From the NCBI GenBank assembly GCA_905250025.1, contig CAJNOJ010000349.1, positions 28,766-92,765 on the forward strand: a stretch of 64,000 nucleotides of DNA. Reading direction: 5' to 3'. Below the pieces are notes generated by a model that was given only the letters and a program-made list of their open reading frames with translations, did not search any database and was not told where the DNA came from. A program made the translations under genes and the position numbers. Shown here one piece after another: positions 1-64,000 of the stretch; position 1 is the first letter of the stretch; every line of letters begins with the position of its first letter. The stretch comes from Adineta ricciae. Lineage: Eukaryota; Rotifera; Eurotatoria; Adinetida; Adinetidae.

Positions 1-69
1 ATTCAAAGAAATGCTTTGTCAGCTAAATTTATAATTGTTTCTTGTGATACAANTTGTGATACAACAAAG

Positions 70-100
<31 letters not shown>

Positions 101-1076
101 CAAATACTCGTTTATTTAATGGTGCAGAAACTGAATTAGTAATTCATGGAATAAGAGGAAACACAATAATATTGTTATTCGAATGAATCAAAGAGTAAAT
201 AAAATGTACTTACAAATCATTTCTATACTACAAAAAAATGATATCTATGGATATAGAGTTGTTGTATTTAAAAACGAACTATGGTGCTTGCATAGTTTTT
301 TCGTTTCGATAATCATACAGAAAAACTTCCCTGTTTTTTGATTGAGAAAGTAGATGACATTTTCTACGGCAATCTTTCTTACTAAAAATACCTCGCCAAA
401 TAAATTTTTCTCTAACTTTCGGACGTCAATGGTTTCTAATTGTGTTTTATTGTATTTTGAGTACATATATTAAGAATGAAGACAGTTGCTCCAATATCAG
501 TATAACGTTTAACAACATATGACGCAGCTTCTTTTTCTTTTTTCCCTCGACTGAAAGGAGGGTCATGCAGGGTGTGGGTGAGGGTGAGGGTCGAGGGTAA
601 AAGGTCAAAGANNNNNNNNNNNNNNNNNNNNNNNNNNNNNNNNNNNGGGCAGTAGTTAAATTGTGTGTGAAGTGTCGGAGAGGAAGGCGAGTGCCATCTG
701 AGGACGTGTATATGCTATAAACAATATCGAGCAGTCGGGAGTGGCGGACCGAAGGGACGCCGATGACCGACTGCGAGATCAGTGCTTTGATACATCTTTT
801 GAAAGGGTCTTATGACAAGAGTGGAATCAAAAGTGAATCAGTCGAGGGCTTAGCGAGTCGGCCTCGGCGAGCGTTACTTGTATTGTAACGATTGAGTAAT
901 AAAAATGTATACTCAATGACGCAGAGAGACTATCTAGATTGTTTCACTTTTTCTTTTATTTAAATGTTTTGATCCTATTACAAATGAATAAGATCGATTT
1001 TCTACAGATAAGCTAGAACGAGATTAGAATAAACAATCGATTTGATCCTTTTTTTTCCTTTATTTCTTTGCATAGA
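1..1076. other. Gene-free start of window, with gap and G-rich tract
   Basis: No convincing gene is seen. A single N at 53 has the same 11 bases on both sides, which suggests two contig ends joined without merging their overlap. An (AT)n microsatellite lies at 74-100. Just before the N run at 612-646, positions 568-597 are rich in GGGTGTGGG/GGGTGAGGG-like motifs on the + strand. The stretch 657-900 is visibly more GC-rich than its surroundings and has no open frame I recognise. The T-rich run ending in TAG at 1071-1075, just before the decarboxylase ATG, looks like a splice acceptor, either for a 5'UTR intron or for trans-splicing. Confidence 0.6.
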
Positions 1077-2788
1077 ATGAATTCGACAATGTTGGATTGT
1101 TTGATAAAACAAGTTGTGAGTAAACTACATGAACCTGTAGTCGACAGTGAATCGCTTAATCAATGGAAAACAGAATTGTTTACTTTAATTAACTCAATTA
1201 GTGAGTTCAAATTATCATTTCGTTCAAAAGATACTGAAAAAAGCTTGTCTTTGGATCCTGATGATTGGCGGGCAGCTCGATACTTGACACATAAGATGCT
1301 TGATTCGTCATTAGACTACATTCAATATATACGTAATCGTCCTATTCGACAATGGGCTTCAAGTGATATTCGAACTCTACTTGAAGATGAACCATTTCCT
1401 GAGCAAGGACAAACATTGGCATCTGTTTGTGATGATATATTAGAATATGTAATACCTTATGCTAGAGGTAATGCACATCCTCGATTTTGGGCTTGGGTAG
1501 TCGGGGAAGGTACATTGAGTGGTATCATAGGTGAAACGATTGCAGCATCATTAAATATGAATGTTTGTGATACTGATCATAGTGGTGCGTTTATTGAGAA
1601 AGCTGTTATTAAATGGATGTGCCAATTATTTAACTTTCCAAAAGAGACTACCAGAGGTCTACTAGTTACTGGAACATCGATGGCAACAATTATCAGTATG
1701 GCTGTAGCTCGCCAGCGAATTTTACCTAATGTTAGGCAAGATGGAATGATGAGTGGATATCAACTGATTGTTTATGCATCTACTGAAACACATACATGTG
1801 TTGTCAAAGCCTTAGAATTGCTTGGTTTGGGTTCAAAAGCATTACATCTTATATCAGTTGATGAATCTTTTCGTATAAATACCTTAGAATTAAGAACAGC
1901 TATTCAAAATGATCGAAGCAATGGTTTAATCCCATTTTGTATTGTTGGAAATGCAGGTATGGAATTTCTGTAGAACTTTTCTTATAAATGATCTTAGTAA
2001 AATCAAGTCATGATTTTTGTTTAAATTAAGGAACGGTCAATGTGGGTGCTTTCGATAATCTTTCTGAACTATCATCAATTGCGCGTGCTGAAAATCTTTG
2101 GTTTCATATTGATGGAGCTTTAGGCAGTTTTGTTGTACTTGATCATGAACGTCGTCATCTTGTTAATGGTATCGATCAAGCTGATTCACTTGCATTTGAT
2201 TTTCATAAATGGTTTCATTGTCCTCACGATGTTGGTTGCATACTCATTCGTAATGGTGATCTATTGAGATCAACATTTACTTTACATCAATCATATTTGA
2301 ATCGAACTATACGAGCCTTTCCTGATGATGATATCTGGTTTTGTGATTTAGGTCCTGAACTTTCACGTTCATTTCGTGCTTTAAAAGTTTGGTGTACACT
2401 CAAAGAACATGGTACCGTAAGATTAGGTCAAAAAATTGCTGAAAACTGTGAGCAAATTCAGTATTTGGTATCATTACTTGATAAACATTCACGTATAATC
2501 TATATCTTTCGTCCTATCTTACTCAATATTGTTAATTTTCGATTTGAACCTGAAGAATTTGGTAAAAATGATCAAGCAAGGATTGATATGTTCAATAAGG
2601 AACTTGTTCTCGATATTCAACTGTCAGGAATTGCATTTCTATCAACAACACGTATTCATGATCGTCTTTATATACGTATGTGTATTGTTAGTCATCGAAC
2701 TACTGTCAAAGATTTGGATTTATTTATGGAAACTCTTTTCAACTTCTATCAAGAAAAAATAAAAAACTTATCATTCAACAGAAAATAA
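1077..2788 (+). CDS. Group II PLP-dependent amino-acid decarboxylase
   Basis: Pyridoxal-phosphate enzyme of the aromatic-amino-acid/glutamate decarboxylase fold, which removes CO2 from an amino acid to give an amine; the substrate cannot be read from sequence. Exons 1077-1956 and 2031-2788 are joined across a 74-nt GT-AG intron in phase 1, giving 545 residues. The PLP-stacking His is in TETHTC (about H239). The Asp contacting the pyridine N is in HIDGALGS (D321). The Schiff-base Lys is in DFHKW (K353), where the family usually has DPHKW. The N-terminal helix and the NAHPRFWAWV segment also fit. I start at the first ATG (1077), which directly follows a T-rich TAG acceptor. The HIDGA context differs from the usual HVDAA of animal AADC/HDC, so a bacterial or plant-type lineage is possible. 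It appears intact. Confidence 0.85.
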
Positions 2789-3387
2789 AATTGTAATACG
2801 ACAGTTTTCCATTGATACAGAATAATGTCGTAGACTTTTTATTTTATTTTTAGTAATATAAATTCAAATTAATTATTGTACGTTGATAATCAACCCAGTA
2901 TAGCAATAAAAAGAAAACTTATTTGAATGATATGTTAAAAGATAAAGTTCTATAGACCGATTAGGCGATTTTTTTAATAGTTTTGTGGAGTTCGTTGTTT
3001 TTTTGTCTGATTATTGAAAATTTGCAGTTTGAATCCAGTTGGATAGAACATGAACTCTTCTATCCGTATCATCTAATTTACACATTTTTTTGTCTCGCTC
3101 TAGTTTGAAAGATTGATTTAAAAACATGCTATCTTCATCGTCACGAACATCTGCTATTGTTAGAAAAGTTCATCTCGTATGGAAGACGACACATGATACA
3201 TAGGCTGTGGGCAGAATTTTCACGAAATATAAATCGTCAAATCAATAATGGCTGTCAAATATTTAACTATTTATGAGTAGTGTTTATCAATCTTTCGAAT
3301 ATTGTATCGATGAGAAATGACTCCACCTGTTCGTAGTCACTAAAGGTATTTGTAGTGAAAATTATGTGATAATAAATCAAAGGGAAA
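2789..3387. other. Intergenic, decarboxylase 3' side
   Basis: AATAAA-type polyadenylation signals occur just after the stop (about 2784) and near 2906. I see no gene in the remainder. Confidence 0.5.
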
Positions 3388-4443
3388 ATGTTAACAATCG
3401 CATTTTTATTATCACTGTATGTTTGTGGACTAAATGGATTAATTCCTTATGATGGAATAATTCATCGTTCAACTGATGGAAGTTCTTATGCATTCTTATC
3501 TTCACCTAACATAGGTAATCATCCATCATTTATTGAACAGATAAGTCCAAGTAGTACGTTAGCTGTAGCTTGGTTTTCAGGTGGTGAACAACAACCCAAT
3601 TGTTCAATAGCAGTATCACTTTTGAAATTAAATTCACAACAATTTACACCAGGTGTCATTGTTAGTGAACGTATGAATTGTTCAAATCAAAATCCAGTTC
3701 CTTATTGGGATAATCAAACACAACAATTGGTACATGTCAAAGAAAGCTATGCTCAAATGTGGCATTTGTACAGTGAAGACCGAGGTACATATATAGACAT
3801 CTAAATATGTATTCACACACTCACTTTTCATTTAGGTATAACATGGACAAGTCCTCAGATATTTTATAGTACATTGGGTGGATGGGATCGGAATCGTACA
3901 ATTGCAACATTCGACAAAGAAGGACTTCTTTTTCCTTGTTAGAATTCGACATTAAATCATATAGATGATTATTCATTTCTATTTCGAAGATCAACACCAA
4001 CATCGAAATTCACTCGATTTAATAATATAACAAAAAATGATAATCTTGTTCAACCTACAATTATTCGTTTGAATAATTCAAAGAAATTACGAGCATTCTT
4101 TCGAGATAGAAGAATTCAATAGATTCATTATTCTGTACATTAAAAAGTGGAGCTATTATTATTATGGCATTTAATAATCTGAACGGTACAGCTCGATCAC
4201 CGTTAACTGTCGCAATTTCTTATGATAATGGAATAAAATGGCCATCTTAGAGATATTCAAATTCATGCTGATGATAATTCGACTTTCATTGGAGAATATT
4301 CTTATCCATCAATATTACAAACTTCTTGGACTGCAAGTGATGGCAATGATATTCATTTAGTTTATACATATGATAGACAAACTATTAAATACGTTAGATT
4401 TCATGAAAATTGGATTAAACAACATAGTAATATCGAGTTTTGA
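3388..4443 (+). pseudogene. BNR-repeat sialidase-like pseudogene
   Basis: Remnant of a secreted exo-alpha-sialidase/BNR_2 six-bladed propeller gene, a family that removes terminal sialic acids. Exon 1 (3388-3784) starts with a signal peptide and keeps the HPSF..AWFSGG..NCSIAVS and SxQNPVPYWD core. A 51-nt GT-AG intron leads to exon 2 at 3836, which continues in frame (GITWTSPQ). An in-frame TAG at 3940-3942 and another at 4120-4122 interrupt clear homology. The central part after FRDRRIQ seems deleted. The C-terminal part is still readable (VAISYDNGIKWPS, then RDIQIHADD, EYSYPSI, IHLVYTYDRQTIKYV), but a 1-nt shift and TAG at 4248-4250 break it. With at least three lesions it is very probably non-functional. 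The enzyme type is common in bacteria and fungi. Confidence 0.8.
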
Positions 4444-4933
4444 ATAGAAGTGAATTGACATTGAAAAGTATTATCATACATTATCTTATATTGAAGTTCT
4501 TCATAAGTGGGTCGAGTTTTACGAACAATATGATTATCGAATCGAATGTTTTTTTTCTTGTGGAATGGATCGATCACAGAACTACGTAGTAGAAATCACA
4601 TTCGATCTTGATCTCATATTCAAAAGTTGCGATTCCGCCACAGATCCTATCAATTTTTCATATTCTATCTAATGAACAATATATTAATATTTTAGAATAT
4701 TGTCCAGAAAATATGACTGAAAATGAAAATAGAGTGAACGAAATGAGATCATAAAACATTAAAAAGACGTATGTTATGTTCATTAATATAAATATTCTCG
4801 AAAATATTTTATTCTAACACTGCGGTTAGATTTATTGATATGTAATTATGTTTGAAATACAAAAACGAATAGTAACACGCTACTAAAAATCAACTCTGAA
4901 TAAATAAACATATTAACCAAGTTAGACCAATCA
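4444..4933. other. Intergenic
   Basis: AT-rich. No coding signal seen. Confidence 0.5.
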
Positions 4934-5128
4934 TTAGCATACTCCGTTCTGATTAAACCGGCTACTTTTTCCACACATACTATCGAGAATGAAAGTTGGA
5001 TTGACACTCAATTGTGTTGGAAAAAACCTGACATCACAAACGCGAACATTTTCTAAGCCAACTACACGTGCATGTGTATCTGTACATTTATACAATCCAC
5101 AAGTACCTACTTGATGATAGGCACACAT
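4934..5128 (-). pseudogene. GMC oxidoreductase C-terminal remnant
   Basis: A 64-residue open segment on the minus strand matches the C-terminal substrate-binding end of glucose-methanol-choline FAD oxidoreductases. It has AYHQVGTCG (consensus YHPVGTCRMG, including the catalytic His), then ARVVGLENVRVCDVRFFPT (consensus ARVVdp..LRVhgv.nLRVvDaSvmPt), then VNPTF for the usual NPt segment. The FAD-binding N-terminus and the rest of the catalytic domain are not found upstream (rightwards) in any frame. The Pro of YHPVG is changed to Gln. I read it as the decayed tail of a choline/glucose-dehydrogenase-like gene. The match is by motif only. Confidence 0.55.
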
Positions 5129-5394
5129 AAAGTTAATCTTCGCTGTAACTCATCCAAATCGACAGACAAACTTTTTGGATTTTAGCGGCTGTTTTAATGG
5201 CCATAGAATTCTTTGTTTTAAAAAAGTAGAATATCACGATTTGCGTTGGCCGCTAAAAGTTGTAATTTATGAACTACCAGTAACTCCGGTATTCATACAA
5301 AAAAATATTGTTTTCGTTAGGAATTCGATATTTACTCAGGAAAACACATCACAATAAGACTACTTTCTTGTTTAATGCCACTTTGAAATATAGT

Positions 5395-6294
5395 TTAGAA
5401 AAGAAATTTAGAAAAAATGAAGATGATTAATAGAAACGCGGAAGAAGTAGCAGTAGTAGCTTTACTTTTTCTATTATAATCATCCATAACATCTGCTGAA
5501 GATTTTCCATATTTAGCGTGAACCAATTGTTCAATAGTAAAAAATTCACATTTTCTTTGTTTAAGTCCATCAATGATAGAAGGTAAAGCATTTGCCGTAT
5601 TTTGATAAACAAAATGCATTAATACAATACCCCACTCTCCTCGATCAACAGCATTTAGTATTGGATCAACGACACAAGTGATATTGTTACCACAACTATA
5701 ATCTTGAGAATCGATTTGCCAACTGACATGAAAATAACCTGCATCTGCTGCTATTTTTGAAACAATATTCATATGCGTCTGTGTATCATCTTGATAAGGC
5801 TTTCCGAAAGGTGCACGAAATAAAGATAAACGGGGTGGTGGAGACATGAATTTATTTAAAGTTGTTTGAACACCAACAATTTCATCTGCAATATCGGTGT
5901 TATTTAAATCAGGTAAATTTTTATGATGCACAGTATGTGTTCCAAGATTAAATCTATACTCGACAATATTCTTAATTGACTTTTGAGCAGCGAGATCTGT
6001 ATTAACATTAACCCAGTTTTCTGTGTTTATAAAAAATGTGGCAGGAAGATTAATACTGTGTAAGAAATCGACAATAGCATCCGTAGCTCCACCAGCTCCA
6101 TCAGGACCATCGTCAAAAGTTAATGCTATTGCGCAGCAACCAGGCGTCGAACATAATAAAGATTTATTCACAGGATTATCAGTGAAATCCAGCAAAGGAA
6201 CATTATACGTATTATTGGGATCTGTTTGGCAATAAATGACATCAATTGTAAAGTATAATGACAAAAGTAAAAGAAAGAATTTCATTATTTTCAT
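5395..6294 (-). CDS. Polysaccharide (chitin) deacetylase, NodB fold
   Basis: Metal-dependent carbohydrate esterase family 4 protein expected to remove N-acetyl groups from chitin-like or GlcNAc polymers at the cell surface. It has 299 residues in a single exon. Residues 1-22 form a signal peptide. NodB motifs appear in order: MT1 TFDDGP (59-64, with catalytic-base and metal Asp), MT2 HTVHH (120-124, metal His pair), MT3 RAPFG (160-164), MT4 around DSQDY (195-199), MT5 LMHF (225-228, catalytic His 227; the usual following Asp is Phe). The C-terminus has a Ser/Thr-rich stretch and then a hydrophobic tail (SSAFLLIIFIFSKFLF), which looks like a GPI-anchor signal. A second in-frame Met is at residue 4. 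The lack of introns and the fungal/bacterial-type layout make it a candidate for horizontal acquisition. Confidence 0.88.
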   Translation of the reverse strand: MKIMKFFLLLLSLYFTIDVIYCQTDPNNTYNVPLLDFTDNPVNKSLLCSTPGCCAIALTFDDGPDGAGGATDAIVDFLHSINLPATFFINTENWVNVNTDLAAQKSIKNIVEYRFNLGTHTVHHKNLPDLNNTDIADEIVGVQTTLNKFMSPPPRLSLFRAPFGKPYQDDTQTHMNIVSKIAADAGYFHVSWQIDSQDYSCGNNITCVVDPILNAVDRGEWGIVLMHFVYQNTANALPSIIDGLKQRKCEFFTIEQLVHAKYGKSSADVMDDYNRKSKATTATSSAFLLIIFIFSKFLF

Positions 6295-6949
6295 GTGCCT
6301 TTAAGAAACAAATGGTTCATCCAGACATTATTTTTCAGGTAGATAAAAACTAATGCATCAAATGATAAATCTATTTACTTTTAAAACATAAAAAGATATA
6401 TATTGTTTGTTATCTTTTGTTTTAATAGAAGGAATTTTGTAAATAGGACTTGCACTGGAAAATATCCGTTGAATGATAAACGTTTATCAAACTGCAAGAG
6501 AATACTTGAAAAAACCGTTTAAACTGCTGATATCAACGTTCTCTGATATCCTTATATACCACGGTTTTGATCGAAAAAAACTTTTTCATTTACAATAACA
6601 TGATTATTGAGACTATCATGAAGTGTTTGATCTTTTAATAGATAATAGAGATGGAATCAACGGAATTATCAAAAGTCAAGCTCGAATTTTGAAAGATATT
6701 TCTATTGAATCAATGAACTTTCTTCTGTAAAAGAAATTTATTGATTATACCTAACATGTGAATATAAGAAGAAACTGCTCATTAAGATGCAAAGTGCAAG
6801 GATAACAACGTGCTTCAGCATCATTCTTGCAGTTATATGTCATTCTGATACATAGTTCAAATATGTAACTACGTATTTGACAAGTGTTTATTTCTTTTAA
6901 TAATATACAGCTGAAAATGTACAAAAAGATTAGCACATTTGAATTAATG
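6295..6949. other. Intergenic
   Basis: AT-rich region between two minus-strand loci, no gene recognised. It should hold the promoter of the deacetylase gene, but no element stands out. Confidence 0.45.
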
Positions 6950-9467
6950 TTTCAATAGAATTTGTTTGATAACATGCAATAACAATGTCCAACCATTGAT
7001 CTTTATTTAAATCATCAATAGCTATTGAATAAGGATGATATTCATTATCAAACGTTCTATTTTCATTTCCTTACAAAATCAAAATATGACTCGTATCGGA
7101 ATTAGTAACGACAATATCCAATTGATTATCTTTATTCAAATCTGCCACATCAACAGAATATGGTCGAGAATTCAAAACCAGTTGAATATGTTGTCATATT
7201 ATTGAAATTTCCATCATTAAATCCTAGTTGAACACCAATATTATCTGTTTCATAATTTGTTATAACAATATCTATCCATCCATCCATTATGATTAAAATT
7301 ACCATATGAGAAATTGCTTTTGGTATCGAACCGTTTCCAGTTGAATATGTGTTTCCTAGAAGAAATGTTCCATCACCAAATCCAAACAAAACTTCAATTT
7401 TATCAATGCCATTATTTGCTACAGAAATACCCAGATTGTTATCGTTGTTAAAATCATTGATAGCAACTGAAACTCTGGTGCAGAAAAATCTCCAGTAGAA
7501 TATGAATTTATCAAGAGAAAACTTATTTCACCAAATCCAATTAAAATATTTAGTGTATTAATATCTTTAGTATAGCAGCGTCATAAGGAGCAGAATGTTC
7601 TTCAAGTATAACGAAGTAATCATTGAACCAAATGATCCGTTACCTAAATCCCAGAAAGATACCAACATTATTCAAGCCATAATTCGCAACAACAAGATCG
7701 AATTGTTTCCTGTTGAATTTTAGACATTGATATGGCAAACCTTCCATTTTCTTGTCCTAGAAGGATAATTAAATTTGAACTATCATAGAAAACAACAGGA
7801 AAATCAAGTTCATTGTCATAATTAAAGGCATTCATAACTATTGAATAAGGATGTGAATTATTTCCAATTGAAGAAATGAATTGATCAGCAAATGATTCAT
7901 TTCCATGACCATAAATGAAACTCATTGTATTACCTTTAGAATTAACAACAACTATATCTAAATGATTATCTTTGTCAACATGATTTGCAATTACATATTG
8001 TGGACAAGAAACAATTCCAATTTCATAAATTATTCCATGTAAAAAACTTCCATTATTTGAACCAAATCGAATACTTAAAATATCAGTTGCCGAATTGGCA
8101 AGAACAACATCTGTTTGATTATCATTATTGAAATCTCCTGTCGCTTTTAAATACGAATTAGGAACAGTTCCGGTTGAATATATCGTTTGATTAGTAAATT
8201 CTGCAACTTCATATTGAGTTAAGATTTCAATATAACCCGTCCCTCAATAAATTGTAATGATTTCTAATTGATTATCAGAATTCAGATCAGTAATAACAAG
8301 AGCGTACGGATTTGAGGCAGATTGCGTTGAATATAATCGTTCAAGTCCAAAAGTTCCATTTCCATCATTGAAATAAACTAAGACTTCACTTGAAGTTAGA
8401 ATTGTCGCAGCTATATCATAACAATTATCATTATTTACATCACTAACAACAATTTCTTGTGGGATACCAAAAATACCAGGAGAATATGTTGTCATATCAA
8501 TAAAAGATCCATTACTCAATCTAAAACAAATAGTTATTGTTTTGAGACCATCATTTGAAGAAACTAGTTAATGTCTAAATACGTATCATTGTTAAAATGA
8601 TAAACAGTTAAAAAGCATGGACCTGATCCAATACGAACCGAATTAATAATCATCGACTTAAAACTTCCATTTTCGTTCCCAAGAAAAAACACCAATATTA
8701 TCACTACTAGTATTTGCTACAAGAACATCCATTCGTTTATCATTGTTCAAATCAGTTATACAAAGATACAGTGGAAAAGAATTTTCTCGAATAAATTTTC
8801 CATCATCAAATACTATTGAAAGTAGCGATATAATTCACATTAAATCCAATTCATCATCTTGATTAAAATCATAAACAACAACAGTAAATGGATTCGATCC
8901 AAATAATTGTTGAATCATAAGTTGTTAATGTATCGCAGAGAAATTTCCCTTTTCATCGCGTTGTAAAATATGAATTTGATCATTGGAGAATCAACAATAA
9001 CAATATCTAAATAAGTATCTTTATAAAAATAACTAACATTTATATGTTGTGGAGATGAGTTTGTTGATACTTGATATGTAATTTGTTTTGTAAATGCTTC
9101 ATTTCCACAATTATAAAATATTCCAGTATTTCCACGATTTGAATAAGTAACAATAATATCAAAATATTTAAAATGATTAAGAATAAACGAATTTGGTTGA
9201 GATATTGATCCTGTCGAATAAGTTTGTTGATCAAGAAACGTTTTTTCATCAATTGAAAGAAATATTCCAATATTATGTCTACCATAGGATTAGCAACAAC
9301 AATATCCACTTGAATAACCTACGTGACCTTGGCGTAGCAAAATAAACAATGATAATTCCAATAATCATTGGAATGAATGTAAATATGGTACATAATATGA
9401 AAGATGTTATACAGTCAATATGGTCTTCTTGAAACTGATACAAGTGTATCAGATTGAATGATGTCAA
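6950..9467 (-). pseudogene. Decayed FG-GAP/VCBS repeat membrane protein
   Basis: Read on the minus strand, the whole stretch resembles the intact VCBS protein at 11.2-12.9 kb. It begins at 9467 with a hydrophilic start and one membrane segment (SFILCTIFTFIPMIIGIIIV), followed by many ~49-residue units with the pattern STG..P....aDFN.DN..DivV.n...n.i.i.lg.GNGtF. Calcium-loop motifs (DxNxDxxxD-like) and STG/NGTF signatures are recognisable in all three minus frames, e.g. near 9250, 8500-8250, 7925-7670 and 7390-7150. The reading frame is lost repeatedly by single-base indels (for example between the TM segment and the first repeats near 9290-9310) and stops. No continuous frame above about 90 residues remains, so this is a pseudogene rather than an intron-rich gene. 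It probably came from duplication of the neighbouring family. Confidence 0.75.
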
Positions 9468-11197
9468 TTAGAATGCAAGCTCTGTTTCTGTTTGCGTGTC
9501 GTGTTTGTTGGAATTGGATGGCTTTGAGATATCATATCTGCCATCTTGAGGGTATAAGTAAGATCAGATGAAACTGAGATGAAAATTTATCACCATCATT
9601 CTAACAAAACAGTATTATCGGGATAAACTGTCAATTTGGTTTACGAAAATATCAACAAAATGACTTTCTCGAAGAAAATATGATTAATCGATTTCGTGGA
9701 AAAAGTAAATGCGGAAGCTTTCGATTTTATCCGAAAGTTATGTGTAGTGCAAAAAAGTGTACCAGATTAAGACACAAGATGCCACCCACAAATATCAATA
9801 GTTTTTCAATAACTTAGGAACCACTCGTCCGATCATTCTCATCTTCGAATTTCAGTTAGATTCTGATGCGATAATAAACGATTGGAAATTTCATTATAAT
9901 CAAATTAGCTTTTCTGGAGTAATCATGTAGACCAACGGTAGAGAGTACACTGATTGGTTCGAGCAATGTGCTCGCCTTCCCAATGTACTGTAATACTAAA
10001 ATGTTTCAAATCTTTTCTTAGTGACATAATGTTGACACTTTGACTCTTTTCAAGCTAAGCACATTTTTTAACAACAACGTGATTAACGTTAACGAATACA
10101 AAAACTGATTTAGGTTAATTTCACCCAGATCCGTCAGTTCGCACTCATTCTCGTAACCTTCATCTATTTTCACCATCACCCTTCGTTCAATCTAACATAT
10201 CACCGTGTAAATTTTAGCGATGGCATCAATATTTGAGACCTATAAGTAGCAAATGGGTGATCTGGGTGAAATACGCTCACACCCTTAGGATAAAGAGTAC
10301 TATCAAGAATACTCACATTCTTTTGACATTTAAGTATATTTCCGAAGTTCCATTGAAATTCGGGCGTGTTTTCCATCGCAGAACCATTTGAATCGGATTT
10401 CACTCAAATCATATTCAACTCAGTAATACCCACCCTTCACTGATCAACAAACGCTCTCTCGGTGTTTTCCAGGAACAAAGAAAGCAGTGTGAAAAGTTTC
10501 ACAGCGTTTTAACAACTATAGGATCACTTGAGTGCTCATAACTGATACAGGAAATGAATGAAAGAGGATCAAGCGGACAGGCCGACGAAAACTTCACCAA
10601 CATCCAGCAAGAATTATCGGATTAACGGCCGGACATGCTTACCCATTCTGTAGTGTATTCAGATTTTGAATGCACAAAAATGAAACTTTTCATAGGTAAG
10701 AGCGTTATATGCCACTGCTTTCATAACCAGATAAACTTTACCATGTATGTTATTCGAAAAAACATCACGCAAGTTGATTTAGCTCGTCATTTCAAGATCG
10801 AAATCAACGCAATCGATCAGAAAAAACACAAAGATGTATATAACACATACTTTAATAGTAATTACATACATCAATTTGATTGAAGTATATTTTACATGTC
10901 ATATGAAGCGAAATAATGACTTATAAACATCATGTTCCATTAAAATTCAAGGCTTTTATGCTTCTGTTGGCATGTTTATGAAAAACTAGAATAATTCTTT
11001 TGACATAAATGACATGAAAACGAACGCACTCGAATAGACATTAAAAATAATATGTACTTTTTGGAGAGATATATAAAACAATAACATATATCGTTGTTTT
11101 TAAAACAAAAAAAGTAATTATATTTAACGGAAATAACAAAATTCTTCAGCTTACCTATATAAATTGTTGATATTCTTTCTGTATAAACATTATTGCA
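9468..11197. other. Intergenic between divergent VCBS loci
   Basis: 1.7 kb with no recognisable gene. The open frames at 10200-10403 (-) and 10635-10883 (+) match nothing I know and lack good start context. This is the shared upstream region of the decayed minus-strand and the intact plus-strand VCBS genes. Confidence 0.45.
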
Positions 11198-12853
11198 ATG
11201 AATGTAAGTAAATAATATCAGTGTTAATAATTTCTGATCAATTTTTATTGTATTTAGAGTTATCCTGTTTCGAAAGTTGAGCCGAAAGCGACAATGGACT
11301 CCTCCGCATCGTTAGAATTTGCCAAAAAGACAAAAAAGTATGCATTCAATAGTATCTATGTCTCATGAAAACAACATGCATCATTTAGATCTATTTGCAC
11401 ACCTCAAAAGATCCGAATTTGTATAGTTATTATTGCAATACTAATTCTGTTAATTATTGGTGTCATTACATATATCTTTGTTTCTCGTCAAAATGCATCA
11501 TCATCATCAAATCCAATTACAGTTAACGTGACTACAGGCATGTATTATAGTTTTATTTTAAAAAAAGGTCTTATTCATCCCTATAGGTTCAATTCCAACC
11601 TCAGTTTCAATTTCAAGCTCAGCTTCAACCTCAGTTTCAACCTCAGTATCAACCTCGGTTTCAATCTCAATCTCAACTCCAACTTCAGTTTCAACCTCAA
11701 CCCCAGCCTCAGTTTCAAATAGAAATGGTTCTGGTATGAGCACGACTTCGTCCAGTGAGCATTTATTCTTTTTTTATATAACTGATATTGATATTCACAT
11801 TATTTAGATACACAATGTCAAATCTTAAAATTTAGTCCATATCGATCATATTCTACTGGTTCAAAACCTTGGTCACTGGCTATTGCTGATTTAAATAATG
11901 ATAATGCCAACGATATCGCCGTTGTTAATGCAAATGATCCAAGTGTTGGAATTTATTTGAATTATGGAAATGGATCAGTTAAAGTTGCTTCAGTCGTTTC
12001 AACTGGATCATATTCTGTATTTGTTACTGCGGGTGATTTTAACAAAGATAACAATGCAGATTTAGTCGTAGCTCAAGCTTCAGCTAACAGTTTGGGAATG
12101 TTTCGTGGCATTGGTAATGGAAGTTTCAACACACGTATTGATCTACCTGTTGGTAGTTATCCATATGGTGTAAGTAATGGTGACTTCAATGGTGATGGTC
12201 ATCTTGATCTTGTTGCTGTTAACGATTACGATAATACTGCTAGTATTTTATTGGGATTTAGTAATGGAACGTTTAAGAACAATACTGTTGTATCTACAGG
12301 TTCATATGTCACAGCAGTAGTTACTGCTGATTTTAATAATGATAATTATCTAGATTTTGCAGCGACAGATTATTCAAGTAACACAGTAAGTGTTTTTATT
12401 GGTTTTGGCAATGGCAGCTTTCAACAACGTCGACCATATTCAACAGGAACAAGTCCATGGGGTATTACTGTAGGAGATTTTAATAAAGATAATTATGTGG
12501 ATATTGTTACTACTAATTATAAAGATAGTTCAATAAGTTTACTTTATAATAATGGGAATGGAACGTTTCAATCTCAAATTAAATATAAAACAGGATACTA
12601 TCCAATGTCAGTGGCTGTGGGCGATCTAAATCATGATACAAATATTGATATTGTTGTTCCCACCGCTAACGATAATTATATGACTATTTTTCTCAATTCT
12701 GGTAATGGAACTTTCGGTAACGTCATGAACTTAACAGGTGATTGGCAATTATCATCAGTAGGTATTGCAGATTTGAATGGAGACGGTCGGTTAGATATCG
12801 TCGCTACGAGTATATGGAACCAGACTCTAAATATATTTTTAAACTCATGCTAA
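11198..12853 (+). CDS. Type II membrane protein, seven-repeat VCBS propeller
   Basis: Five exons agree in phase: 11198-11203, 11258-11337, 11389-11537, 11587-11754 and 11808-12853. The product has a short cytoplasmic N-terminus, one membrane segment (IVIIAILILLIIGVITYIF) in exon 3, a Ser/Thr/Val-rich mucin-like stalk in exon 4, and an extracellular part with exactly seven ~49-residue FG-GAP/VCBS repeats. Each repeat has a calcium loop such as DFNKDNNAD, DFNGDGHLD or DLNGDGRLD and ends in GNGxF or FLNS. Seven units suggest a closed seven-bladed beta-propeller like integrin alpha. The exon 3/4 junction needs a GC donor (CAG|GCATGT); the nearby GT donor gives a stop within about 50 residues. Paralogous to the pseudogene to the left and to the propeller of the gene at 55.9 kb. 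Ligand unknown. Confidence 0.8.
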
Positions 12854-13433
12854 GTTTTCTTTTCGCTTTATTTCAATTTGAAATAAAAGATCTATCAATA
12901 ATGGATCATAATGTTTCTCTTTCATTTTACGTCTCTCAAAATGAATCACGAGAATGCAATCATTTATTACCGTGTAAAATAACACTTTCAATATGTCTAC
13001 AAGTTTTCTGAGAATAAACGATGGAAATGATGTACGAGATACTTTTACGATGAACATCGTACCCCTGAAGTCTTGATTTTCAAAAGAAGAAGTCGTTTAG
13101 AAATCGCTAACTCTATTTAAGTATTAAAACTTTCCTACGAGTTCTAAACTTGCTAACCGAAGAATATATGTTTGCACCTTTGACTTGTAGCATACAGTCT
13201 GTGACCCATTCATTAGACACCCTCACTTCGTGCTCAATCCTCAGGATAAAGAATGTAAAATTGAAATATTCATCAAATTCAGGAGAAAATAGGATAATTC
13301 ATATGAGAACATATAATAATAAAAACTGTTGAATTTATGAAAATCAATCCATAAATGAATTACGAACAACATCCAATTACTTCTCAAATTAGTTCTTTTT
13401 AGTAAAATATGTACCAAGGAAAGTAATTAAAAT
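12854..13433. other. Convergent intergenic region
   Basis: Lies between the ends of a plus- and a minus-strand gene. An AATAAA signal is near 12880. No gene seen. Confidence 0.5.
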
Positions 13434-14399
13434 CTAAACAACAGTTCTTTTACTTTGTAAAGGTACTGTTTGTGAATGAAGTTGATTCGATCGCATAAAA
13501 CAGATAGCATTTTTAACATTTCGTCTAAAAGCACTTGACATAATTATATAAATATAAAATGTCCCAGCATACAATAGAAAACTAAATAGAACACAAACAT
13601 TTCTCCAAACACCTTCTTGCGCTACTCTTAAATTTGATTTAACCATTGATTGAGTAATTTGTGTATAAATATTAAATAGAAAATTTGGTGTTGTACCAAC
13701 AAATATAACACTAAATTCAACAATCATCATTAAATTAACTTGACGATGAAGTCGACTATGATGAACATTTCGTACTGAATAAAGATTATACCATGTAAGT
13801 ATAGAAAAAATAGCCAAAATCACCATCGGTACACAACTACAGGCAACTAAATTAAAATAATTAAGAAATTGTGCATATAGTGCTCGATCACTATTTGATG
13901 CTGTACATCCATTTCCTGAATAATAAATTCCATCTGGAATAAAGATTATAAAATAGATCAAACTAATTATAATTGTAATAATTGCAGCTCGTTTGAATGT
14001 CATTAAACGTCGATAACGTTCATGATGTGACGTATTTAAAAATCGATCAATACATGATAAACAAATGTATATGTATGACATATAGAAACTCCAACGTCCA
14101 AATAGCCAACGAATTTTGCAATAAACTATGTTACCAACTAATGGATCAATGCCAGTAATAGTGACCATACTACGTGGAAAACGAGATGTCCACAAAGATG
14201 TTAAATTACTGGTAAATAACATAATTAAGAAAATACAATTTGACATTTGACGAAGTGTTTTATTTCGAAGGAAAACAAGAATATTTATTAGATTTCCTAT
14301 TGTACCAATGACAATGAAAATCATTATACCATAACCATCGAGAAACTTAGCGATTGATTGAAGACGAAGAATTTCATTGTTATCCGCTGAACTTGTCAT
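13434..14399 (-). CDS. Rhodopsin-like GPCR (neuropeptide/FMRFamide-receptor type)
   Basis: Single exon, 321 residues, seven hydrophobic segments. TM1 carries GNLINILVF (the conserved Gly-Asn). A Cys before TM3 (YCKIRW) and one in extracellular loop 2 (NGCTAS) can form the usual disulfide. TM3 ends in CIDRF, replacing DRY. TM5-TM6 are joined by a short basic loop. TM7 is YAGTFYIYIIMSS, followed by the helix-8-like AFRRNVKNAI. The NPxxY motif is not present in canonical form. The family is greatly expanded in bdelloids, with distant similarity to FMRFamide and other peptide receptors. The ligand cannot be inferred. Confidence 0.82.
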   Translation of the reverse strand: MTSSADNNEILRLQSIAKFLDGYGIMIFIVIGTIGNLINILVFLRNKTLRQMSNCIFLIMLFTSNLTSLWTSRFPRSMVTITGIDPLVGNIVYCKIRWLFGRWSFYMSYIYICLSCIDRFLNTSHHERYRRLMTFKRAAIITIIISLIYFIIFIPDGIYYSGNGCTASNSDRALYAQFLNYFNLVACSCVPMVILAIFSILTWYNLYSVRNVHHSRLHRQVNLMMIVEFSVIFVGTTPNFLFNIYTQITQSMVKSNLRVAQEGVWRNVCVLFSFLLYAGTFYIYIIMSSAFRRNVKNAICFMRSNQLHSQTVPLQSKRTVV

Positions 14400-14999
14400 C
14401 GTTTTGACCCAGAAAACAAAGTTTGACTTAGATTCACTTCTTTTCTAACGATATAAATGATATAGATTTTGCATTTTCATTATTATATATAATACTCGGT
14501 TATTTCCCTATGTTAGAAACTCTTAGGAGGAAATTACGGATCTATGTGTCAGATTAAAATATTACAAGACGTCATCAAGAGACTATTGTCATCTTTATGC
14601 ATTACGAAATCAAAAATCACATCAAAATTCAAATACTTTATTTTAATTTAAAAAAAAACGTCAGAAAGACCTTGTAGCCATATTAAGGTGTTTCTCTGAT
14701 CTTCGTTCGCATCTACATCTTCATTATTAAAAAAGATGTTCATTTGATCCATTCATAGAATGCACTTACATGTTGATAATAAGTAGTGCTCATCATCTCT
14801 GAATTCGTTGACTCTTTTAAGGAAGAATTTTCCTTTGGTCCGTTCTGTATAGATTGTATCGATATTAAATGAACTAAGTTACAGACGAATTCACATGTTG
14901 CACTATTAGAATTTTTTGTTTAGATCAACCAACGATCAATCGCGTTAGTCAATGTCCTTTGTACACCATCTTGAGGGCGATGCTGAGTACCATATTTAC
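14400..14999. other. Intergenic
   Basis: Upstream of the GPCR. No gene recognised. Confidence 0.45.
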
Positions 15000-15645
15000 A
15001 CATCAATTTCATCCTTGTGTCGCCGTTAGATTTGAAGCAACGAAATCATCTAGATTTTTCAAAAATGAGAGAAGACAAAATGAAAAGAAAAGGAAATTTT
15101 GAATACAGTAGAGCTTCTTTATACTGAACATCATCAGGACTTTCAGGACAAATCTCCATGGATTGAGACTAAATTTGGAAAGATGTGAATCAGGGTGGTT
15201 CCACCAGATTCTAACAGTATTGATCGAGTAATAATCTTTTCTTCTTCATCTATTTGAGACTACGATCACGCGAGGTGATCACAGGTATACTACTGACTTA
15301 TTTATTGAGTTGTTTTCCAACTGTACGTAAACGATAGTTCATTGATAAAGAAATACATATCTTTTGCAGAACTATTCCATGATAAAAAGCACCGAAAAAT
15401 ATTGTCATTTATTCGATTTAACTACTTTTTAGAGTGTGACTTTCAACTTTACTTCCATTCAGCGTTGGAAAAAACATGAGAAAAACAGCATATGTTCGTC
15501 TACATATTTGCCTATGACAATTATCATATACATCATTTCGAAAATCTGAATACACAGAAAAGAAAAATCTATGACGTCATTGTATGTTTTACGTCAGTTG
15601 TGAATCGTAAATATTTTTATTTCGGCGAAATTTGTCGAGACAAAG
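15000..15645 (+). repeat. Left copy of ~650-bp direct repeat
   Basis: Matches 17020-17668 in the same orientation. Similarity is moderate at the left end (small indels and substitutions) and near-identical over the last ~250 bp (15400-15645 versus 17420-17667). It ends exactly at the single N at 15646. The second copy has a 64-codon open frame (17088-17279) that is interrupted in this copy, where TGG has become TGA near 15187. No LTR-type ends (TG..CA), primer site or polymerase lie between the copies. It may be a genuine duplication or an allelic contig end placed beside its own homologue. Confidence 0.7.
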
Positions 15646-15646
15646 N

Positions 15647-16131
15647 AGTTAACCATGCACGATGGTCTTCGTCTACCGCGACTTTTCCGAACAGCTGGTT
15701 TTAAAACCGATCTCGCTGATCTTACGAATTTAGCTAGTTGTCGAATGTACACGTCTGCCAGTGAAGTATGGAATGGACTTGCAAAAAATGCTACTGAAGG
15801 TCTTGGCTCTCCGACATTGATTATTCCTACGACGGCATTACTTTTTCTCGGGCAAGTCCTACCGTTTATGAACTTAGGATCTCTTATCTATCAGCAGATC
15901 AATAATTCATCAACTTCTTACTGGTTCCATTTGTATTCTACGATGACTCTGATTTCTGTCGTTTCTGCTTATCTACCTCGTATTCTTGGAATAACTCGTT
16001 TCCGTCAAGACTGGCGTGGAGCAATTTTACATCCATTTGGCATCGTACTACTTCTAGGAATACAATGGTATGCTTTCGCCCGTAAAATCATCGGTTGCAA
16101 GACAAGCTGGCGTAACCGAGCGTATGTATAA
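15647..16131 (+). CDS. HpnB-like family 2 glycosyltransferase, C-terminal part
   Basis: Open from the single-N join to a stop at 16131, so the N-terminus and the nucleotide-sugar-binding GT-A core are missing from the assembly. The visible ~160 residues match the end of bacterial hopene-associated glycosyltransferases (HpnB). First comes a DGLRLPRLFRTAGFKTDL segment, then LASCRMYTSASEVWNGLAKN followed by ATEG (family pattern CRMYrg..EVW.GL.KNATEG). Three membrane segments follow (about PTLIIPTTALLFLGQVLPFM, the SVVSAYLPRIL region, and HPFGIVLLLGIQWYAFA), and the end is W..RAYV. In bacteria the family acts on membrane lipids; the substrate here is unknown. Flanked by direct repeats of rotifer-like DNA. 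An HGT candidate, but the flanking N means its placement here needs checking. Confidence 0.7.
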
Positions 16132-17019
16132 ACGTCAATTTTTTTGTACAATGAAGCGAACAAAACGATATGTAGGTGAATGATCAGTTTTTTCTAAATA
16201 AATATTTGTTTTTTTTCCTTCGATCAAATATTTTAAAAAAGAATATGATGAACAGACAATGCTAAACAAGTGACAATTAACATTTGATAGTGATTCGATT
16301 AGATTCAATGCGAATGACGAATATCAAACCAATTGTCTTGTGGAACGTTGTTTTTCTTTTTGAGAAATCTAAAATCACATTCTATTTATCTAATGCTCGC
16401 ATCAATCGCGAAAACAATGTCAACGCACAGTTACATATGGAACAAAAAAACGTTCGATCAGTTTCTTCTTTCTGTTCTCAATCAATGCATTGTGAATGTA
16501 TTCTATGTTGTCCTCGTTCGAAAACTACGAGTTCAGAAACAAAATGCTGTTTAGAAAAGTGTGTTACAGTAAATAAAAAGAAAATATTCCATTAGAAAGC
16601 ATACCATAGGTCCTTGACCACTACACTATGATTCATTTTGTACTTTCAAGTTACCGTCTAGGCTCTTATCTAGTCGAAACTGAACAAAACGTTAAAAACC
16701 AAGAAAAGCTTGACAGAATTGAGAAATATTGAATAATTGAATAAATATAATATACAGTTTTTTCTTCTACATCATTTTTCTTCACAGTGAACCTGTTTAA
16801 ACTTGATCCAGTCATTTGTAGGAACTAGCGTTTTAGACAACCGTTTGAAGTATAGTGAATAAAAATATATTCTCGATACTGTGTAAATTTATTTAAATGC
16901 GATCTCTCGACATTCTTACCGCTCAGCAGTATGCAGCTGATAATTAATAACTAATTAGTTACATTTAATAATGAATTAGGGTCGAAATTCCTGTAATTCG
17001 AGGATGAGAGTAGCACGTT
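16132..17019. other. Intergenic
   Basis: No supported gene. The overlapping open frames at 16284-16595 lack recognisable domains. Confidence 0.4.
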
Positions 17020-17668
17020 TACACATCGCTTTCATCCTTGTCTCACCGTTCGATTTGCAGCAACGAAATCATTTAGGTTTTTGAAAAATGAGAGAAGACT
17101 TAAAATCTAAAGAAAAGAAAATCTTAGACACAGTAGAGCTTCTTTATACTGAGCATCATCAGGGCTTTCGTGATAAATCTCCATGGATTGAGATTACATT
17201 TGGAAAGATGTGGATCAGGATGGTTCCACCAGATTCTAACAGTCTTGATCGATTAACTATCTTTTCTTGTTCATATATTTGAGACTATGATCATGCAGGA
17301 TAACCACCGATATACTACTGACTTATTTGTTGAGTTGTTGTCCAAACTACATTAAACGACAGGTCATTGATAAAGAAATAGATATCTTTTGAAAAACTAT
17401 GCTATGATAAAATGCACCGAAAAATATTGTCATTTATTCGATTTAACTAGTTTCTAGAGTGTGACTTTCAACTTTACTTCCATTCAGCGTTGGAAAAAAC
17501 ATGAGAAAAACAGCATATGTTCGTCTACATATTTGCCTATGACAATTATCATATACATCATCTCGAAAATCTGAATACACAGAAAAGAAAAATCTATGAC
17601 GTCATTGTATGTTTTACGTCAGTTGTGAATCGTAAATATTTTTATTTCGGCGAAATTTGTCGAGACAA
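17020..17668 (+). repeat. Right copy of ~650-bp direct repeat
   Basis: Second copy of the repeat at 15000-15645. It contains an uninterrupted 64-codon frame at 17088-17279 and a second frame from 17517 that is shared with the other copy. Neither product is recognised, and they may not be real proteins. Confidence 0.7.
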
Positions 17669-18353
17669 AGATATCATTGCCATGCTTTATTCTCACAATT
17701 GTGTGATGTCCGAAAAAGCATTGATGAAAAAACACTGATGATTAACAACATTAAGTGAATGAATATTCATAAAAAAAAGATTTATGTTATTGATAAACAT
17801 AAGTTTGCCATAAAATGATCAACATAATTCAATTGTTCTGATTTCTAAACCAGTTTGCTGAAGAATATGAAGCGCAAGATTCTTTTTATCATTATTAATT
17901 TATAGAAATTCAAGTTGTGATCAAAGTGATAGTTTTGTTTGCAGGGCTTGATGATGATCGATTTTAAAATTGCCAACGTATTGTTCGTTCACTGTCATCT
18001 CACTCTACTTTGAAAACGAACTCACCATCAGTGAAATGCTTTGGTAGAAAAACGGAAGAAACAAGCGTATTGAAAAGATAACGAACATATGTTATCTTCT
18101 CTCAAAATGACGAGTAGATCTATTTGCGGAAGGTAGGTTGCCTCCTTTTTTTTGAATTGCTAGGAAATAAATTTCTACCAACTTAAAAGCAGAATTATAT
18201 GAATAATCATGACAAATTATCATGTGTTATCACGGGTAATAAAATACGTAATTATAACTGGGCGTGGGTGAGTGACATTCGAAAAGTAAGACGATTTTTT
18301 TCCAATCTGTTATCAATGGGATAGATCATCAAGTGGGGATATTGTAGTGGTAG
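17669..18353. other. Intergenic, upstream of defensin-like gene
   Basis: No gene seen. A G-rich segment at 18256-18270 (GGGCGTGGGTGAGTG) and GTGGGGATATTG near 18333 lie just upstream of the TATA box. They could be regulatory, but I cannot assign a factor. Confidence 0.4.
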
Positions 18354-18362
18354 TATATATAA
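18354..18362 (+). promoter_or_regulatory. TATA box of the defensin-like gene
   Basis: TATATATAA lies 148 bp before the ATG. A start of transcription about 30 bp downstream would give a short non-coding first exon that ends at 18439. A GT-AG intron (18440-18499, donor GAA|GTAAGT) separates it from the coding exon, whose ATG is at 18502. Confidence 0.5.
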
Positions 18363-18501
18363 CAATCAATCACTTGTAAAAATTCATATTCTATTTGGAA
18401 CTTACAAGTAAAAGAAACCATCAAAACTATCAAAGAGAAGTAAGTACATACTTCAAAGTAATATATTGAAAACAATCACAAATAAGATATTCTATTTAGA
18501 A

Positions 18502-18817
18502 ATGTCAAGCTACAAGAATTTCATAGTAATTGTACTCATCGCTGTCGTATTCATAGCAGTAGAAGCGATGAATCAATCCAATACAAGTGCAGAAAGTAGT
18601 AAGAAGAGAAACGATTTCAATTGATATCGAGTTGAATAATGCGTGTATAGAAATGAATGTGGGCAATGATGCATCACTTGTTCGTCGTGTCTATTACTGC
18701 GATGGTACGGATCAAAAAAATCAAGCCAAATGCAGAACTTGGTGTCGGATACATGACTTTGCTTCAGGTGCTTGTATTCCTTATCACAGCAAAATACGAT
18801 GTTTTTGCAGAAATTAA
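18502..18817 (+). CDS. Six-cysteine (CS-alpha-beta) defensin-like secreted peptide
   Basis: Coding exons 18502-18595 and 18651-18817 are joined across a 55-nt intron (donor A|GTAGTAAG, acceptor GTGTATAG|A). Without splicing the signal-peptide frame stops after about 41 codons; with it an 86-residue precursor reads through. Residues 1-22 form a signal peptide (FIVIVLIAVVFIAVEA core). A short pro-part ends in a dibasic RR, followed by a mature domain of about 42 residues. Its cysteines are spaced C-x10-C-x3-C-x9-C-x8-C-x1-C, with Gly two residues before the fourth. This is the invertebrate defensin pattern (CxxxC, GxC, CxC). Expected role: an antimicrobial peptide, with net positive charge from several Lys/Arg. 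A TATA box, a 5'UTR intron and an AATAAA signal (about 18873) make a complete small gene. Confidence 0.72.
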
Positions 18818-20142
18818 CCAACGACGATCACGCATTTTCGATTAATCCAGAATTTTAACGAAAATTTGATATGAATAAAGATTAATAATAAATAAAAGTA
18901 ACAGAATGATTAACATACACTATGAATCCTTTCATTTATACAAACATTTTCCCAAGTAAATTCATTTCCATCTGAAGTGTTTTATCTATCACATTTGAGT
19001 GCAGAGATTTGAATACAACGCAGGACAACGCTGCTTGTTTGGTTCGACTGAGAAGCAACATTGATTATTTCTAGTGTATTATAAATAAATTTTGATAATC
19101 TGAATCTTTCTTTTACAACAAGTCTTCGTGATGATTGCCACTTAGTATTGATTTTTCTTGCTGCACTTTATTCGAGAATCTAACAAACATTTTTTTTTCA
19201 CTCCAAATATTTCGCTGGTGCGTGATCGTCAGCTGTAAAAAACAAAAAAACCGACGCATATGCACAAAAAACGAGTTTACTACTGAAATCGAGCTGTGTG
19301 GCCGACCGCCTTCAAAATAATCTTTCATATTTCTCTCAATCGAGTTCGGAGATCTTGAGGGTGAAACTCACCCAAATCATTGTTGAAGCCCTTGGCATCA
19401 TAAGGAAACCATTCTAGATGTGCTGGACATTGTGAAATGTAGGAATGCATTCAAAAATAGCTCCTATTCTAATGAAATATGTGCTTTAATTGAACATGGT
19501 TAAAGTACCAATTATGTGTTACGGATAACAGGTTTGAAGCATTCTACCACTGTAACAAACAGAAAATATGAGCGCAATATTAGAATCAATCAGTGTCTTC
19601 CAATCGTTTATACAGTTCACTATGTGACTCGCTGTGCCTTTTATAGAGCCCATCGGGTCCAACAACTTTTGGACCCGGATTCTAACTCTGATTATCTAGA
19701 AGTTTAAAATAAATCTTCTACCGGGTACACATCCGTCACAATCTTAAACTGGTGACTGGAGTTAAGCTCACACTGATGCTTGCAACAGAAGTCCGAGCTT
19801 TCAATGTCTATATGCGCTCTCATCCAAATTATATTAATGAACATCACAATTACGTGATTATTTTCTTCTATGGTATTCATTAACTGTAAACTACTGCAAA
19901 CACACGTTCAATAAATACAAAGACAAAAAAGTCAAAGCCATGATCATTGTGTAGTTTTGGTATACATTAGGTGATCATATTTCTACGAGCTTTTGTCACG
20001 CTACTAGTTTTTTCCTCGTTCTATATAATCCTCCATTACTTATTCGTTATTATTCTAATAAAGACAACATCGTTTTTCTCATTCTCATATAGTTAATCCT
20101 TTGAGATAAACTAGTCAGAATGCGGTGTCTGTATTGAAGACA
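18818..20142. other. Intergenic
   Basis: 1.3 kb with no recognised gene. A short upstream open frame (ATG at 20120, five codons) precedes the receptor gene. Confidence 0.45.
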
Positions 20143-23100
20143 ATGATTAGAATTGAAGGTAGAGAAATATTTCAGGTTTTTGTGCTACTTTTTCTTCGGT
20201 TGACATTGACGACATGTCGGCTGAATATGGACCATATCCAAGAAATGGCTGGTAGCAATGTATTAGAATACGATTGTTTGGATTATCATCGTCAATATCG
20301 AACAAAGCTTGCTAATCAAGATTTATTCGATATCACTACTGAATTGATATCATTTTGTTTTCGTCCAATGTATCAATCTAATGAAACACCAGAGACATTC
20401 GTTCACCCACTTGCTCGTCAACTTTCATTTAAAAGCGTGAGTGACATGGGCATCACTCCAGAACAACTTCTGTCATGGTCGATTCCAATGGTTGTAGTTG
20501 AACGTTATCAACTTTATTTGAGCAACTACAAGATGGCATTAATGAATGAGCATTACTACAATTGCACTCCTCCACAATTTGGTATGCGATGCCAATATTC
20601 ATTTGGATCTCGTCTCAAACAAGGCATGTCATTCGAGGATCTTGTAGATGCGACATTTCGAAGTAAACAATCGTATGCAGAGTCAGAGGACGGAGTAACA
20701 CTGTCAGCACCGATACCATGTTATGTTCTAATTGCATGTCATCGAAATGGAATAGAATGGTGTCTTGATTGGCGTGAAATTTGTGATGGAATTGTGGATT
20801 GTTTTGATGAAGGCACCGATGAAGAACATTGTTTTGCATTGGAAATGAATAAATGCAAAATAGATGAATATCAATGTCACAATGGTATGTGCATTGCAGA
20901 AGATCTCTGGGATGGCGGCGAAGGTGACGCAGATTGCTTGGATCGATCTGATGAAATTCTGGATGCATCTTATTTGAATAAGTGTTATCAAGATGTGTCA
21001 TTTCGATGTGAACAACACTCCTGTCGGCCAAGTAATAGACTATTTGCATGCGGTGATAGTGACTGTGTGACAAGTTTTAAACCGTGCCATAGTGGTCGAC
21101 ATCACCTATTGATTAATTCGACATTACGGCAAGGTGATTTGAATGAAGAATGTTGGGTGACAATGGCCTGTTTGACTAAACTTATCAAACAAATCAACGG
21201 AAAATCATGCGATATGTGGTTAGCGAATGACTCCGCTAGTACACATCTTGCAGCGTGTCATTCTTTCTTTCAATTTCCAACGGTTGCAGTCTATTCGAGT
21301 CATGTTCGATTTTACTATAGCAATGTTCAATATCGTGACAATCTGACGAATAATTTTGTGCCTGACTACATATGTTACAACAGAGAACTTTGCGAGTTTA
21401 GTTCATTTCATCCAGGCCCTCATAATAATCTTACTTGTGTGAACGAATGGAATGAATGGCCAGAATGGTATAATTTAGTTGAGAATCCTTGGAGTCTATT
21501 AGTACGATGGGTCGAGGAAAATTTTCGCTTTTGTTTCGTCTCGAAACATTTTCTTATAAATGCAATGACAGATTCAAACTACTTCAACTTATATCAATGT
21601 TTAAACTCGTCGAAAATGATTCCTTTCCGTCGCATCAAAGATAATTTGAACGATTGCATCGAGGGTGATGATGAATACCACCAAAATAGTTGTTCTCTAA
21701 ACGACCGACATCGAATCAGATGCGGTGAAGCAAACGAGTGTTGGTCATCGATATACAAAAAGTTTGCCTGTGAATCGAGCAACGAACGAAGCAAAGAAAT
21801 TCTCCCATTTCAAAGCTTTTGTGATGGCATCCGACAATACTTTTACCACAACTTGAACAGACAAATTCGATTCGATGAATCTGATTGTGATATCGATTCG
21901 TTATGTGACAACATCTATTCACGATGTGATGGATTTTGGGCGTGTGACGATGGACGTGATGAATGGAACTGTGATCAATTACCATGTCCATTAGGAAGTC
22001 ATCCATGTATCTCTCGTCACAACTACACAGTATCATGTCTACCTGGCGATCGTGTCAACGATAGTGTCGATGATTGCCTTGGAGCAACTGATGAACAAGA
22101 AGATTGCATCGTATTCGACTCGAACAACGGTCTTACTCGTCTTCGATGTTTAGACAGTAACGAGTGTTTAGGATCATCACAATTCTGCAACGGTATAGTT
22201 GAATGTCCACGCTATGGAGATGACGAAAAATTCTGTGAACATCAACGGTTCACATGTCATCAAAGCGCATCGCACGAACGAAATCAACTCGAACAAATTC
22301 TTTGCAGCTTTAATGAAGACAATAAGCATAGAATTAGATTCTTTTCGGTCCACACGTCATCACCGTATCCTGCTTCAACACAGCCATATAATCACAATGA
22401 TCACGCACATTTGGGCGAAACCAAAAACGACAAAGGCCAAGAAGACTTGCTGCAAGTGAACACAAATCAAACATTCACAAAAGAAGATCAACGTTGGTCA
22501 CATTATTGTAATCGTGGCATAATGATTGAAAAACAGCTGAATAATCTATCATCATATGAATGTTTATGTTCAGCCAGTTATTATGGTAATCAATGTCAAT
22601 ATCAAAATCAACGAGTTTCTTTATCATTGAAATTAAGTTCAACCAATCGATATGAAACTTATGCAATTGTCATCTTATTAGTTGATGAACAAAACAATCA
22701 AATCACAACATTTACTCAATTTCAATACATTGCAAAACAAAGCTGCACTATGAAATGGCATGGAGTTCTTTTGTATCCAACAAGACCAAACAATATTTTA
22801 ACAAATTATAGTGTTCGAATTGATGTTATTGAAAAGAATTCACTGATTTACATTGGCCATTGGTATTATTCGATTCCATTTATGTTTTTACCTGTGAATC
22901 AGTTGGGTATTGCATTGAACTTATCATCGAATGTGATCGTAAGAAAAGCGAAATGTGATGAGAACTGTTTAGATGGAAAACAAGAATGCATCGAATACAT
23001 TAATATGAAAAACAAATCATTTTGTCGATGGATAACAGCTGAATCAAATGAAAATAAATGTTCCAGTCAATCTCTATTTATTGGTTTGACAAACAATCGT

Positions 23101-24882
23101 CAATCGATTTGTGTATGTCCATTGTTTCGACATGGACCAAGTTGTACCTTAATGACATCACAATGTTCAATGAATCTTTGTCAAAATCAGGGTCAATGCA
23201 TTGAAAATGATAATGAAAATGCATTTGGAAGAAAATATACTTGTGTTTGCAACGACAAATATTATGGTTTAAATTGTGAATATAAAAAATGGCAATTAGA
23301 TGTTGCACTTGAAGATATTGAGATTTCATCTTATCTCGTTGCACATTTTTATGCTATTTCAAATCATTCAGAACCACAAAAAACAATAATTCTTCGAAAA
23401 TTAACACTCTTTCAACATATCGTAACATTTCATATTTCAATTCCATTCCATTTAGTTTTTATTCAAATCAATCATTATGATTTTTACCTTATTTATCTTC
23501 AACATTTATCATTCAGATATACATTAACACAATTGAATTCTAAACAACAATGTCATCCGGTTAGCAATTATCTCAATTCAACAATATTAGAATTACATGA
23601 ATATGAACGAATACCTTATTTTCATCGCATTTGTTTACAACATCGAAATTTGATTTGTTTTATTGATGCAATGTATTTATGTTTGTGTACAAATGATAAT
23701 CATGCAAATTGTTTACGATTTCAACGAGAAATGTACACTTCTGAAGATCATTTTCGATGTTCATTAAATGATCGATATTGTTTAAATGAAGGTCAATGTT
23801 ATCAAGATCATGTTTATTGTCCATCGACAAAGATTTGTTCATGTCCAAGTTGTTTTTTTGGTCAACAATGTCAATTCTATGCGAAAGGTCTCGGTTCAAC
23901 ATTAGATGAAATCTTAGGATATGAATTTCTAGCAAAGAAAAATCTTGCTTCTCAACCATTTTCCATTCGATTAAGTGCTGGAATAACTTTGATTATTTTT
24001 AGTTTTGGAATAATCAATGTTATCTTATCATACATTGCATTTTCACAACCGAAAGCACGTGAAGTTGGTTGTGGATTATATTTATTAGCATTATCGATGA
24101 CTTCATTATCGACGATGATATTTTTCGTATTGAAATTTTCATTATTATATCTTTCCTATCAAGATGTGTCCAATGTGGAATTGATTCTTACAATCAATTG
24201 TCGATGTATCGAGATTTTATTAAAATTATCGTTATTTATTGGTAATTGGTTGAATGCTTCTATTGCAATTGAACGAAGTTATACAGCTGTTCATGGTTTA
24301 TCATTCAGTAAAAGAAGTCGACAAGTTGCAAGAAAAGTTATTCCATGGGTATTTATTTGTAATATTACAATTCTCATTCCTCAAATGATTTATCTTCATG
24401 TATTTGAAGATGAAATGGAAGGAAGAAGTTGGTGTGTAATTCATTATAAATCGTGGTTAAAGAAATATACACTTGGAATGACATTTTTCAATTATTTTGG
24501 ACCATTATGTATTCAAATTCTATCAACATTCGTCATTATTATAGCCACAGCTCATCAACGATTATCATTACATGAGGATCAAAGTTTTCGAGATCAGCTG
24601 AAAATAAAGTTCATTAAATACAAACAACTTGTGATTAGTCCAATTATTATAACAATATTAACATTACCTCATTTGATCATTTCAGTTATATTAGATTGTC
24701 GAAAATCATCTGATTTATTTAGCTTTTTTCTCAATGGTTATTTTCTTTCATTTATTCCTGCAGCATCGATTTTTATCATATATGTCATCCCATCTCCACT
24801 TTATCGAGAACAATTCAATCTGCGTATGAAATATTTTCAACGACGAATCAGTCAATATTTGGAAAAGAGAAAATGTCGATAG
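20143..24882 (+). CDS. Giant LDLa/EGF-domain seven-transmembrane receptor
   Basis: One uninterrupted exon of 1579 residues from the ATG at 20143. The upstream in-frame GTG at 20125 is less likely because the ATG starts a signal peptide (VFVLLFLRLTLTTC). The ectodomain has several LDL-receptor class A modules, e.g. near 20718-20832 (WCLDWREICDGIVDCFDEGTDE) and 20856-20970, and others near 21900-21990 and 22130-22240 with the acidic SDE/GxDE calcium signature. EGF-like modules follow (YECLCSASYYGNQC; CSMNLCQNQGQC...YTCVCNDKYYGLNCE; ICSCPSCFFGQQCQ). From about 23950 seven hydrophobic segments make a GPCR domain: GCGLYLLALSM in TM2, an IERSY motif after TM3, and a C-terminal VIPSPLYREQF. The domain is paralogous to the minus-strand receptor at 47.3-48.8 kb. 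Probable role: sensing an extracellular protein or lipid ligand. Confidence 0.85.
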   Translation: MIRIEGREIFQVFVLLFLRLTLTTCRLNMDHIQEMAGSNVLEYDCLDYHRQYRTKLANQDLFDITTELISFCFRPMYQSNETPETFVHPLARQLSFKSVSDMGITPEQLLSWSIPMVVVERYQLYLSNYKMALMNEHYYNCTPPQFGMRCQYSFGSRLKQGMSFEDLVDATFRSKQSYAESEDGVTLSAPIPCYVLIACHRNGIEWCLDWREICDGIVDCFDEGTDEEHCFALEMNKCKIDEYQCHNGMCIAEDLWDGGEGDADCLDRSDEILDASYLNKCYQDVSFRCEQHSCRPSNRLFACGDSDCVTSFKPCHSGRHHLLINSTLRQGDLNEECWVTMACLTKLIKQINGKSCDMWLANDSASTHLAACHSFFQFPTVAVYSSHVRFYYSNVQYRDNLTNNFVPDYICYNRELCEFSSFHPGPHNNLTCVNEWNEWPEWYNLVENPWSLLVRWVEENFRFCFVSKHFLINAMTDSNYFNLYQCLNSSKMIPFRRIKDNLNDCIEGDDEYHQNSCSLNDRHRIRCGEANECWSSIYKKFACESSNERSKEILPFQSFCDGIRQYFYHNLNRQIRFDESDCDIDSLCDNIYSRCDGFWACDDGRDEWNCDQLPCPLGSHPCISRHNYTVSCLPGDRVNDSVDDCLGATDEQEDCIVFDSNNGLTRLRCLDSNECLGSSQFCNGIVECPRYGDDEKFCEHQRFTCHQSASHERNQLEQILCSFNEDNKHRIRFFSVHTSSPYPASTQPYNHNDHAHLGETKNDKGQEDLLQVNTNQTFTKEDQRWSHYCNRGIMIEKQLNNLSSYECLCSASYYGNQCQYQNQRVSLSLKLSSTNRYETYAIVILLVDEQNNQITTFTQFQYIAKQSCTMKWHGVLLYPTRPNNILTNYSVRIDVIEKNSLIYIGHWYYSIPFMFLPVNQLGIALNLSSNVIVRKAKCDENCLDGKQECIEYINMKNKSFCRWITAESNENKCSSQSLFIGLTNNRQSICVCPLFRHGPSCTLMTSQCSMNLCQNQGQCIENDNENAFGRKYTCVCNDKYYGLNCEYKKWQLDVALEDIEISSYLVAHFYAISNHSEPQKTIILRKLTLFQHIVTFHISIPFHLVFIQINHYDFYLIYLQHLSFRYTLTQLNSKQQCHPVSNYLNSTILELHEYERIPYFHRICLQHRNLICFIDAMYLCLCTNDNHANCLRFQREMYTSEDHFRCSLNDRYCLNEGQCYQDHVYCPSTKICSCPSCFFGQQCQFYAKGLGSTLDEILGYEFLAKKNLASQPFSIRLSAGITLIIFSFGIINVILSYIAFSQPKAREVGCGLYLLALSMTSLSTMIFFVLKFSLLYLSYQDVSNVELILTINCRCIEILLKLSLFIGNWLNASIAIERSYTAVHGLSFSKRSRQVARKVIPWVFICNITILIPQMIYLHVFEDEMEGRSWCVIHYKSWLKKYTLGMTFFNYFGPLCIQILSTFVIIIATAHQRLSLHEDQSFRDQLKIKFIKYKQLVISPIIITILTLPHLIISVILDCRKSSDLFSFFLNGYFLSFIPAASIFIIYVIPSPLYREQFNLRMKYFQRRISQYLEKRKCR

Positions 24883-25911
24883 AATGATTGACTGTGTACT
24901 TTTGAGTCATGAGTATCCAAATGTAGTGTTATTTTTGTCTATGAAATTTTATTAATTTGATAAAAGAAATGCATTATTCTCTATTATATAAACATTCAGC
25001 ATCAGTATCCTTCGCTGAGAATTTTCTCATGAAGAACTTCTCTCATTCTGATCCTCTTCATCAGTCTCATTTCGATCGAAAAAACAAAACTTTAAATCTA
25101 TTAGCTTGTACTGTGTGTCACGAATTAATTTGGGATTTACAATTTGTGAAATCTCATTCATTTGAAACACACTTCGATTTATTTACAAAAAGAATCTGAT
25201 TAAAAAAAGAAAAAGTTCCTCTAGTTGACGATCCATTGCGGCACATCAAATGAGATTTGAAGCGACATTCTCAAGCAGAAGAGAAGTCTTAACACTACAC
25301 AGTTATTGAAGATATTTTCATATGAAATCACATGATATTTGTTAATACTGGATTTAAAGAGTATCCATTAGATTCGATGCTTTTCTTTGATTCATTTCAG
25401 AGATACACACGAGTATTTTCTAGAATATCAATATATCGCAGAGAAAAAAAGCGTTGAACATCAGATAGCGATCTATTTTGTTTTATCTTTCAAACAAATG
25501 TTTGTATTTTCGTCTAAAAACACTCCGTGTTGTTTATGACAGAATAGAAAAATAGATCATTTTTAACCAACTGAAATATCTGTTGATCATTTTGAACTTA
25601 AGAATAGAAGATTAATTTATCTGACATTAAAGATCATCTTTCTTTTTCAAACATTTCATTTATTGAAAAATAATTCACCTTCTTGTTTTATCAACACACA
25701 TTGATCGAAGACGAAACAAAAAACGCTCTTTTTTCTAATGTAGAACGAGACGTGACAGACGCAAACGTTTCGATGTTGCCCAAAAGTATCTATAGATGAT
25801 TTTGTATAGACTCGATTAACTGAAATAACTTTGACGATAGTATTTTTTTTACAATAATTGATTATTTTTACGATTAAAGATGAGAGTGAAAATGAACACG
25901 TATTCACATTC
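24883..25911. other. Intergenic
   Basis: Convergent region between the giant receptor and the SET gene. The small frame at 24957-25199 has C and H residues but no recognisable zinc-finger spacing. Nothing else supported. Confidence 0.4.
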
Positions 25912-27093
25912 TTACACTTTTTCTTTGTTTTTTACATTGATCTCTTCAACACATCGTTGACATAAACAATCGAAGAACCATTGTTTTAAGAATTTTTGTC
26001 TGGTTTCGAAATCGTCATTAATATAAACACCATAATTTACACATAGTTCTTCATTTTTTTGAACATTTCTCAAAAGTTTAAAAGAGAAATATCCTTCGTT
26101 TTTAATTTTAATTACATTTGGATGACATGAATGATTGAAAAATGAAGCAGATGGATACAAAGAATATCCAAAGAATTCCTCATTTCCATTAGTTTCATCA
26201 ATTGACCAAATTCCATAAACATTTGTTAAAGTTTTCCCAATAATTGAACGAATTATGGGTGGAGTAATGTACGGTTGAAGATTTTCACATGTCGAGAACT
26301 TCAAAAATTTGTAAATTTTATTTGTATAAGAATGAAGTAAATAAGGATATTTGAAAATCTTTTCAACATCATTTGATTGAAGATATGGAAATATTTGAAG
26401 TTCTAATGAAGAAGAAGATTCGCTGGATAATGATTTATATTCATTTTTATACATTTGACATAAAATTCCAATAATGTATTTTATATCCAAATATTCATTT
26501 TCATTAATTCGAGGAATGAAACCATCTAAATTTTGTCTTTGTTTTGTTTTCAATTTCGATAATTGTAATTGACAAATCATTTCAACTTCTTGCCATTTTT
26601 GAGAAATGAATAATTCGTTATTGTTACTTTGTTTCAATTCATTTTCTAATTTCAAAATCATTTCAGTTTCTTGTTCTTCTTCGTCTTTAAAGTTCATTTG
26701 ACATCGATCTTTTAATATTCTGAGGAAAAGTCTTTCCACATTCAATACACTTTCTAAGTATAAATCATCGATATCTAAAGCAATGAATTTGTCCATACAA
26801 GATTGAGAACAGAAATAAAGTGCTGATGGAGAAGTTGATGTCGATGTGTTTTTTCGTGACGTTAGTTTAAATTTGAAAGTTTTTCCTTCGGAAAATTTGA
26901 AACACGATTCACACACTTGTTTCTTAAATGGTCGAGTGATAGTTGAACTCAATGGTGAAGAACATCGATGAACAATTGTACCTTGAACAAGATCAGTATT
27001 GGCAAAACAACCACGACCACCATATTTTGTTGGTTTTACGGAAAAATAAGGTGAGATGGTATTGAGAAAATCAGCATTTTCATCAGTCTTCAT
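25912..27093 (-). CDS. SMYD/SET5-6-type SET-domain methyltransferase
   Basis: Single exon, 393 residues. The split SET domain starts with KYGGRGCFANTDLVQGTIVH (about 23-42), the SAM-binding N-SET turn. A zinc-binding CESC (61-64)...YFCSQSC (93-99) insert sits where SMYD proteins carry MYND. After a long helical insert come the core motifs: NHSCHPN (320-326), then KNEELCVNYG (346-355, for GEELcisYg). A post-SET cysteine cluster CLCQRC (376-381) follows. This order matches SMYD and fungal Set5/Set6 proteins, which methylate lysines on histones or other proteins in cytosol or nucleus. The MYND-like insert lacks some canonical Cys/His residues. The gene appears intact; the substrate is unknown. 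Confidence 0.85.
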   Translation of the reverse strand: MKTDENADFLNTISPYFSVKPTKYGGRGCFANTDLVQGTIVHRCSSPLSSTITRPFKKQVCESCFKFSEGKTFKFKLTSRKNTSTSTSPSALYFCSQSCMDKFIALDIDDLYLESVLNVERLFLRILKDRCQMNFKDEEEQETEMILKLENELKQSNNNELFISQKWQEVEMICQLQLSKLKTKQRQNLDGFIPRINENEYLDIKYIIGILCQMYKNEYKSLSSESSSSLELQIFPYLQSNDVEKIFKYPYLLHSYTNKIYKFLKFSTCENLQPYITPPIIRSIIGKTLTNVYGIWSIDETNGNEEFFGYSLYPSASFFNHSCHPNVIKIKNEGYFSFKLLRNVQKNEELCVNYGVYINDDFETRQKFLKQWFFDCLCQRCVEEINVKNKEKV

Positions 27094-29975
27094 TTCGATA
27101 TTAATCGTCGACGATAGGAAAGATGATTTTTGAAAATCTAAATGAGTCCTATTGTTGAAGGTGAGTATTATGATCTAGAGTATATCAATAAAGGTTGTAA
27201 TTCCTGATTGAGTTCCAACAGATACAGAGAAGAGACGATTAAACATAGAGTGTGAACACCTACCTTCTCGTCCTTTTGTAAATCCTGATATTTAATCGAT
27301 GAATTTGACGTAATTCAGTGGTTTGTGTAGATTCCGAAGATTCTTTTATTTCTCTATTAAAATCTCTTTTTAAAATGAAAAAATCGACGAATATTCATTT
27401 CTCGTAAACACGATTTTTCTTCAAACAGAACAGAAGAGAATAAAAGTAGTGTGTAACTTTGTAGCAGATGGTCTGATGAATAGAATGAGATAAACGACTT
27501 GTTTTCATCAGCCACATAGAAAAATTCGATAGATTTACAGAATCGAACCATACATCAAATATTCGACGTAATTTGAAACAATGTCATCAATTTAATCAGG
27601 TTGTATTCATATCTATATACTTTTAATAGACAGAAAATGTCACCTTATGTACTTTGTTGTCGTAATGATCAAAGTTAATTGTAAAGATTTCTTTTGAATA
27701 TTTCATAATTTCATCACTTAAATCGAAAAAAAGAACATTGAAAATAAAATAACCATCTGAAGTGACTCTAATGTCAAATTATCACTCCGAACAGTAACAA
27801 CAAAATCTGCAGTTAGTACAGATAGACGGTCATGTCTAAATGAGAAATTACAATAATCATTGACAAAAGCAATATTCAATAAAAAATTGCGATTCAAATC
27901 AGAAATATTAAGTCAATAGAGATAATATTCAAAACGATCAATTCTGAAAAAAATTCTTTAATTGAAATATAGACAGAATTTTGACGAGTATTCGTTCTCG
28001 TCGATCTCCTCATAATTGTTGTTATTTCTATTAAATAATTGGAAATTCTCAGCTGAACGAAATCAAAATCTTTCACAGCGACTTCAATGTTTGACAAAAG
28101 ATGAAGAGATCTGCTAGTCGCCGTTTGAGATCTTTGAGTTTCATATCGACTAGGAAATCTCTGCGACCTAAAATGTAAAAACAAATGATATGATTCGCTC
28201 AAATATTTGCGTTTTTATTCGAATCGACAACTATTCTCTTCCTGTAAAACGAAAAACTACGTGTTTCCATTATGCACGAGAAGGTGTTTAGTTATTCTCG
28301 AAATGGCTCATCGTCAACAAATGGTGTTTGTGTGATGAATAGAATATTTCAACCATGAACTATGACAAGTTAATTGACTCAATCCTATTCCAATCAATAT
28401 GCATAAGTTCAATTGTTATTCCAGCTGACGAATGTCAATCTCAAAATAATGTTTTAATTTCTGAACATATTGCTAGACGTGCGCTTCTTACATTTGACTC
28501 GCACGAATATGAAAACTATGCATATGCCTCATTACTTACATGTGTAGAATACAAGTTTTACTTTTTGATTTTTTCAACGTAGGTGAGAGTGGGTGTGAAT
28601 AACAAAACATATTCGCTTTCAAGATTCTAATCGACGTACAGGAACTTGATGAACATAATTTTAAATGATTTGTTTATCAAACGAGGACTAGAGAATCAGG
28701 TTAAGTTTAATAATAAATTTTTTAGATTATGTCAAATCATAACTTTCTATACCCCTTATAAACACGATTTATTTAGTTGTTTTTCTTAATAAAATATACC
28801 ATATGCTTTGAATAATATACTGGGTACCTATATTTGATTTTCACACCTTTTATGTTTAACTGTTTCTTTACCTTCGTTTTGCATCGATAAATCGCGCGCA
28901 TCACGTGGAGAAACGGTAACGCGTGCACAAATATCATTTTATTAGTCGACAATGCGACGTAAGATATTTTTTTTCTCACATATAAGATCGAACAAATATC
29001 TCATTATTTAAAAATCATGCTAATTCGATGTGAGTAATATTCATTGACTAAATTCTGCAGAAGATCGAGTTCAACGTAGATTTCGTTTTCTCTTACAGAT
29101 TTGTTTAGTAGAATAATCCCATAGAACAGCTAAAAATTCGTTTCAACCCATTCCGTCTTGCTCTTTGCTTGGTGGTTCAATCTAAATTACTTCTTTTAAC
29201 ACTGACATGAGTTTTTGTCTAAGTGAAGTGAATCTGAAAAGTACCGATTTGATGTAGAATCGATTCTATCAGCTCTGAGTTAAAGTAATTAAGAACCTTG
29301 AGTATCGTTCCCAATTACAAAAATCAGGTTCGGATATTCGTATAAAATTACACTGTTGAGTTGTAAGCGACCTATCTATCCGTCTATGCTCAATTTTAGA
29401 TGTTACAACTCATCCCGCAGAATTTTGGAGGGAATGATTAAAATAGAAAGAATGAACAGGATTTGAGAAGTGTTGAAACGATCCAGCCAAATGATTCTAT
29501 GTATTGGAAGAGTAACACCCATTTTCTTTCATAAATCCTAGTAGACAAAGGTGTAGCTAGGGACAAGACAAATGAGCCACTATACTGACTATATTGGGAA
29601 GCTTGTGCATTGAGATCATACGTCAATCAATCTTTTAAGATGTACATAAAGATAGCGAGTAAGTCAATCTAAATTGCGATGTACTGATGACGTATTTTAT
29701 ATGTTTTGTTCGAACTATCCTCCTTTTTTGTCGATCTATCTGAAAATATACCCACTTACGGAAAGAGTAAAGACGTTGTTTTCGAGAAAATTTGCGTGTA
29801 ACAGTTTCATGAGAATAAGATAAACAAGCATTATGAAGGTAGATTATTTAGAGTTTTCTATTTTATGGAAAAAATAAAATAACAATGATTCATATTACTC
29901 TAGAAATGAATTCTTATTCAATTAAATTTTAGTTGTTTTATATTCGAATAATTAACTTGTCGACGAACGTGTCCA
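27094..29975. other. 2.9-kb region without a supported gene
   Basis: On the minus strand, 28202-27640 has an uneven coding look: a 102-residue open frame (27894-28202), then beta-strand-like text continuing in other frames down to about 27640. It may be a decayed gene, but I cannot name a family. The plus-strand frame at 28355-28582 is not recognised. The remainder shows nothing. Confidence 0.35.
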
Positions 29976-31413
29976 ATGAAATCAATATACATTAAAGTTT
30001 TATCAATATTTGTTACTTATCAAATCTGTTTTTTACTTTGGCATATTATCAACAATTCAACATCGAATCAACAAATTGATTTAATTACAACAAAAAGCGC
30101 TTCTATTCCTTTGAAATTAACATCAGCAACCAATTTTCCTAATGTAAAAACGCATAAACCAATTGAAATTCAAGGTAACAAAACGATCAATCCGTTGCCT
30201 GCTATTGCTAACAAGATCATAACTTCGGATTCCGAAGTTAAGCAAATCTCTTATAGACTTGAACCATTTACAATGAAATTACCGAACTTCTTTGACAATG
30301 ATTCTCGTCATTGGTTTGTAAACTCAACTTATTATCGAATGTATTCAAAGAAATGTTTAAATAATAATTGTGAACTTTATGGATTTTATTATAATAATTC
30401 AAAAGAACATTTGGATGTTCACATCGCATTTGTGAATAAAGGTGTTTATCACAATGATTTATGTGGTTTTGGTTATAATGAAAAAGCCTTTCGACGAAGT
30501 TTTCTGTCAAAAACAGATGTTTCAGTTGTTTATGATGAGATTCTCATTTATACAGTTCCGGATGGATGGAGTTTTCAACATTTTCTTGATGGAATTGGAC
30601 CCAAACTATCACATTCTCGAAAATATTTAGATCTTTATCCGAATTCGAAAGTTTTAATAATTCGAGGTTTAAGATTTGATCGTTCTGTGAAAGAAATTTG
30701 GAAATTACTCGGTAAATTTAATTTTGATAATAAAAGAAATGAATTTGTTTATTCAAACGAGTTTAGGTGTAGATGAATCAAATCGAATAATTCATTATAA
30801 TCCACCACTCAAAATTGGTGCAAATCTCTTAATAAACCCATGTCGAACACCAGCTACTCATCCAAGTCTTTGGCAAAATGCCCGAGATATTTATTGGTCG
30901 TTTATTAACAAAACAAATTCGAAATCAAATCTTTTAATTTATCTTCAAAGAACAAGATCAAATGCAAAAAATCCTGGACGAATTATTTTAAACGAACAAG
31001 TTGTTATTGATTATCTTCGTAATTTTGCTAAAAAGAAATCTTTAGTTTATGTTCAATATGATCATTCAAATCATATTGAAAATATTCAATCGCAAATTGA
31101 ATTATTTTCACGTGCAAAAATTATTTTCGGAATTCATGGTGGAGCTTTATCAAATATAAATTTTGCTCAATCGAATACTTTTATTATCGAAATTATGCCT
31201 TTTAGACAAGATAAACCTTCATTACCTATTGTTTGTGCAAATTCTGATCCAAATTTACTTCAACCATGTGTTGGTTACATTTACTATGTACAATCACAAT
31301 TATTAAACCAATCTTATTGGATTTTACCAACTGTTGTTGATAAAAAAAGTAATGTTAATGTAAACATGACAAAACTTGATTTGCTCTTTAATTCTTTATC
31401 TATTCAGAATTAA
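29976..31413 (+). CDS. GT61-type (DUF563) glycosyltransferase, frameshifted
   Basis: Two overlapping open frames (29976-30776 and 30724-31413) read as the two halves of one type II Golgi glycosyltransferase of about 480 residues. The N-terminus has a short cytoplasmic tail and one membrane anchor (VLSIFVTYQICFLLW). A Ser/Thr/Lys stem follows, then a domain with SFQHFLDGIGPKLSH. After the frameshift come INPCRTPATHP, LIYLQRTRSNAKNPGRI and the family signature FGIHGGALSNINFAQ (consensus hGaglsNllF) with IIEIMP after it. GT61 includes EOGT, POMGNT2 and plant xylosyltransferases. The frame changes between about 30724 and 30776 with no GT-AG intron that could repair it. It is either a real 1-nt lesion (pseudogene) or a consensus error; both halves otherwise look well preserved. 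Confidence 0.7.
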
Positions 31414-32118
31414 ATTTCATTCTTCTTCTAATATATCTATATGACGAATTATTAGAGTGAATGCGTATGTTTGTACAGCATAACAATGTCTTGTGTCATC
31501 TACACATTCATCAACCTTCAGTTTCGATATTGACTATAACTTTACAAAAAGAGGATGAAATCATTATCTGGAGAATAGATCGCGTAGGTGAATTCTAACT
31601 ATACATCAATTCTTATATGAGGACTATCGTCGGGCTATCTCAATTGAGATAGGTATTCCAGTCTATAACATAGTTATATAGGTATATTGTATGACTAAAT
31701 CTACATTCCTGATGTGATGAGTAAGTGAAGATGAATACAAATAAAAAGACAGAAATTAATCCTAAGTTTAGATTTGACCTTATCTGATGAACGACTTCTT
31801 TTTTGTGAAGAGATATTAAGTGATGGCTTTCGAAATATATGAGAATAAAGTGATATCAAATATTATTTGTAACATAAGGTAACATTTGTAAGAAGATGTA
31901 TTATCTTTTATGTACGAAATACTCTTTCCTATCAATATTAAAGTGTTCGACTCACTACCAACGAAAACAACGTTTGGTGTGTTTTGATTATCGTTACCAT
32001 CTACTCTTGGAAGTGATCAGCGCAATATAACTGTAATGGAGAACAATCATTGAAATTTGAATTTTCTTCTGATCTCATTGATGTGTTTCGTATAGACAAT
32101 AAATGATACATTTGACAT
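31414..32118. other. Intergenic
   Basis: No gene recognised. Confidence 0.45.
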
Positions 32119-32833
32119 GAGATGCCTAATTCGACTTATATTATAAGTCGACCCCCGACAAGCTAGTATCAATTCGAATATAAATAGATATCTATATAAC
32201 CCTTATAACAAATGGCTAGACAGGAATAGAAATAGATTTAGTTTTACTTATCCATATATACACCCATAGCCTCACTTACATCTATCTCGATTGAGCGTGC
32301 TGCGGTGGGTGTGGACAAGAATATATNNNNNNNNNNNNNNNNNNNNNNNNNNNNNNNNNNNNNNNNNNNNNNNNNNNNNNNNNNNNNNNNNNNNNNNNNN
32401 NNNNNNNNNNNNNNNNNNNNNNNNNNGGGTGTGTGTGAGGGTATATATGTATAAGTAAAACTAAATCTATTTCTCTTCCGAAGCTCACAGGGGTATGGGT
32501 GTGTGTATGCGTAACTAAAACTAAATCTATTTCTATTCCTAAATTGACAGGGGTATGGGTGTGTGTATGCGTAACTAAAACTAAATCTATTTCTATTCCG
32601 AAGCTCACAGGGGTATGGGTGTATGTATGCGTAACTAAAACTAAATCTATTTCTATTCCTAAACGCACAGGGGTATGGGTGTATGTATGCGTAACTAAAA
32701 CTAAATCTATTTCTATTCCTAAACTCACAGGGGTATGGGTGTGTGTATGCGTAGCTAAAACTAAATCTATTTCTATTCCTAAGAGCGCTAGAAATTGATC
32801 ACTTATATTATAAGTCGAATTAGGCAGCTACTC
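32119..32833. mobile_element. Palindrome-ended TIR element, copy 1, with minisatellite
   Basis: Both ends carry imperfect inverted repeats: GAGATGCCTAATTCGAC on the left, and GAGTAGCTGCCTAA... read inwards from the right. Each runs into a hairpin-forming palindrome (left CGACTTATATTATAAGTCG at 32132-32150; right around 32799-32817). The inside holds a 60-bp minisatellite and a 100-N gap, so true length is uncertain. There is no transposase. A second copy in opposite orientation is at 37091-37439, and homology stops at the same places in both. I could not define a target-site duplication. Interpretation: a non-autonomous DNA element. Confidence 0.65.
32461..32787 (+). repeat. 60-bp minisatellite inside the TIR element
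   Basis: Exactly 60-bp period, five full units plus a partial one, with a few substitutions per unit. Each contains CTAAATCTATTTCTATTCC and ACAGGGGTATGGGTGTGTGT. Because 60 is a multiple of three, both strands stay open and give artefactual 20-residue repeat proteins. The N gap directly to the left suggests that the array is longer than assembled. Confidence 0.9.
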
Positions 32834-33497
32834 GAAACTTTGAATTTCTTTATGGGATAAAAACGAAATGAAAACCGTTCAATATATCGGTGAAACACGT
32901 GTTATTTCTATTGGTCGGTATCTTAGTGAACTATCTCAAATAAACAATGCACAGTTTGTTTATACTTCAGATCAATTATTGTTTTTCATTATCTTTTTGC
33001 GCGTATAAATTCTGTTTCATTCAATCCGAATCAAAGTGTTCGACAGAAGATAATGTCGAGCGAATATACGGTAAGAGCATTGACATCATACAAGATATGG
33101 TCTAGTAGAACAAACTAATTAATTTTTTTTAAAGTATTATTGAAAACTTCTTTCCAAATGTGTATGAGCGCAATAGATTTTCACATTGTAGATGCATTTG
33201 TGTTTATAACGCGCTAAGCATGAGTTTCAAAGTTTACATGAATAATTATATTTTTCAGTACTCGTCTATCTATTTCTATCTTCATCTAATTGACGAATGA
33301 CTTTTTTCATGTGTCGTTTTATTTTTTTTCACCGTCTATAGTTCTCATCCATTATTTTGCTCACCGGAATCAACATAGACGCAGATTAATAATAAGGACA
33401 CACATTACACATGTATAAGGAATATTATATTCGAAATGAAAAGAACAAACAAGCTGTTGACATATACAGCTGTAGAATAGATATTATTTTCATGCAG
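32834..33497. other. Intergenic
   Basis: No gene recognised. Confidence 0.45.
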
Positions 33498-34842
33498 TTA
33501 ACGAAGATTTATATGTAAACATCGAAACATTCGCTCTTTCCAATATTGACGAACTTCATGATTATAAATAAATAAATCCAATATTTGAATAATGATAGTA
33601 AATACTGGTAGTGTTTGCAATAGATAGTACACCCATAGTGGCATGTAGAAATTGGCAATGACTGTGGCAATATAAGCTGGTCCCCATCCAAAGATAAATA
33701 CAAAAAATAAAAAGAAGATATGTTTGAGTAATTTGATATCTCGACGATTTTGCTGATGATCTGTATTAGTCGTAGTTACGATAATTGTTGTGATCTCGCG
33801 AACACGCCGACTGGATGATCGAACAGCTGCCAAAATAAGCCCATTAAAAATGATATAAATAATCACAGGAATTATGACTATAATTAAGAGATAGTATAAG
33901 AAATTCCAGCTGAACAACGGTAACCCATTTTTACATCCCTGCATAAAATAAAATAGAGAACAAATAGTTTTGTTTGCATCGATTAGAGGTGGCACATAGA
34001 GTAAATATCTACTTTTTCATATATATCAATTTCCATAGTATAGCTTGACATAGTCGAAGATGTATCTTATTGTCATTTTGTAGAACTCGTCTTCTATTAT
34101 AATTTAGCTCATGATATCGTCTCTTGTTATTGTTAACAGACAAGGATATGAGAGATTTATCAAACAGAAAAGAATATTCACTATACTAAAGTAAATAGTA
34201 AATATTATGTATATCAATCATATCTTTTTTCATAGACAATATTAAGAGACGCTGCCACGGTCCATGCCATTCTCTAGGCAAATTTGAGTTCAACAACACG
34301 ACAGAACACGACATTCGCTCAAATGCATCAGATTATTGTCCAAAATGGTTTACATGAAAAAGTAAATATTTACTCTATGTGCCGCTACTAGTACTGATTT
34401 TTACTTGTAAACTATCAAGAATGATTGGAATTGACACAGATGAACTGAATATCCATTGTAAAATTATGGTTGAATATATCCAATATTTACGTTTGAAAAG
34501 TCGCTTCGTTGGAAAACGTATGGTCAAATATCGACTAATGGCAATAAGTGTTAGAGAGTAAATAAGTAAACAATTTAGATATTGTCCAGCAGATAGTACA
34601 AAAGTACAAAAGGCAGTATTTCCATAGTATGGGTAAAAGTGGAATACACTAGATGCTCTGTACAACGCCCAATAAATGACGCATATAAAACAAATTGAAC
34701 AGAAATTAGCTGTCAAAATATTATTTGCAGTATGAAAACGTTCGATGAAAATGATTGTGAGAAGATAAATCAATGACATTGGAATGGTAAGAGTGAGAAT
34801 GATAGCTTGTACGGCATAGATAACGGATATTGTGTCCACCAT
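33498..34842 (-). pseudogene. GPCR gene split by a MITE
   Basis: On the minus strand, 34842-34375 encodes TM1-TM4 of a rhodopsin-like receptor: an N-terminal TM1, YGNTAFCTFVLSAGQYLNCL with the TM3 Cys, and AISRYL replacing DRY. 33995-33498 encodes extracellular loop 2 with Cys (KTICSLFYFM) and TM5-TM7 (FFVFIFGWGPAYIA for TM6; LQTLPVFTIIIQILDLFIYN for TM7; then a basic tail). The two halves complement each other and together would make a full receptor of about 310 residues. Between them lies a 393-bp terminal-inverted-repeat element whose first bases supply an in-frame TAG. The receptor is therefore interrupted unless the insert is spliced out, for which I see no clear sites. TM1-TM4 are repeated at 43741-44208. 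Confidence 0.72.
33991..34383. mobile_element. 393-bp MITE with 30-bp terminal inverted repeats
   Basis: The left terminus is GGCACATAGAGTAAATAT... (33991-34020). The right terminus (34354-34383) is its reverse complement, with one mismatch in 30. The interior has no coding capacity. A short inner palindrome AGTAAATATTTACT lies within each terminus. It sits in extracellular loop 2 of the split GPCR. The right-hand ~165 bp are also present in the duplicated segment at 43578, so insertion preceded that duplication. A target-site duplication is not evident. Confidence 0.7.
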
Positions 34843-35545
34843 GTTCTTCTAGTTTGTGCAATAAATTTGACGCAGAAAAAATGATGTAGATTCAAAGCGG
34901 TTTCTTCCTACACTTCTTATTCATTAGTTTAATGAAAAAGAATATAGTTTGATTTTGCACATTGATGCATCTAACATGAAACGTAGTTTAATGAAAGCAT
35001 TTTCCCATCATTTGTCTTAATATAGTAATTGAGACGATCGTGAGAGAGAAAAAAATGTCCCGACAGAACTAAGTATTATTAATTTATTTTAATTAAGCGC
35101 ATCATGCCGGTATGCAGCACTTGATCATCTTGTCTTTCATCATGAAAAAGGAAAGAACAAATACTACATGCGCGCAGTGTTTGTAGACTATAGTATCACC
35201 ATAATCTATTCGATTCAGTGTGAAAGTCTTCTTCATTTACAATCGGGTTGAAAAAATTTGTTTCTAGATGTGTGACATTATCATGAAAACAGAACAGTTT
35301 GCTTGTTGATGCGCTGAGACAAAGAAAAATGATAACGATCTATCACTTCATATCGACGTCGTACGGTCTAGTTTTTCATCAAAAGAGGATTTCACAAAGT
35401 CTTGTCCAAGTAATTTAACTGGCAAAAACCGTGAACCATTAAAATAATAAATTGAACATAAAAAAATCGGAAAACCAAAAGTTCCAGTCGTATTTCATGT
35501 TTCTTGATGATCTTGAACTTGTTGACGATTGAGAAATATCGCTAT
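34207..35545 (+). repeat. Segment duplicated at 43578-44906, copy 1
   Basis: About 1.33 kb nearly identical in the same orientation to 43578-44906: part of the MITE, GPCR TM1-TM4, the intergenic region, and the 3' tail of a LURP-one/scramblase-like gene (minus strand, about 35386-35545). At 35546 homology stops and a dispersed repeat begins. In this copy the LURP-one-like gene is therefore cut off by the repeat. Confidence 0.8.
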
Positions 35546-35838
35546 TGTGTAGATTGTAGAATTTCTCACGCAGCGTCTTTTGGTAAACACCGATTTTTAA
35601 TAGAATGTATTAAAAATGCGAACACTCATAATGACCTTTTTGTTACTTAAATTTTACACAAAAATAATTCATATCGAAAACTTGTTGCTATGGTATTAAC
35701 TGAAGGAGAATCAAATAGCATAGAAAAATAGAGCTTCATGTTCTCTATCTTTCTGTAAAAACAAGAATTTTCTTTTGACCTTTTAATAAAGAAATCAAAT
35801 AGAGACGACAATACTTTTGCATACACCTAAGTACATTC
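35546..35838 (+). repeat. Dispersed ~290-bp repeat, copy A
   Basis: About 85% similar by eye to the reverse complement of 49299-49600. It begins near TGTAGATTGTAGAATTTC and ends near ACACCTAAGTACATTC. No coding capacity and no obvious TIR. A short third piece in the same orientation as copy A lies at about 49690-49760, beside the N gap. Confidence 0.65.
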
Positions 35839-36384
35839 AAATGAAAACATGAATAAGTCCGTTATTCTTATGATTGTGTATTAGTCTGAACTGTGTAATA
35901 TGGACGAGTATTGGTGAATTTCAGTGAACTAATTCAGATTGTTCTGCGTTTTTCGATGAATCCTTTTGGACCCTCAAGAGAGAGAACTCGCTTGTTCTCT
36001 CTAGCAAACACAGTTACCTATGAATTTTGCCATTGAAAAGACAAAAAATCCAAGAGAAAATTAATCGTAACTAGTGTAAATAGTTACTTTGTAAGGAAGG
36101 TAACGAAAAAGAATCCAGTAAATAAAGTTGTAAATGCATTAGCAAATGTTGTTGAGAATCGAATGTTGATGAAATTTTTCTGTTTATTATTTCTTTCTAT
36201 TCAGTTGTCCACAGTAGGTAATCCATGCTAATCATTTCGAAATATGTTTAAACATTCGGAAGTATTTCCCTCCTTTTGAAGAGTGTAGTAAACTTACTTT
36301 CTTATTCAATATAAAAGAAAAAACGATTCCGATTGGTACGTTTTTTAGTAAACAGTACAAAGTATCACAACAAAAACACAACAA
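35839..36384. other. Upstream of the three-finger protein gene
   Basis: No gene seen. It should contain the promoter of the Ly6-type gene, but no clear element is visible. Confidence 0.4.
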
Positions 36385-38413
36385 ATGTTTATACGAATTA
36401 TCGTCCTTTGTGTCATAATAACTCATAGTAAGTTATTTTAGTGGTTAAAATACATATAATGTTATACATTCTACTCGACAGACGTTCAACTGAGTGAAAG
36501 CTTAATATGCTATTCGTGTAGTAATGAACATGAATGCAGTCAACGCCTGCCGCCAGTGGTTATTCGTGAGATGTCACAATCTGCACGAACTTGCAATTTT
36601 TTTACTATCTTCTCTTAACTTTAGTAGGGAGTTGGAACCCCAACGGTCTCATCACACCGACACCACTACCAGCAAGCGTTAGAACTGTTCAAGCCGAAAA
36701 TAATGATAATCTTTTTTCATGTTCTGTTCGTATAATTATAGAGCATTCATAAATGTACTTATCATTACTTTCTATTACTTAGATAAAGATAACGCCAAAT
36801 GGCTGGACACTACGAGCTATAATACCCTCATACGAATGTCAAAGTTCATCATATGAGTTCTGTTGTAACGAAAACTATTGTAATCATCTACCAGCGCCGC
36901 CACTGCCTGCGTTAACTTCTCTTAAATGTACTGTTTCTAAATGTCCCAATTCGAGTGTGACATGTATTCAACATCGTGTCGCTCTCAGTAGCGCTACTGA
37001 ATCCTGCTCGGTTAGTAAAAGAATATATTGATTTTGTAATAACACAAACACTATTGTATTAGTGATGAATACTAGACATCCGGAATGTTTGAGTAGCTGC
37101 CTAATTTGACTTATAATATAAGTGACCAATTCCTAGCACCCTTAGAAATAGATTTGGTTTTACTTGTACATTTATACCGCCACACCCCTGTGAGTTTAGG
37201 AAGAGAAATAGATTTAGTTGCAGTTATACATATATACCATTACCAACACCCACCTCGGCACCCTCAACCGAGATAGATATAAGTGAGGGTGTGGGTGTAT
37301 ATATGTATAAGTAAAACTAAATCTATTTCTAATCCTATCTAGGCATTTGTTATAAGGGTTATATAGATATCTATTTATATTCGAATTGATACCAGCCTGT
37401 CGGCGGTCGACTTATAATATAAGTCGAATTAGGCATCTCATGAACGATTCATAATAGAAAGACGCCAATAAAATTCTGATATATATTAAAGTAAAAAATT
37501 GTCATATAGGCGACATTCGGCGAAGTTAATTACAGATATTATACAAAGGGCTGTCAACCAACCATTCCCCACACAAATCCGGCATTTCAAGTGTCTCTAT
37601 ACAATAGACAGCCTATGTTTTGTTGTAATTCTCCGGAATGTAATACAGGACCTGAAGCAAATGCATTTAAAGGTATATCTATTCAGTGTTACACATGTGA
37701 TTCACGTGTAACCGGTTTGGAGGGTTGTATGTTATTCAATGAATCAAGTCCAGACGTGTACAAAGCAGCATCATCTAGTCGTGACGAATCGTGTGCTGTA
37801 AGTAGCTTCACATCTAACATGTTGTTCGACTGAAAACTACTATTTATAAGACGATCATTGGTCTCAGTGGACAAGATTCTGTTACTGGCACTACCTATCC
37901 AGATTTCGCTATGCGTACATTCATTTCAAAATGTGTTGATCGAGATTGGGGCACTGTTTCTTATGGTGGTGCTACATTCAGGGGTCGTATTAAATGTTGC
38001 ACAAGTGATTTATGCAATAAAGAAAGTAATAGGAACAAATTGTCATTGTAACGATAGAATAAGACGGAAAGATGAATCTATTTTTTCTATATTTTCTGAC
38101 ATGAGATTAGATTTAATATACTGTACAATCTTATTTTGTCTTAAATATGCTTTTTCAAGATATAGACATTCCAAAACGTTTTCGGAACGCTTTGAAGGGC
38201 GGCTTTTTCATCATTAGTGGTTTACTTATCGCCATCGGAATAGTCGGCGGCATTATTTATCTATCTTGTTGGAGAAAGAGGAAGGCTAAGCATGATTCAT
38301 GTGTAACAAACGAATCAGGCATTAGACTTTTACCATCTGAGCCAACACCTGGAACAGGATGGTCACAACGAGGCACTGCTACTGATTATCCAGAACGGAG
38401 TGCCGCTCCATGA
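36385..38413 (+). CDS. Membrane protein with three Ly6/uPAR three-finger domains
   Basis: Six exons keep frame: 36385-36427, 36482-36558, 36783-37010, 37510-37797, 37851-38025 and 38166-38413, giving 352 residues. A signal peptide (MFIRIIVLCVIITH) is split by intron 1. Three-finger modules follow: CYSCSNEHEC...CCNENYCN; LKCTVSKCP...FCCNSPECN; QCYTCDSR...KCCTSDLCN. Each ends in the family hallmark CCxxxxCN. Next come one membrane segment (FFIISGLLIAIGIVGGIIYL) and a ~45-residue cytoplasmic tail. Exon 2 is the least certain: its donor (CCAGTG|GT) is chosen because read-through gives a stop, and domain 1 is then short on cysteines. Intron 3 contains the palindrome-ended element (37091-37439). 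A cell-surface receptor or adhesion role is likely. No kinase is attached. Confidence 0.68.
37091..37439. mobile_element. Palindrome-ended TIR element, copy 2
   Basis: 349 bp, inverted relative to copy 1 at 32119-32833. Same imperfect TIRs with hairpins (left CTTATAATATAAG, right CGACTTATAATATAAGTCG). The interior shares the AAATAGATTTAGTTTTACTT-like unit, the GGGTGTGGGTGTATAT tract and the ATAGATATCTATTTATATTCG segment with copy 1, but the 60-bp array is reduced to about two units. It lies in intron 3 of the three-finger gene and is removed by splicing. Confidence 0.72.
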
Positions 38414-39071
38414 TCATCAAAATATCTAAACTCATATATGAACGTTTTCTCTCCTCTGTTATGTTCAATATCGTCTAAACTTTGTAATTCAATTCTTAAA
38501 TCGTTTTTTAGTTGCAGATGTATTATTAGTGAAAATTCTTTCTCAAAAATAAAAAGTTATAATAGATTTTCAGTAGATGTCAAATATATTGTATACTTAT
38601 GTTTGATTGATTCATGATAAAACTTTTCTCTAATGAAAATATTCAAATAGAACAAGACAATTCGATTTCACATTTGAGATTTTTTTGAAAAACTATTTAA
38701 TGATGATGGCGTTCTTTTCCCTAAAACACGACTTACAAGAAAGTGTTGAAGTATTTAAAAGTCAAAATCTGGATTCATTATCTCCGATCTTTTGTTTCAA
38801 TCACAGACGAATTGAACGAACAGCGTCTTCCACTTAAGTATAGAACACATGCTTTTTACTCAAATTCTACATGAAAAATTACCGCATTCGAAGAAGTACG
38901 TCATTGAATTACTTGACATAGAATAGGATGACTATCAACACGCCTTTAAATTAAGTCAAATTATATAAACGACTTTATGTTATCTGTACGTGAATCCATT
39001 TAACCAAGCGAATATACAAATCTCGCAGACTATTACTATTTTGAATAGCAAAAGTGCTTTCAGTTTGACTT
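38414..39071. other. Intergenic
   Basis: No gene recognised; polyA-type AATAAA near 38550. Confidence 0.45.
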
Positions 39072-39590
39072 GAAGATATATCGCGAAGTGATAGACCAGG
39101 AATGGTTAAAACTGAAGAAAATACTGGCACTGATCCCAAACGTTTCCTCAATGTCCACATTCGTTTCATGCACAAGTTTACAACGTCTTATGAAAGATCT
39201 GAATTTGAAACCATACAGATTATATTTACAACAAGCCTCAAATGAGAATGATTCCGATCGACGGCTTCAATTTAAGATGATCTAACTCTATTAGATCGAA
39301 TCCTACAGACGGATGAAACGAAATTCCAAACAAACGGTCGGGTCTACAAATGCAGTTGTATTTATTGGAGTGATACACATCCACATTTTATTATCGAAAA
39401 AAAAGAACTTAAACAAGAAAAGAAAAACAACGGAAAATTTTTTCGAACATGTTTTGGAACCTTTCCTTTCAATTCTTCAAAAATGCAAGAAGAATATTAT
39501 GATGGATTGTATGAAATCAAGAGAAACGCTCTTTTTCCTTTTCTCTCAATCAGAAAAGGCAATGAGTACTTGCTGAGTCAAATAGATTGA
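39072..39590 (+). pseudogene. Mariner-type transposase remnant
   Basis: Fragments in different plus frames line up with transposases of the animal mariner-like group (HTH then DDE). EDISRSDRPGMVKTEEN (39072 on; consensus ED..R.GRP.TV.TEEN) is followed, in another frame, by SLQRLMKDLNLKPYRLYLQQ (HTH end, LhlkPYriql.Q) and DSDRRLQFK. After a stop comes QTDETKFQTNGRVYKCSC then IYWSDTHPHF, matching the catalytic DE..F..nG.vN...CrYW...nPH block. At least two frameshifts and stops are present. No terminal inverted repeats were found. Clearly dead. Confidence 0.65.
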
Positions 39591-40140
39591 ACAGAAAAAT
39601 CTATCTCTTTTTTTTGGAGAATTTATACCAATAAGAAGTACTATTAGCAAAACACAAAGAACGCATTGATTTTGCAGACAGCATCGCTTGTAGAAGCGCT
39701 TTTCCGTAGAATAATAAACAAAATCAACAAATAAAAATTGAACTATATTTCTATAATACTTTTTTCTCAAATTGGAAAAGATGCGACTAAAGTGAATTAT
39801 CTGAAGCTAATGAAAGGTTCCGATTCAATATCAATACTTCTCGATTTACTTATGTTAGCTTTGCAAAGTCTCAATGTAAATATTTTTCATTCTGATATAT
39901 GATATTTTTGCTTCGATAAATCGTTGATGACTTTGACACTTCTCTTTCCAAAAGAAAAGGGTGAAAGATGGAACTATTAATAATCAAGTTAGAAAAAACA
40001 TGAGTTCGAAGCTTACCAGACATATATTCTTTGTCTTTTTATTTATAGAATGGAAGATCTGGATAATAATGTAAATGAAAATGCAGAATAATTTAAAAAA
40101 GCATCTCATCTTCAATTGAAACAGTCCATTAGGAAAACAA
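39591..40140. other. Intergenic
   Basis: Nothing recognised. Confidence 0.45.
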
Positions 40141-43100
40141 TCATTTGATTCTATGATCTTGTGCTATCATTTGTTTTTGAATAGTTGAATCTCGAAGATT
40201 TTCATTTCGATAGAACATGTACAGTTCTTCAAGTGTCTATATCGATCGGAAAGAAGACGTCAATATCATAGAGATAAAAACAAAATAAGAAGAACTACTG
40301 AGTTATGTCTTAAGGCATCGACAAGATCTTGTGTTCCAATTATTCCAAATGTATTACTTTCAACAATGAGTGTGGTCAGTCTCTATATAAACAGAAAAAA
40401 TATTTGTAAAATAAAGATAAGTTAGAAAATAAGAATTACAGAGTTATTTCTTAAGGCAACAGCAAGGTGTTGAGCACCAACATCTCCAATTTGTCTTCCA
40501 AGATGAAGTGCAGTAAGTGTCTACATGTTCGGGAGTGACGGATCATAGAGAAAGAACACGAAGATGCAATGAAATTTACTTTATTTTTCGTTAACATATT
40601 AGCGAGATGTTCTGCTCCAACATCTCCAATTTGATTATAACCAAGATTAAGTGAAATGAGTGTCTATGTGAAGTGCAGGAAATAGATAAGAGAAAGGGTA
40701 TACGGATTATTACCGAGTTTTCTATTAAACTAGCAGCCAGATATTTGGCTTCATTATCTTCTATTTTGTTGCATTCAAGATTCAGATTAGTGAGTGTCTA
40801 TGTCCAGAATGAAGAAATTGCATGACAGATCTTTTAAGATTAAAAAAAATCACTTTGTTCTTTTTTAACATAGCACCGAGATGTTGTATTCCGATAGGCT
40901 CAATTCTACTATATCCGAGGTCCAGTGTCAAGAGTGTCTACATACATGGAGACGAAGTTAAATATGATAATTATCATTAATTTACAACGAAAATTACTGA
41001 GTTCTTTTCTAAAGCAGCGGCAAGTTGTTGTGCTCCAAGAGATCCAATGTCACTCCAAAAAAGATCAAGAGTAGTGAGTGTCTATGAAAAAAAGAAGATG
41101 TTAATGGGAGAAGAGTAAAATATAATGAAAAAAACTACCGAATTGATTTTCAAAGCATCAGCAAGACATTCTGCTCCATGATCACCAATTTGATTACGCA
41201 TAAGATAGAGGGTGGTAAGTGTCTATGAGTACATAAATTGTATAAGATAGATTTGAAAATAGGATGAAAACTACTGTATTATTTGTTAACATATCAGCAA
41301 GATGTTGTGCTCCAACATCTCCAATTCTATTTTCGATCAAGTGTTCATCGCCACCAAGATTCAGTGTGATGAGTGTCTATGAACAAAAATGAAAAATAAA
41401 AAATGAGTATAAAAGATGAAAATCATCTGATTATTCCGTAAAGCATAGGCGAGATATTGTGCTCCAAGATCTTTAATAGGATTGTATCGAAGATTTAATG
41501 TAATGAGCGTCTTTGAATAAAAAAAAGAAATAAATATAAAATGACCAAAAGTACAATGAAAATTACCGTGTTATTTGTTAACATATCAGCAAGATATTGT
41601 GATCCTACATGACTAATTTTGTTCCATTCAAGATCAAGATGTTTTATTTTCTATTAAGAGAATTTATTCGTAAGAAATACAAATATATACAATGAATATT
41701 ACTTTGTTCGTTTTTAAAGCTCTAATCAGATGTTGTATACCTTCATCCTGAATAAAATTATGCCGAAGATTCAATGTAATTATTGTCTATATGTTAAGAA
41801 AAACAACTTAACATTTGAGAAATAAAAATGAAGAAGTATATCACTTCATTGATCCGCATTGCATTAGCAATATATTCTAGACCACATTTTCCAAGATCAT
41901 TGAAGTTAAGATTTAATGAGGTAATTGTCTAAAAGTATATAAGAAAATCAATATAGAGGACATAAACATTCTGCTATACACTACTTTGTCAGTTTTCAAA
42001 GCAGCAGCAATGTGTTGTGCTCCCATGGCTACAATGGAACTATTCGACAGATTTAATGTGGTGAGTGTCTATCAATGAACAAATCCTTTCATTCTTATAT
42101 CAAAGAATTTTCTTGTGTACCTCATTTGTATCATAGTCAGTCAATCTATTTAATGATCCTTTAGTTAGATGAAACGTCTCGTCTGTCCATGATACTTCAC
42201 ATCTGAGTGAAGTTTGATCATTTTTTGTGATAATAGGTGTTGTGTATAAGCAGATCATATTCGCTTGAAAATTGTAAATATATGTGGCAAACCAATGCTT
42301 TTCATCAAGCCAAAATGGTGTTCGAAATTCATCGATCAATGATTGAAGTTGATCGAAATCTATGTTCTTGTCTCTCTTAAAAAGATTTTGGTGATAAGAA
42401 AAGAAGAATTCAAATCGATCGATATGAGGTAAGTTAGTACTGATGATTCGTTCCCAATAAGATCCATGAAAGATAAAATTGAGTTCATCACTTTCACAAA
42501 TCAATTTCAGATGACGAAGTGAAGATATTGGGAAAAATAATCTTTCAAAATGCTGACAAGTAAATATACAGTTTATCAAAATTATACATTTAAACATAAG
42601 ATTTGATTCGAATTTACATGACCTTTTAGGTATGATCTTTTCATCTATAATGCACTTTTGCATAACTAATGTCTGTAAATTTTGTAACTTTTGTAAAACC
42701 AGATATTTTTTACGGTCAGAACCATGCATCGAAGAACTCCATAGTATACGATCCTTCATGAGATATGTATTATTAACAGAGAATGCTCGAAGATTCCATC
42801 GAATAAGTGCATCGGAAATAGTAGGCCATATTTGATTAAATTTATGAGTGTTCAATTCGATTGAGAGTGAAATCAAAGAGTTAGTATTTAAACTTCTTAA
42901 AAGATACTTCAATTGTTCATCTCGTGCTCTTTCGATAGTTAACGAACGAAGTCGAGTAAATTTTAAACTATCAAGTAACGAAAAAGGTAATTTTTCCTCT
43001 GGTCGAATATTATTGGTAATCGTAAGTGAAGTCACTTGTTCTAGTTGAATCGTATGAGAAATGTCTTCCAGATTATTCATTGAATTTATATCAATTATCA

Positions 43101-43275
43101 ATGGAATTCTATCGTAATTGTTAACAATGTCATTCAATGTTTTGCAAACACAACGAATATTTAAGAGAATCGTTTTAGTATCACAATAATCCAAAATATG
43201 GTGAATAATTTCCGTTGGTAGATTTATAAGAGAGATTTGTTCCAATCTATAATGATAAAGTAAAATTTTATTCAT
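40141..43275 (-). CDS. F-box protein with 13 single-exon leucine-rich repeats
   Basis: Exon 1 (43275-42121) encodes 385 residues starting with an F-box (LINLPTEIIHHILDYCD..., SKP1-binding) and a linker domain. Then come 13 small phase-0 exons, each one NLRC3/ribonuclease-inhibitor-type LRR: 42068-41985, 41928-41845, 41786-41703, 41650-41567, 41510-41427, 41376-41275, 41222-41139, 41081-40998, 40937-40854, 40797-40714, 40663-40580, 40520-40440 and 40382-40299. A terminal exon 40236-40141 ends in TGA. Eleven LRR exons are 84 nt, one is 102 and one 81. Introns are about 50-65 nt. The unit is TLttLNL..N.IgdvGaqhLA.aL..N. The model gives 785 residues. One donor (after 41427) is AT rather than GT. 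Probable role: substrate receptor of an SCF ubiquitin ligase. Confidence 0.82.
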
Positions 43276-43577
43276 GATTTCTATGTCATATCATATAAAA
43301 TTATATCAAAATAAGAAATAAAGAACTACGTAAATTTATTACGAATCGTATGTGTAATAAAAATCTCCTTAAGTCACGAATCGTGTTGTTGAAATAACGA
43401 AATAGAAAAGAAAATAGGAAGAACGAACAAAAATCAACATGTTTTATAGTGTGTCACGTGGGAAGGATTTTTTTTTTCTTTCCGTTCTCTTGTTCCCATC
43501 CTCTAAACCTAAATGAGAATAGGAAAAAAATCGTTCCCACAGGACACTAGTTTTATAGTCACAAACAAGAATGTATN
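43276..43577. other. Upstream of F-box gene, up to a single-N join
   Basis: Presumed promoter side of the F-box/LRR gene. Ends at the single N at 43577. Confidence 0.4.
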
Positions 43578-44906
43578 ATTAATCATATCTTTTTTTCATA
43601 AAAAATATTAAAAGACGCTGCCACGGCCTATGCCATTCTCTAGGCAAATTTGAGTTAAACAACACGACAGAATACGACATTCGCTCAAATGCATCAGATT
43701 ATTGCCCAAAATGGTTTACATGAAAAAGTAAATATTTACTCTATGTGCTGCTACTAGTACTGATTTTTACTTGTAAAGTATCAAGAATGATTGGAATTGA
43801 CACACATGAACTGAATATCCATTGTACAATTATGGTTGAATATATCCAATATTTACGTTTGAAAAGGCGCTTCTTTGGAAAACGTATGGTCAAATATCGA
43901 CTAATGGCAATAAGTGTTAGAGAATAAATAAGTAAACAATTTAGATATTGTCCAGCAGAGAGTACAAAAGTACAAAAGGCAGTATTTCCATAGTATGGGT
44001 AAAAGTGGAATACACTAGATGCTCTGTACAAAGCCCAATAAATGACACATATAGAACAAATTGAACAGAAATTAGCTGTCAAAATATTATTTGCAGTATG
44101 AAAACGTTTGATGAAAATGATTGTGAGAAGATAAATCAATGACATTGGAATGATAAGAGTGAGAATGATAGCTTGTACGGCAAAGATAATAGATATTGTG
44201 TCCATCATGTTCTTCTAGTTTGTGCAATAAATTTGACACAGAAAAAATGATGTAGATTCAAAGCGGTTTCTTCCTACACTTTTTATTCATTAGTTTAATG
44301 AAAAAGAATTATATTTTAATTTTACACGTTGTCGCATCTAACATGAAAGGTACTTTAATGAAGCATTTTTCCATCATTTGTCTTAATATAGTAATTGTGA
44401 CGATCATGAGAGAAAAAAAAATGTCCCGACAGAACTAAGTATTATTAATTTTTTTTAATGAAGCGCATCATGCCGGTATGCAGCACTTGATCATCTTGTC
44501 TTTCATCATGAAAAGGAAAGAACAAATACTACATACGTGCAGTGTTTGTAGACTATAGTATCACCATAATTTATTCGATTCAGTGTGAAAGTCTTCTTCA
44601 TTTACAATCGGGTTGAAAAAATTTGTTTCTAGATGTGAGACATTATCATGAAAACAGAACAGTTAGCTTGTTGATGCGCTGAGACAAAGAAGAATGATAA
44701 CGATCTATCACTTCATATCGACGTCGTACGGTCTAGTTTTTCATCAAAAGAGGATTTCACAAAGTCTTGTCCAAGTAATTTAATTGGCAAAAACCGTGAA
44801 CCATTAAAATAATAAATTGAACATAAAAAAATCGGAAAACCAAAAGTTCCAGTCGTATTTCATGTTTCTTGATGATCTTGAACTTGTTGACGATTGAGAA
44901 ATATCG
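43578..44906 (+). repeat. Second copy of the 34.2-35.5 kb segment
   Basis: 1329 bp bounded on both sides by single Ns (43577, 44907). Near-identical to 34207-35545 with scattered substitutions and short indels. The last ~155 bp (44751-44906) reappear directly after the N as 44908-45061. The simplest reading is a separate contig whose right end overlaps the next contig without being merged. It may be a true paralogue or an allele of the first locus. Confidence 0.8.
43741..44208 (-). pseudogene. GPCR fragment, TM1-TM4 copy
   Basis: 155 residues, about 95% identical to the TM1-TM4 half at 34375-34842 (MMDTISIIFAVQAI... ending KISTSSST then TAG from the MITE end). The TM5-TM7 half is absent because the segment ends at the N join. 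It is interrupted by the same element as copy 1, so probably not functional. Confidence 0.7.
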
Positions 44907-44958
44907 NGATTTCACAAAGTCTTGTCCAAGTAATTTAATTGGCAAAAACCGTGAACCA

Positions 44959-45294
44959 TTAAAATAATAAATTGAACATAAAAAAATCGGAAAACCAAAA
45001 GTTCCAGTCGTATTTCATGTTTCTTGATGATCTTGAACTTGTTGACGATTGAGAAATATCGTGATCTCTAGCTGCTAATGCTAAAAGATACACTGGATGA
45101 GGTACTTGCTTCGAAAATATTTCTAAATCGTATCTATTCGTCCAATTAAATGGAATCCGACATCGACGAAATTCTGCTAATATTGTCTCTTGATTTTGAT
45201 AATGAAATTTCGTTGTTAATGAAAAGAGATTAGTCTCCATAACTATATTTTCACCGTTCCATTCGATGATGTATTCGTCACCAAAAATTTCCAT
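44959..45294 (-). CDS. LURP-one/scramblase-like (tubby C-terminal fold) fragment
   Basis: A 111-residue frame whose first 80 residues resemble the C-terminal half of LURP-one-related/phospholipid-scramblase-like proteins. It has a short strand pattern EYIIEWNGENIVMETNLFSL, then ILAEFRRCRIPFNWTNRYDL and a hydrophobic helix HPVYLLALAARDH. The N-terminal half is not seen in frame; TAA lies seven codons upstream of the ATG. Upstream text in the +1 frame (TIEFEVDGNFW) continues the pattern, suggesting a frameshift near 45285. The last ~30 residues lie in the 155-bp overlap repeated on both sides of the N at 44907. Assignment by pattern only. Confidence 0.4.
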   Translation of the reverse strand: MEIFGDEYIIEWNGENIVMETNLFSLTTKFHYQNQETILAEFRRCRIPFNWTNRYDLEIFSKQVPHPVYLLALAARDHDISQSSTSSRSSRNMKYDWNFWFSDFFMFNLLF

Positions 45295-45561
45295 CGACTT
45301 CGAATTCGATCGTTAATCCATTGATTTGACATTTGTAGATGCAGCGAATATGACAAAGAGGATTAGTACAAGTACAGTGCCGATGAGTTTGCATAAAACG
45401 TTTTCGTTTTCATTGCCAACACATCATTGATGACTCATTCTATACCTGTCAGATGTGATTTTTTATTTTGGTAGAAACACGTTTTTTTTGCTCTGTAGCA
45501 CACGAATAAAATAGAGGAAATCATTGAAGTTACAAAAATAATCGATTTCACTTTGATATTT
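45295..45561. other. Intergenic
   Basis: May include decayed 5' parts of the fragment to the left. Otherwise nothing. Confidence 0.4.
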
Positions 45562-46650
45562 TTACAAGTTTCGAAATTTATCTGTTGCATTAATCAGTTG
45601 ATCAACAATTCCAACTTCTTTCATTGAATGACCAGCATCATCAACCCAATGAAATTCTGCTTTCGGCCATACTTTGTGTAAGTCCCATGCTGTGAAAGCC
45701 GGACAAACTACATCGTATCTTCCTTGAATGATAACACCAGGTATATCTTTGATTTTATCAGCATTTTTCAATAATTGACCATCTTCAGCCATAAATGCAC
45801 CATGTACAAAATAATGTGATTCGATACGAGCGAAAGCAATGGCATATTTAGTATCATTAATAGCACGAGCTACATGTGATGGATCAACATACAAACGTGA
45901 TAATGATAATTCCCATATCGTCCATGCAATCGCTGCTTTTAATATTTCTTTTTCATCATTTCCAGTTAAACGACGATGATATGCTGATATCATATCACCA
46001 CGTTCACCAATTGGTATAGGTTCTACGAATTTGTCCCATGCATCAGGAAATATCATCGAAGCGCCTTCTTGATAAAACCATAACAGCTCTTTTCGACGAC
46101 AACAAAATATTCCACGTAATATTAATGCTTTTACACGATCAGGATATGTTTGAGCATAAGCCAACGATAACGTTGATCCCCAACTACCACCAAATACAAT
46201 CCATTGATCAACATTGAAGTGTTTTCGTAATTTCTCTATATCATCAACCAGATCCCATGTAGTATTTTGTTCGAGACATGCATTTGGTGTTGAACTACCA
46301 GCACCACGTTGATGATAGAGAAGAATTCGATATGTTTGCGGATCAAAAAATCGTCGTTCACGTCCAGTCGTGCCACTGCCTGGTCCACCATGAACAAACA
46401 CAATTGGCTTACCGGATGGATTTCCAACTTCTTCATAATATAATGTATGAATATCCGAGACTTTTAACATACCAGTTTTGTACGGTTCGATTTCTGGATA
46501 AAGATCTCGTAAGTTTCTTGTGTCTCCTGCAATCACAGATTGTGAACACATTTTAATAATATTAATATAATTAGATGTGAAAACAAAGCTGACTCCCCTT
46601 TTTGATATATCTTCTGATCGTTGTTTGTAATTTGAGTATATATCATCCAA
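45562..46650 (-). CDS. pip: Proline iminopeptidase (alpha/beta hydrolase, family S33)
   Basis: Cytosolic exopeptidase expected to release N-terminal proline from peptides. 362 residues in one exon; the second Met (residue 34, 46551) may be the true start, because similarity begins at LYPEIEPYKTGMLKVSD (50-66). Oxyanion loop HGGPGSG (87-93). Nucleophile Ser156 in GGSWGS. Asp313 in GRYDVVCP and His341 in DAGHSM complete the triad. Other family marks are RRFFDPQTYRILL, NTTWDLVDDIEKLRKHF and the substrate-end Trp/Glu segment WTIWELSLS. The usual DQRG loop reads HQRG (113-116), replacing a highly conserved Asp. The sequence is of the bacterial/fungal PIP type and has no introns, so horizontal origin is possible. 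Confidence 0.9.
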   Translation of the reverse strand: MDDIYSNYKQRSEDISKRGVSFVFTSNYINIIKMCSQSVIAGDTRNLRDLYPEIEPYKTGMLKVSDIHTLYYEEVGNPSGKPIVFVHGGPGSGTTGRERRFFDPQTYRILLYHQRGAGSSTPNACLEQNTTWDLVDDIEKLRKHFNVDQWIVFGGSWGSTLSLAYAQTYPDRVKALILRGIFCCRRKELLWFYQEGASMIFPDAWDKFVEPIPIGERGDMISAYHRRLTGNDEKEILKAAIAWTIWELSLSRLYVDPSHVARAINDTKYAIAFARIESHYFVHGAFMAEDGQLLKNADKIKDIPGVIIQGRYDVVCPAFTAWDLHKVWPKAEFHWVDDAGHSMKEVGIVDQLINATDKFRNL

Positions 46651-47253
46651 TCATACATGGATAGGCAAAGTTAATTTTGACAGATGTCTCTCTGTAATGC
46701 TTAAATATTCTTTTCTTGCATTGAAAAGCTATGCATGATTAGCAAAAGTAATACTAAAAAGTTGGATTCGCATAGTCATTTGTCGAAATATCGTATTTGA
46801 ATTTTTAGTGTGCGTATTTCTTGTAGGACAAGATCACGTCGATCCCCAAATATTCGAAAAATCCAAAAGTTCCTTCTTGTTGTTTTCTTTAATGAAAATA
46901 TCCCTAAGATTAATGATAACGCTAATCATCAAAACATCATCAGTCAATTGCAGCAAATAGTGAACAATGTTTAAACATTCACTGATAATTTCTTTGTTTT
47001 CACTTTTGTGGAAAACTAATTAGGATGTGAGAGTGTGAAGATCTGCTATGTTTGGTTTAGTCCTTGTTCAACGAACTAGTTGAATGACTTCAAAATTAAT
47101 AAAATTGATTGAAAAGTAGAAGATTTGATGTTTCTGTATTTTTACAATATGAAATGAAGGTACATACAGCAACGAAAATAAAATCAAAGCAAAGCTGGGG
47201 CGTAAGATAGACGAATAGTATAACAAAAGTTGCAAGCATAGATTGACGAAAGA
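46651..47253. other. Intergenic
   Basis: Upstream of the peptidase. No gene recognised. Confidence 0.45.
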
Positions 47254-48816
47254 TTATTGATGGATTCGACGTCGCCAAGAATCCAGCAAGCTCTTAAATG
47301 CGTTCATATATGTCTTTGAAGGTACAACAAACACTACGAAAATCAGTATTGATGGTGCGAATGAAAAGAAATAGGAAATAAGATACAACCACAAGTTTTC
47401 AGATGTTCTGATACATCCAGGTAATGAAGAAACGATCAAACGAGGCATCGATAAGATTAATAAGGCGATCGGACTAATAATTAATTGTTTATGTTCGTGG
47501 AACTGTTGACGAACATGTTCTATATACGTTTGATCTGTTTGTGCAACTGATCGCTGTCGAGCAGATCCAAATATAATAAATAAAGCGGAAAATAAATTAG
47601 CAATGAATGGAACGAGAAGATGAAAATATAAAATAACTATGTTATAAATTTGAATAGATGATGAATAACGAGTAACACACGAAATATGTGGATTGATTAT
47701 ACTTTGATAGATCGTATTGATGGATGTCTTATTGTTTTCCGATTCAAATTCATCTTTTATGGTGCTTTTATCATTATTAAGATAAGTTCTGTTAGTTTCA
47801 GTTTCATATTTAAACATTTCTCGATGTAATGATTCATGAATGAGACTTGCTATGATACACAATGGTAAAATGAAAATGATCCATCGCGCAAAACGTTTGC
47901 TTTTGTTTTTGTCAAATCGAACACCCTTGAAAACTTGTATAGCTCGTTCAATTGCAACACAAGCACTGAACCAACTATCACAATAGAGAAAAAGTTTTAG
48001 AATAGGTTCAATAAGGATACAACCACCACGAAGAATCGAAAAACTAGTCCGTGGATTGATTTGAGTAAGAACTGCAAACCAAAAGTTGATTAAGAACATC
48101 GAAATAGTCAGCAGAGAAGTGATCGATGATGCCAAAAGGTACAATCCACATCCAACTTGTCGAGTATCTTTATTTTGAAATGTTAAATAAGAAAAAAGAC
48201 TATTGATCATCCCTCCGATAAACATTAGAATAGTAATGGCCGAACTAATTCCAATAGAATTTGATTGATTTGATAGTGTGACATTGTCTCGAATTTCACC
48301 TCGTAAAATATCATCAAGTGGTAAACCGATGGTTGTAGAATAGAAATGACATCGATCTCCCACCGAACAACTTCGTTGTTTCGAGTCTAAAAAGATCAAT
48401 TTTCCTTCTGAAAAGACCACTGTTTCACTTAAAGACTCACCAAAATATTCGATAGTAACATCATTGTCACCGGATATCAAAATATTGAATTTTCCTGTTT
48501 CATTTGGATGATACGTTGTAACAACTAAAACGTATTTTGTATTTGCTCGAAGATGAATATTGAACTTCAATTGATGATTATTACATTTGCCACTATGCTC
48601 AGCAATTAAATTGGCAAATGGTTGCAATGAATCAAAATCATCTTTGTAAAGATAACCATACGTCTCGATTTCACTTTCACTCCAAATGTCATATGAGTCT
48701 GTTTTCATTACATTGATTTGCAATGTTTCAAAATAATAACTTCGTGTGAGATAGTCTCGACAATATTTTGGACTACTCGTCGTCAATGCAGATGAATAAT
48801 TCGATCGTATGTTCAT
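47254..48816 (-). CDS. Seven-transmembrane receptor related to the giant LDLa/EGF receptor
   Basis: 520 residues. The first ~115 form a beta-rich ectodomain (SYYFETLQINV ... ANTKYVLVVTTYHPNETGKF). A Cys-rich stretch with SVGDRCHFYSTTIGLPLDDI follows, aligning with FGQQCQFYAKGLGSTLDEI just before TM1 of the 20-25 kb receptor. The 7TM part shares GCGLYLLASSITSL (TM2), AIERAIQVFKGV after TM3, EHKQLIISPIALLI (TM6) and VVPSKTYMNAF. Loop 2 is unusually long and Asn/Thr-rich. An upstream exon ending at 48901 (donor GTAAG) joins in phase 1 to an acceptor at 48824 and encodes a second copy of the ectodomain (to about 49230). A TGA in that copy near 49227-49229 means the upstream extension may be dead, so the ATG at 48816 is the conservative start. 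Confidence 0.75.
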   Translation of the reverse strand: MNIRSNYSSALTTSSPKYCRDYLTRSYYFETLQINVMKTDSYDIWSESEIETYGYLYKDDFDSLQPFANLIAEHSGKCNNHQLKFNIHLRANTKYVLVVTTYHPNETGKFNILISGDNDVTIEYFGESLSETVVFSEGKLIFLDSKQRSCSVGDRCHFYSTTIGLPLDDILRGEIRDNVTLSNQSNSIGISSAITILMFIGGMINSLFSYLTFQNKDTRQVGCGLYLLASSITSLLTISMFLINFWFAVLTQINPRTSFSILRGGCILIEPILKLFLYCDSWFSACVAIERAIQVFKGVRFDKNKSKRFARWIIFILPLCIIASLIHESLHREMFKYETETNRTYLNNDKSTIKDEFESENNKTSINTIYQSIINPHISCVTRYSSSIQIYNIVILYFHLLVPFIANLFSALFIIFGSARQRSVAQTDQTYIEHVRQQFHEHKQLIISPIALLILSMPRLIVSSLPGCIRTSENLWLYLISYFFSFAPSILIFVVFVVPSKTYMNAFKSLLDSWRRRIHQ

Positions 48817-48900
48817 TGATTTAGCTATTTAATTAAAAAGAGAATGTTGACGATGAGAATGTGAATAGAATAATTCATAGAACAACATCTATTAACTTAC

Positions 48901-49228
48901 AAGCACGGGTGAAAAGAACATTCTTCAAGCCCGACATATGAATTTCGATCTGACCAGTGTTCGCCGGATGATATGTCGTGACAACTAATATATACTTCGT
49001 ACCATTATAAAGAGGAATTTCAAATTGAAATTGAAGGTCAGATCCTCCATCATCGTTTTTGTCAAGAAGATCATTCTCTGGATTGAGTGGATCAAATCTA
49101 TCTTCATAGATAAACCCAGACGTATCGATGGTCGAATTACTCCATATTTTATAATAACGATTTTCAATTACCTTAATTTCGAATGCTTCATAATAATAAC
49201 TCTTCCTATCACAATTTTGGGAATATCA
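48901..49228 (-). pseudogene. Upstream exon with duplicated ectodomain, ends at in-frame TGA
   Basis: Minus-strand open text carries RKSYYYEAFEIKVIENRYYK, IWSNSTIDTSGFIYEDRFD and KYILVVTTYHPANTGQIEI. It repeats unit by unit the ectodomain at 48740-48440 and has a good donor at 48900. Text before YSQNCDRK (SSILTKQSQ, then TGA) still aligns with SSALTTSSP of the downstream copy, so the stop interrupts real homology. It is either a decayed module or an allelic/sequence error. Confidence 0.5.
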
Positions 49229-49298
49229 TTGACTTTGCTTTGTTAATATCGATGAATTTGTCCATTCAATCACTGATGACTTATCTAATTCAATGTCA

Positions 49299-49600
49299 AA
49301 TGTACTTAGGTGTATCCAAAAGTAATGTCGTCTCTATTTTATTTCCTAATTAAAAGGGCAAAAGAAAATTATTTTCCTACACAAAGATAGAGAAAATGAA
49401 GCTCTATTTTTCTATGCTATTTGATTCTCCTTCAGTTAATACCATAGTAATAAGTTTTCGATGTGAATTATGTTTGTGTAAAACTTAAGTCACGAAAAAA
49501 TCATTGTGAATGCTCGTATTTCTAATACATTATATTAAAAATCGGTATATACCAAAAGATGGCGCGTGAAAAGCTCTACAAATTACACAGGACAGTTTAT
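49299..49600 (-). repeat. Dispersed ~290-bp repeat, copy B (inverted), plus partial copy
   Basis: Reverse-complement counterpart of 35546-35838. A fragment of the same family in the opposite direction (about 49690-49760, TTGTAGAGCCTTTCACGCTGCATCTTCTGGT) lies next to the 100-N gap at 49777-49876. The gap may therefore hide an inverted pair of these repeats. Confidence 0.6.
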
Positions 49601-49876
49601 TTTAATTATGTGCTTTTCGTTTTCAAAGTTCCATGAAAGTTGATTACGCAGAATTTTTCTTTTTTTGAAAACAAAATGCACAGAATAAAAACAAACTGTT
49701 CTTTGTAAATTGTAGAGCCTTTCACGCTGCATCTTCTGGTACGCTTAATCTTTGATGAAAAAATACTAAATGAAAANNNNNNNNNNNNNNNNNNNNNNNN
49801 NNNNNNNNNNNNNNNNNNNNNNNNNNNNNNNNNNNNNNNNNNNNNNNNNNNNNNNNNNNNNNNNNNNNNNNNNNNN

Positions 49877-50889
49877 TTCGAAAGCCATAATTCAAAGTAG
49901 AACAAAATTTGAATTATTCCGTTCTATCAAGATGTTAGGCTAGTTTGTACTATCATTGAGGGAGAAAACTGGTTCTTTATTGCTCAGTCGAGGATCAAGT
50001 GAGTCGCAATGACGAACGTTACTTGTGGAACTAGTTCCATAATGGAAACCGGGAAATTCTCGATTACGTTCATTACGGCAGTTTTAAAATAAAGCCCATA
50101 ATCGACCGTATGTCCATTTTGGAATGTTGGACTAGTTTCGAGAAAGAACAATGAATCATACATTCACAAAGACAGTAGCTCTTAAAACTCTTACAATGCT
50201 TTTGAAAATAGTTTTGACTGCTAGAAAGCACAAATCTCATCACCCTTCACGGCGCACGCAATGAAAGTTTTGTTTATTGAGTTTAGAATAAGTGTTTCGA
50301 CCAGTAAACGTTTTTAGAAAATGTTGTTTTTGATTTTTGGGAAATTCATCTGACATTCGAAAACATGTAATTCCCGAGAAAACGCTATAACGCGTCATAT
50401 GCTACTTTTAGTATGTCCGAAGTAGAGTATATTTATGGAGTTCTGTTTGAAGCATGTTGTTCTTTTTCGCAACGAACAAAGAGGATATGATTCGAAAATA
50501 CCGATTAACAATATACACACAACAGATTTTTGCTGAAAAATCTAAGTTCCGCAGAAATTATCACATTATTTCATGTGAAGTTTCTGGAAAACATAGTAGA
50601 ACATTCTAACTATAAATAATATACTGTTTAAATATATATTTGTCCGAGAAACAATGGTCCATAAAAGAAGGAAACAATTAAATTGAATGAATGAGAAAGA
50701 ATTGGTATTATTCATGAAAATTTGTCGATAAAATATAGGAGAAGAAAAAGGAGGCGTTTTTCCTGTTTATTATTGCCGGAGAAAGTAAGATAAACTTCAT
50801 TTTATATCGAAGAAAATATTGTATCTCATTTAATGCATAAAGCTTTTATTCATTACTTTGCATCTCAAGTATCGAAATACTAAGCGATC
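49877..50889. other. Intergenic
   Basis: No gene seen. Around 49983-50030 (CAGTCGAGGATCAAGTGAGTCG, then CGAACGTTACTTGTGG) it resembles 838-880 (CAGTCGAGGGCTTAGCGAGTCG, then CGAGCGTTACTTGTATTG), suggesting pieces of a shared repeat. Confidence 0.4.
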
Positions 50890-50959
50890 ATGCCGACTGT
50901 ATTTCGCTTTAGTATCACATTATGGTTGACAATACTAACATTAACATACTCGAATGCAA
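50890..50959 (+). CDS. Candidate signal-peptide first exon of the propeller/REJ gene
   Basis: ATG-initiated 23 codons encode a textbook signal peptide (MPTVFRFSITLWLTILTLTY, then SNA), then A|GTAAGA, a strong donor in phase 1. The acceptor at 55881/55882 (TTTCAAATAG|ATCAATGT) needs exactly phase 1, and joining would give SNA-NQCGLTFGV, a plausible cleavage site. The intron would be 4.9 kb, long for this genome, and I found no convincing exons in between. The alternative is an unrelated small gene. Confidence 0.4.
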
Positions 50960-53900
50960 GTAAGACTATGTTGTTTTATATTTATTGAAAAAGTATCTTC
51001 GAAAATCATGAAGCGTCTTTGAGATTTCGAATTCCCAAAAAGCTCAAGGATATACAGCTCACATCAGAAACTCGGTATCATATTTGAGTATTTCTTATTC
51101 GAATACGTTCAAAAACTTATCGTTGCCCTCTAGATAGTTGAGTTAAGTACAAAATAAAATTCTCCGTCGAATGGTATAAGTTTCCATAGAAGTATTGGGC
51201 AAAAGCTGCGATTTTCATCCGAAATATTAGATTCATCACTCGGTTCATCCGGTATTTATTGCTCATATTTTCTTAGGGCACGTGAAGATTTCAGATGTGT
51301 TTTGCATATTCGTATTTTTTCGGATGAGTTAGCGAGGGAAAAGGGCGGTTTACAAAGATACACTGAACGCAAAAGAAGGCCTATGATCGGGTAAAACTTA
51401 CATGTATTGGGCCATGTTGCTGTATTTAAACCTACGCTAACCCGAGATCTTTCTAACTTTATCAGTTTAAATATTACATTTGGAGATAACTGTGAGTTTA
51501 GTTATAGAGTTAGTATATCAGTTTTGGATTTGTTAAACTATGTAGCTTAGGCGAAGATAATTTGGATGTCTAACTTGAATTTACTACTTCGATCAAACGC
51601 TCAAAACTATTTGAGTCTGTGGTGAGTGCATTTCTAAATGTGATGTTTTTTATCAGACTGCTGAATGTAGAATCTGTGTAGGTTAGAATTGATTAACATA
51701 TCTAAAGAAGTTTATCAGTTAAAATTGCGCATTCTAGTTTTAGCGCTTTGCGCACATTATAAGGTCAGTCGGGTTCATCTTTCGTTAAAGCCAAATGTTA
51801 TCTATTGAATGGCTATTCTGACTGGTTCTCTGTCGATCGGAAAGAAGAAACAGGAGATTTTACTTTATTTCAAAATGTTTCGCAAAAGTTTCTGGATAGA
51901 TCATAACGGCTAGTCACTCTAGCAGGAAAGGAGGATTCGCTCAGTCGATCCATCGCGCAATTTATTTTGACTATTTTCTTGATTAAAGTGAGCGCAGATT
52001 TACATTCCATTAACAAAGATTATTTGAGGGAGAACAAAAGAATGCATATGTAAGCCAAAAAATTTTCTGTATAAGATGTATTAGGGGCATTTCAAGATGA
52101 TATAGTGAGCTGGAGTTACAGACGAGAGTAAAATTAAAACTGGCAGACAATCATTTAAATTAAGATTCAGAGCTTCTCTCCGGACAAAGGCGGGTATTCA
52201 AAAGTAAATGTTTCTGTTTCAGAAATGATTTAAAGATCAAGAATACGGAAGGAAATTTCCACTTTTGAAAAACTGCCAGTTGTGTGAAACTGATTAGTTT
52301 TTAAAACTATTACATGTGCTGCAATAATTCCGAATTTGAAAGAAAAGTGCCAAATGGTGAATGGAATTCTCATTGCTTATTGAAATTAAAACACAGCATT
52401 TTCATTCCTTTAAAGATTTAATTATGAGCAGGGCCAGCGCTTGCGACATATCCCAGCGTATCAATCTTCCAAACAGCCTGAAAAATTTTCCCAGAAAAAA
52501 CGATAAATATCTATAGGTCCGCTTTTCCGCTTAAAACGTTTTTCAAAGTCCATATAGAATCCAGCGGTACAGCATGAACTTCAAAATTTGGCTTTTGCGC
52601 CAGCTATGATAAATTTCCTATCGCTGTATGCAAAATTTAACAAGGATTCCGATCATGTGATTGAAATTTCAACAGTCTAATATTCAAAAACCTATAAAAA
52701 GTCCACCTTTTTGCAGTCGAGCCTGGTGGAACCGGGCAAAGTATTCATTCGGAATTTTTAGTATTAATACTACCTTCTACGGGTAGAATTTATCCGACAC
52801 TTAACATAGTGTGATATATGTAACTTTATGTAGGTAGGACACACACTCATACATCGAAAACAGCACGTATTTATGTGGAGTGAGTAGAAGAATCATGGAC
52901 GAAGTGCATGACACATAGTAAAATACTTTCTTAGGATCTCATAGTTCTAGTTCTGTGTCGTCGGACTCTATTCTGAACACACTAGTCCCTTAAAGAACTC
53001 CAAATGAAATCATAAACAAAAAAGTTGAGTAATGTCATCATACAAATGCCCTGGATGGTATCCGTTTAAAAACCGACAACTATATATCCGAGAACCGGAG
53101 GAATTTGAGTGAATATGGTGAATACCGGGCGAATCACGACTTGGTCTCAATGCGATCCCTTCAGGAGGAAGTGAGAAAATTGCCTAATATGGCGGTTCTC
53201 GAAGTCTGGAAACCTGAGTGAAGGAAACTTAGATTGGTGCGAAAGTTCCAACGGTTAAAGGTGAGAAGACGCTTTACCAACTAGCCGGGCCTTCCCCACC
53301 ACCCTCATGTTTCGCAAGAAATGGTGGTGGGTACCGGGTAATGAGATCGACTGATGAAGTCAATTTGTTTATCTTATTGGGTATCGAGACGTTTAGCTTT
53401 GGGTACCCGGCGTAATGATATTATGACAGTTATGAAGAAGTTATATATATATGCATAGTGTACATGCACACACATGGAACAGCATCTATGTCAGAAAAGA
53501 ATATTTATGTCAATTCCTTGTATGCACCGTAACTCATAGCAGACTGGTTAAAGGGAAATATCTGACTTCGGCATTCCAGCGTATTCTCGCACGTTTTCTC
53601 ATAGTCTTAGCCATTCCTTCGCATTTCCATGCATTCGAAATGTTCTGTATTGAGACTGACTCTATTCTCGTGATATTCGAAACCAGCATTAACATCTGCG
53701 GTGATCTAAATATTCCACTAGTTAGCTTCATGCTATGTGCACTCATCAACGGGTAAATAGCCCAATGAGATCTGTTATCAGTTATTTGTAAATTCGAGCA
53801 TTTCTTTTAGTCATTTTTCTGTTAGTTTTAAGGAACATATTTTGAACGAGAAAGCAAAATTGCACCATTTTATATGTAAAAATATTAGGCTCGAGACTTT

Positions 53901-55881
53901 ATTTCTTCCTTCTAAAATATTAAAGTGCTAAAAACCTGTCTTTATACAGCTTTCATTCAAATAACACCACTATTGCCATTTTAGGTTATCTTTGAGGTTT
54001 CTTTTCGATGGAAATGAAGAACTGCATTGATTTTTATATATACATATTTTTTAGTTTAAGGTTTCGTTTGATGTCCCATGAGGGAATAGTAGGTCCAGAA
54101 CTATAGTTTCTCAGACGTTTAAATTGAGTTATGAACAAACAGTCATTCTATTCCGCTATAGTGAACAATACGGAATTACATAGTTTCAAAAGCTTATTCA
54201 GTTACGTAATTCTGAGTAATTCTGTGACGGAATCACAACTTTCACTAGATAAACATTCATTATCATTCAATAGGCATAACCTTATAACTAGCGCTATCCA
54301 GACGAGTTTCGTGTTATTCAGTTGTTTTCTTCTATCAAACAAGTTAGTTCTTTTCTCCCTGCACTCGAAAAGATTAATACTATTGTCATAAAATATTTCC
54401 ATTAACTCACTAAGAGTATTATCTATTATCTGTAATTATTTATCATTTTGACGATTATTTGACAAATACCAGGTAAAACTAAACCTTTGATTCTGGAGGT
54501 TTTCTTCAAAATTAAGTTGTTTATAAAAACGAAAATAAACGTTCATTTAACTAAGAATTATAAACAGAAGTATTTTAGATTATGATAACTTTTAAAACAG
54601 TCAGTTACACAGGCCAACATTATATTGTTTATATTAATATCTTGTATATTTGGATGCCTTTTTCATGTTGTGTTGTATGCGGACGTGAATGAAATTTTCC
54701 TCGAGTAGTTGAAGGTACTAATAATGGAAAGCGTCTAGCAAATAAACAGAGTGACGAATCAAGTGTTGGCTTTCCAACAGGAATTTGTTTTTGGTAACTA
54801 TATTTTATCAATTCAAGAGTCAATACATAGAGTTCAAACTACTATATTAATGATGTTTCAATACTTTCGACAGTTTTAAAACACGGTTAATTTTCTCTAC
54901 AAACAAAAAGTTTATTTTTCAATATTTTTCCACCTACTCTTGTTTGATCAGATATGTAAATAATTCTATATATATATATGGGTGTTTCTACCAGAAATCT
55001 CCAGCCCTTCCGGGAAATTTTTCGGAATTTAATGAAACTTTCAGTATATGTTAAGTTCTCGATGCTGATTATTTTGGTAGTAAATAGTTGCGATTTTACT
55101 TTTGTCTTCCCTGATATATAGTGTTCATCCTCAAATTGATTTTTCTCTGTGAAAACCAAATCAAATCTAATAACCAATATGATATTCTGAATCTTCGTGA
55201 AAATTTGCATCATCAGCATCTGAACTTTGGACCACCGCATGGTTCTTTAGAGGATTCAGAGAATAATTCTGGGTTTTCATCCAAAGTGGAATGAATGAGA
55301 AATTCTGCAACGGCAGTTTAGTAGGCCTGGTCATGCCTTTTAATGTGTACTAGTTTGTTGTTTTCCCGACTTTAACCTCGAGGAAAGCAAACAGTCCAAC
55401 CAAGATAAATTGATTTTTCGTAAAAAATTTTCATCTACACTATCTCTAAAATGTAATGCCGTTATTTGAAAACCACCTACAGTCCCATTGTTATCATCCG
55501 TAGCTCATAAAGTTAAATATTTCGATTGTTTTTCACCTGAAAAATTTTCACTGCCAAAGTTACTACCACTCAAAGGTCTACAAATCCTAAAAGTTTCATT
55601 AAAATTGGACGAGACCGCCGGATGGGCCTGGAGATTCTTGGTGAATACACCCATATACATAAACCATGCTCGGCGTCAAAGGGTGAAACAATTTATCGGG
55701 GGAAGATGAGAATGAAGAGAGACACGCATGTTACAATATTTTTAGATTCAAATTTTAGTTAGATACTGCTCTCAGCATTCTTTCTATATCAACAATTGTT
55801 CATTTTTCTAAAATGGCTTTTCATATCTTTCAAACAAATTCAACTTGCCTGTGTTAAGAATATTTTTTTCCTTTCAAATAG
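50960..55881. other. 4.9-kb stretch without confirmed exons
   Basis: It is possibly one long intron. No domain-bearing frame is seen. The frame at 53451-53756 is not recognised. A diverged inverted pair lies at 54972-55043 and 55588-55662. A G/C-richer patch at 53090-53410 includes a repeated GGTGGTGGGTACCGGGTAA / GGGTACCCGGCGTAATG motif. Confidence 0.4.
54972..55662. repeat. Diverged inverted pair, 75 bp arms
   Basis: 54972-55043 (minus) and 55588-55662 (plus) share AAGTTTCATTAAA, GG(G)CTGGAGATT and AACACCCATATA-like blocks. Both lie in open frames that read WRFLVETPIYI and WRFLVNTPIYI. Several differences are synonymous. No protein family is recognised. Confidence 0.5.
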
Positions 55882-58800
55882 ATCAATGTGGACTAACGTT
55901 TGGTGTTCAAGCAATTTATCCAACGGAATCAAATCCACAATCATTGGCAGCAATCAGTGTCAATCATGACGAGTATACTGACATTGTTGTAGCAAATTCA
56001 GGTTCGAACAGCATCAGCATTTTTCTCAATTTGGGCAACAGTTCGTTTGTCAAATATGCAACGTATCCAGTTGGTTCTAATCCAGTTTCTGTAACAGCTG
56101 CAGACGTCAACAATGACAATAAATCGGATATTATTGTAGCGAGCAACGGTGCTGTTACCATCGGTGTACTTCTCAGCCAAGGTAACAGTACATTTGCTGC
56201 TCAGATCAGCTATTCAACTGTTCATCCGCCGAACTCTGTGGTGACTTCTGACATTAATGTTGACGGCGCCCTTGACATTATTATTATACACTACAGTCAA
56301 AACAGTATGGGGGTTCTCCTCAATAGAGGTAATGGTACATTTGCTGCTGAGCAAACATATTCAACTGGTCCTGCTCCATTGTATGCAGCAGCAGCTGACG
56401 TCAATAATGACGGGAAGCCCGATGTCATTGTTCCAAACTCTGGTACATCAAACATTGGAGTGTTTTTGAATGTAGGGAACGGTACATTTGGTAGTCAGAC
56501 AGTCTATTATACCGGCTACTATCCAAAATTCATTGCAACAGCTGATGTCAATAGTGATGGTAAAATCGATGTTATCGTGCCAAGGACGAGTGTAAATGGT
56601 GTCAGCGTTTTACTTAACGCCGGTGGTGGGTCATTCCCTACTGCGATAACTTATCCAACTGGTGTGTATCCTTTTTTTGCGGCGACAACCGATTTTAATC
56701 ATGACGGCAAACCTGATATTGTTGTGGCAAACACTAATTCGTACAGTGTTAGTGTTCTTTTGAACATGGGCAATGGGTCATTTAATACTCAAACCACATA
56801 TCCAACTGTTTCTAACTCACGTCATCTAGTAGTTTTTGATATCAATAATGATAACGAAACTGATATGGTTGTAACAAATCTCAATACGAATAACATTGTT
56901 GTTCTTCTGAACGCTGGTAATAATGCATTAACTGTTCCATCAACTTATTCCACTGCATCTAGTCCAGTATCTGTAACAGCAGCTGATATTAATAATGATA
57001 ATCAAACTGACGTTATTGTAGCAAATAGAGACACGAACAATATCGGTGTTTTTCTTAACAAAGATAACGGTACATTTTCTGTTCAAAAGACTTACGCAAC
57101 TGACACTAGTCCCAAATCTGTGACGGCAAGCGATGTTAATGACGATAAGGAACTCGATATTATTGTAGCTAATTCTGGTTCGAACAGCATCAGCATTTTT
57201 CTCAATTTGGGCAATGGCTCATTTAACAGTAAAAGAACGTATTCAGTTGGTTCTAATCCAGTTTCTGTAACAGCTGCAGACGTCAACAATGACAGTAAAT
57301 CGGATCTTATTGTAGCAAACAACGGTGCAAATAGCATCAGTATTCTTTTGAATGAAGGAAACGGTACATTTGCTAGTCAAACGACTTATGCAACAGATTC
57401 ACAGCCGAATTCCGTCACAGCGGGTGATATTAACGGTGATGGCAAAATTGATATTATTGTTACAAACGAAAATGCAAGCAATGTAGGTGTTTTTTTAAAC
57501 AAGGGTAACGGCACATTTGCTAATCAAACGGCTTATACAGTTGGTTCTCAACCGATGTCTGTCGTAGTGACTGACGTTAATAGTGATGGCACACTCGACA
57601 TAGTTGTTGGAAATTTTGGTTCCAATACCATCAGTGTTCTTGTCAATACAGGCAACGGTACCTTCAGTACTCAAACGACATACTCAACTGGTTTCGGACC
57701 ATTGTCTTTAACAGCAGCTGATATGAACTATGATAACAGAATCGATGTTATTTTGGTGAACAGCCTTGCCAATAGTATCAGTGTTCTGTACAACTTAGGT
57801 AACGGTACGTTTCTTAGCGAAGTAGTGTATTCAACATGCTCTTGGCCCTCGTCTTTGGCAATAGCCGATGTTACCGGTGATGGCAGGCCAGAGATTATTA
57901 CTACACATCAAGGCGTCAACAGCATTGGTGTCTTTCCATCACTACCGCAGATTAGTAAGTTTTATCAGATGTAATTGCAATCGTAATAGGAGTAAAAACA
58001 GGTGAAGCTATAGACTGACTTATCGGCTCAAAAGTAATTTTAGTTATAATATTTATTACGCAGCGCCTTTACAGTTTCTTACTTTGTATCCTTTCTTCAT
58101 CTCCTTTGATGTGATATTTTCTTCAAACACATATCATCTCCATTATTGATCATTTTCCCGATTCTTTCGATGTTATTAATAAATTGCATAGTTCTTCTTT
58201 CTTCATCGTCGTCGTTCTCGTCTTATTTTTCTTCGCTTATAAGTATTGATATCGATCTTTTTCACGTTCTCTTATATGAATCAAAGAAAGAGAAGATAAG
58301 CTCTAACAATATTTAACCATGATTATAAGTATCGATTTTGACCATTGCTTTGAACTTTATTCCATTTTGATGTTTTTGAGCTAATTAAATTAAATTAAAA
58401 CTACAATCGTCCCGACTTGTTAATAAATCCGGCAGTATTTTTATAAAACGAATGATTTTTTCATATTCTCTATTTAACAAAATAAGAACTTTAAGATTTT
58501 TCTTTGGATACTTTTAAGCTTGTTCATGTGTGTTCTATCTTTTTTTTGTCAATGTATGACTAGCAATGACATAATAACGTACAATAATACATTAATATAT
58601 CCAATAGTGCTCTTAACTTTTAAAAAACAAATTTAAACCTACGCTAGTTTTTGGGCAAAGGACCATCTCTCTGCAGAAATATTGTTTGTTATAAGCGGTG
58701 AACGAAGGATTGTTTTTGGATCGGCTAACTGAAATCTGATGTTTAGTTTTTTAAATTCGTACTAAACAATAATTTGACTGTAATTTAGAAACCCTATTTC

Positions 58801-61800
58801 GACTAGAAAGAGTTAAGCTAATTCCACAGCCCGAGTGGCTTGTCTCTCTAATTCAGATTTAATTCTTACATTGATACCAAGAATAAAATACAACTTCTTC
58901 AACTTTGCCAATCATGAAAATATGAGCTGTAAAATAAATATAACTTTTAGCAGCGCCAACGTCTAATACACAGTCGACTGATGCAACAGTGACAAGTACT
59001 GCGCACGCGATTAGTTCAACAATGGTGACAACTTTAGAAACGTCAAGTAATAATCAAGGTACTAGATAAAGAATATATATACATGGATATTTATGAACAT
59101 TCAAATATAAATTGAATTTTTGCTTTTTCAGGATGTTCTTCTCCAACCGTAACAGTTATTCCAGAGACATCAACATTATTGTCACCAATACAATATTACC
59201 GAAGTGAAGATTTTTCTATCACATCAATAATTAAATTCAATTGTAATCAATCATTATCAACTAAAACTCAATGGAAAATAAAAATTTGTTATTCCGCATG
59301 TTCATATGAAATTCAATTAGATCCAGCTGTAAAGACAACATTTAGTGAGTTATATATACCTAAACGAACTCTTCCCTATGGATTATATGAGTTAAATTTA
59401 ACTGTAACAATGATGAATATTTCCCGTTTATTACGCACATCATCAGTTGTTTATATTCAAATAATTTCATCAGATATTATAGTAAATTTAATAAAATATG
59501 GAACATTAATGATTACACAAGGATTTGAAGAAGATCTTCAATTGAATCCAGGAAAATATTCTATTGATCCAGATGAAGAGACATTTAATAATTCTGTAAG
59601 TTTTCTAATAGAATGAAGATTGATGAAAAAATTTTTTTTTCATGAAATAGAATTGGAAATATAAATATTATTGTCGAATCTATGGCTTATATGAATATCC
59701 ACAATTAAATAATTCCTTATTAACAATTGATGACGTGAGAAATGATCCATTGAATCCTTCATGTTTATCAAATCGAACAGGATGGAGATTTGATAATAAA
59801 TTGAATTCATCCTTTACAATACTTTCTGATTCTCTTCAACCTAATCGAACATATCAATTTATGGTACAGATGGAAAATATTCGAAATTCATCAAATCAAG
59901 CGGTCGGTTATGTTTTTGTCAATGTCGTCAATGCTGATGCACAAATAATTCTTATTGGGTAAATATTCTCTTCTCTTTCGTTTCATTTTTCGACGAATAA
60001 ACGAGACATTTTTCATTCTCTTTAGTTGTGTCATTTCAACACTATGTCAACCAAATGTTGAGTATCAATTTATAAATCCAACAACACAAATGGCTTTATT
60101 TTCCGAATGTTTGCAAAATTGTACACTGATTGAAAATATCACATGGAATGTTTATTATGGTCGAAAAAATTCATCGTCAAATTTCACTGAATGGATTTTA
60201 TTTAATGAAACAGCATTTTATCAAAATATTTGGTTTTTTGGTAAAACAAAGGCCTTGATTTTTCAATGAAAATTTTCAATTGTTTGATTTAGGTACAAAT
60301 ACAAGTAATTTTACTGCAATAAATCAATTATTCTTGTCAAATCCACAGAATGAACTTTGGCGATGTGAAGTTGTGTATACATTTCCATCAGGTAGAAGTT
60401 CAAGTTCATTAAATTTTCTCATCAATCAACCGCCCAGCAATGGTTCATGTTCAATAAATCCTTCCAGTGGTACAACGAGTACCATTTTTCAAATTTCATG
60501 CTTCGATTGGTTCGATAACGATGGAATTCAAGATTATACTGTTTATAGTATGTGAAGATTATCTTAATCATTAAATAAAATCATTTTTCTTCTCGTTCGA
60601 TTAGGTTTGGCAACTAATCAACAAATAGAAATTTTCATTGCTTATTCAACAATACCAATATTTGAAATTCTATTACCAATGGGAAATAACCAAACATCAT
60701 CACTTAATTTAATAATTCATATTCGAGATAAATTAGAAGGTGTTACTAAAAAAAATATTTCATCCGTTTTTGTTCAATCAGATACAAAAGCAATAGATAA
60801 TTTAATGAATGATATTCAAAACTCATCAGAAATGATAACCGCGAATCCAATAATTCAATTACTTGAGAGTAAAAATCAAAATATTGTTGGACAAATATTA
60901 ATATCACTTTCATTACAATTGAATCAAATCAATAATGAATATTTAAATACAGCTATTTCAAGTAAATTTTAAAATTATTTATTTCAAGGAGAAAACAACG
61001 GATCCTTAATGCTGAAAGATCCTCTTGAAGCCTAAAATCTAACGAAAAGACGACCATTTTTTTCTCTCTTTATCTCACACTAACGTAATGAGTGTCATTG
61101 ATTTTCAAGATTTTCCTCGCTGCATCCGTCCACTGTAGATTCCTAATCCAGAAGGATCTTTTTTTTTCGTTGTTTTATTGTTTTTCTTTTAAATAGATGG
61201 AATACCAAAAACAATGATTTCAGTTTCACCATTAAATAGCATAACCAATGAACAAGTAAACGATTTTCTTATTAATTCTTCTTCATTGAGTATTTGATTT
61301 CAAATAAATAGTTATCATTATCATTTAATCAATCATCAATGAATATTTTTCAAGAAAAGTTAAATTTAAATTCAATTATTCGAGAATATTTAATCAAATA
61401 TTTCACACAAATTCCTTTAACAACATCAAATAGTGTTAAATTACAAGCATCAACATTAGCACAATTTACTCAATCAACAAATGAACTAACACGAATATCT
61501 TTAGTAAATTTCTATACAAAAAAAAATCTTTCTTCTAATCAAATATATCTTTGTAGACATTTTTATCTAATCGATGTTATCAAATAGCACAAAATTTACA
61601 TTCAAGAAGAACAATACTTGCATTTGAAGATGTTCAATTAACAGTTACGTATCTTCTACAATGTGCAACTAATCTACTTACCGTTAGTTATTTTTTATAC
61701 TAAATTGAATTGAAAATATCTGAGAAGAATATTTAGGCAGTTAATAGTCCATTACAACAACGAACACCTGTTTTAAATTTGGATTCATTACGTGCTACAG

Positions 61801-63121
61801 CATTTCCGGATGATTATGACACAAATTTAGATTTTCAATGGGCTAATCTTAGTGAGTTTTTGATAAAGAGATAGGAGAGCGAGATTTCAAAATCTAATGG
61901 AAGTACGAAAATGAAATACTCTTCTGTACTTTCATCATATTCCCTCGTATCACTTCGTACATCGAGATACGAAGTCTCGCTTTCTCTTCCTTGAATTTTT
62001 ATGAATTATTCAAGACAAATCTAAATTATTCTTTGTAAAATTGTATAGAATTATTTGCTGATGGAAATGATTTCTCATGGGAAACAATTGAAAAAAATCG
62101 TGTTATTTATTTTCAAGAACAATTAGCAAATGAAATTCATGTTCAAATGACTGAAGTGATTTCATTGATAAGTTCGATAATAAATATTCATTTAAATATT
62201 GAACAGCAATTCAATATAAATACATCCGAAGTTTTCATGACATTAGAAAGTCGAACGAGTGAACATTTTTCAGAGAAATTTGTTCAACAAATTGGAAATA
62301 ATCAAATTCAACTTCCAAATCATTTTCAATCTTATTTAAATAATAATAACAAAGTTTTTATTCGAGTAAAATTTTCTTTCTTTTTTCTTCAAATTATGAT
62401 TTCTAATGAAATATTTTAGTTTCTTCTACAACCATTATCAATATTTGGAAATTCAAAAATTTCATCAAATACTAATCTTTCTCGAACTATTTCATTTTCT
62501 TTATTTAATATAAATCAAGAAGAAATTCCAATTCAAACAAATCTAAATGAAACAATTGAAATTTTCATTTCTCGTGATCCTAATTTAATAATTCCATCAA
62601 TGATTTTACAGAATGTAACATCGATGAATTCAACAATGCATCGTCTTCTTTTCGATCTTCATTATTTAAATATAACTACATCTCTTCCAATTTCAATTCA
62701 TTGGCAAATTCAACCAATTAATTCTTCAATTTCTTATTTATTTATTTATAAATTTGATCAAATTCCACAATTAAATAGTTCAATTAATCAAATTGATGGA
62801 TGGACAATTTTTTGTCCATCAAGTAAATTTTCTTTTATTATAATTTATTTATTCGTTTGATTTCATATAGATTTAACAAATGAAGGTATTTATGAATATT
62901 TTCTTAACAATCAACAAACAATTGATCATCAATCGATTGTTTATGGCATTCGAGAATTAAATTCTACAGAAATCAATGAACGATGTTCAAATTTTTCAAT
63001 GAATACACCTCCAATAACAAATCAACCATTTCATTTTACATTTGATTATCAATTAAGAATATTTACATCAGGTTGTTATTATCTGGATTCAAATAATCAA
63101 TGGCAAACAAATGGATTAATT
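55882..63121 (+). CDS. Double VCBS-propeller protein fused to polycystin-1-type REJ/GAIN
   Basis: Fourteen exons agree in phase: 55882-57954, 58951-59058, 59132-59595, 59651-59958, 60026-60240, 60293-60547, 60605-60961, 61197-61255, 61312-61503, 61557-61682, 61737-61851, 62049-62365, 62420-62822 and 62871-63121. They encode about 1750 residues and continue beyond the window. Exon 1 holds 14 FG-GAP/VCBS repeats of ~49 residues with calcium loops (DVNNDGKPD, DINGDGKID), i.e. 2x7, probably two seven-bladed propellers. Exon 2 is a Ser/Thr-rich linker with phase-1 ends. Exons 3-7 form a REJ module (RTLPYGLYELNLTV; GKYSIDPDEETFNNS; PPSNGSCSINPSSGTTST then FQISCFDWFD). Later exons look like a GAIN domain ending in TSGCYYLDSNNQWQTNGLI, just before the expected GPS. 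Polycystin-1 family: cleaved adhesion-type membrane receptor. TM/PLAT parts lie outside. Confidence 0.75.
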
Positions 63122-63349
63122 GTAAGTTGACTCTTATTTTTGTTAAAAATACAATAAAACCTTTCTGATATGAACTTTGTTGAAACCTAAGAAAATCGTT
63201 TAGTACATCGAGGCGATCATAGCAAAGGGAGCCAATAAAAAGTTAGTACATGTAACATTCAAATAGTTTTTATGAACAGATTTGAAAAAGTCATGAATAG
63301 TTTTTCGTTCGGATAACTGTTGATTTAAGTATATATATGTTGGGGGCAA
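63122..63349 (+). other. Start of intron of the REJ gene
   Basis: Begins with the donor GTAAGTTGAC. No exon is found before the window end, and the next coding part (GPS, TM1) should lie to the right. Confidence 0.5.
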
Positions 63350-64000
63350 AATTGAGATTTGGTCAAATTTAGAATTTGACCGGGCAAAACTAGAATTCCA
63401 ATTTTGACCAGGCAAAATTAGAATTTCAACTTAGACTAGAATTTTCTTGGGCAAAATTGGGATTTCAATTCTGCCCAGACAAAATTAGAATTCCAAATTA
63501 GACTAGAATTTTCTTGGGCAAACTTGGAATTCCAAGTCTGCCCAGACAAAACTGGGATCTCAAATTTTTCCAGCACTTTCCTTTGGGCAAACTTGAGATT
63601 CCAATTTTGACCGGACAAAATTAGAATGAACCAGAGAAAAGTTTAAAGAATCTAAAGAATTAAAGCAGAGTATATTAATAAATCAATTTATTAAACAATA
63701 TGGCTTTGTTTCGTTACACAATTAAAAAATCAGCACCTAAATTTAAATACCGATATTTTTACAACCACCACGTTTACAGTGACATTTTGGAATTGAATTC
63801 AAATGCGCACATTTCTATTTATAAGATTAGTCGGTACTGCCCATAGAATTGTATTTTTTTTTCTTTAGTTTTATTTCACTACACTTTTATTTAACCGCGT
63901 GGCTATTTATATTTTTCTCTGGTTCATTCTAATTTTGTCCGGTCAAAATTGGAATCTCAAGTTTGCCCAAAGGAAAGTGCTGGAAAAAATTTGAGATCCC
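63350..64000. mobile_element. Foldback element with 87/88-bp near-perfect inverted arms
   Basis: 63554-63640 is the reverse complement of 63913-64000, differing only by one T in a T-run; the spacer is 272 bp. The right arm meets the window edge, so the arms probably continue. Outside the left arm, 63350-63553 is built of related sub-repeats (TTGGGCAAA...TTGGAATTCCAA...TGCCC), two of them in tandem with a 67-bp period (63414 and 63481). The spacer has no gene. Interpreted as a foldback/MITE-type element inside an intron. Confidence 0.75.

Follow-up and report, generated by a model that had tools for sequence, protein, structure and literature searches.

In the right-hand part of the window (the whole stretch of 64,000 nucleotides that was analysed), an exon of VCBS repeats lies upstream of exons coding for a REJ domain. 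Do these belong to one gene, and what kind of protein would it encode? A sensory role is generally assumed for REJ/PKD1 proteins, few of which have a known ligand. The region described here probably belongs to one gene, of which it holds the 5' part; the product would be a large REJ-family (PKD1-like) protein, secreted or at the cell surface, with two seven-bladed VCBS propellers as its binding head. Against a single gene stand a step in GC3, a stop codon six codons past the donor of the VCBS exon, poor splice scores of the linker and a long intron 2, all of which are weighed below.

Exon layout and reading frame

The proposed gene starts with a predicted exon (50890–50959; + strand, as are all exons and introns given below for this gene and for the rival start), which carries a start codon and a signal peptide, MPTVFRFSITLWLTILTLTYSNA, and ends at the phase-1 donor GTAAGACT (GTAAGA). 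This signal-peptide exon was missing from the preliminary description and has been added here; it joins the VCBS exon in phase. Its donor at 50960 has a U1-type score of 9, a value reached by 1.0% of the + strand GTs of the window, and is the best among the phase-1 ATG exons of 49300–55881 listed with a hydropathy of at least 1.6. Exons with a donor of 9 or more appeared in 7% of 100 shuffles at a hydropathy cut of 2.0, an unmatched control given the value of 1.93 for exon 1. The proposed intron 1 (50960–55881, 4,922 nt) contains a 691-bp transposon-like element with 37-nt terminal inverted repeats (54971–55661).

The VCBS exon (55882–57954, 2,073 nt, phase 1-1) is followed by intron 2 (57955–58950, 996 nt, GC 0.295, donor GTAAGT), by a Ser/Thr/Pro-rich linker exon with uncertain ends (58951–59058, 108 nt, phase 1-1), and by the exons of the REJ body. 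Joined, and with the predicted exon 1 included, the 15 exons give a frame of 5,313 nt, or 1,771 codons, without a stop. Introns 1 to 3 are all in phase 1 and the frame is preserved at every exon junction, as first noted; the coordinates first given for this gene are correct. The VCBS head thus stands upstream of the REJ body in a single open frame, with the symmetric phase-1 exons expected of the exon shuffling that had been suggested: a 1-1 exon between phase-1 introns, placed after a signal peptide; both exon 1 and the splice sites throughout are predictions. Within the REJ/PKD1 family, a two-propeller VCBS head upstream of REJ is probably a new domain architecture, the join being predicted from the DNA. 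The gene runs past the window end at 64000 before any GPS, PLAT or channel part appears, and the polycystin-type signalling body that had been suggested would lie beyond it.

The VCBS exon and its predicted fold

The VCBS exon matches FG-GAP_3 (PF13517) with E=1.1e-125 in Pfam, and 13 stretches pass individually. A loop motif occurs 14 times at a spacing of exactly 49 residues, in agreement with the 14 VCBS repeats previously seen in this one exon. The exon has two cysteines, at exon residues 2 and 652, which might link the two propellers. The pattern D-x-[NT]-x-D-x3-[DE] fits 13 of the 14 loops, while DG is found at positions 5-6 in seven of them. The first half of the exon is 51% identical to the second half over 288 aa. 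The repeats lend no support to a plain duplication of seven blades, as their mean likeness, among shifts of 1 to 9, is highest at shift 8 (0.497) and lowest at shift 7 (0.411). From the 91 repeat pairs, 18 were left out as saturated or undefined; dN is below dS in all 73 usable pairs (median ratio 0.37), and repeats 2 and 10, which form the youngest pair, have a dN/dS near 1 (0.215/0.235).

For the second half of the exon AlphaFold yields a propeller with seven blades (pLDDT 95.3, pTM 0.93), on the basis of 16 alignment rows from the window and from bacterial loci; in a mixed full-length alignment most relatives fall on this same half. An alignment-free model of the whole exon (pLDDT 35.8) is uninformative on how two propellers would pack. 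The exon is accordingly predicted to form a tandem pair of seven-bladed propellers, the second half alone having been modelled. The exon shows the features of a VCBS propeller: FG-GAP_3 repeats, seven blades (counted in the second-half model) and a D-rich loop per blade.

The head had been called integrin-like, and this did not stand: it is of the VCBS type and not of the integrin type, with no match to the Cage motif in the 690 aa of the VCBS exon. In a profile search CRTAC1 (8e-22) ranks above the fungal Lectin 2 (3.5e-16), which we take to be kin of PVL, and both rank above integrin alpha-V (3.9e-11); a PDB sequence search also gives CRTAC1 (7e-09). The counterpoint is structural, as Foldseek TM-scores to the second-half model are higher for integrin alpha (0.67–0.68) than for PVL lectins (0.59–0.61).

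In collections of bacterial and archaeal contigs, which contain no eukaryote genomes, at least 595 stretches match the VCBS exon and give at least 54 bacterial and archaeal VCBS loci; one of these, in a Planctomycetaceae MAG (L001), can be aligned with it at 41% over 345 aa. In viral contigs no relative turned up for the exon (0/40 stretches) or for the linker-plus-REJ piece (0/6). A second VCBS gene lies in the window at 11369–12853, with a TM exon, a 168-nt Ser/Thr/Pro-rich exon (phase 1-1) and a VCBS exon whose phase-1 start directly precedes 'TQC'; the exon at 55882 likewise starts in phase 1, directly before 'QC'. Elsewhere in the window there is a broken VCBS region. A wider reading, tentative and with the balance against it, is that an animal lineage acquired a prokaryote-type VCBS double propeller and has retained it as a phase-1 exon cassette carried by different bodies: another gene of the window would have it on a type II membrane stalk, and the present gene on a REJ/PKD1-type body. 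Animal receptors might thus gain foreign recognition heads by exon shuffling.

The REJ body and its proposed junction with the head

Five exons (59132–59595, 59651–59958, 60026–60240, 60293–60547 and 60605–60961) carry the REJ domain, PF02010, which Pfam reports at E=4.5e-40 over 476 residues and positions 3-446 of the 452 in the profile, and which is thus near-complete; the REJ exons first described are confirmed. In the accessible text of PMC1934368, membership of the REJ/PKD1 family rests on possession of a REJ domain of about 600 residues, and by its PF02010 match the protein belongs there. The family is further marked by six conserved REJ cysteines, which may be among the 12 Cys of the matched stretch. 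Seven further exons (61197–61255, 61312–61503, 61557–61682, 61737–61851, 62049–62365, 62420–62822 and 62871–63121; about 488 aa) show no Pfam domain, and no PKD repeat is listed by Pfam in the visible part of the gene. These exons had been described as GAIN-like, a label that was not recovered: neither the 1,057-aa linker-plus-REJ piece nor its last 84 aa matches GAIN or GPS in Pfam at E<=10, in a search where HMMER filters drop most matches above 0.1 and where the window ends at the point at which a GPS would continue. The tail, CYYLDSNNQWQTNGL, resembles to our eye the first half of a GPS and may begin one. A PDB sequence search with the REJ piece gives no match at E<=1.

The linker is open throughout its 108 nt, as first described, with Ser, Thr or Pro at 19 of its 36 residues; the frame also stays open with alternative ends, among them starts at 58951 or 58954 and ends at 59046 or 59058. 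Its splice evidence is mixed. A U1-type donor score of 7 is comparable to those of the 12 REJ-body donors (5–8), and a position matrix trained on 11 introns of the same gene rates the donor poorly, with 65.5% of GTs scoring equal or better. By this matrix the linker acceptor lies at 31% and the first REJ acceptor at 24% of AGs, while the VCBS donor is in the top 0.15% of 3,306 + strand GTs and the VCBS acceptor in the top 0.29% of 3,076 AGs. Intron 2 is far longer than the REJ-body introns (48–235 nt), and no 108-nt stretch of it reaches a GC of 0.43; the GC contrast of the linker is only local, since 0.435 is reached by 6.2% of 5,656 overlapping 108-nt segments that are presumed non-coding.

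GC3 drops from 0.323 to 0.12, with the best break at codon 740 (of 1,771), which lies ten codons upstream of the point where linker and REJ meet. The log-likelihood ratio of this break, scanned every fifth codon, is 53.9 against a maximum of 8.3 in 300 permutations, and it exceeds those of eight other coding stretches (maximum 23.8) and of 56 two-gene concatenations (maximum 29.4). Such a drop means either that two sources were joined or that two genes abut.

One locus may also yield alternative forms, a reading that is rather doubtful and is compatible with the single gene: a soluble VCBS protein when the donor at 57955 is read through, the fused receptor, and a headless receptor when the VCBS exon is skipped. 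All of these splice in phase because the VCBS exon is 1-1, exon 1, VCBS, linker and first REJ exon all meeting in phase 1, and the VCBS frame continues for six codons beyond its donor to an in-frame stop at 57972–57974. Phase symmetry permits skipping, however, and does not demonstrate it.

It is unlikely that there are two adjacent genes, one coding for a VCBS protein that is secreted (50890–57974, or as far as about 59068 if the linker is included) and one for a REJ protein with its own first exon in 57975–59131. The sharp GC3 step and the stop just past the VCBS donor would suit such a pair, as would the other VCBS gene of the window, which ends immediately after its propeller. A candidate start for the REJ gene is also at hand in a short hydrophobic exon, MLLINCIVLLSSSSSFSSYFSSLI (58170–58242), the only phase-1 ATG exon of 14–70 codons in 57975–58950, whose position-matrix donor (68.5%) is nearly equal to that of the linker. 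However, its phase-1 donor, GTATTG, is weak, with a U1-type score of 4 that is below the linker's and below all 12 of the REJ-body donors, and an exon as good is present in 23% of 300 shuffles. The VCBS donor is among the best of the window, whereas a terminal exon needs none, and the high-GC open linker, in phase 1-1, is compatible with both sides. Read on past its donor, the linker meets a stop near 59068 (by eye), but if a VCBS-plus-linker gene ended there, no start codon would remain for the REJ exons ahead of the REJ domain: past Met 25 of the linker, the next in-frame Met is residue 130 of the linker-plus-REJ piece, inside that domain, so the REJ half requires an upstream start. One gene is favoured because the REJ half has no good signal-peptide exon of its own and because the second VCBS exon in the window shares the phase-1 start boundary. 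That an assembly error or recent rearrangement brought VCBS and REJ loci together by chance, without joint expression, is highly improbable: the composition step, the transposon-like element in intron 1 and the broken VCBS region would fit it, but 49877–64000 contains no N, so that the join spans no scaffolding gap, the frames are intact on both sides and phase-1 splice sites flank the junction.

For the single gene, transcripts would run from 50890 through 63121 into a 3' part beyond the window, and phase-1 introns would be where the VCBS head was attached to the REJ body. The composition step suggests that a VCBS gene supplied signal peptide, propellers and linker as a single block, which came to precede a REJ gene. 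The propellers, stiffened by metal in DxNxDG-type loops, would have a glycan or a matrix component as their ligand, a linker with O-glycosylation would hold them away from the REJ stalk, and pull or binding would be relayed via REJ to a membrane part, which in most known relatives carries GPS, PLAT and 1–11 TM segments.

Comparison with known propellers and REJ proteins

If the proposed gene is real, a propeller can replace the head of a REJ/PKD1 protein, and this large, foldable head with metal-type loops could be used in soluble form to look for ligands. Should the organism be an asexual bdelloid, as first supposed, its REJ protein would have no part in sperm-egg recognition, and what it is used for becomes a sharp question. 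To our knowledge, neither CRTAC1, a profile match of the VCBS exon, nor PVL has a REJ body. With PVL-type fungal lectins the head shares 20–22% identity by Foldseek (PVL and kin) besides the Lectin 2 profile match, but the TM-scores are only moderate and below those of integrin alpha; the likeness is one of fold and profile, and the mark of a PVL-type lectin would be its conserved sugar-binding pockets. The propeller of integrin alpha likewise has seven blades and Ca-type loops, together with the alpha-V match and the higher TM-scores, but the Cage motif is absent here, and the three or four metal sites of integrin alpha contrast with metal-type loops in nearly every blade of the VCBS exon (by the criterion in the available text of PMC3192720). 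In the portion of PMC8023676 at hand, VCBS-core beta-propellers (PF13517) form a large prokaryotic group, to which integrin-like propellers are joined among the most peripheral families. The head resembles this core in its strong PF13517 match and in the metal-type loop of every repeat; it differs in lying in a spliced, apparently animal gene, where it occupies an exon of phase 1-1 ahead of REJ.

In the open-access literature no report was found of VCBS or FG-GAP together with REJ, and the same architecture may well sit in protein databases. Like the other members of the REJ/PKD1 family (SpREJ1-10, human PKD1, PKDREJ and PKD1L1-3), the protein has a near-complete REJ domain in its predicted ectodomain. 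As far as the accessible text of PMC1934368 goes, the functions of most SpREJ proteins are unknown, and members differ in their TM segments, of which there are 11, six, or one or two, while some proteins have none. The other domains that it describes in the family are varied (C-type lectin, EGF, SUEL, WSC and PKD repeats) and, in that text, no FG-GAP/VCBS head is named among them, whereas the head of this gene consists of 14 VCBS repeats.

Gene model and REJ domain

The gene lies on the forward strand, and the exon coordinates in the preliminary description are exact: a VCBS exon (55882–57954; 2,073 nt) and an open linker exon (58951–59058; 108 nt), each starting and finishing in phase 1, plus twelve further exons (59132–63121), with GT and AG at every junction and the frame preserved throughout. 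Pfam FG-GAP_3 and REJ fall in the expected pieces. Exon 1 is a prediction (50890–50959, +), in which an ATG opens MPTVFRFSITLWLTILTLTYSNA, then GTAAGACT in phase 1. Among the 52 phase-1 ATG exons in 49300–55881, its donor is the best of the listed exons with a hydropathy of at least 1.6. The predicted splice to the VCBS exon reads ...YSNA-NQCGLTFG..., and the complete predicted model has 5,313 nt (1,771 codons) and zero stops. Within the predicted 4.9 kb intron between these two exons is an element (54971–55661) that looks like a small DNA transposon; its terminal inverted repeats are 37 nt long and 81% complementary. The intron 3' of the last visible exon carries a minisatellite of ~67 bp (63375–63627 and on to 64000), and the sequence at the end of the window, by eye, is apparently the same minisatellite in opposite orientation.

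As had been described, REJ follows the linker. The linker-plus-REJ piece gives a near complete Pfam REJ match (4.5e-40, profile positions 3–446 of 452), with 12 cysteines inside REJ. By the criterion of possessing this domain (PMC1934368), the protein is a REJ-family member; any polycystin channel body would lie outside the window. Pfam gave zero matches in the ~512 residues after REJ, of which the final seven exons encode 488. The terminal stretch of the last visible exon resembles a GPS start.

The VCBS head

All 14 repeats earlier assigned to one exon are present, as loop motif starts spaced by exactly 49 residues (FG-GAP_3, 1.1e-125). The pattern D-x-[NT]-x-D-x3-[DE] fits 13 of the 14 loops, and seven have DG at positions 5–6. 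After 18 of 91 repeat pairs were dropped, dN was below dS in all 73 usable pairs (median 0.37); for repeats 2 and 10, dN/dS is near 1. Repeats 1–2 and 9–10 (55896–57371) share 77% DNA identity, pointing to a later duplication or conversion inside the exon. Its two halves are 51% identical over 288 residues, with the register offset by one blade. A plain doubling of seven blades appears unlikely, as shift 8 is the most alike among the repeats and shift 7 the least.

AlphaFold models the second half (344 aa; input alignment of 16 rows) as seven sets of strands plus one leading strand (pLDDT 95.3, pTM 0.93). The best Foldseek TM-scores are ~0.78, for example to a KICSTOR chain, and the top matches are presumably beta-propellers. 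From this model, which covers the second half only, the exon would form two separate seven-bladed propellers. It has only two cysteines, at residues 2 and 652. The VCBS exon of a second gene in the window (11369–12853, +), with a single propeller, also has two, by eye one immediately ahead of the first strand and one closing the exon, a placement matching where a ring-closing bond would fall. Because the end cysteine is missing from the 14-repeat exon, unlike the single-propeller gene, residues 2 and 652 are candidates for an inter-propeller bond and may join both propellers.

The head had been read as integrin-like. The integrin Cage motif, taken as printed in PMC3192720, has zero matches in the VCBS exon, and by this criterion the head is not of integrin type. 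The half-propeller profile matches a secreted esterase (3.8e-30), CRTAC1 (8e-22) and a fungal lectin (3.5e-16); integrin alpha-V (3.9e-11) ranks below both CRTAC1 and the lectin. Foldseek TM-scores run the opposite way, with integrin alpha (0.67–0.68, 14% identity) closer to the second-half model than PVL lectins and kin (0.59–0.61, 20–22%). In the supercluster described by PMC8023676, a large group of prokaryotic VCBS propellers forms the centre; PVL belongs to the periphery, and integrin-like propellers are among the outermost members. The closest bacterial locus among the matches listed (41% over 345 aa, 241 bits) is about as near to the head as the second VCBS gene (39% over 332 aa, 224 bits), and the best animal PDB chain by phmmer is CRTAC1 (38 bits), the three scores coming from different programs and allowing only a rough comparison. 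By sequence the head fits a prokaryote-type domain, which is a statement on domain type and not on transfer; PMC12220480 lists an Adineta vaga VCBS protein with a bacterial best hit (2.1e-06) in a row without an HGT mark.

One gene or two

A fusion that placed signal peptide, propellers and linker before a REJ gene explains both the splice facts and a step in GC3. Two abutting genes, the second with its own start exon, would account for them less well and appear unlikely. The step, near the linker/REJ junction, is the foremost point against one gene, as two genes would give such a break too: it is likeliest at codon 740 (0.323 left, 0.12 right; LLR 53.9), at most two log-likelihood units from the exon junction at 750.3. 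The largest LLR was 29.4 across 56 two-gene concatenations and 23.8 in eight other coding stretches, that maximum falling inside an intact single frame; steps within one gene therefore occur in the window, but 53.9 is extreme. By its GC at fourfold sites (8/21) the linker groups with the VCBS exon (98/351) and not with REJ (40/359; linker vs REJ, p=0.002).

By position matrix, the VCBS donor is in the best 0.15% of 3,306 GTs in the window and its acceptor in the best 0.29% of 3,076 AGs, which argues against two genes; the linker donor is hardly better than that of the rival start exon at 58170–58242 (65.5% and 68.5% of GTs score as well or better), and neither the linker acceptor nor the first REJ acceptor stands out (31% and 24% of AGs), which favours them. 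No gap or broken frame is seen in the join region. Also against two genes, 57976–59110 contains 15 possible open exons of phase 1-1 (45–300 nt), and the nine richest in GC are all versions of the linker. The 108-nt windows of intron 2 (57955–58950) reach a GC maximum of 0.398, none attaining 0.43; in presumed non-coding DNA, 6.2% of 5,656 windows reach 0.435. The only in-frame Met before the domain in the REJ half is linker Met 25, which opens no signal peptide. The rival is the single phase-1 ATG exon of 14–70 codons in 57975–58950. Its U1-type donor score is 4, below the linker's 7 and the 5–8 of 12 REJ-body donors, and an exon of equal quality occurs in 23% of 300 shuffles.

Other loci and comparison with known proteins

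The second VCBS gene can be read as a membrane-anchor exon, a 168-nt phase 1-1 exon (Ser/Thr/Pro 37 of 56 residues) and a single seven-repeat VCBS exon that begins in phase 1 at TQC (shortly before QC) and terminates in SC-stop; its first intron requires a GC donor, which makes the anchor part less certain. That both VCBS exons start in phase 1 and have similar linkers supports the suggestion that the VCBS exon is a cassette joined to different partners. Stops and frame changes disrupt a third VCBS region (7150–9289, −), probably a pseudogene. PMC3846280 reports expansion of FG-GAP and 7TM families in the bdelloid Adineta vaga, and the window's content fits this, with three 7tm_1 matches among ten scanned proteins, one above cut-off. 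By eye, nearly identical 7TM-like fragments lie ~9 kb apart (34375–34848 and 43741–44214, −), one of which, when scanned, matched 7tm_1 below cut-off (1.8e-4); a 155-bp tandem pair, 99% matching, occupies 44753–45065. An intronless frame of 1,590 codons (20110–24882, +) has a GC3 drop near codon 784 (0.325 before, 0.176 after), a weak LDL-receptor class A match (8.8e-05, below cut-off) and, by eye, a 7TM-like end.

The modules stand in the order signal peptide (predicted), propellers, linker, REJ. From them we infer a transcript, a ligand, transfer of force or binding, and signalling. The signal peptide would direct secretion and the two metal-loop propellers, the fold being predicted for one, would be the ligand head. 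The ligand might be a glycan, a guess based on the head's resemblance to lectins and on the presence of lectin domains in some SpREJ proteins. The linker, from its composition, could be an O-glycosylated spacer, and REJ a stalk between it and a predicted membrane part outside the window. The protein is a candidate receptor, and any membrane part would lie beyond the window. Human PKD1 REJ is described as unfolding stepwise under force and being needed for GPS cleavage (PMC1934368), and a REJ-GPS protein is described in a brown alga (PMC4700764). The protein is probably a new domain combination within a known family, of which the prokaryote-type head is the most surprising part.
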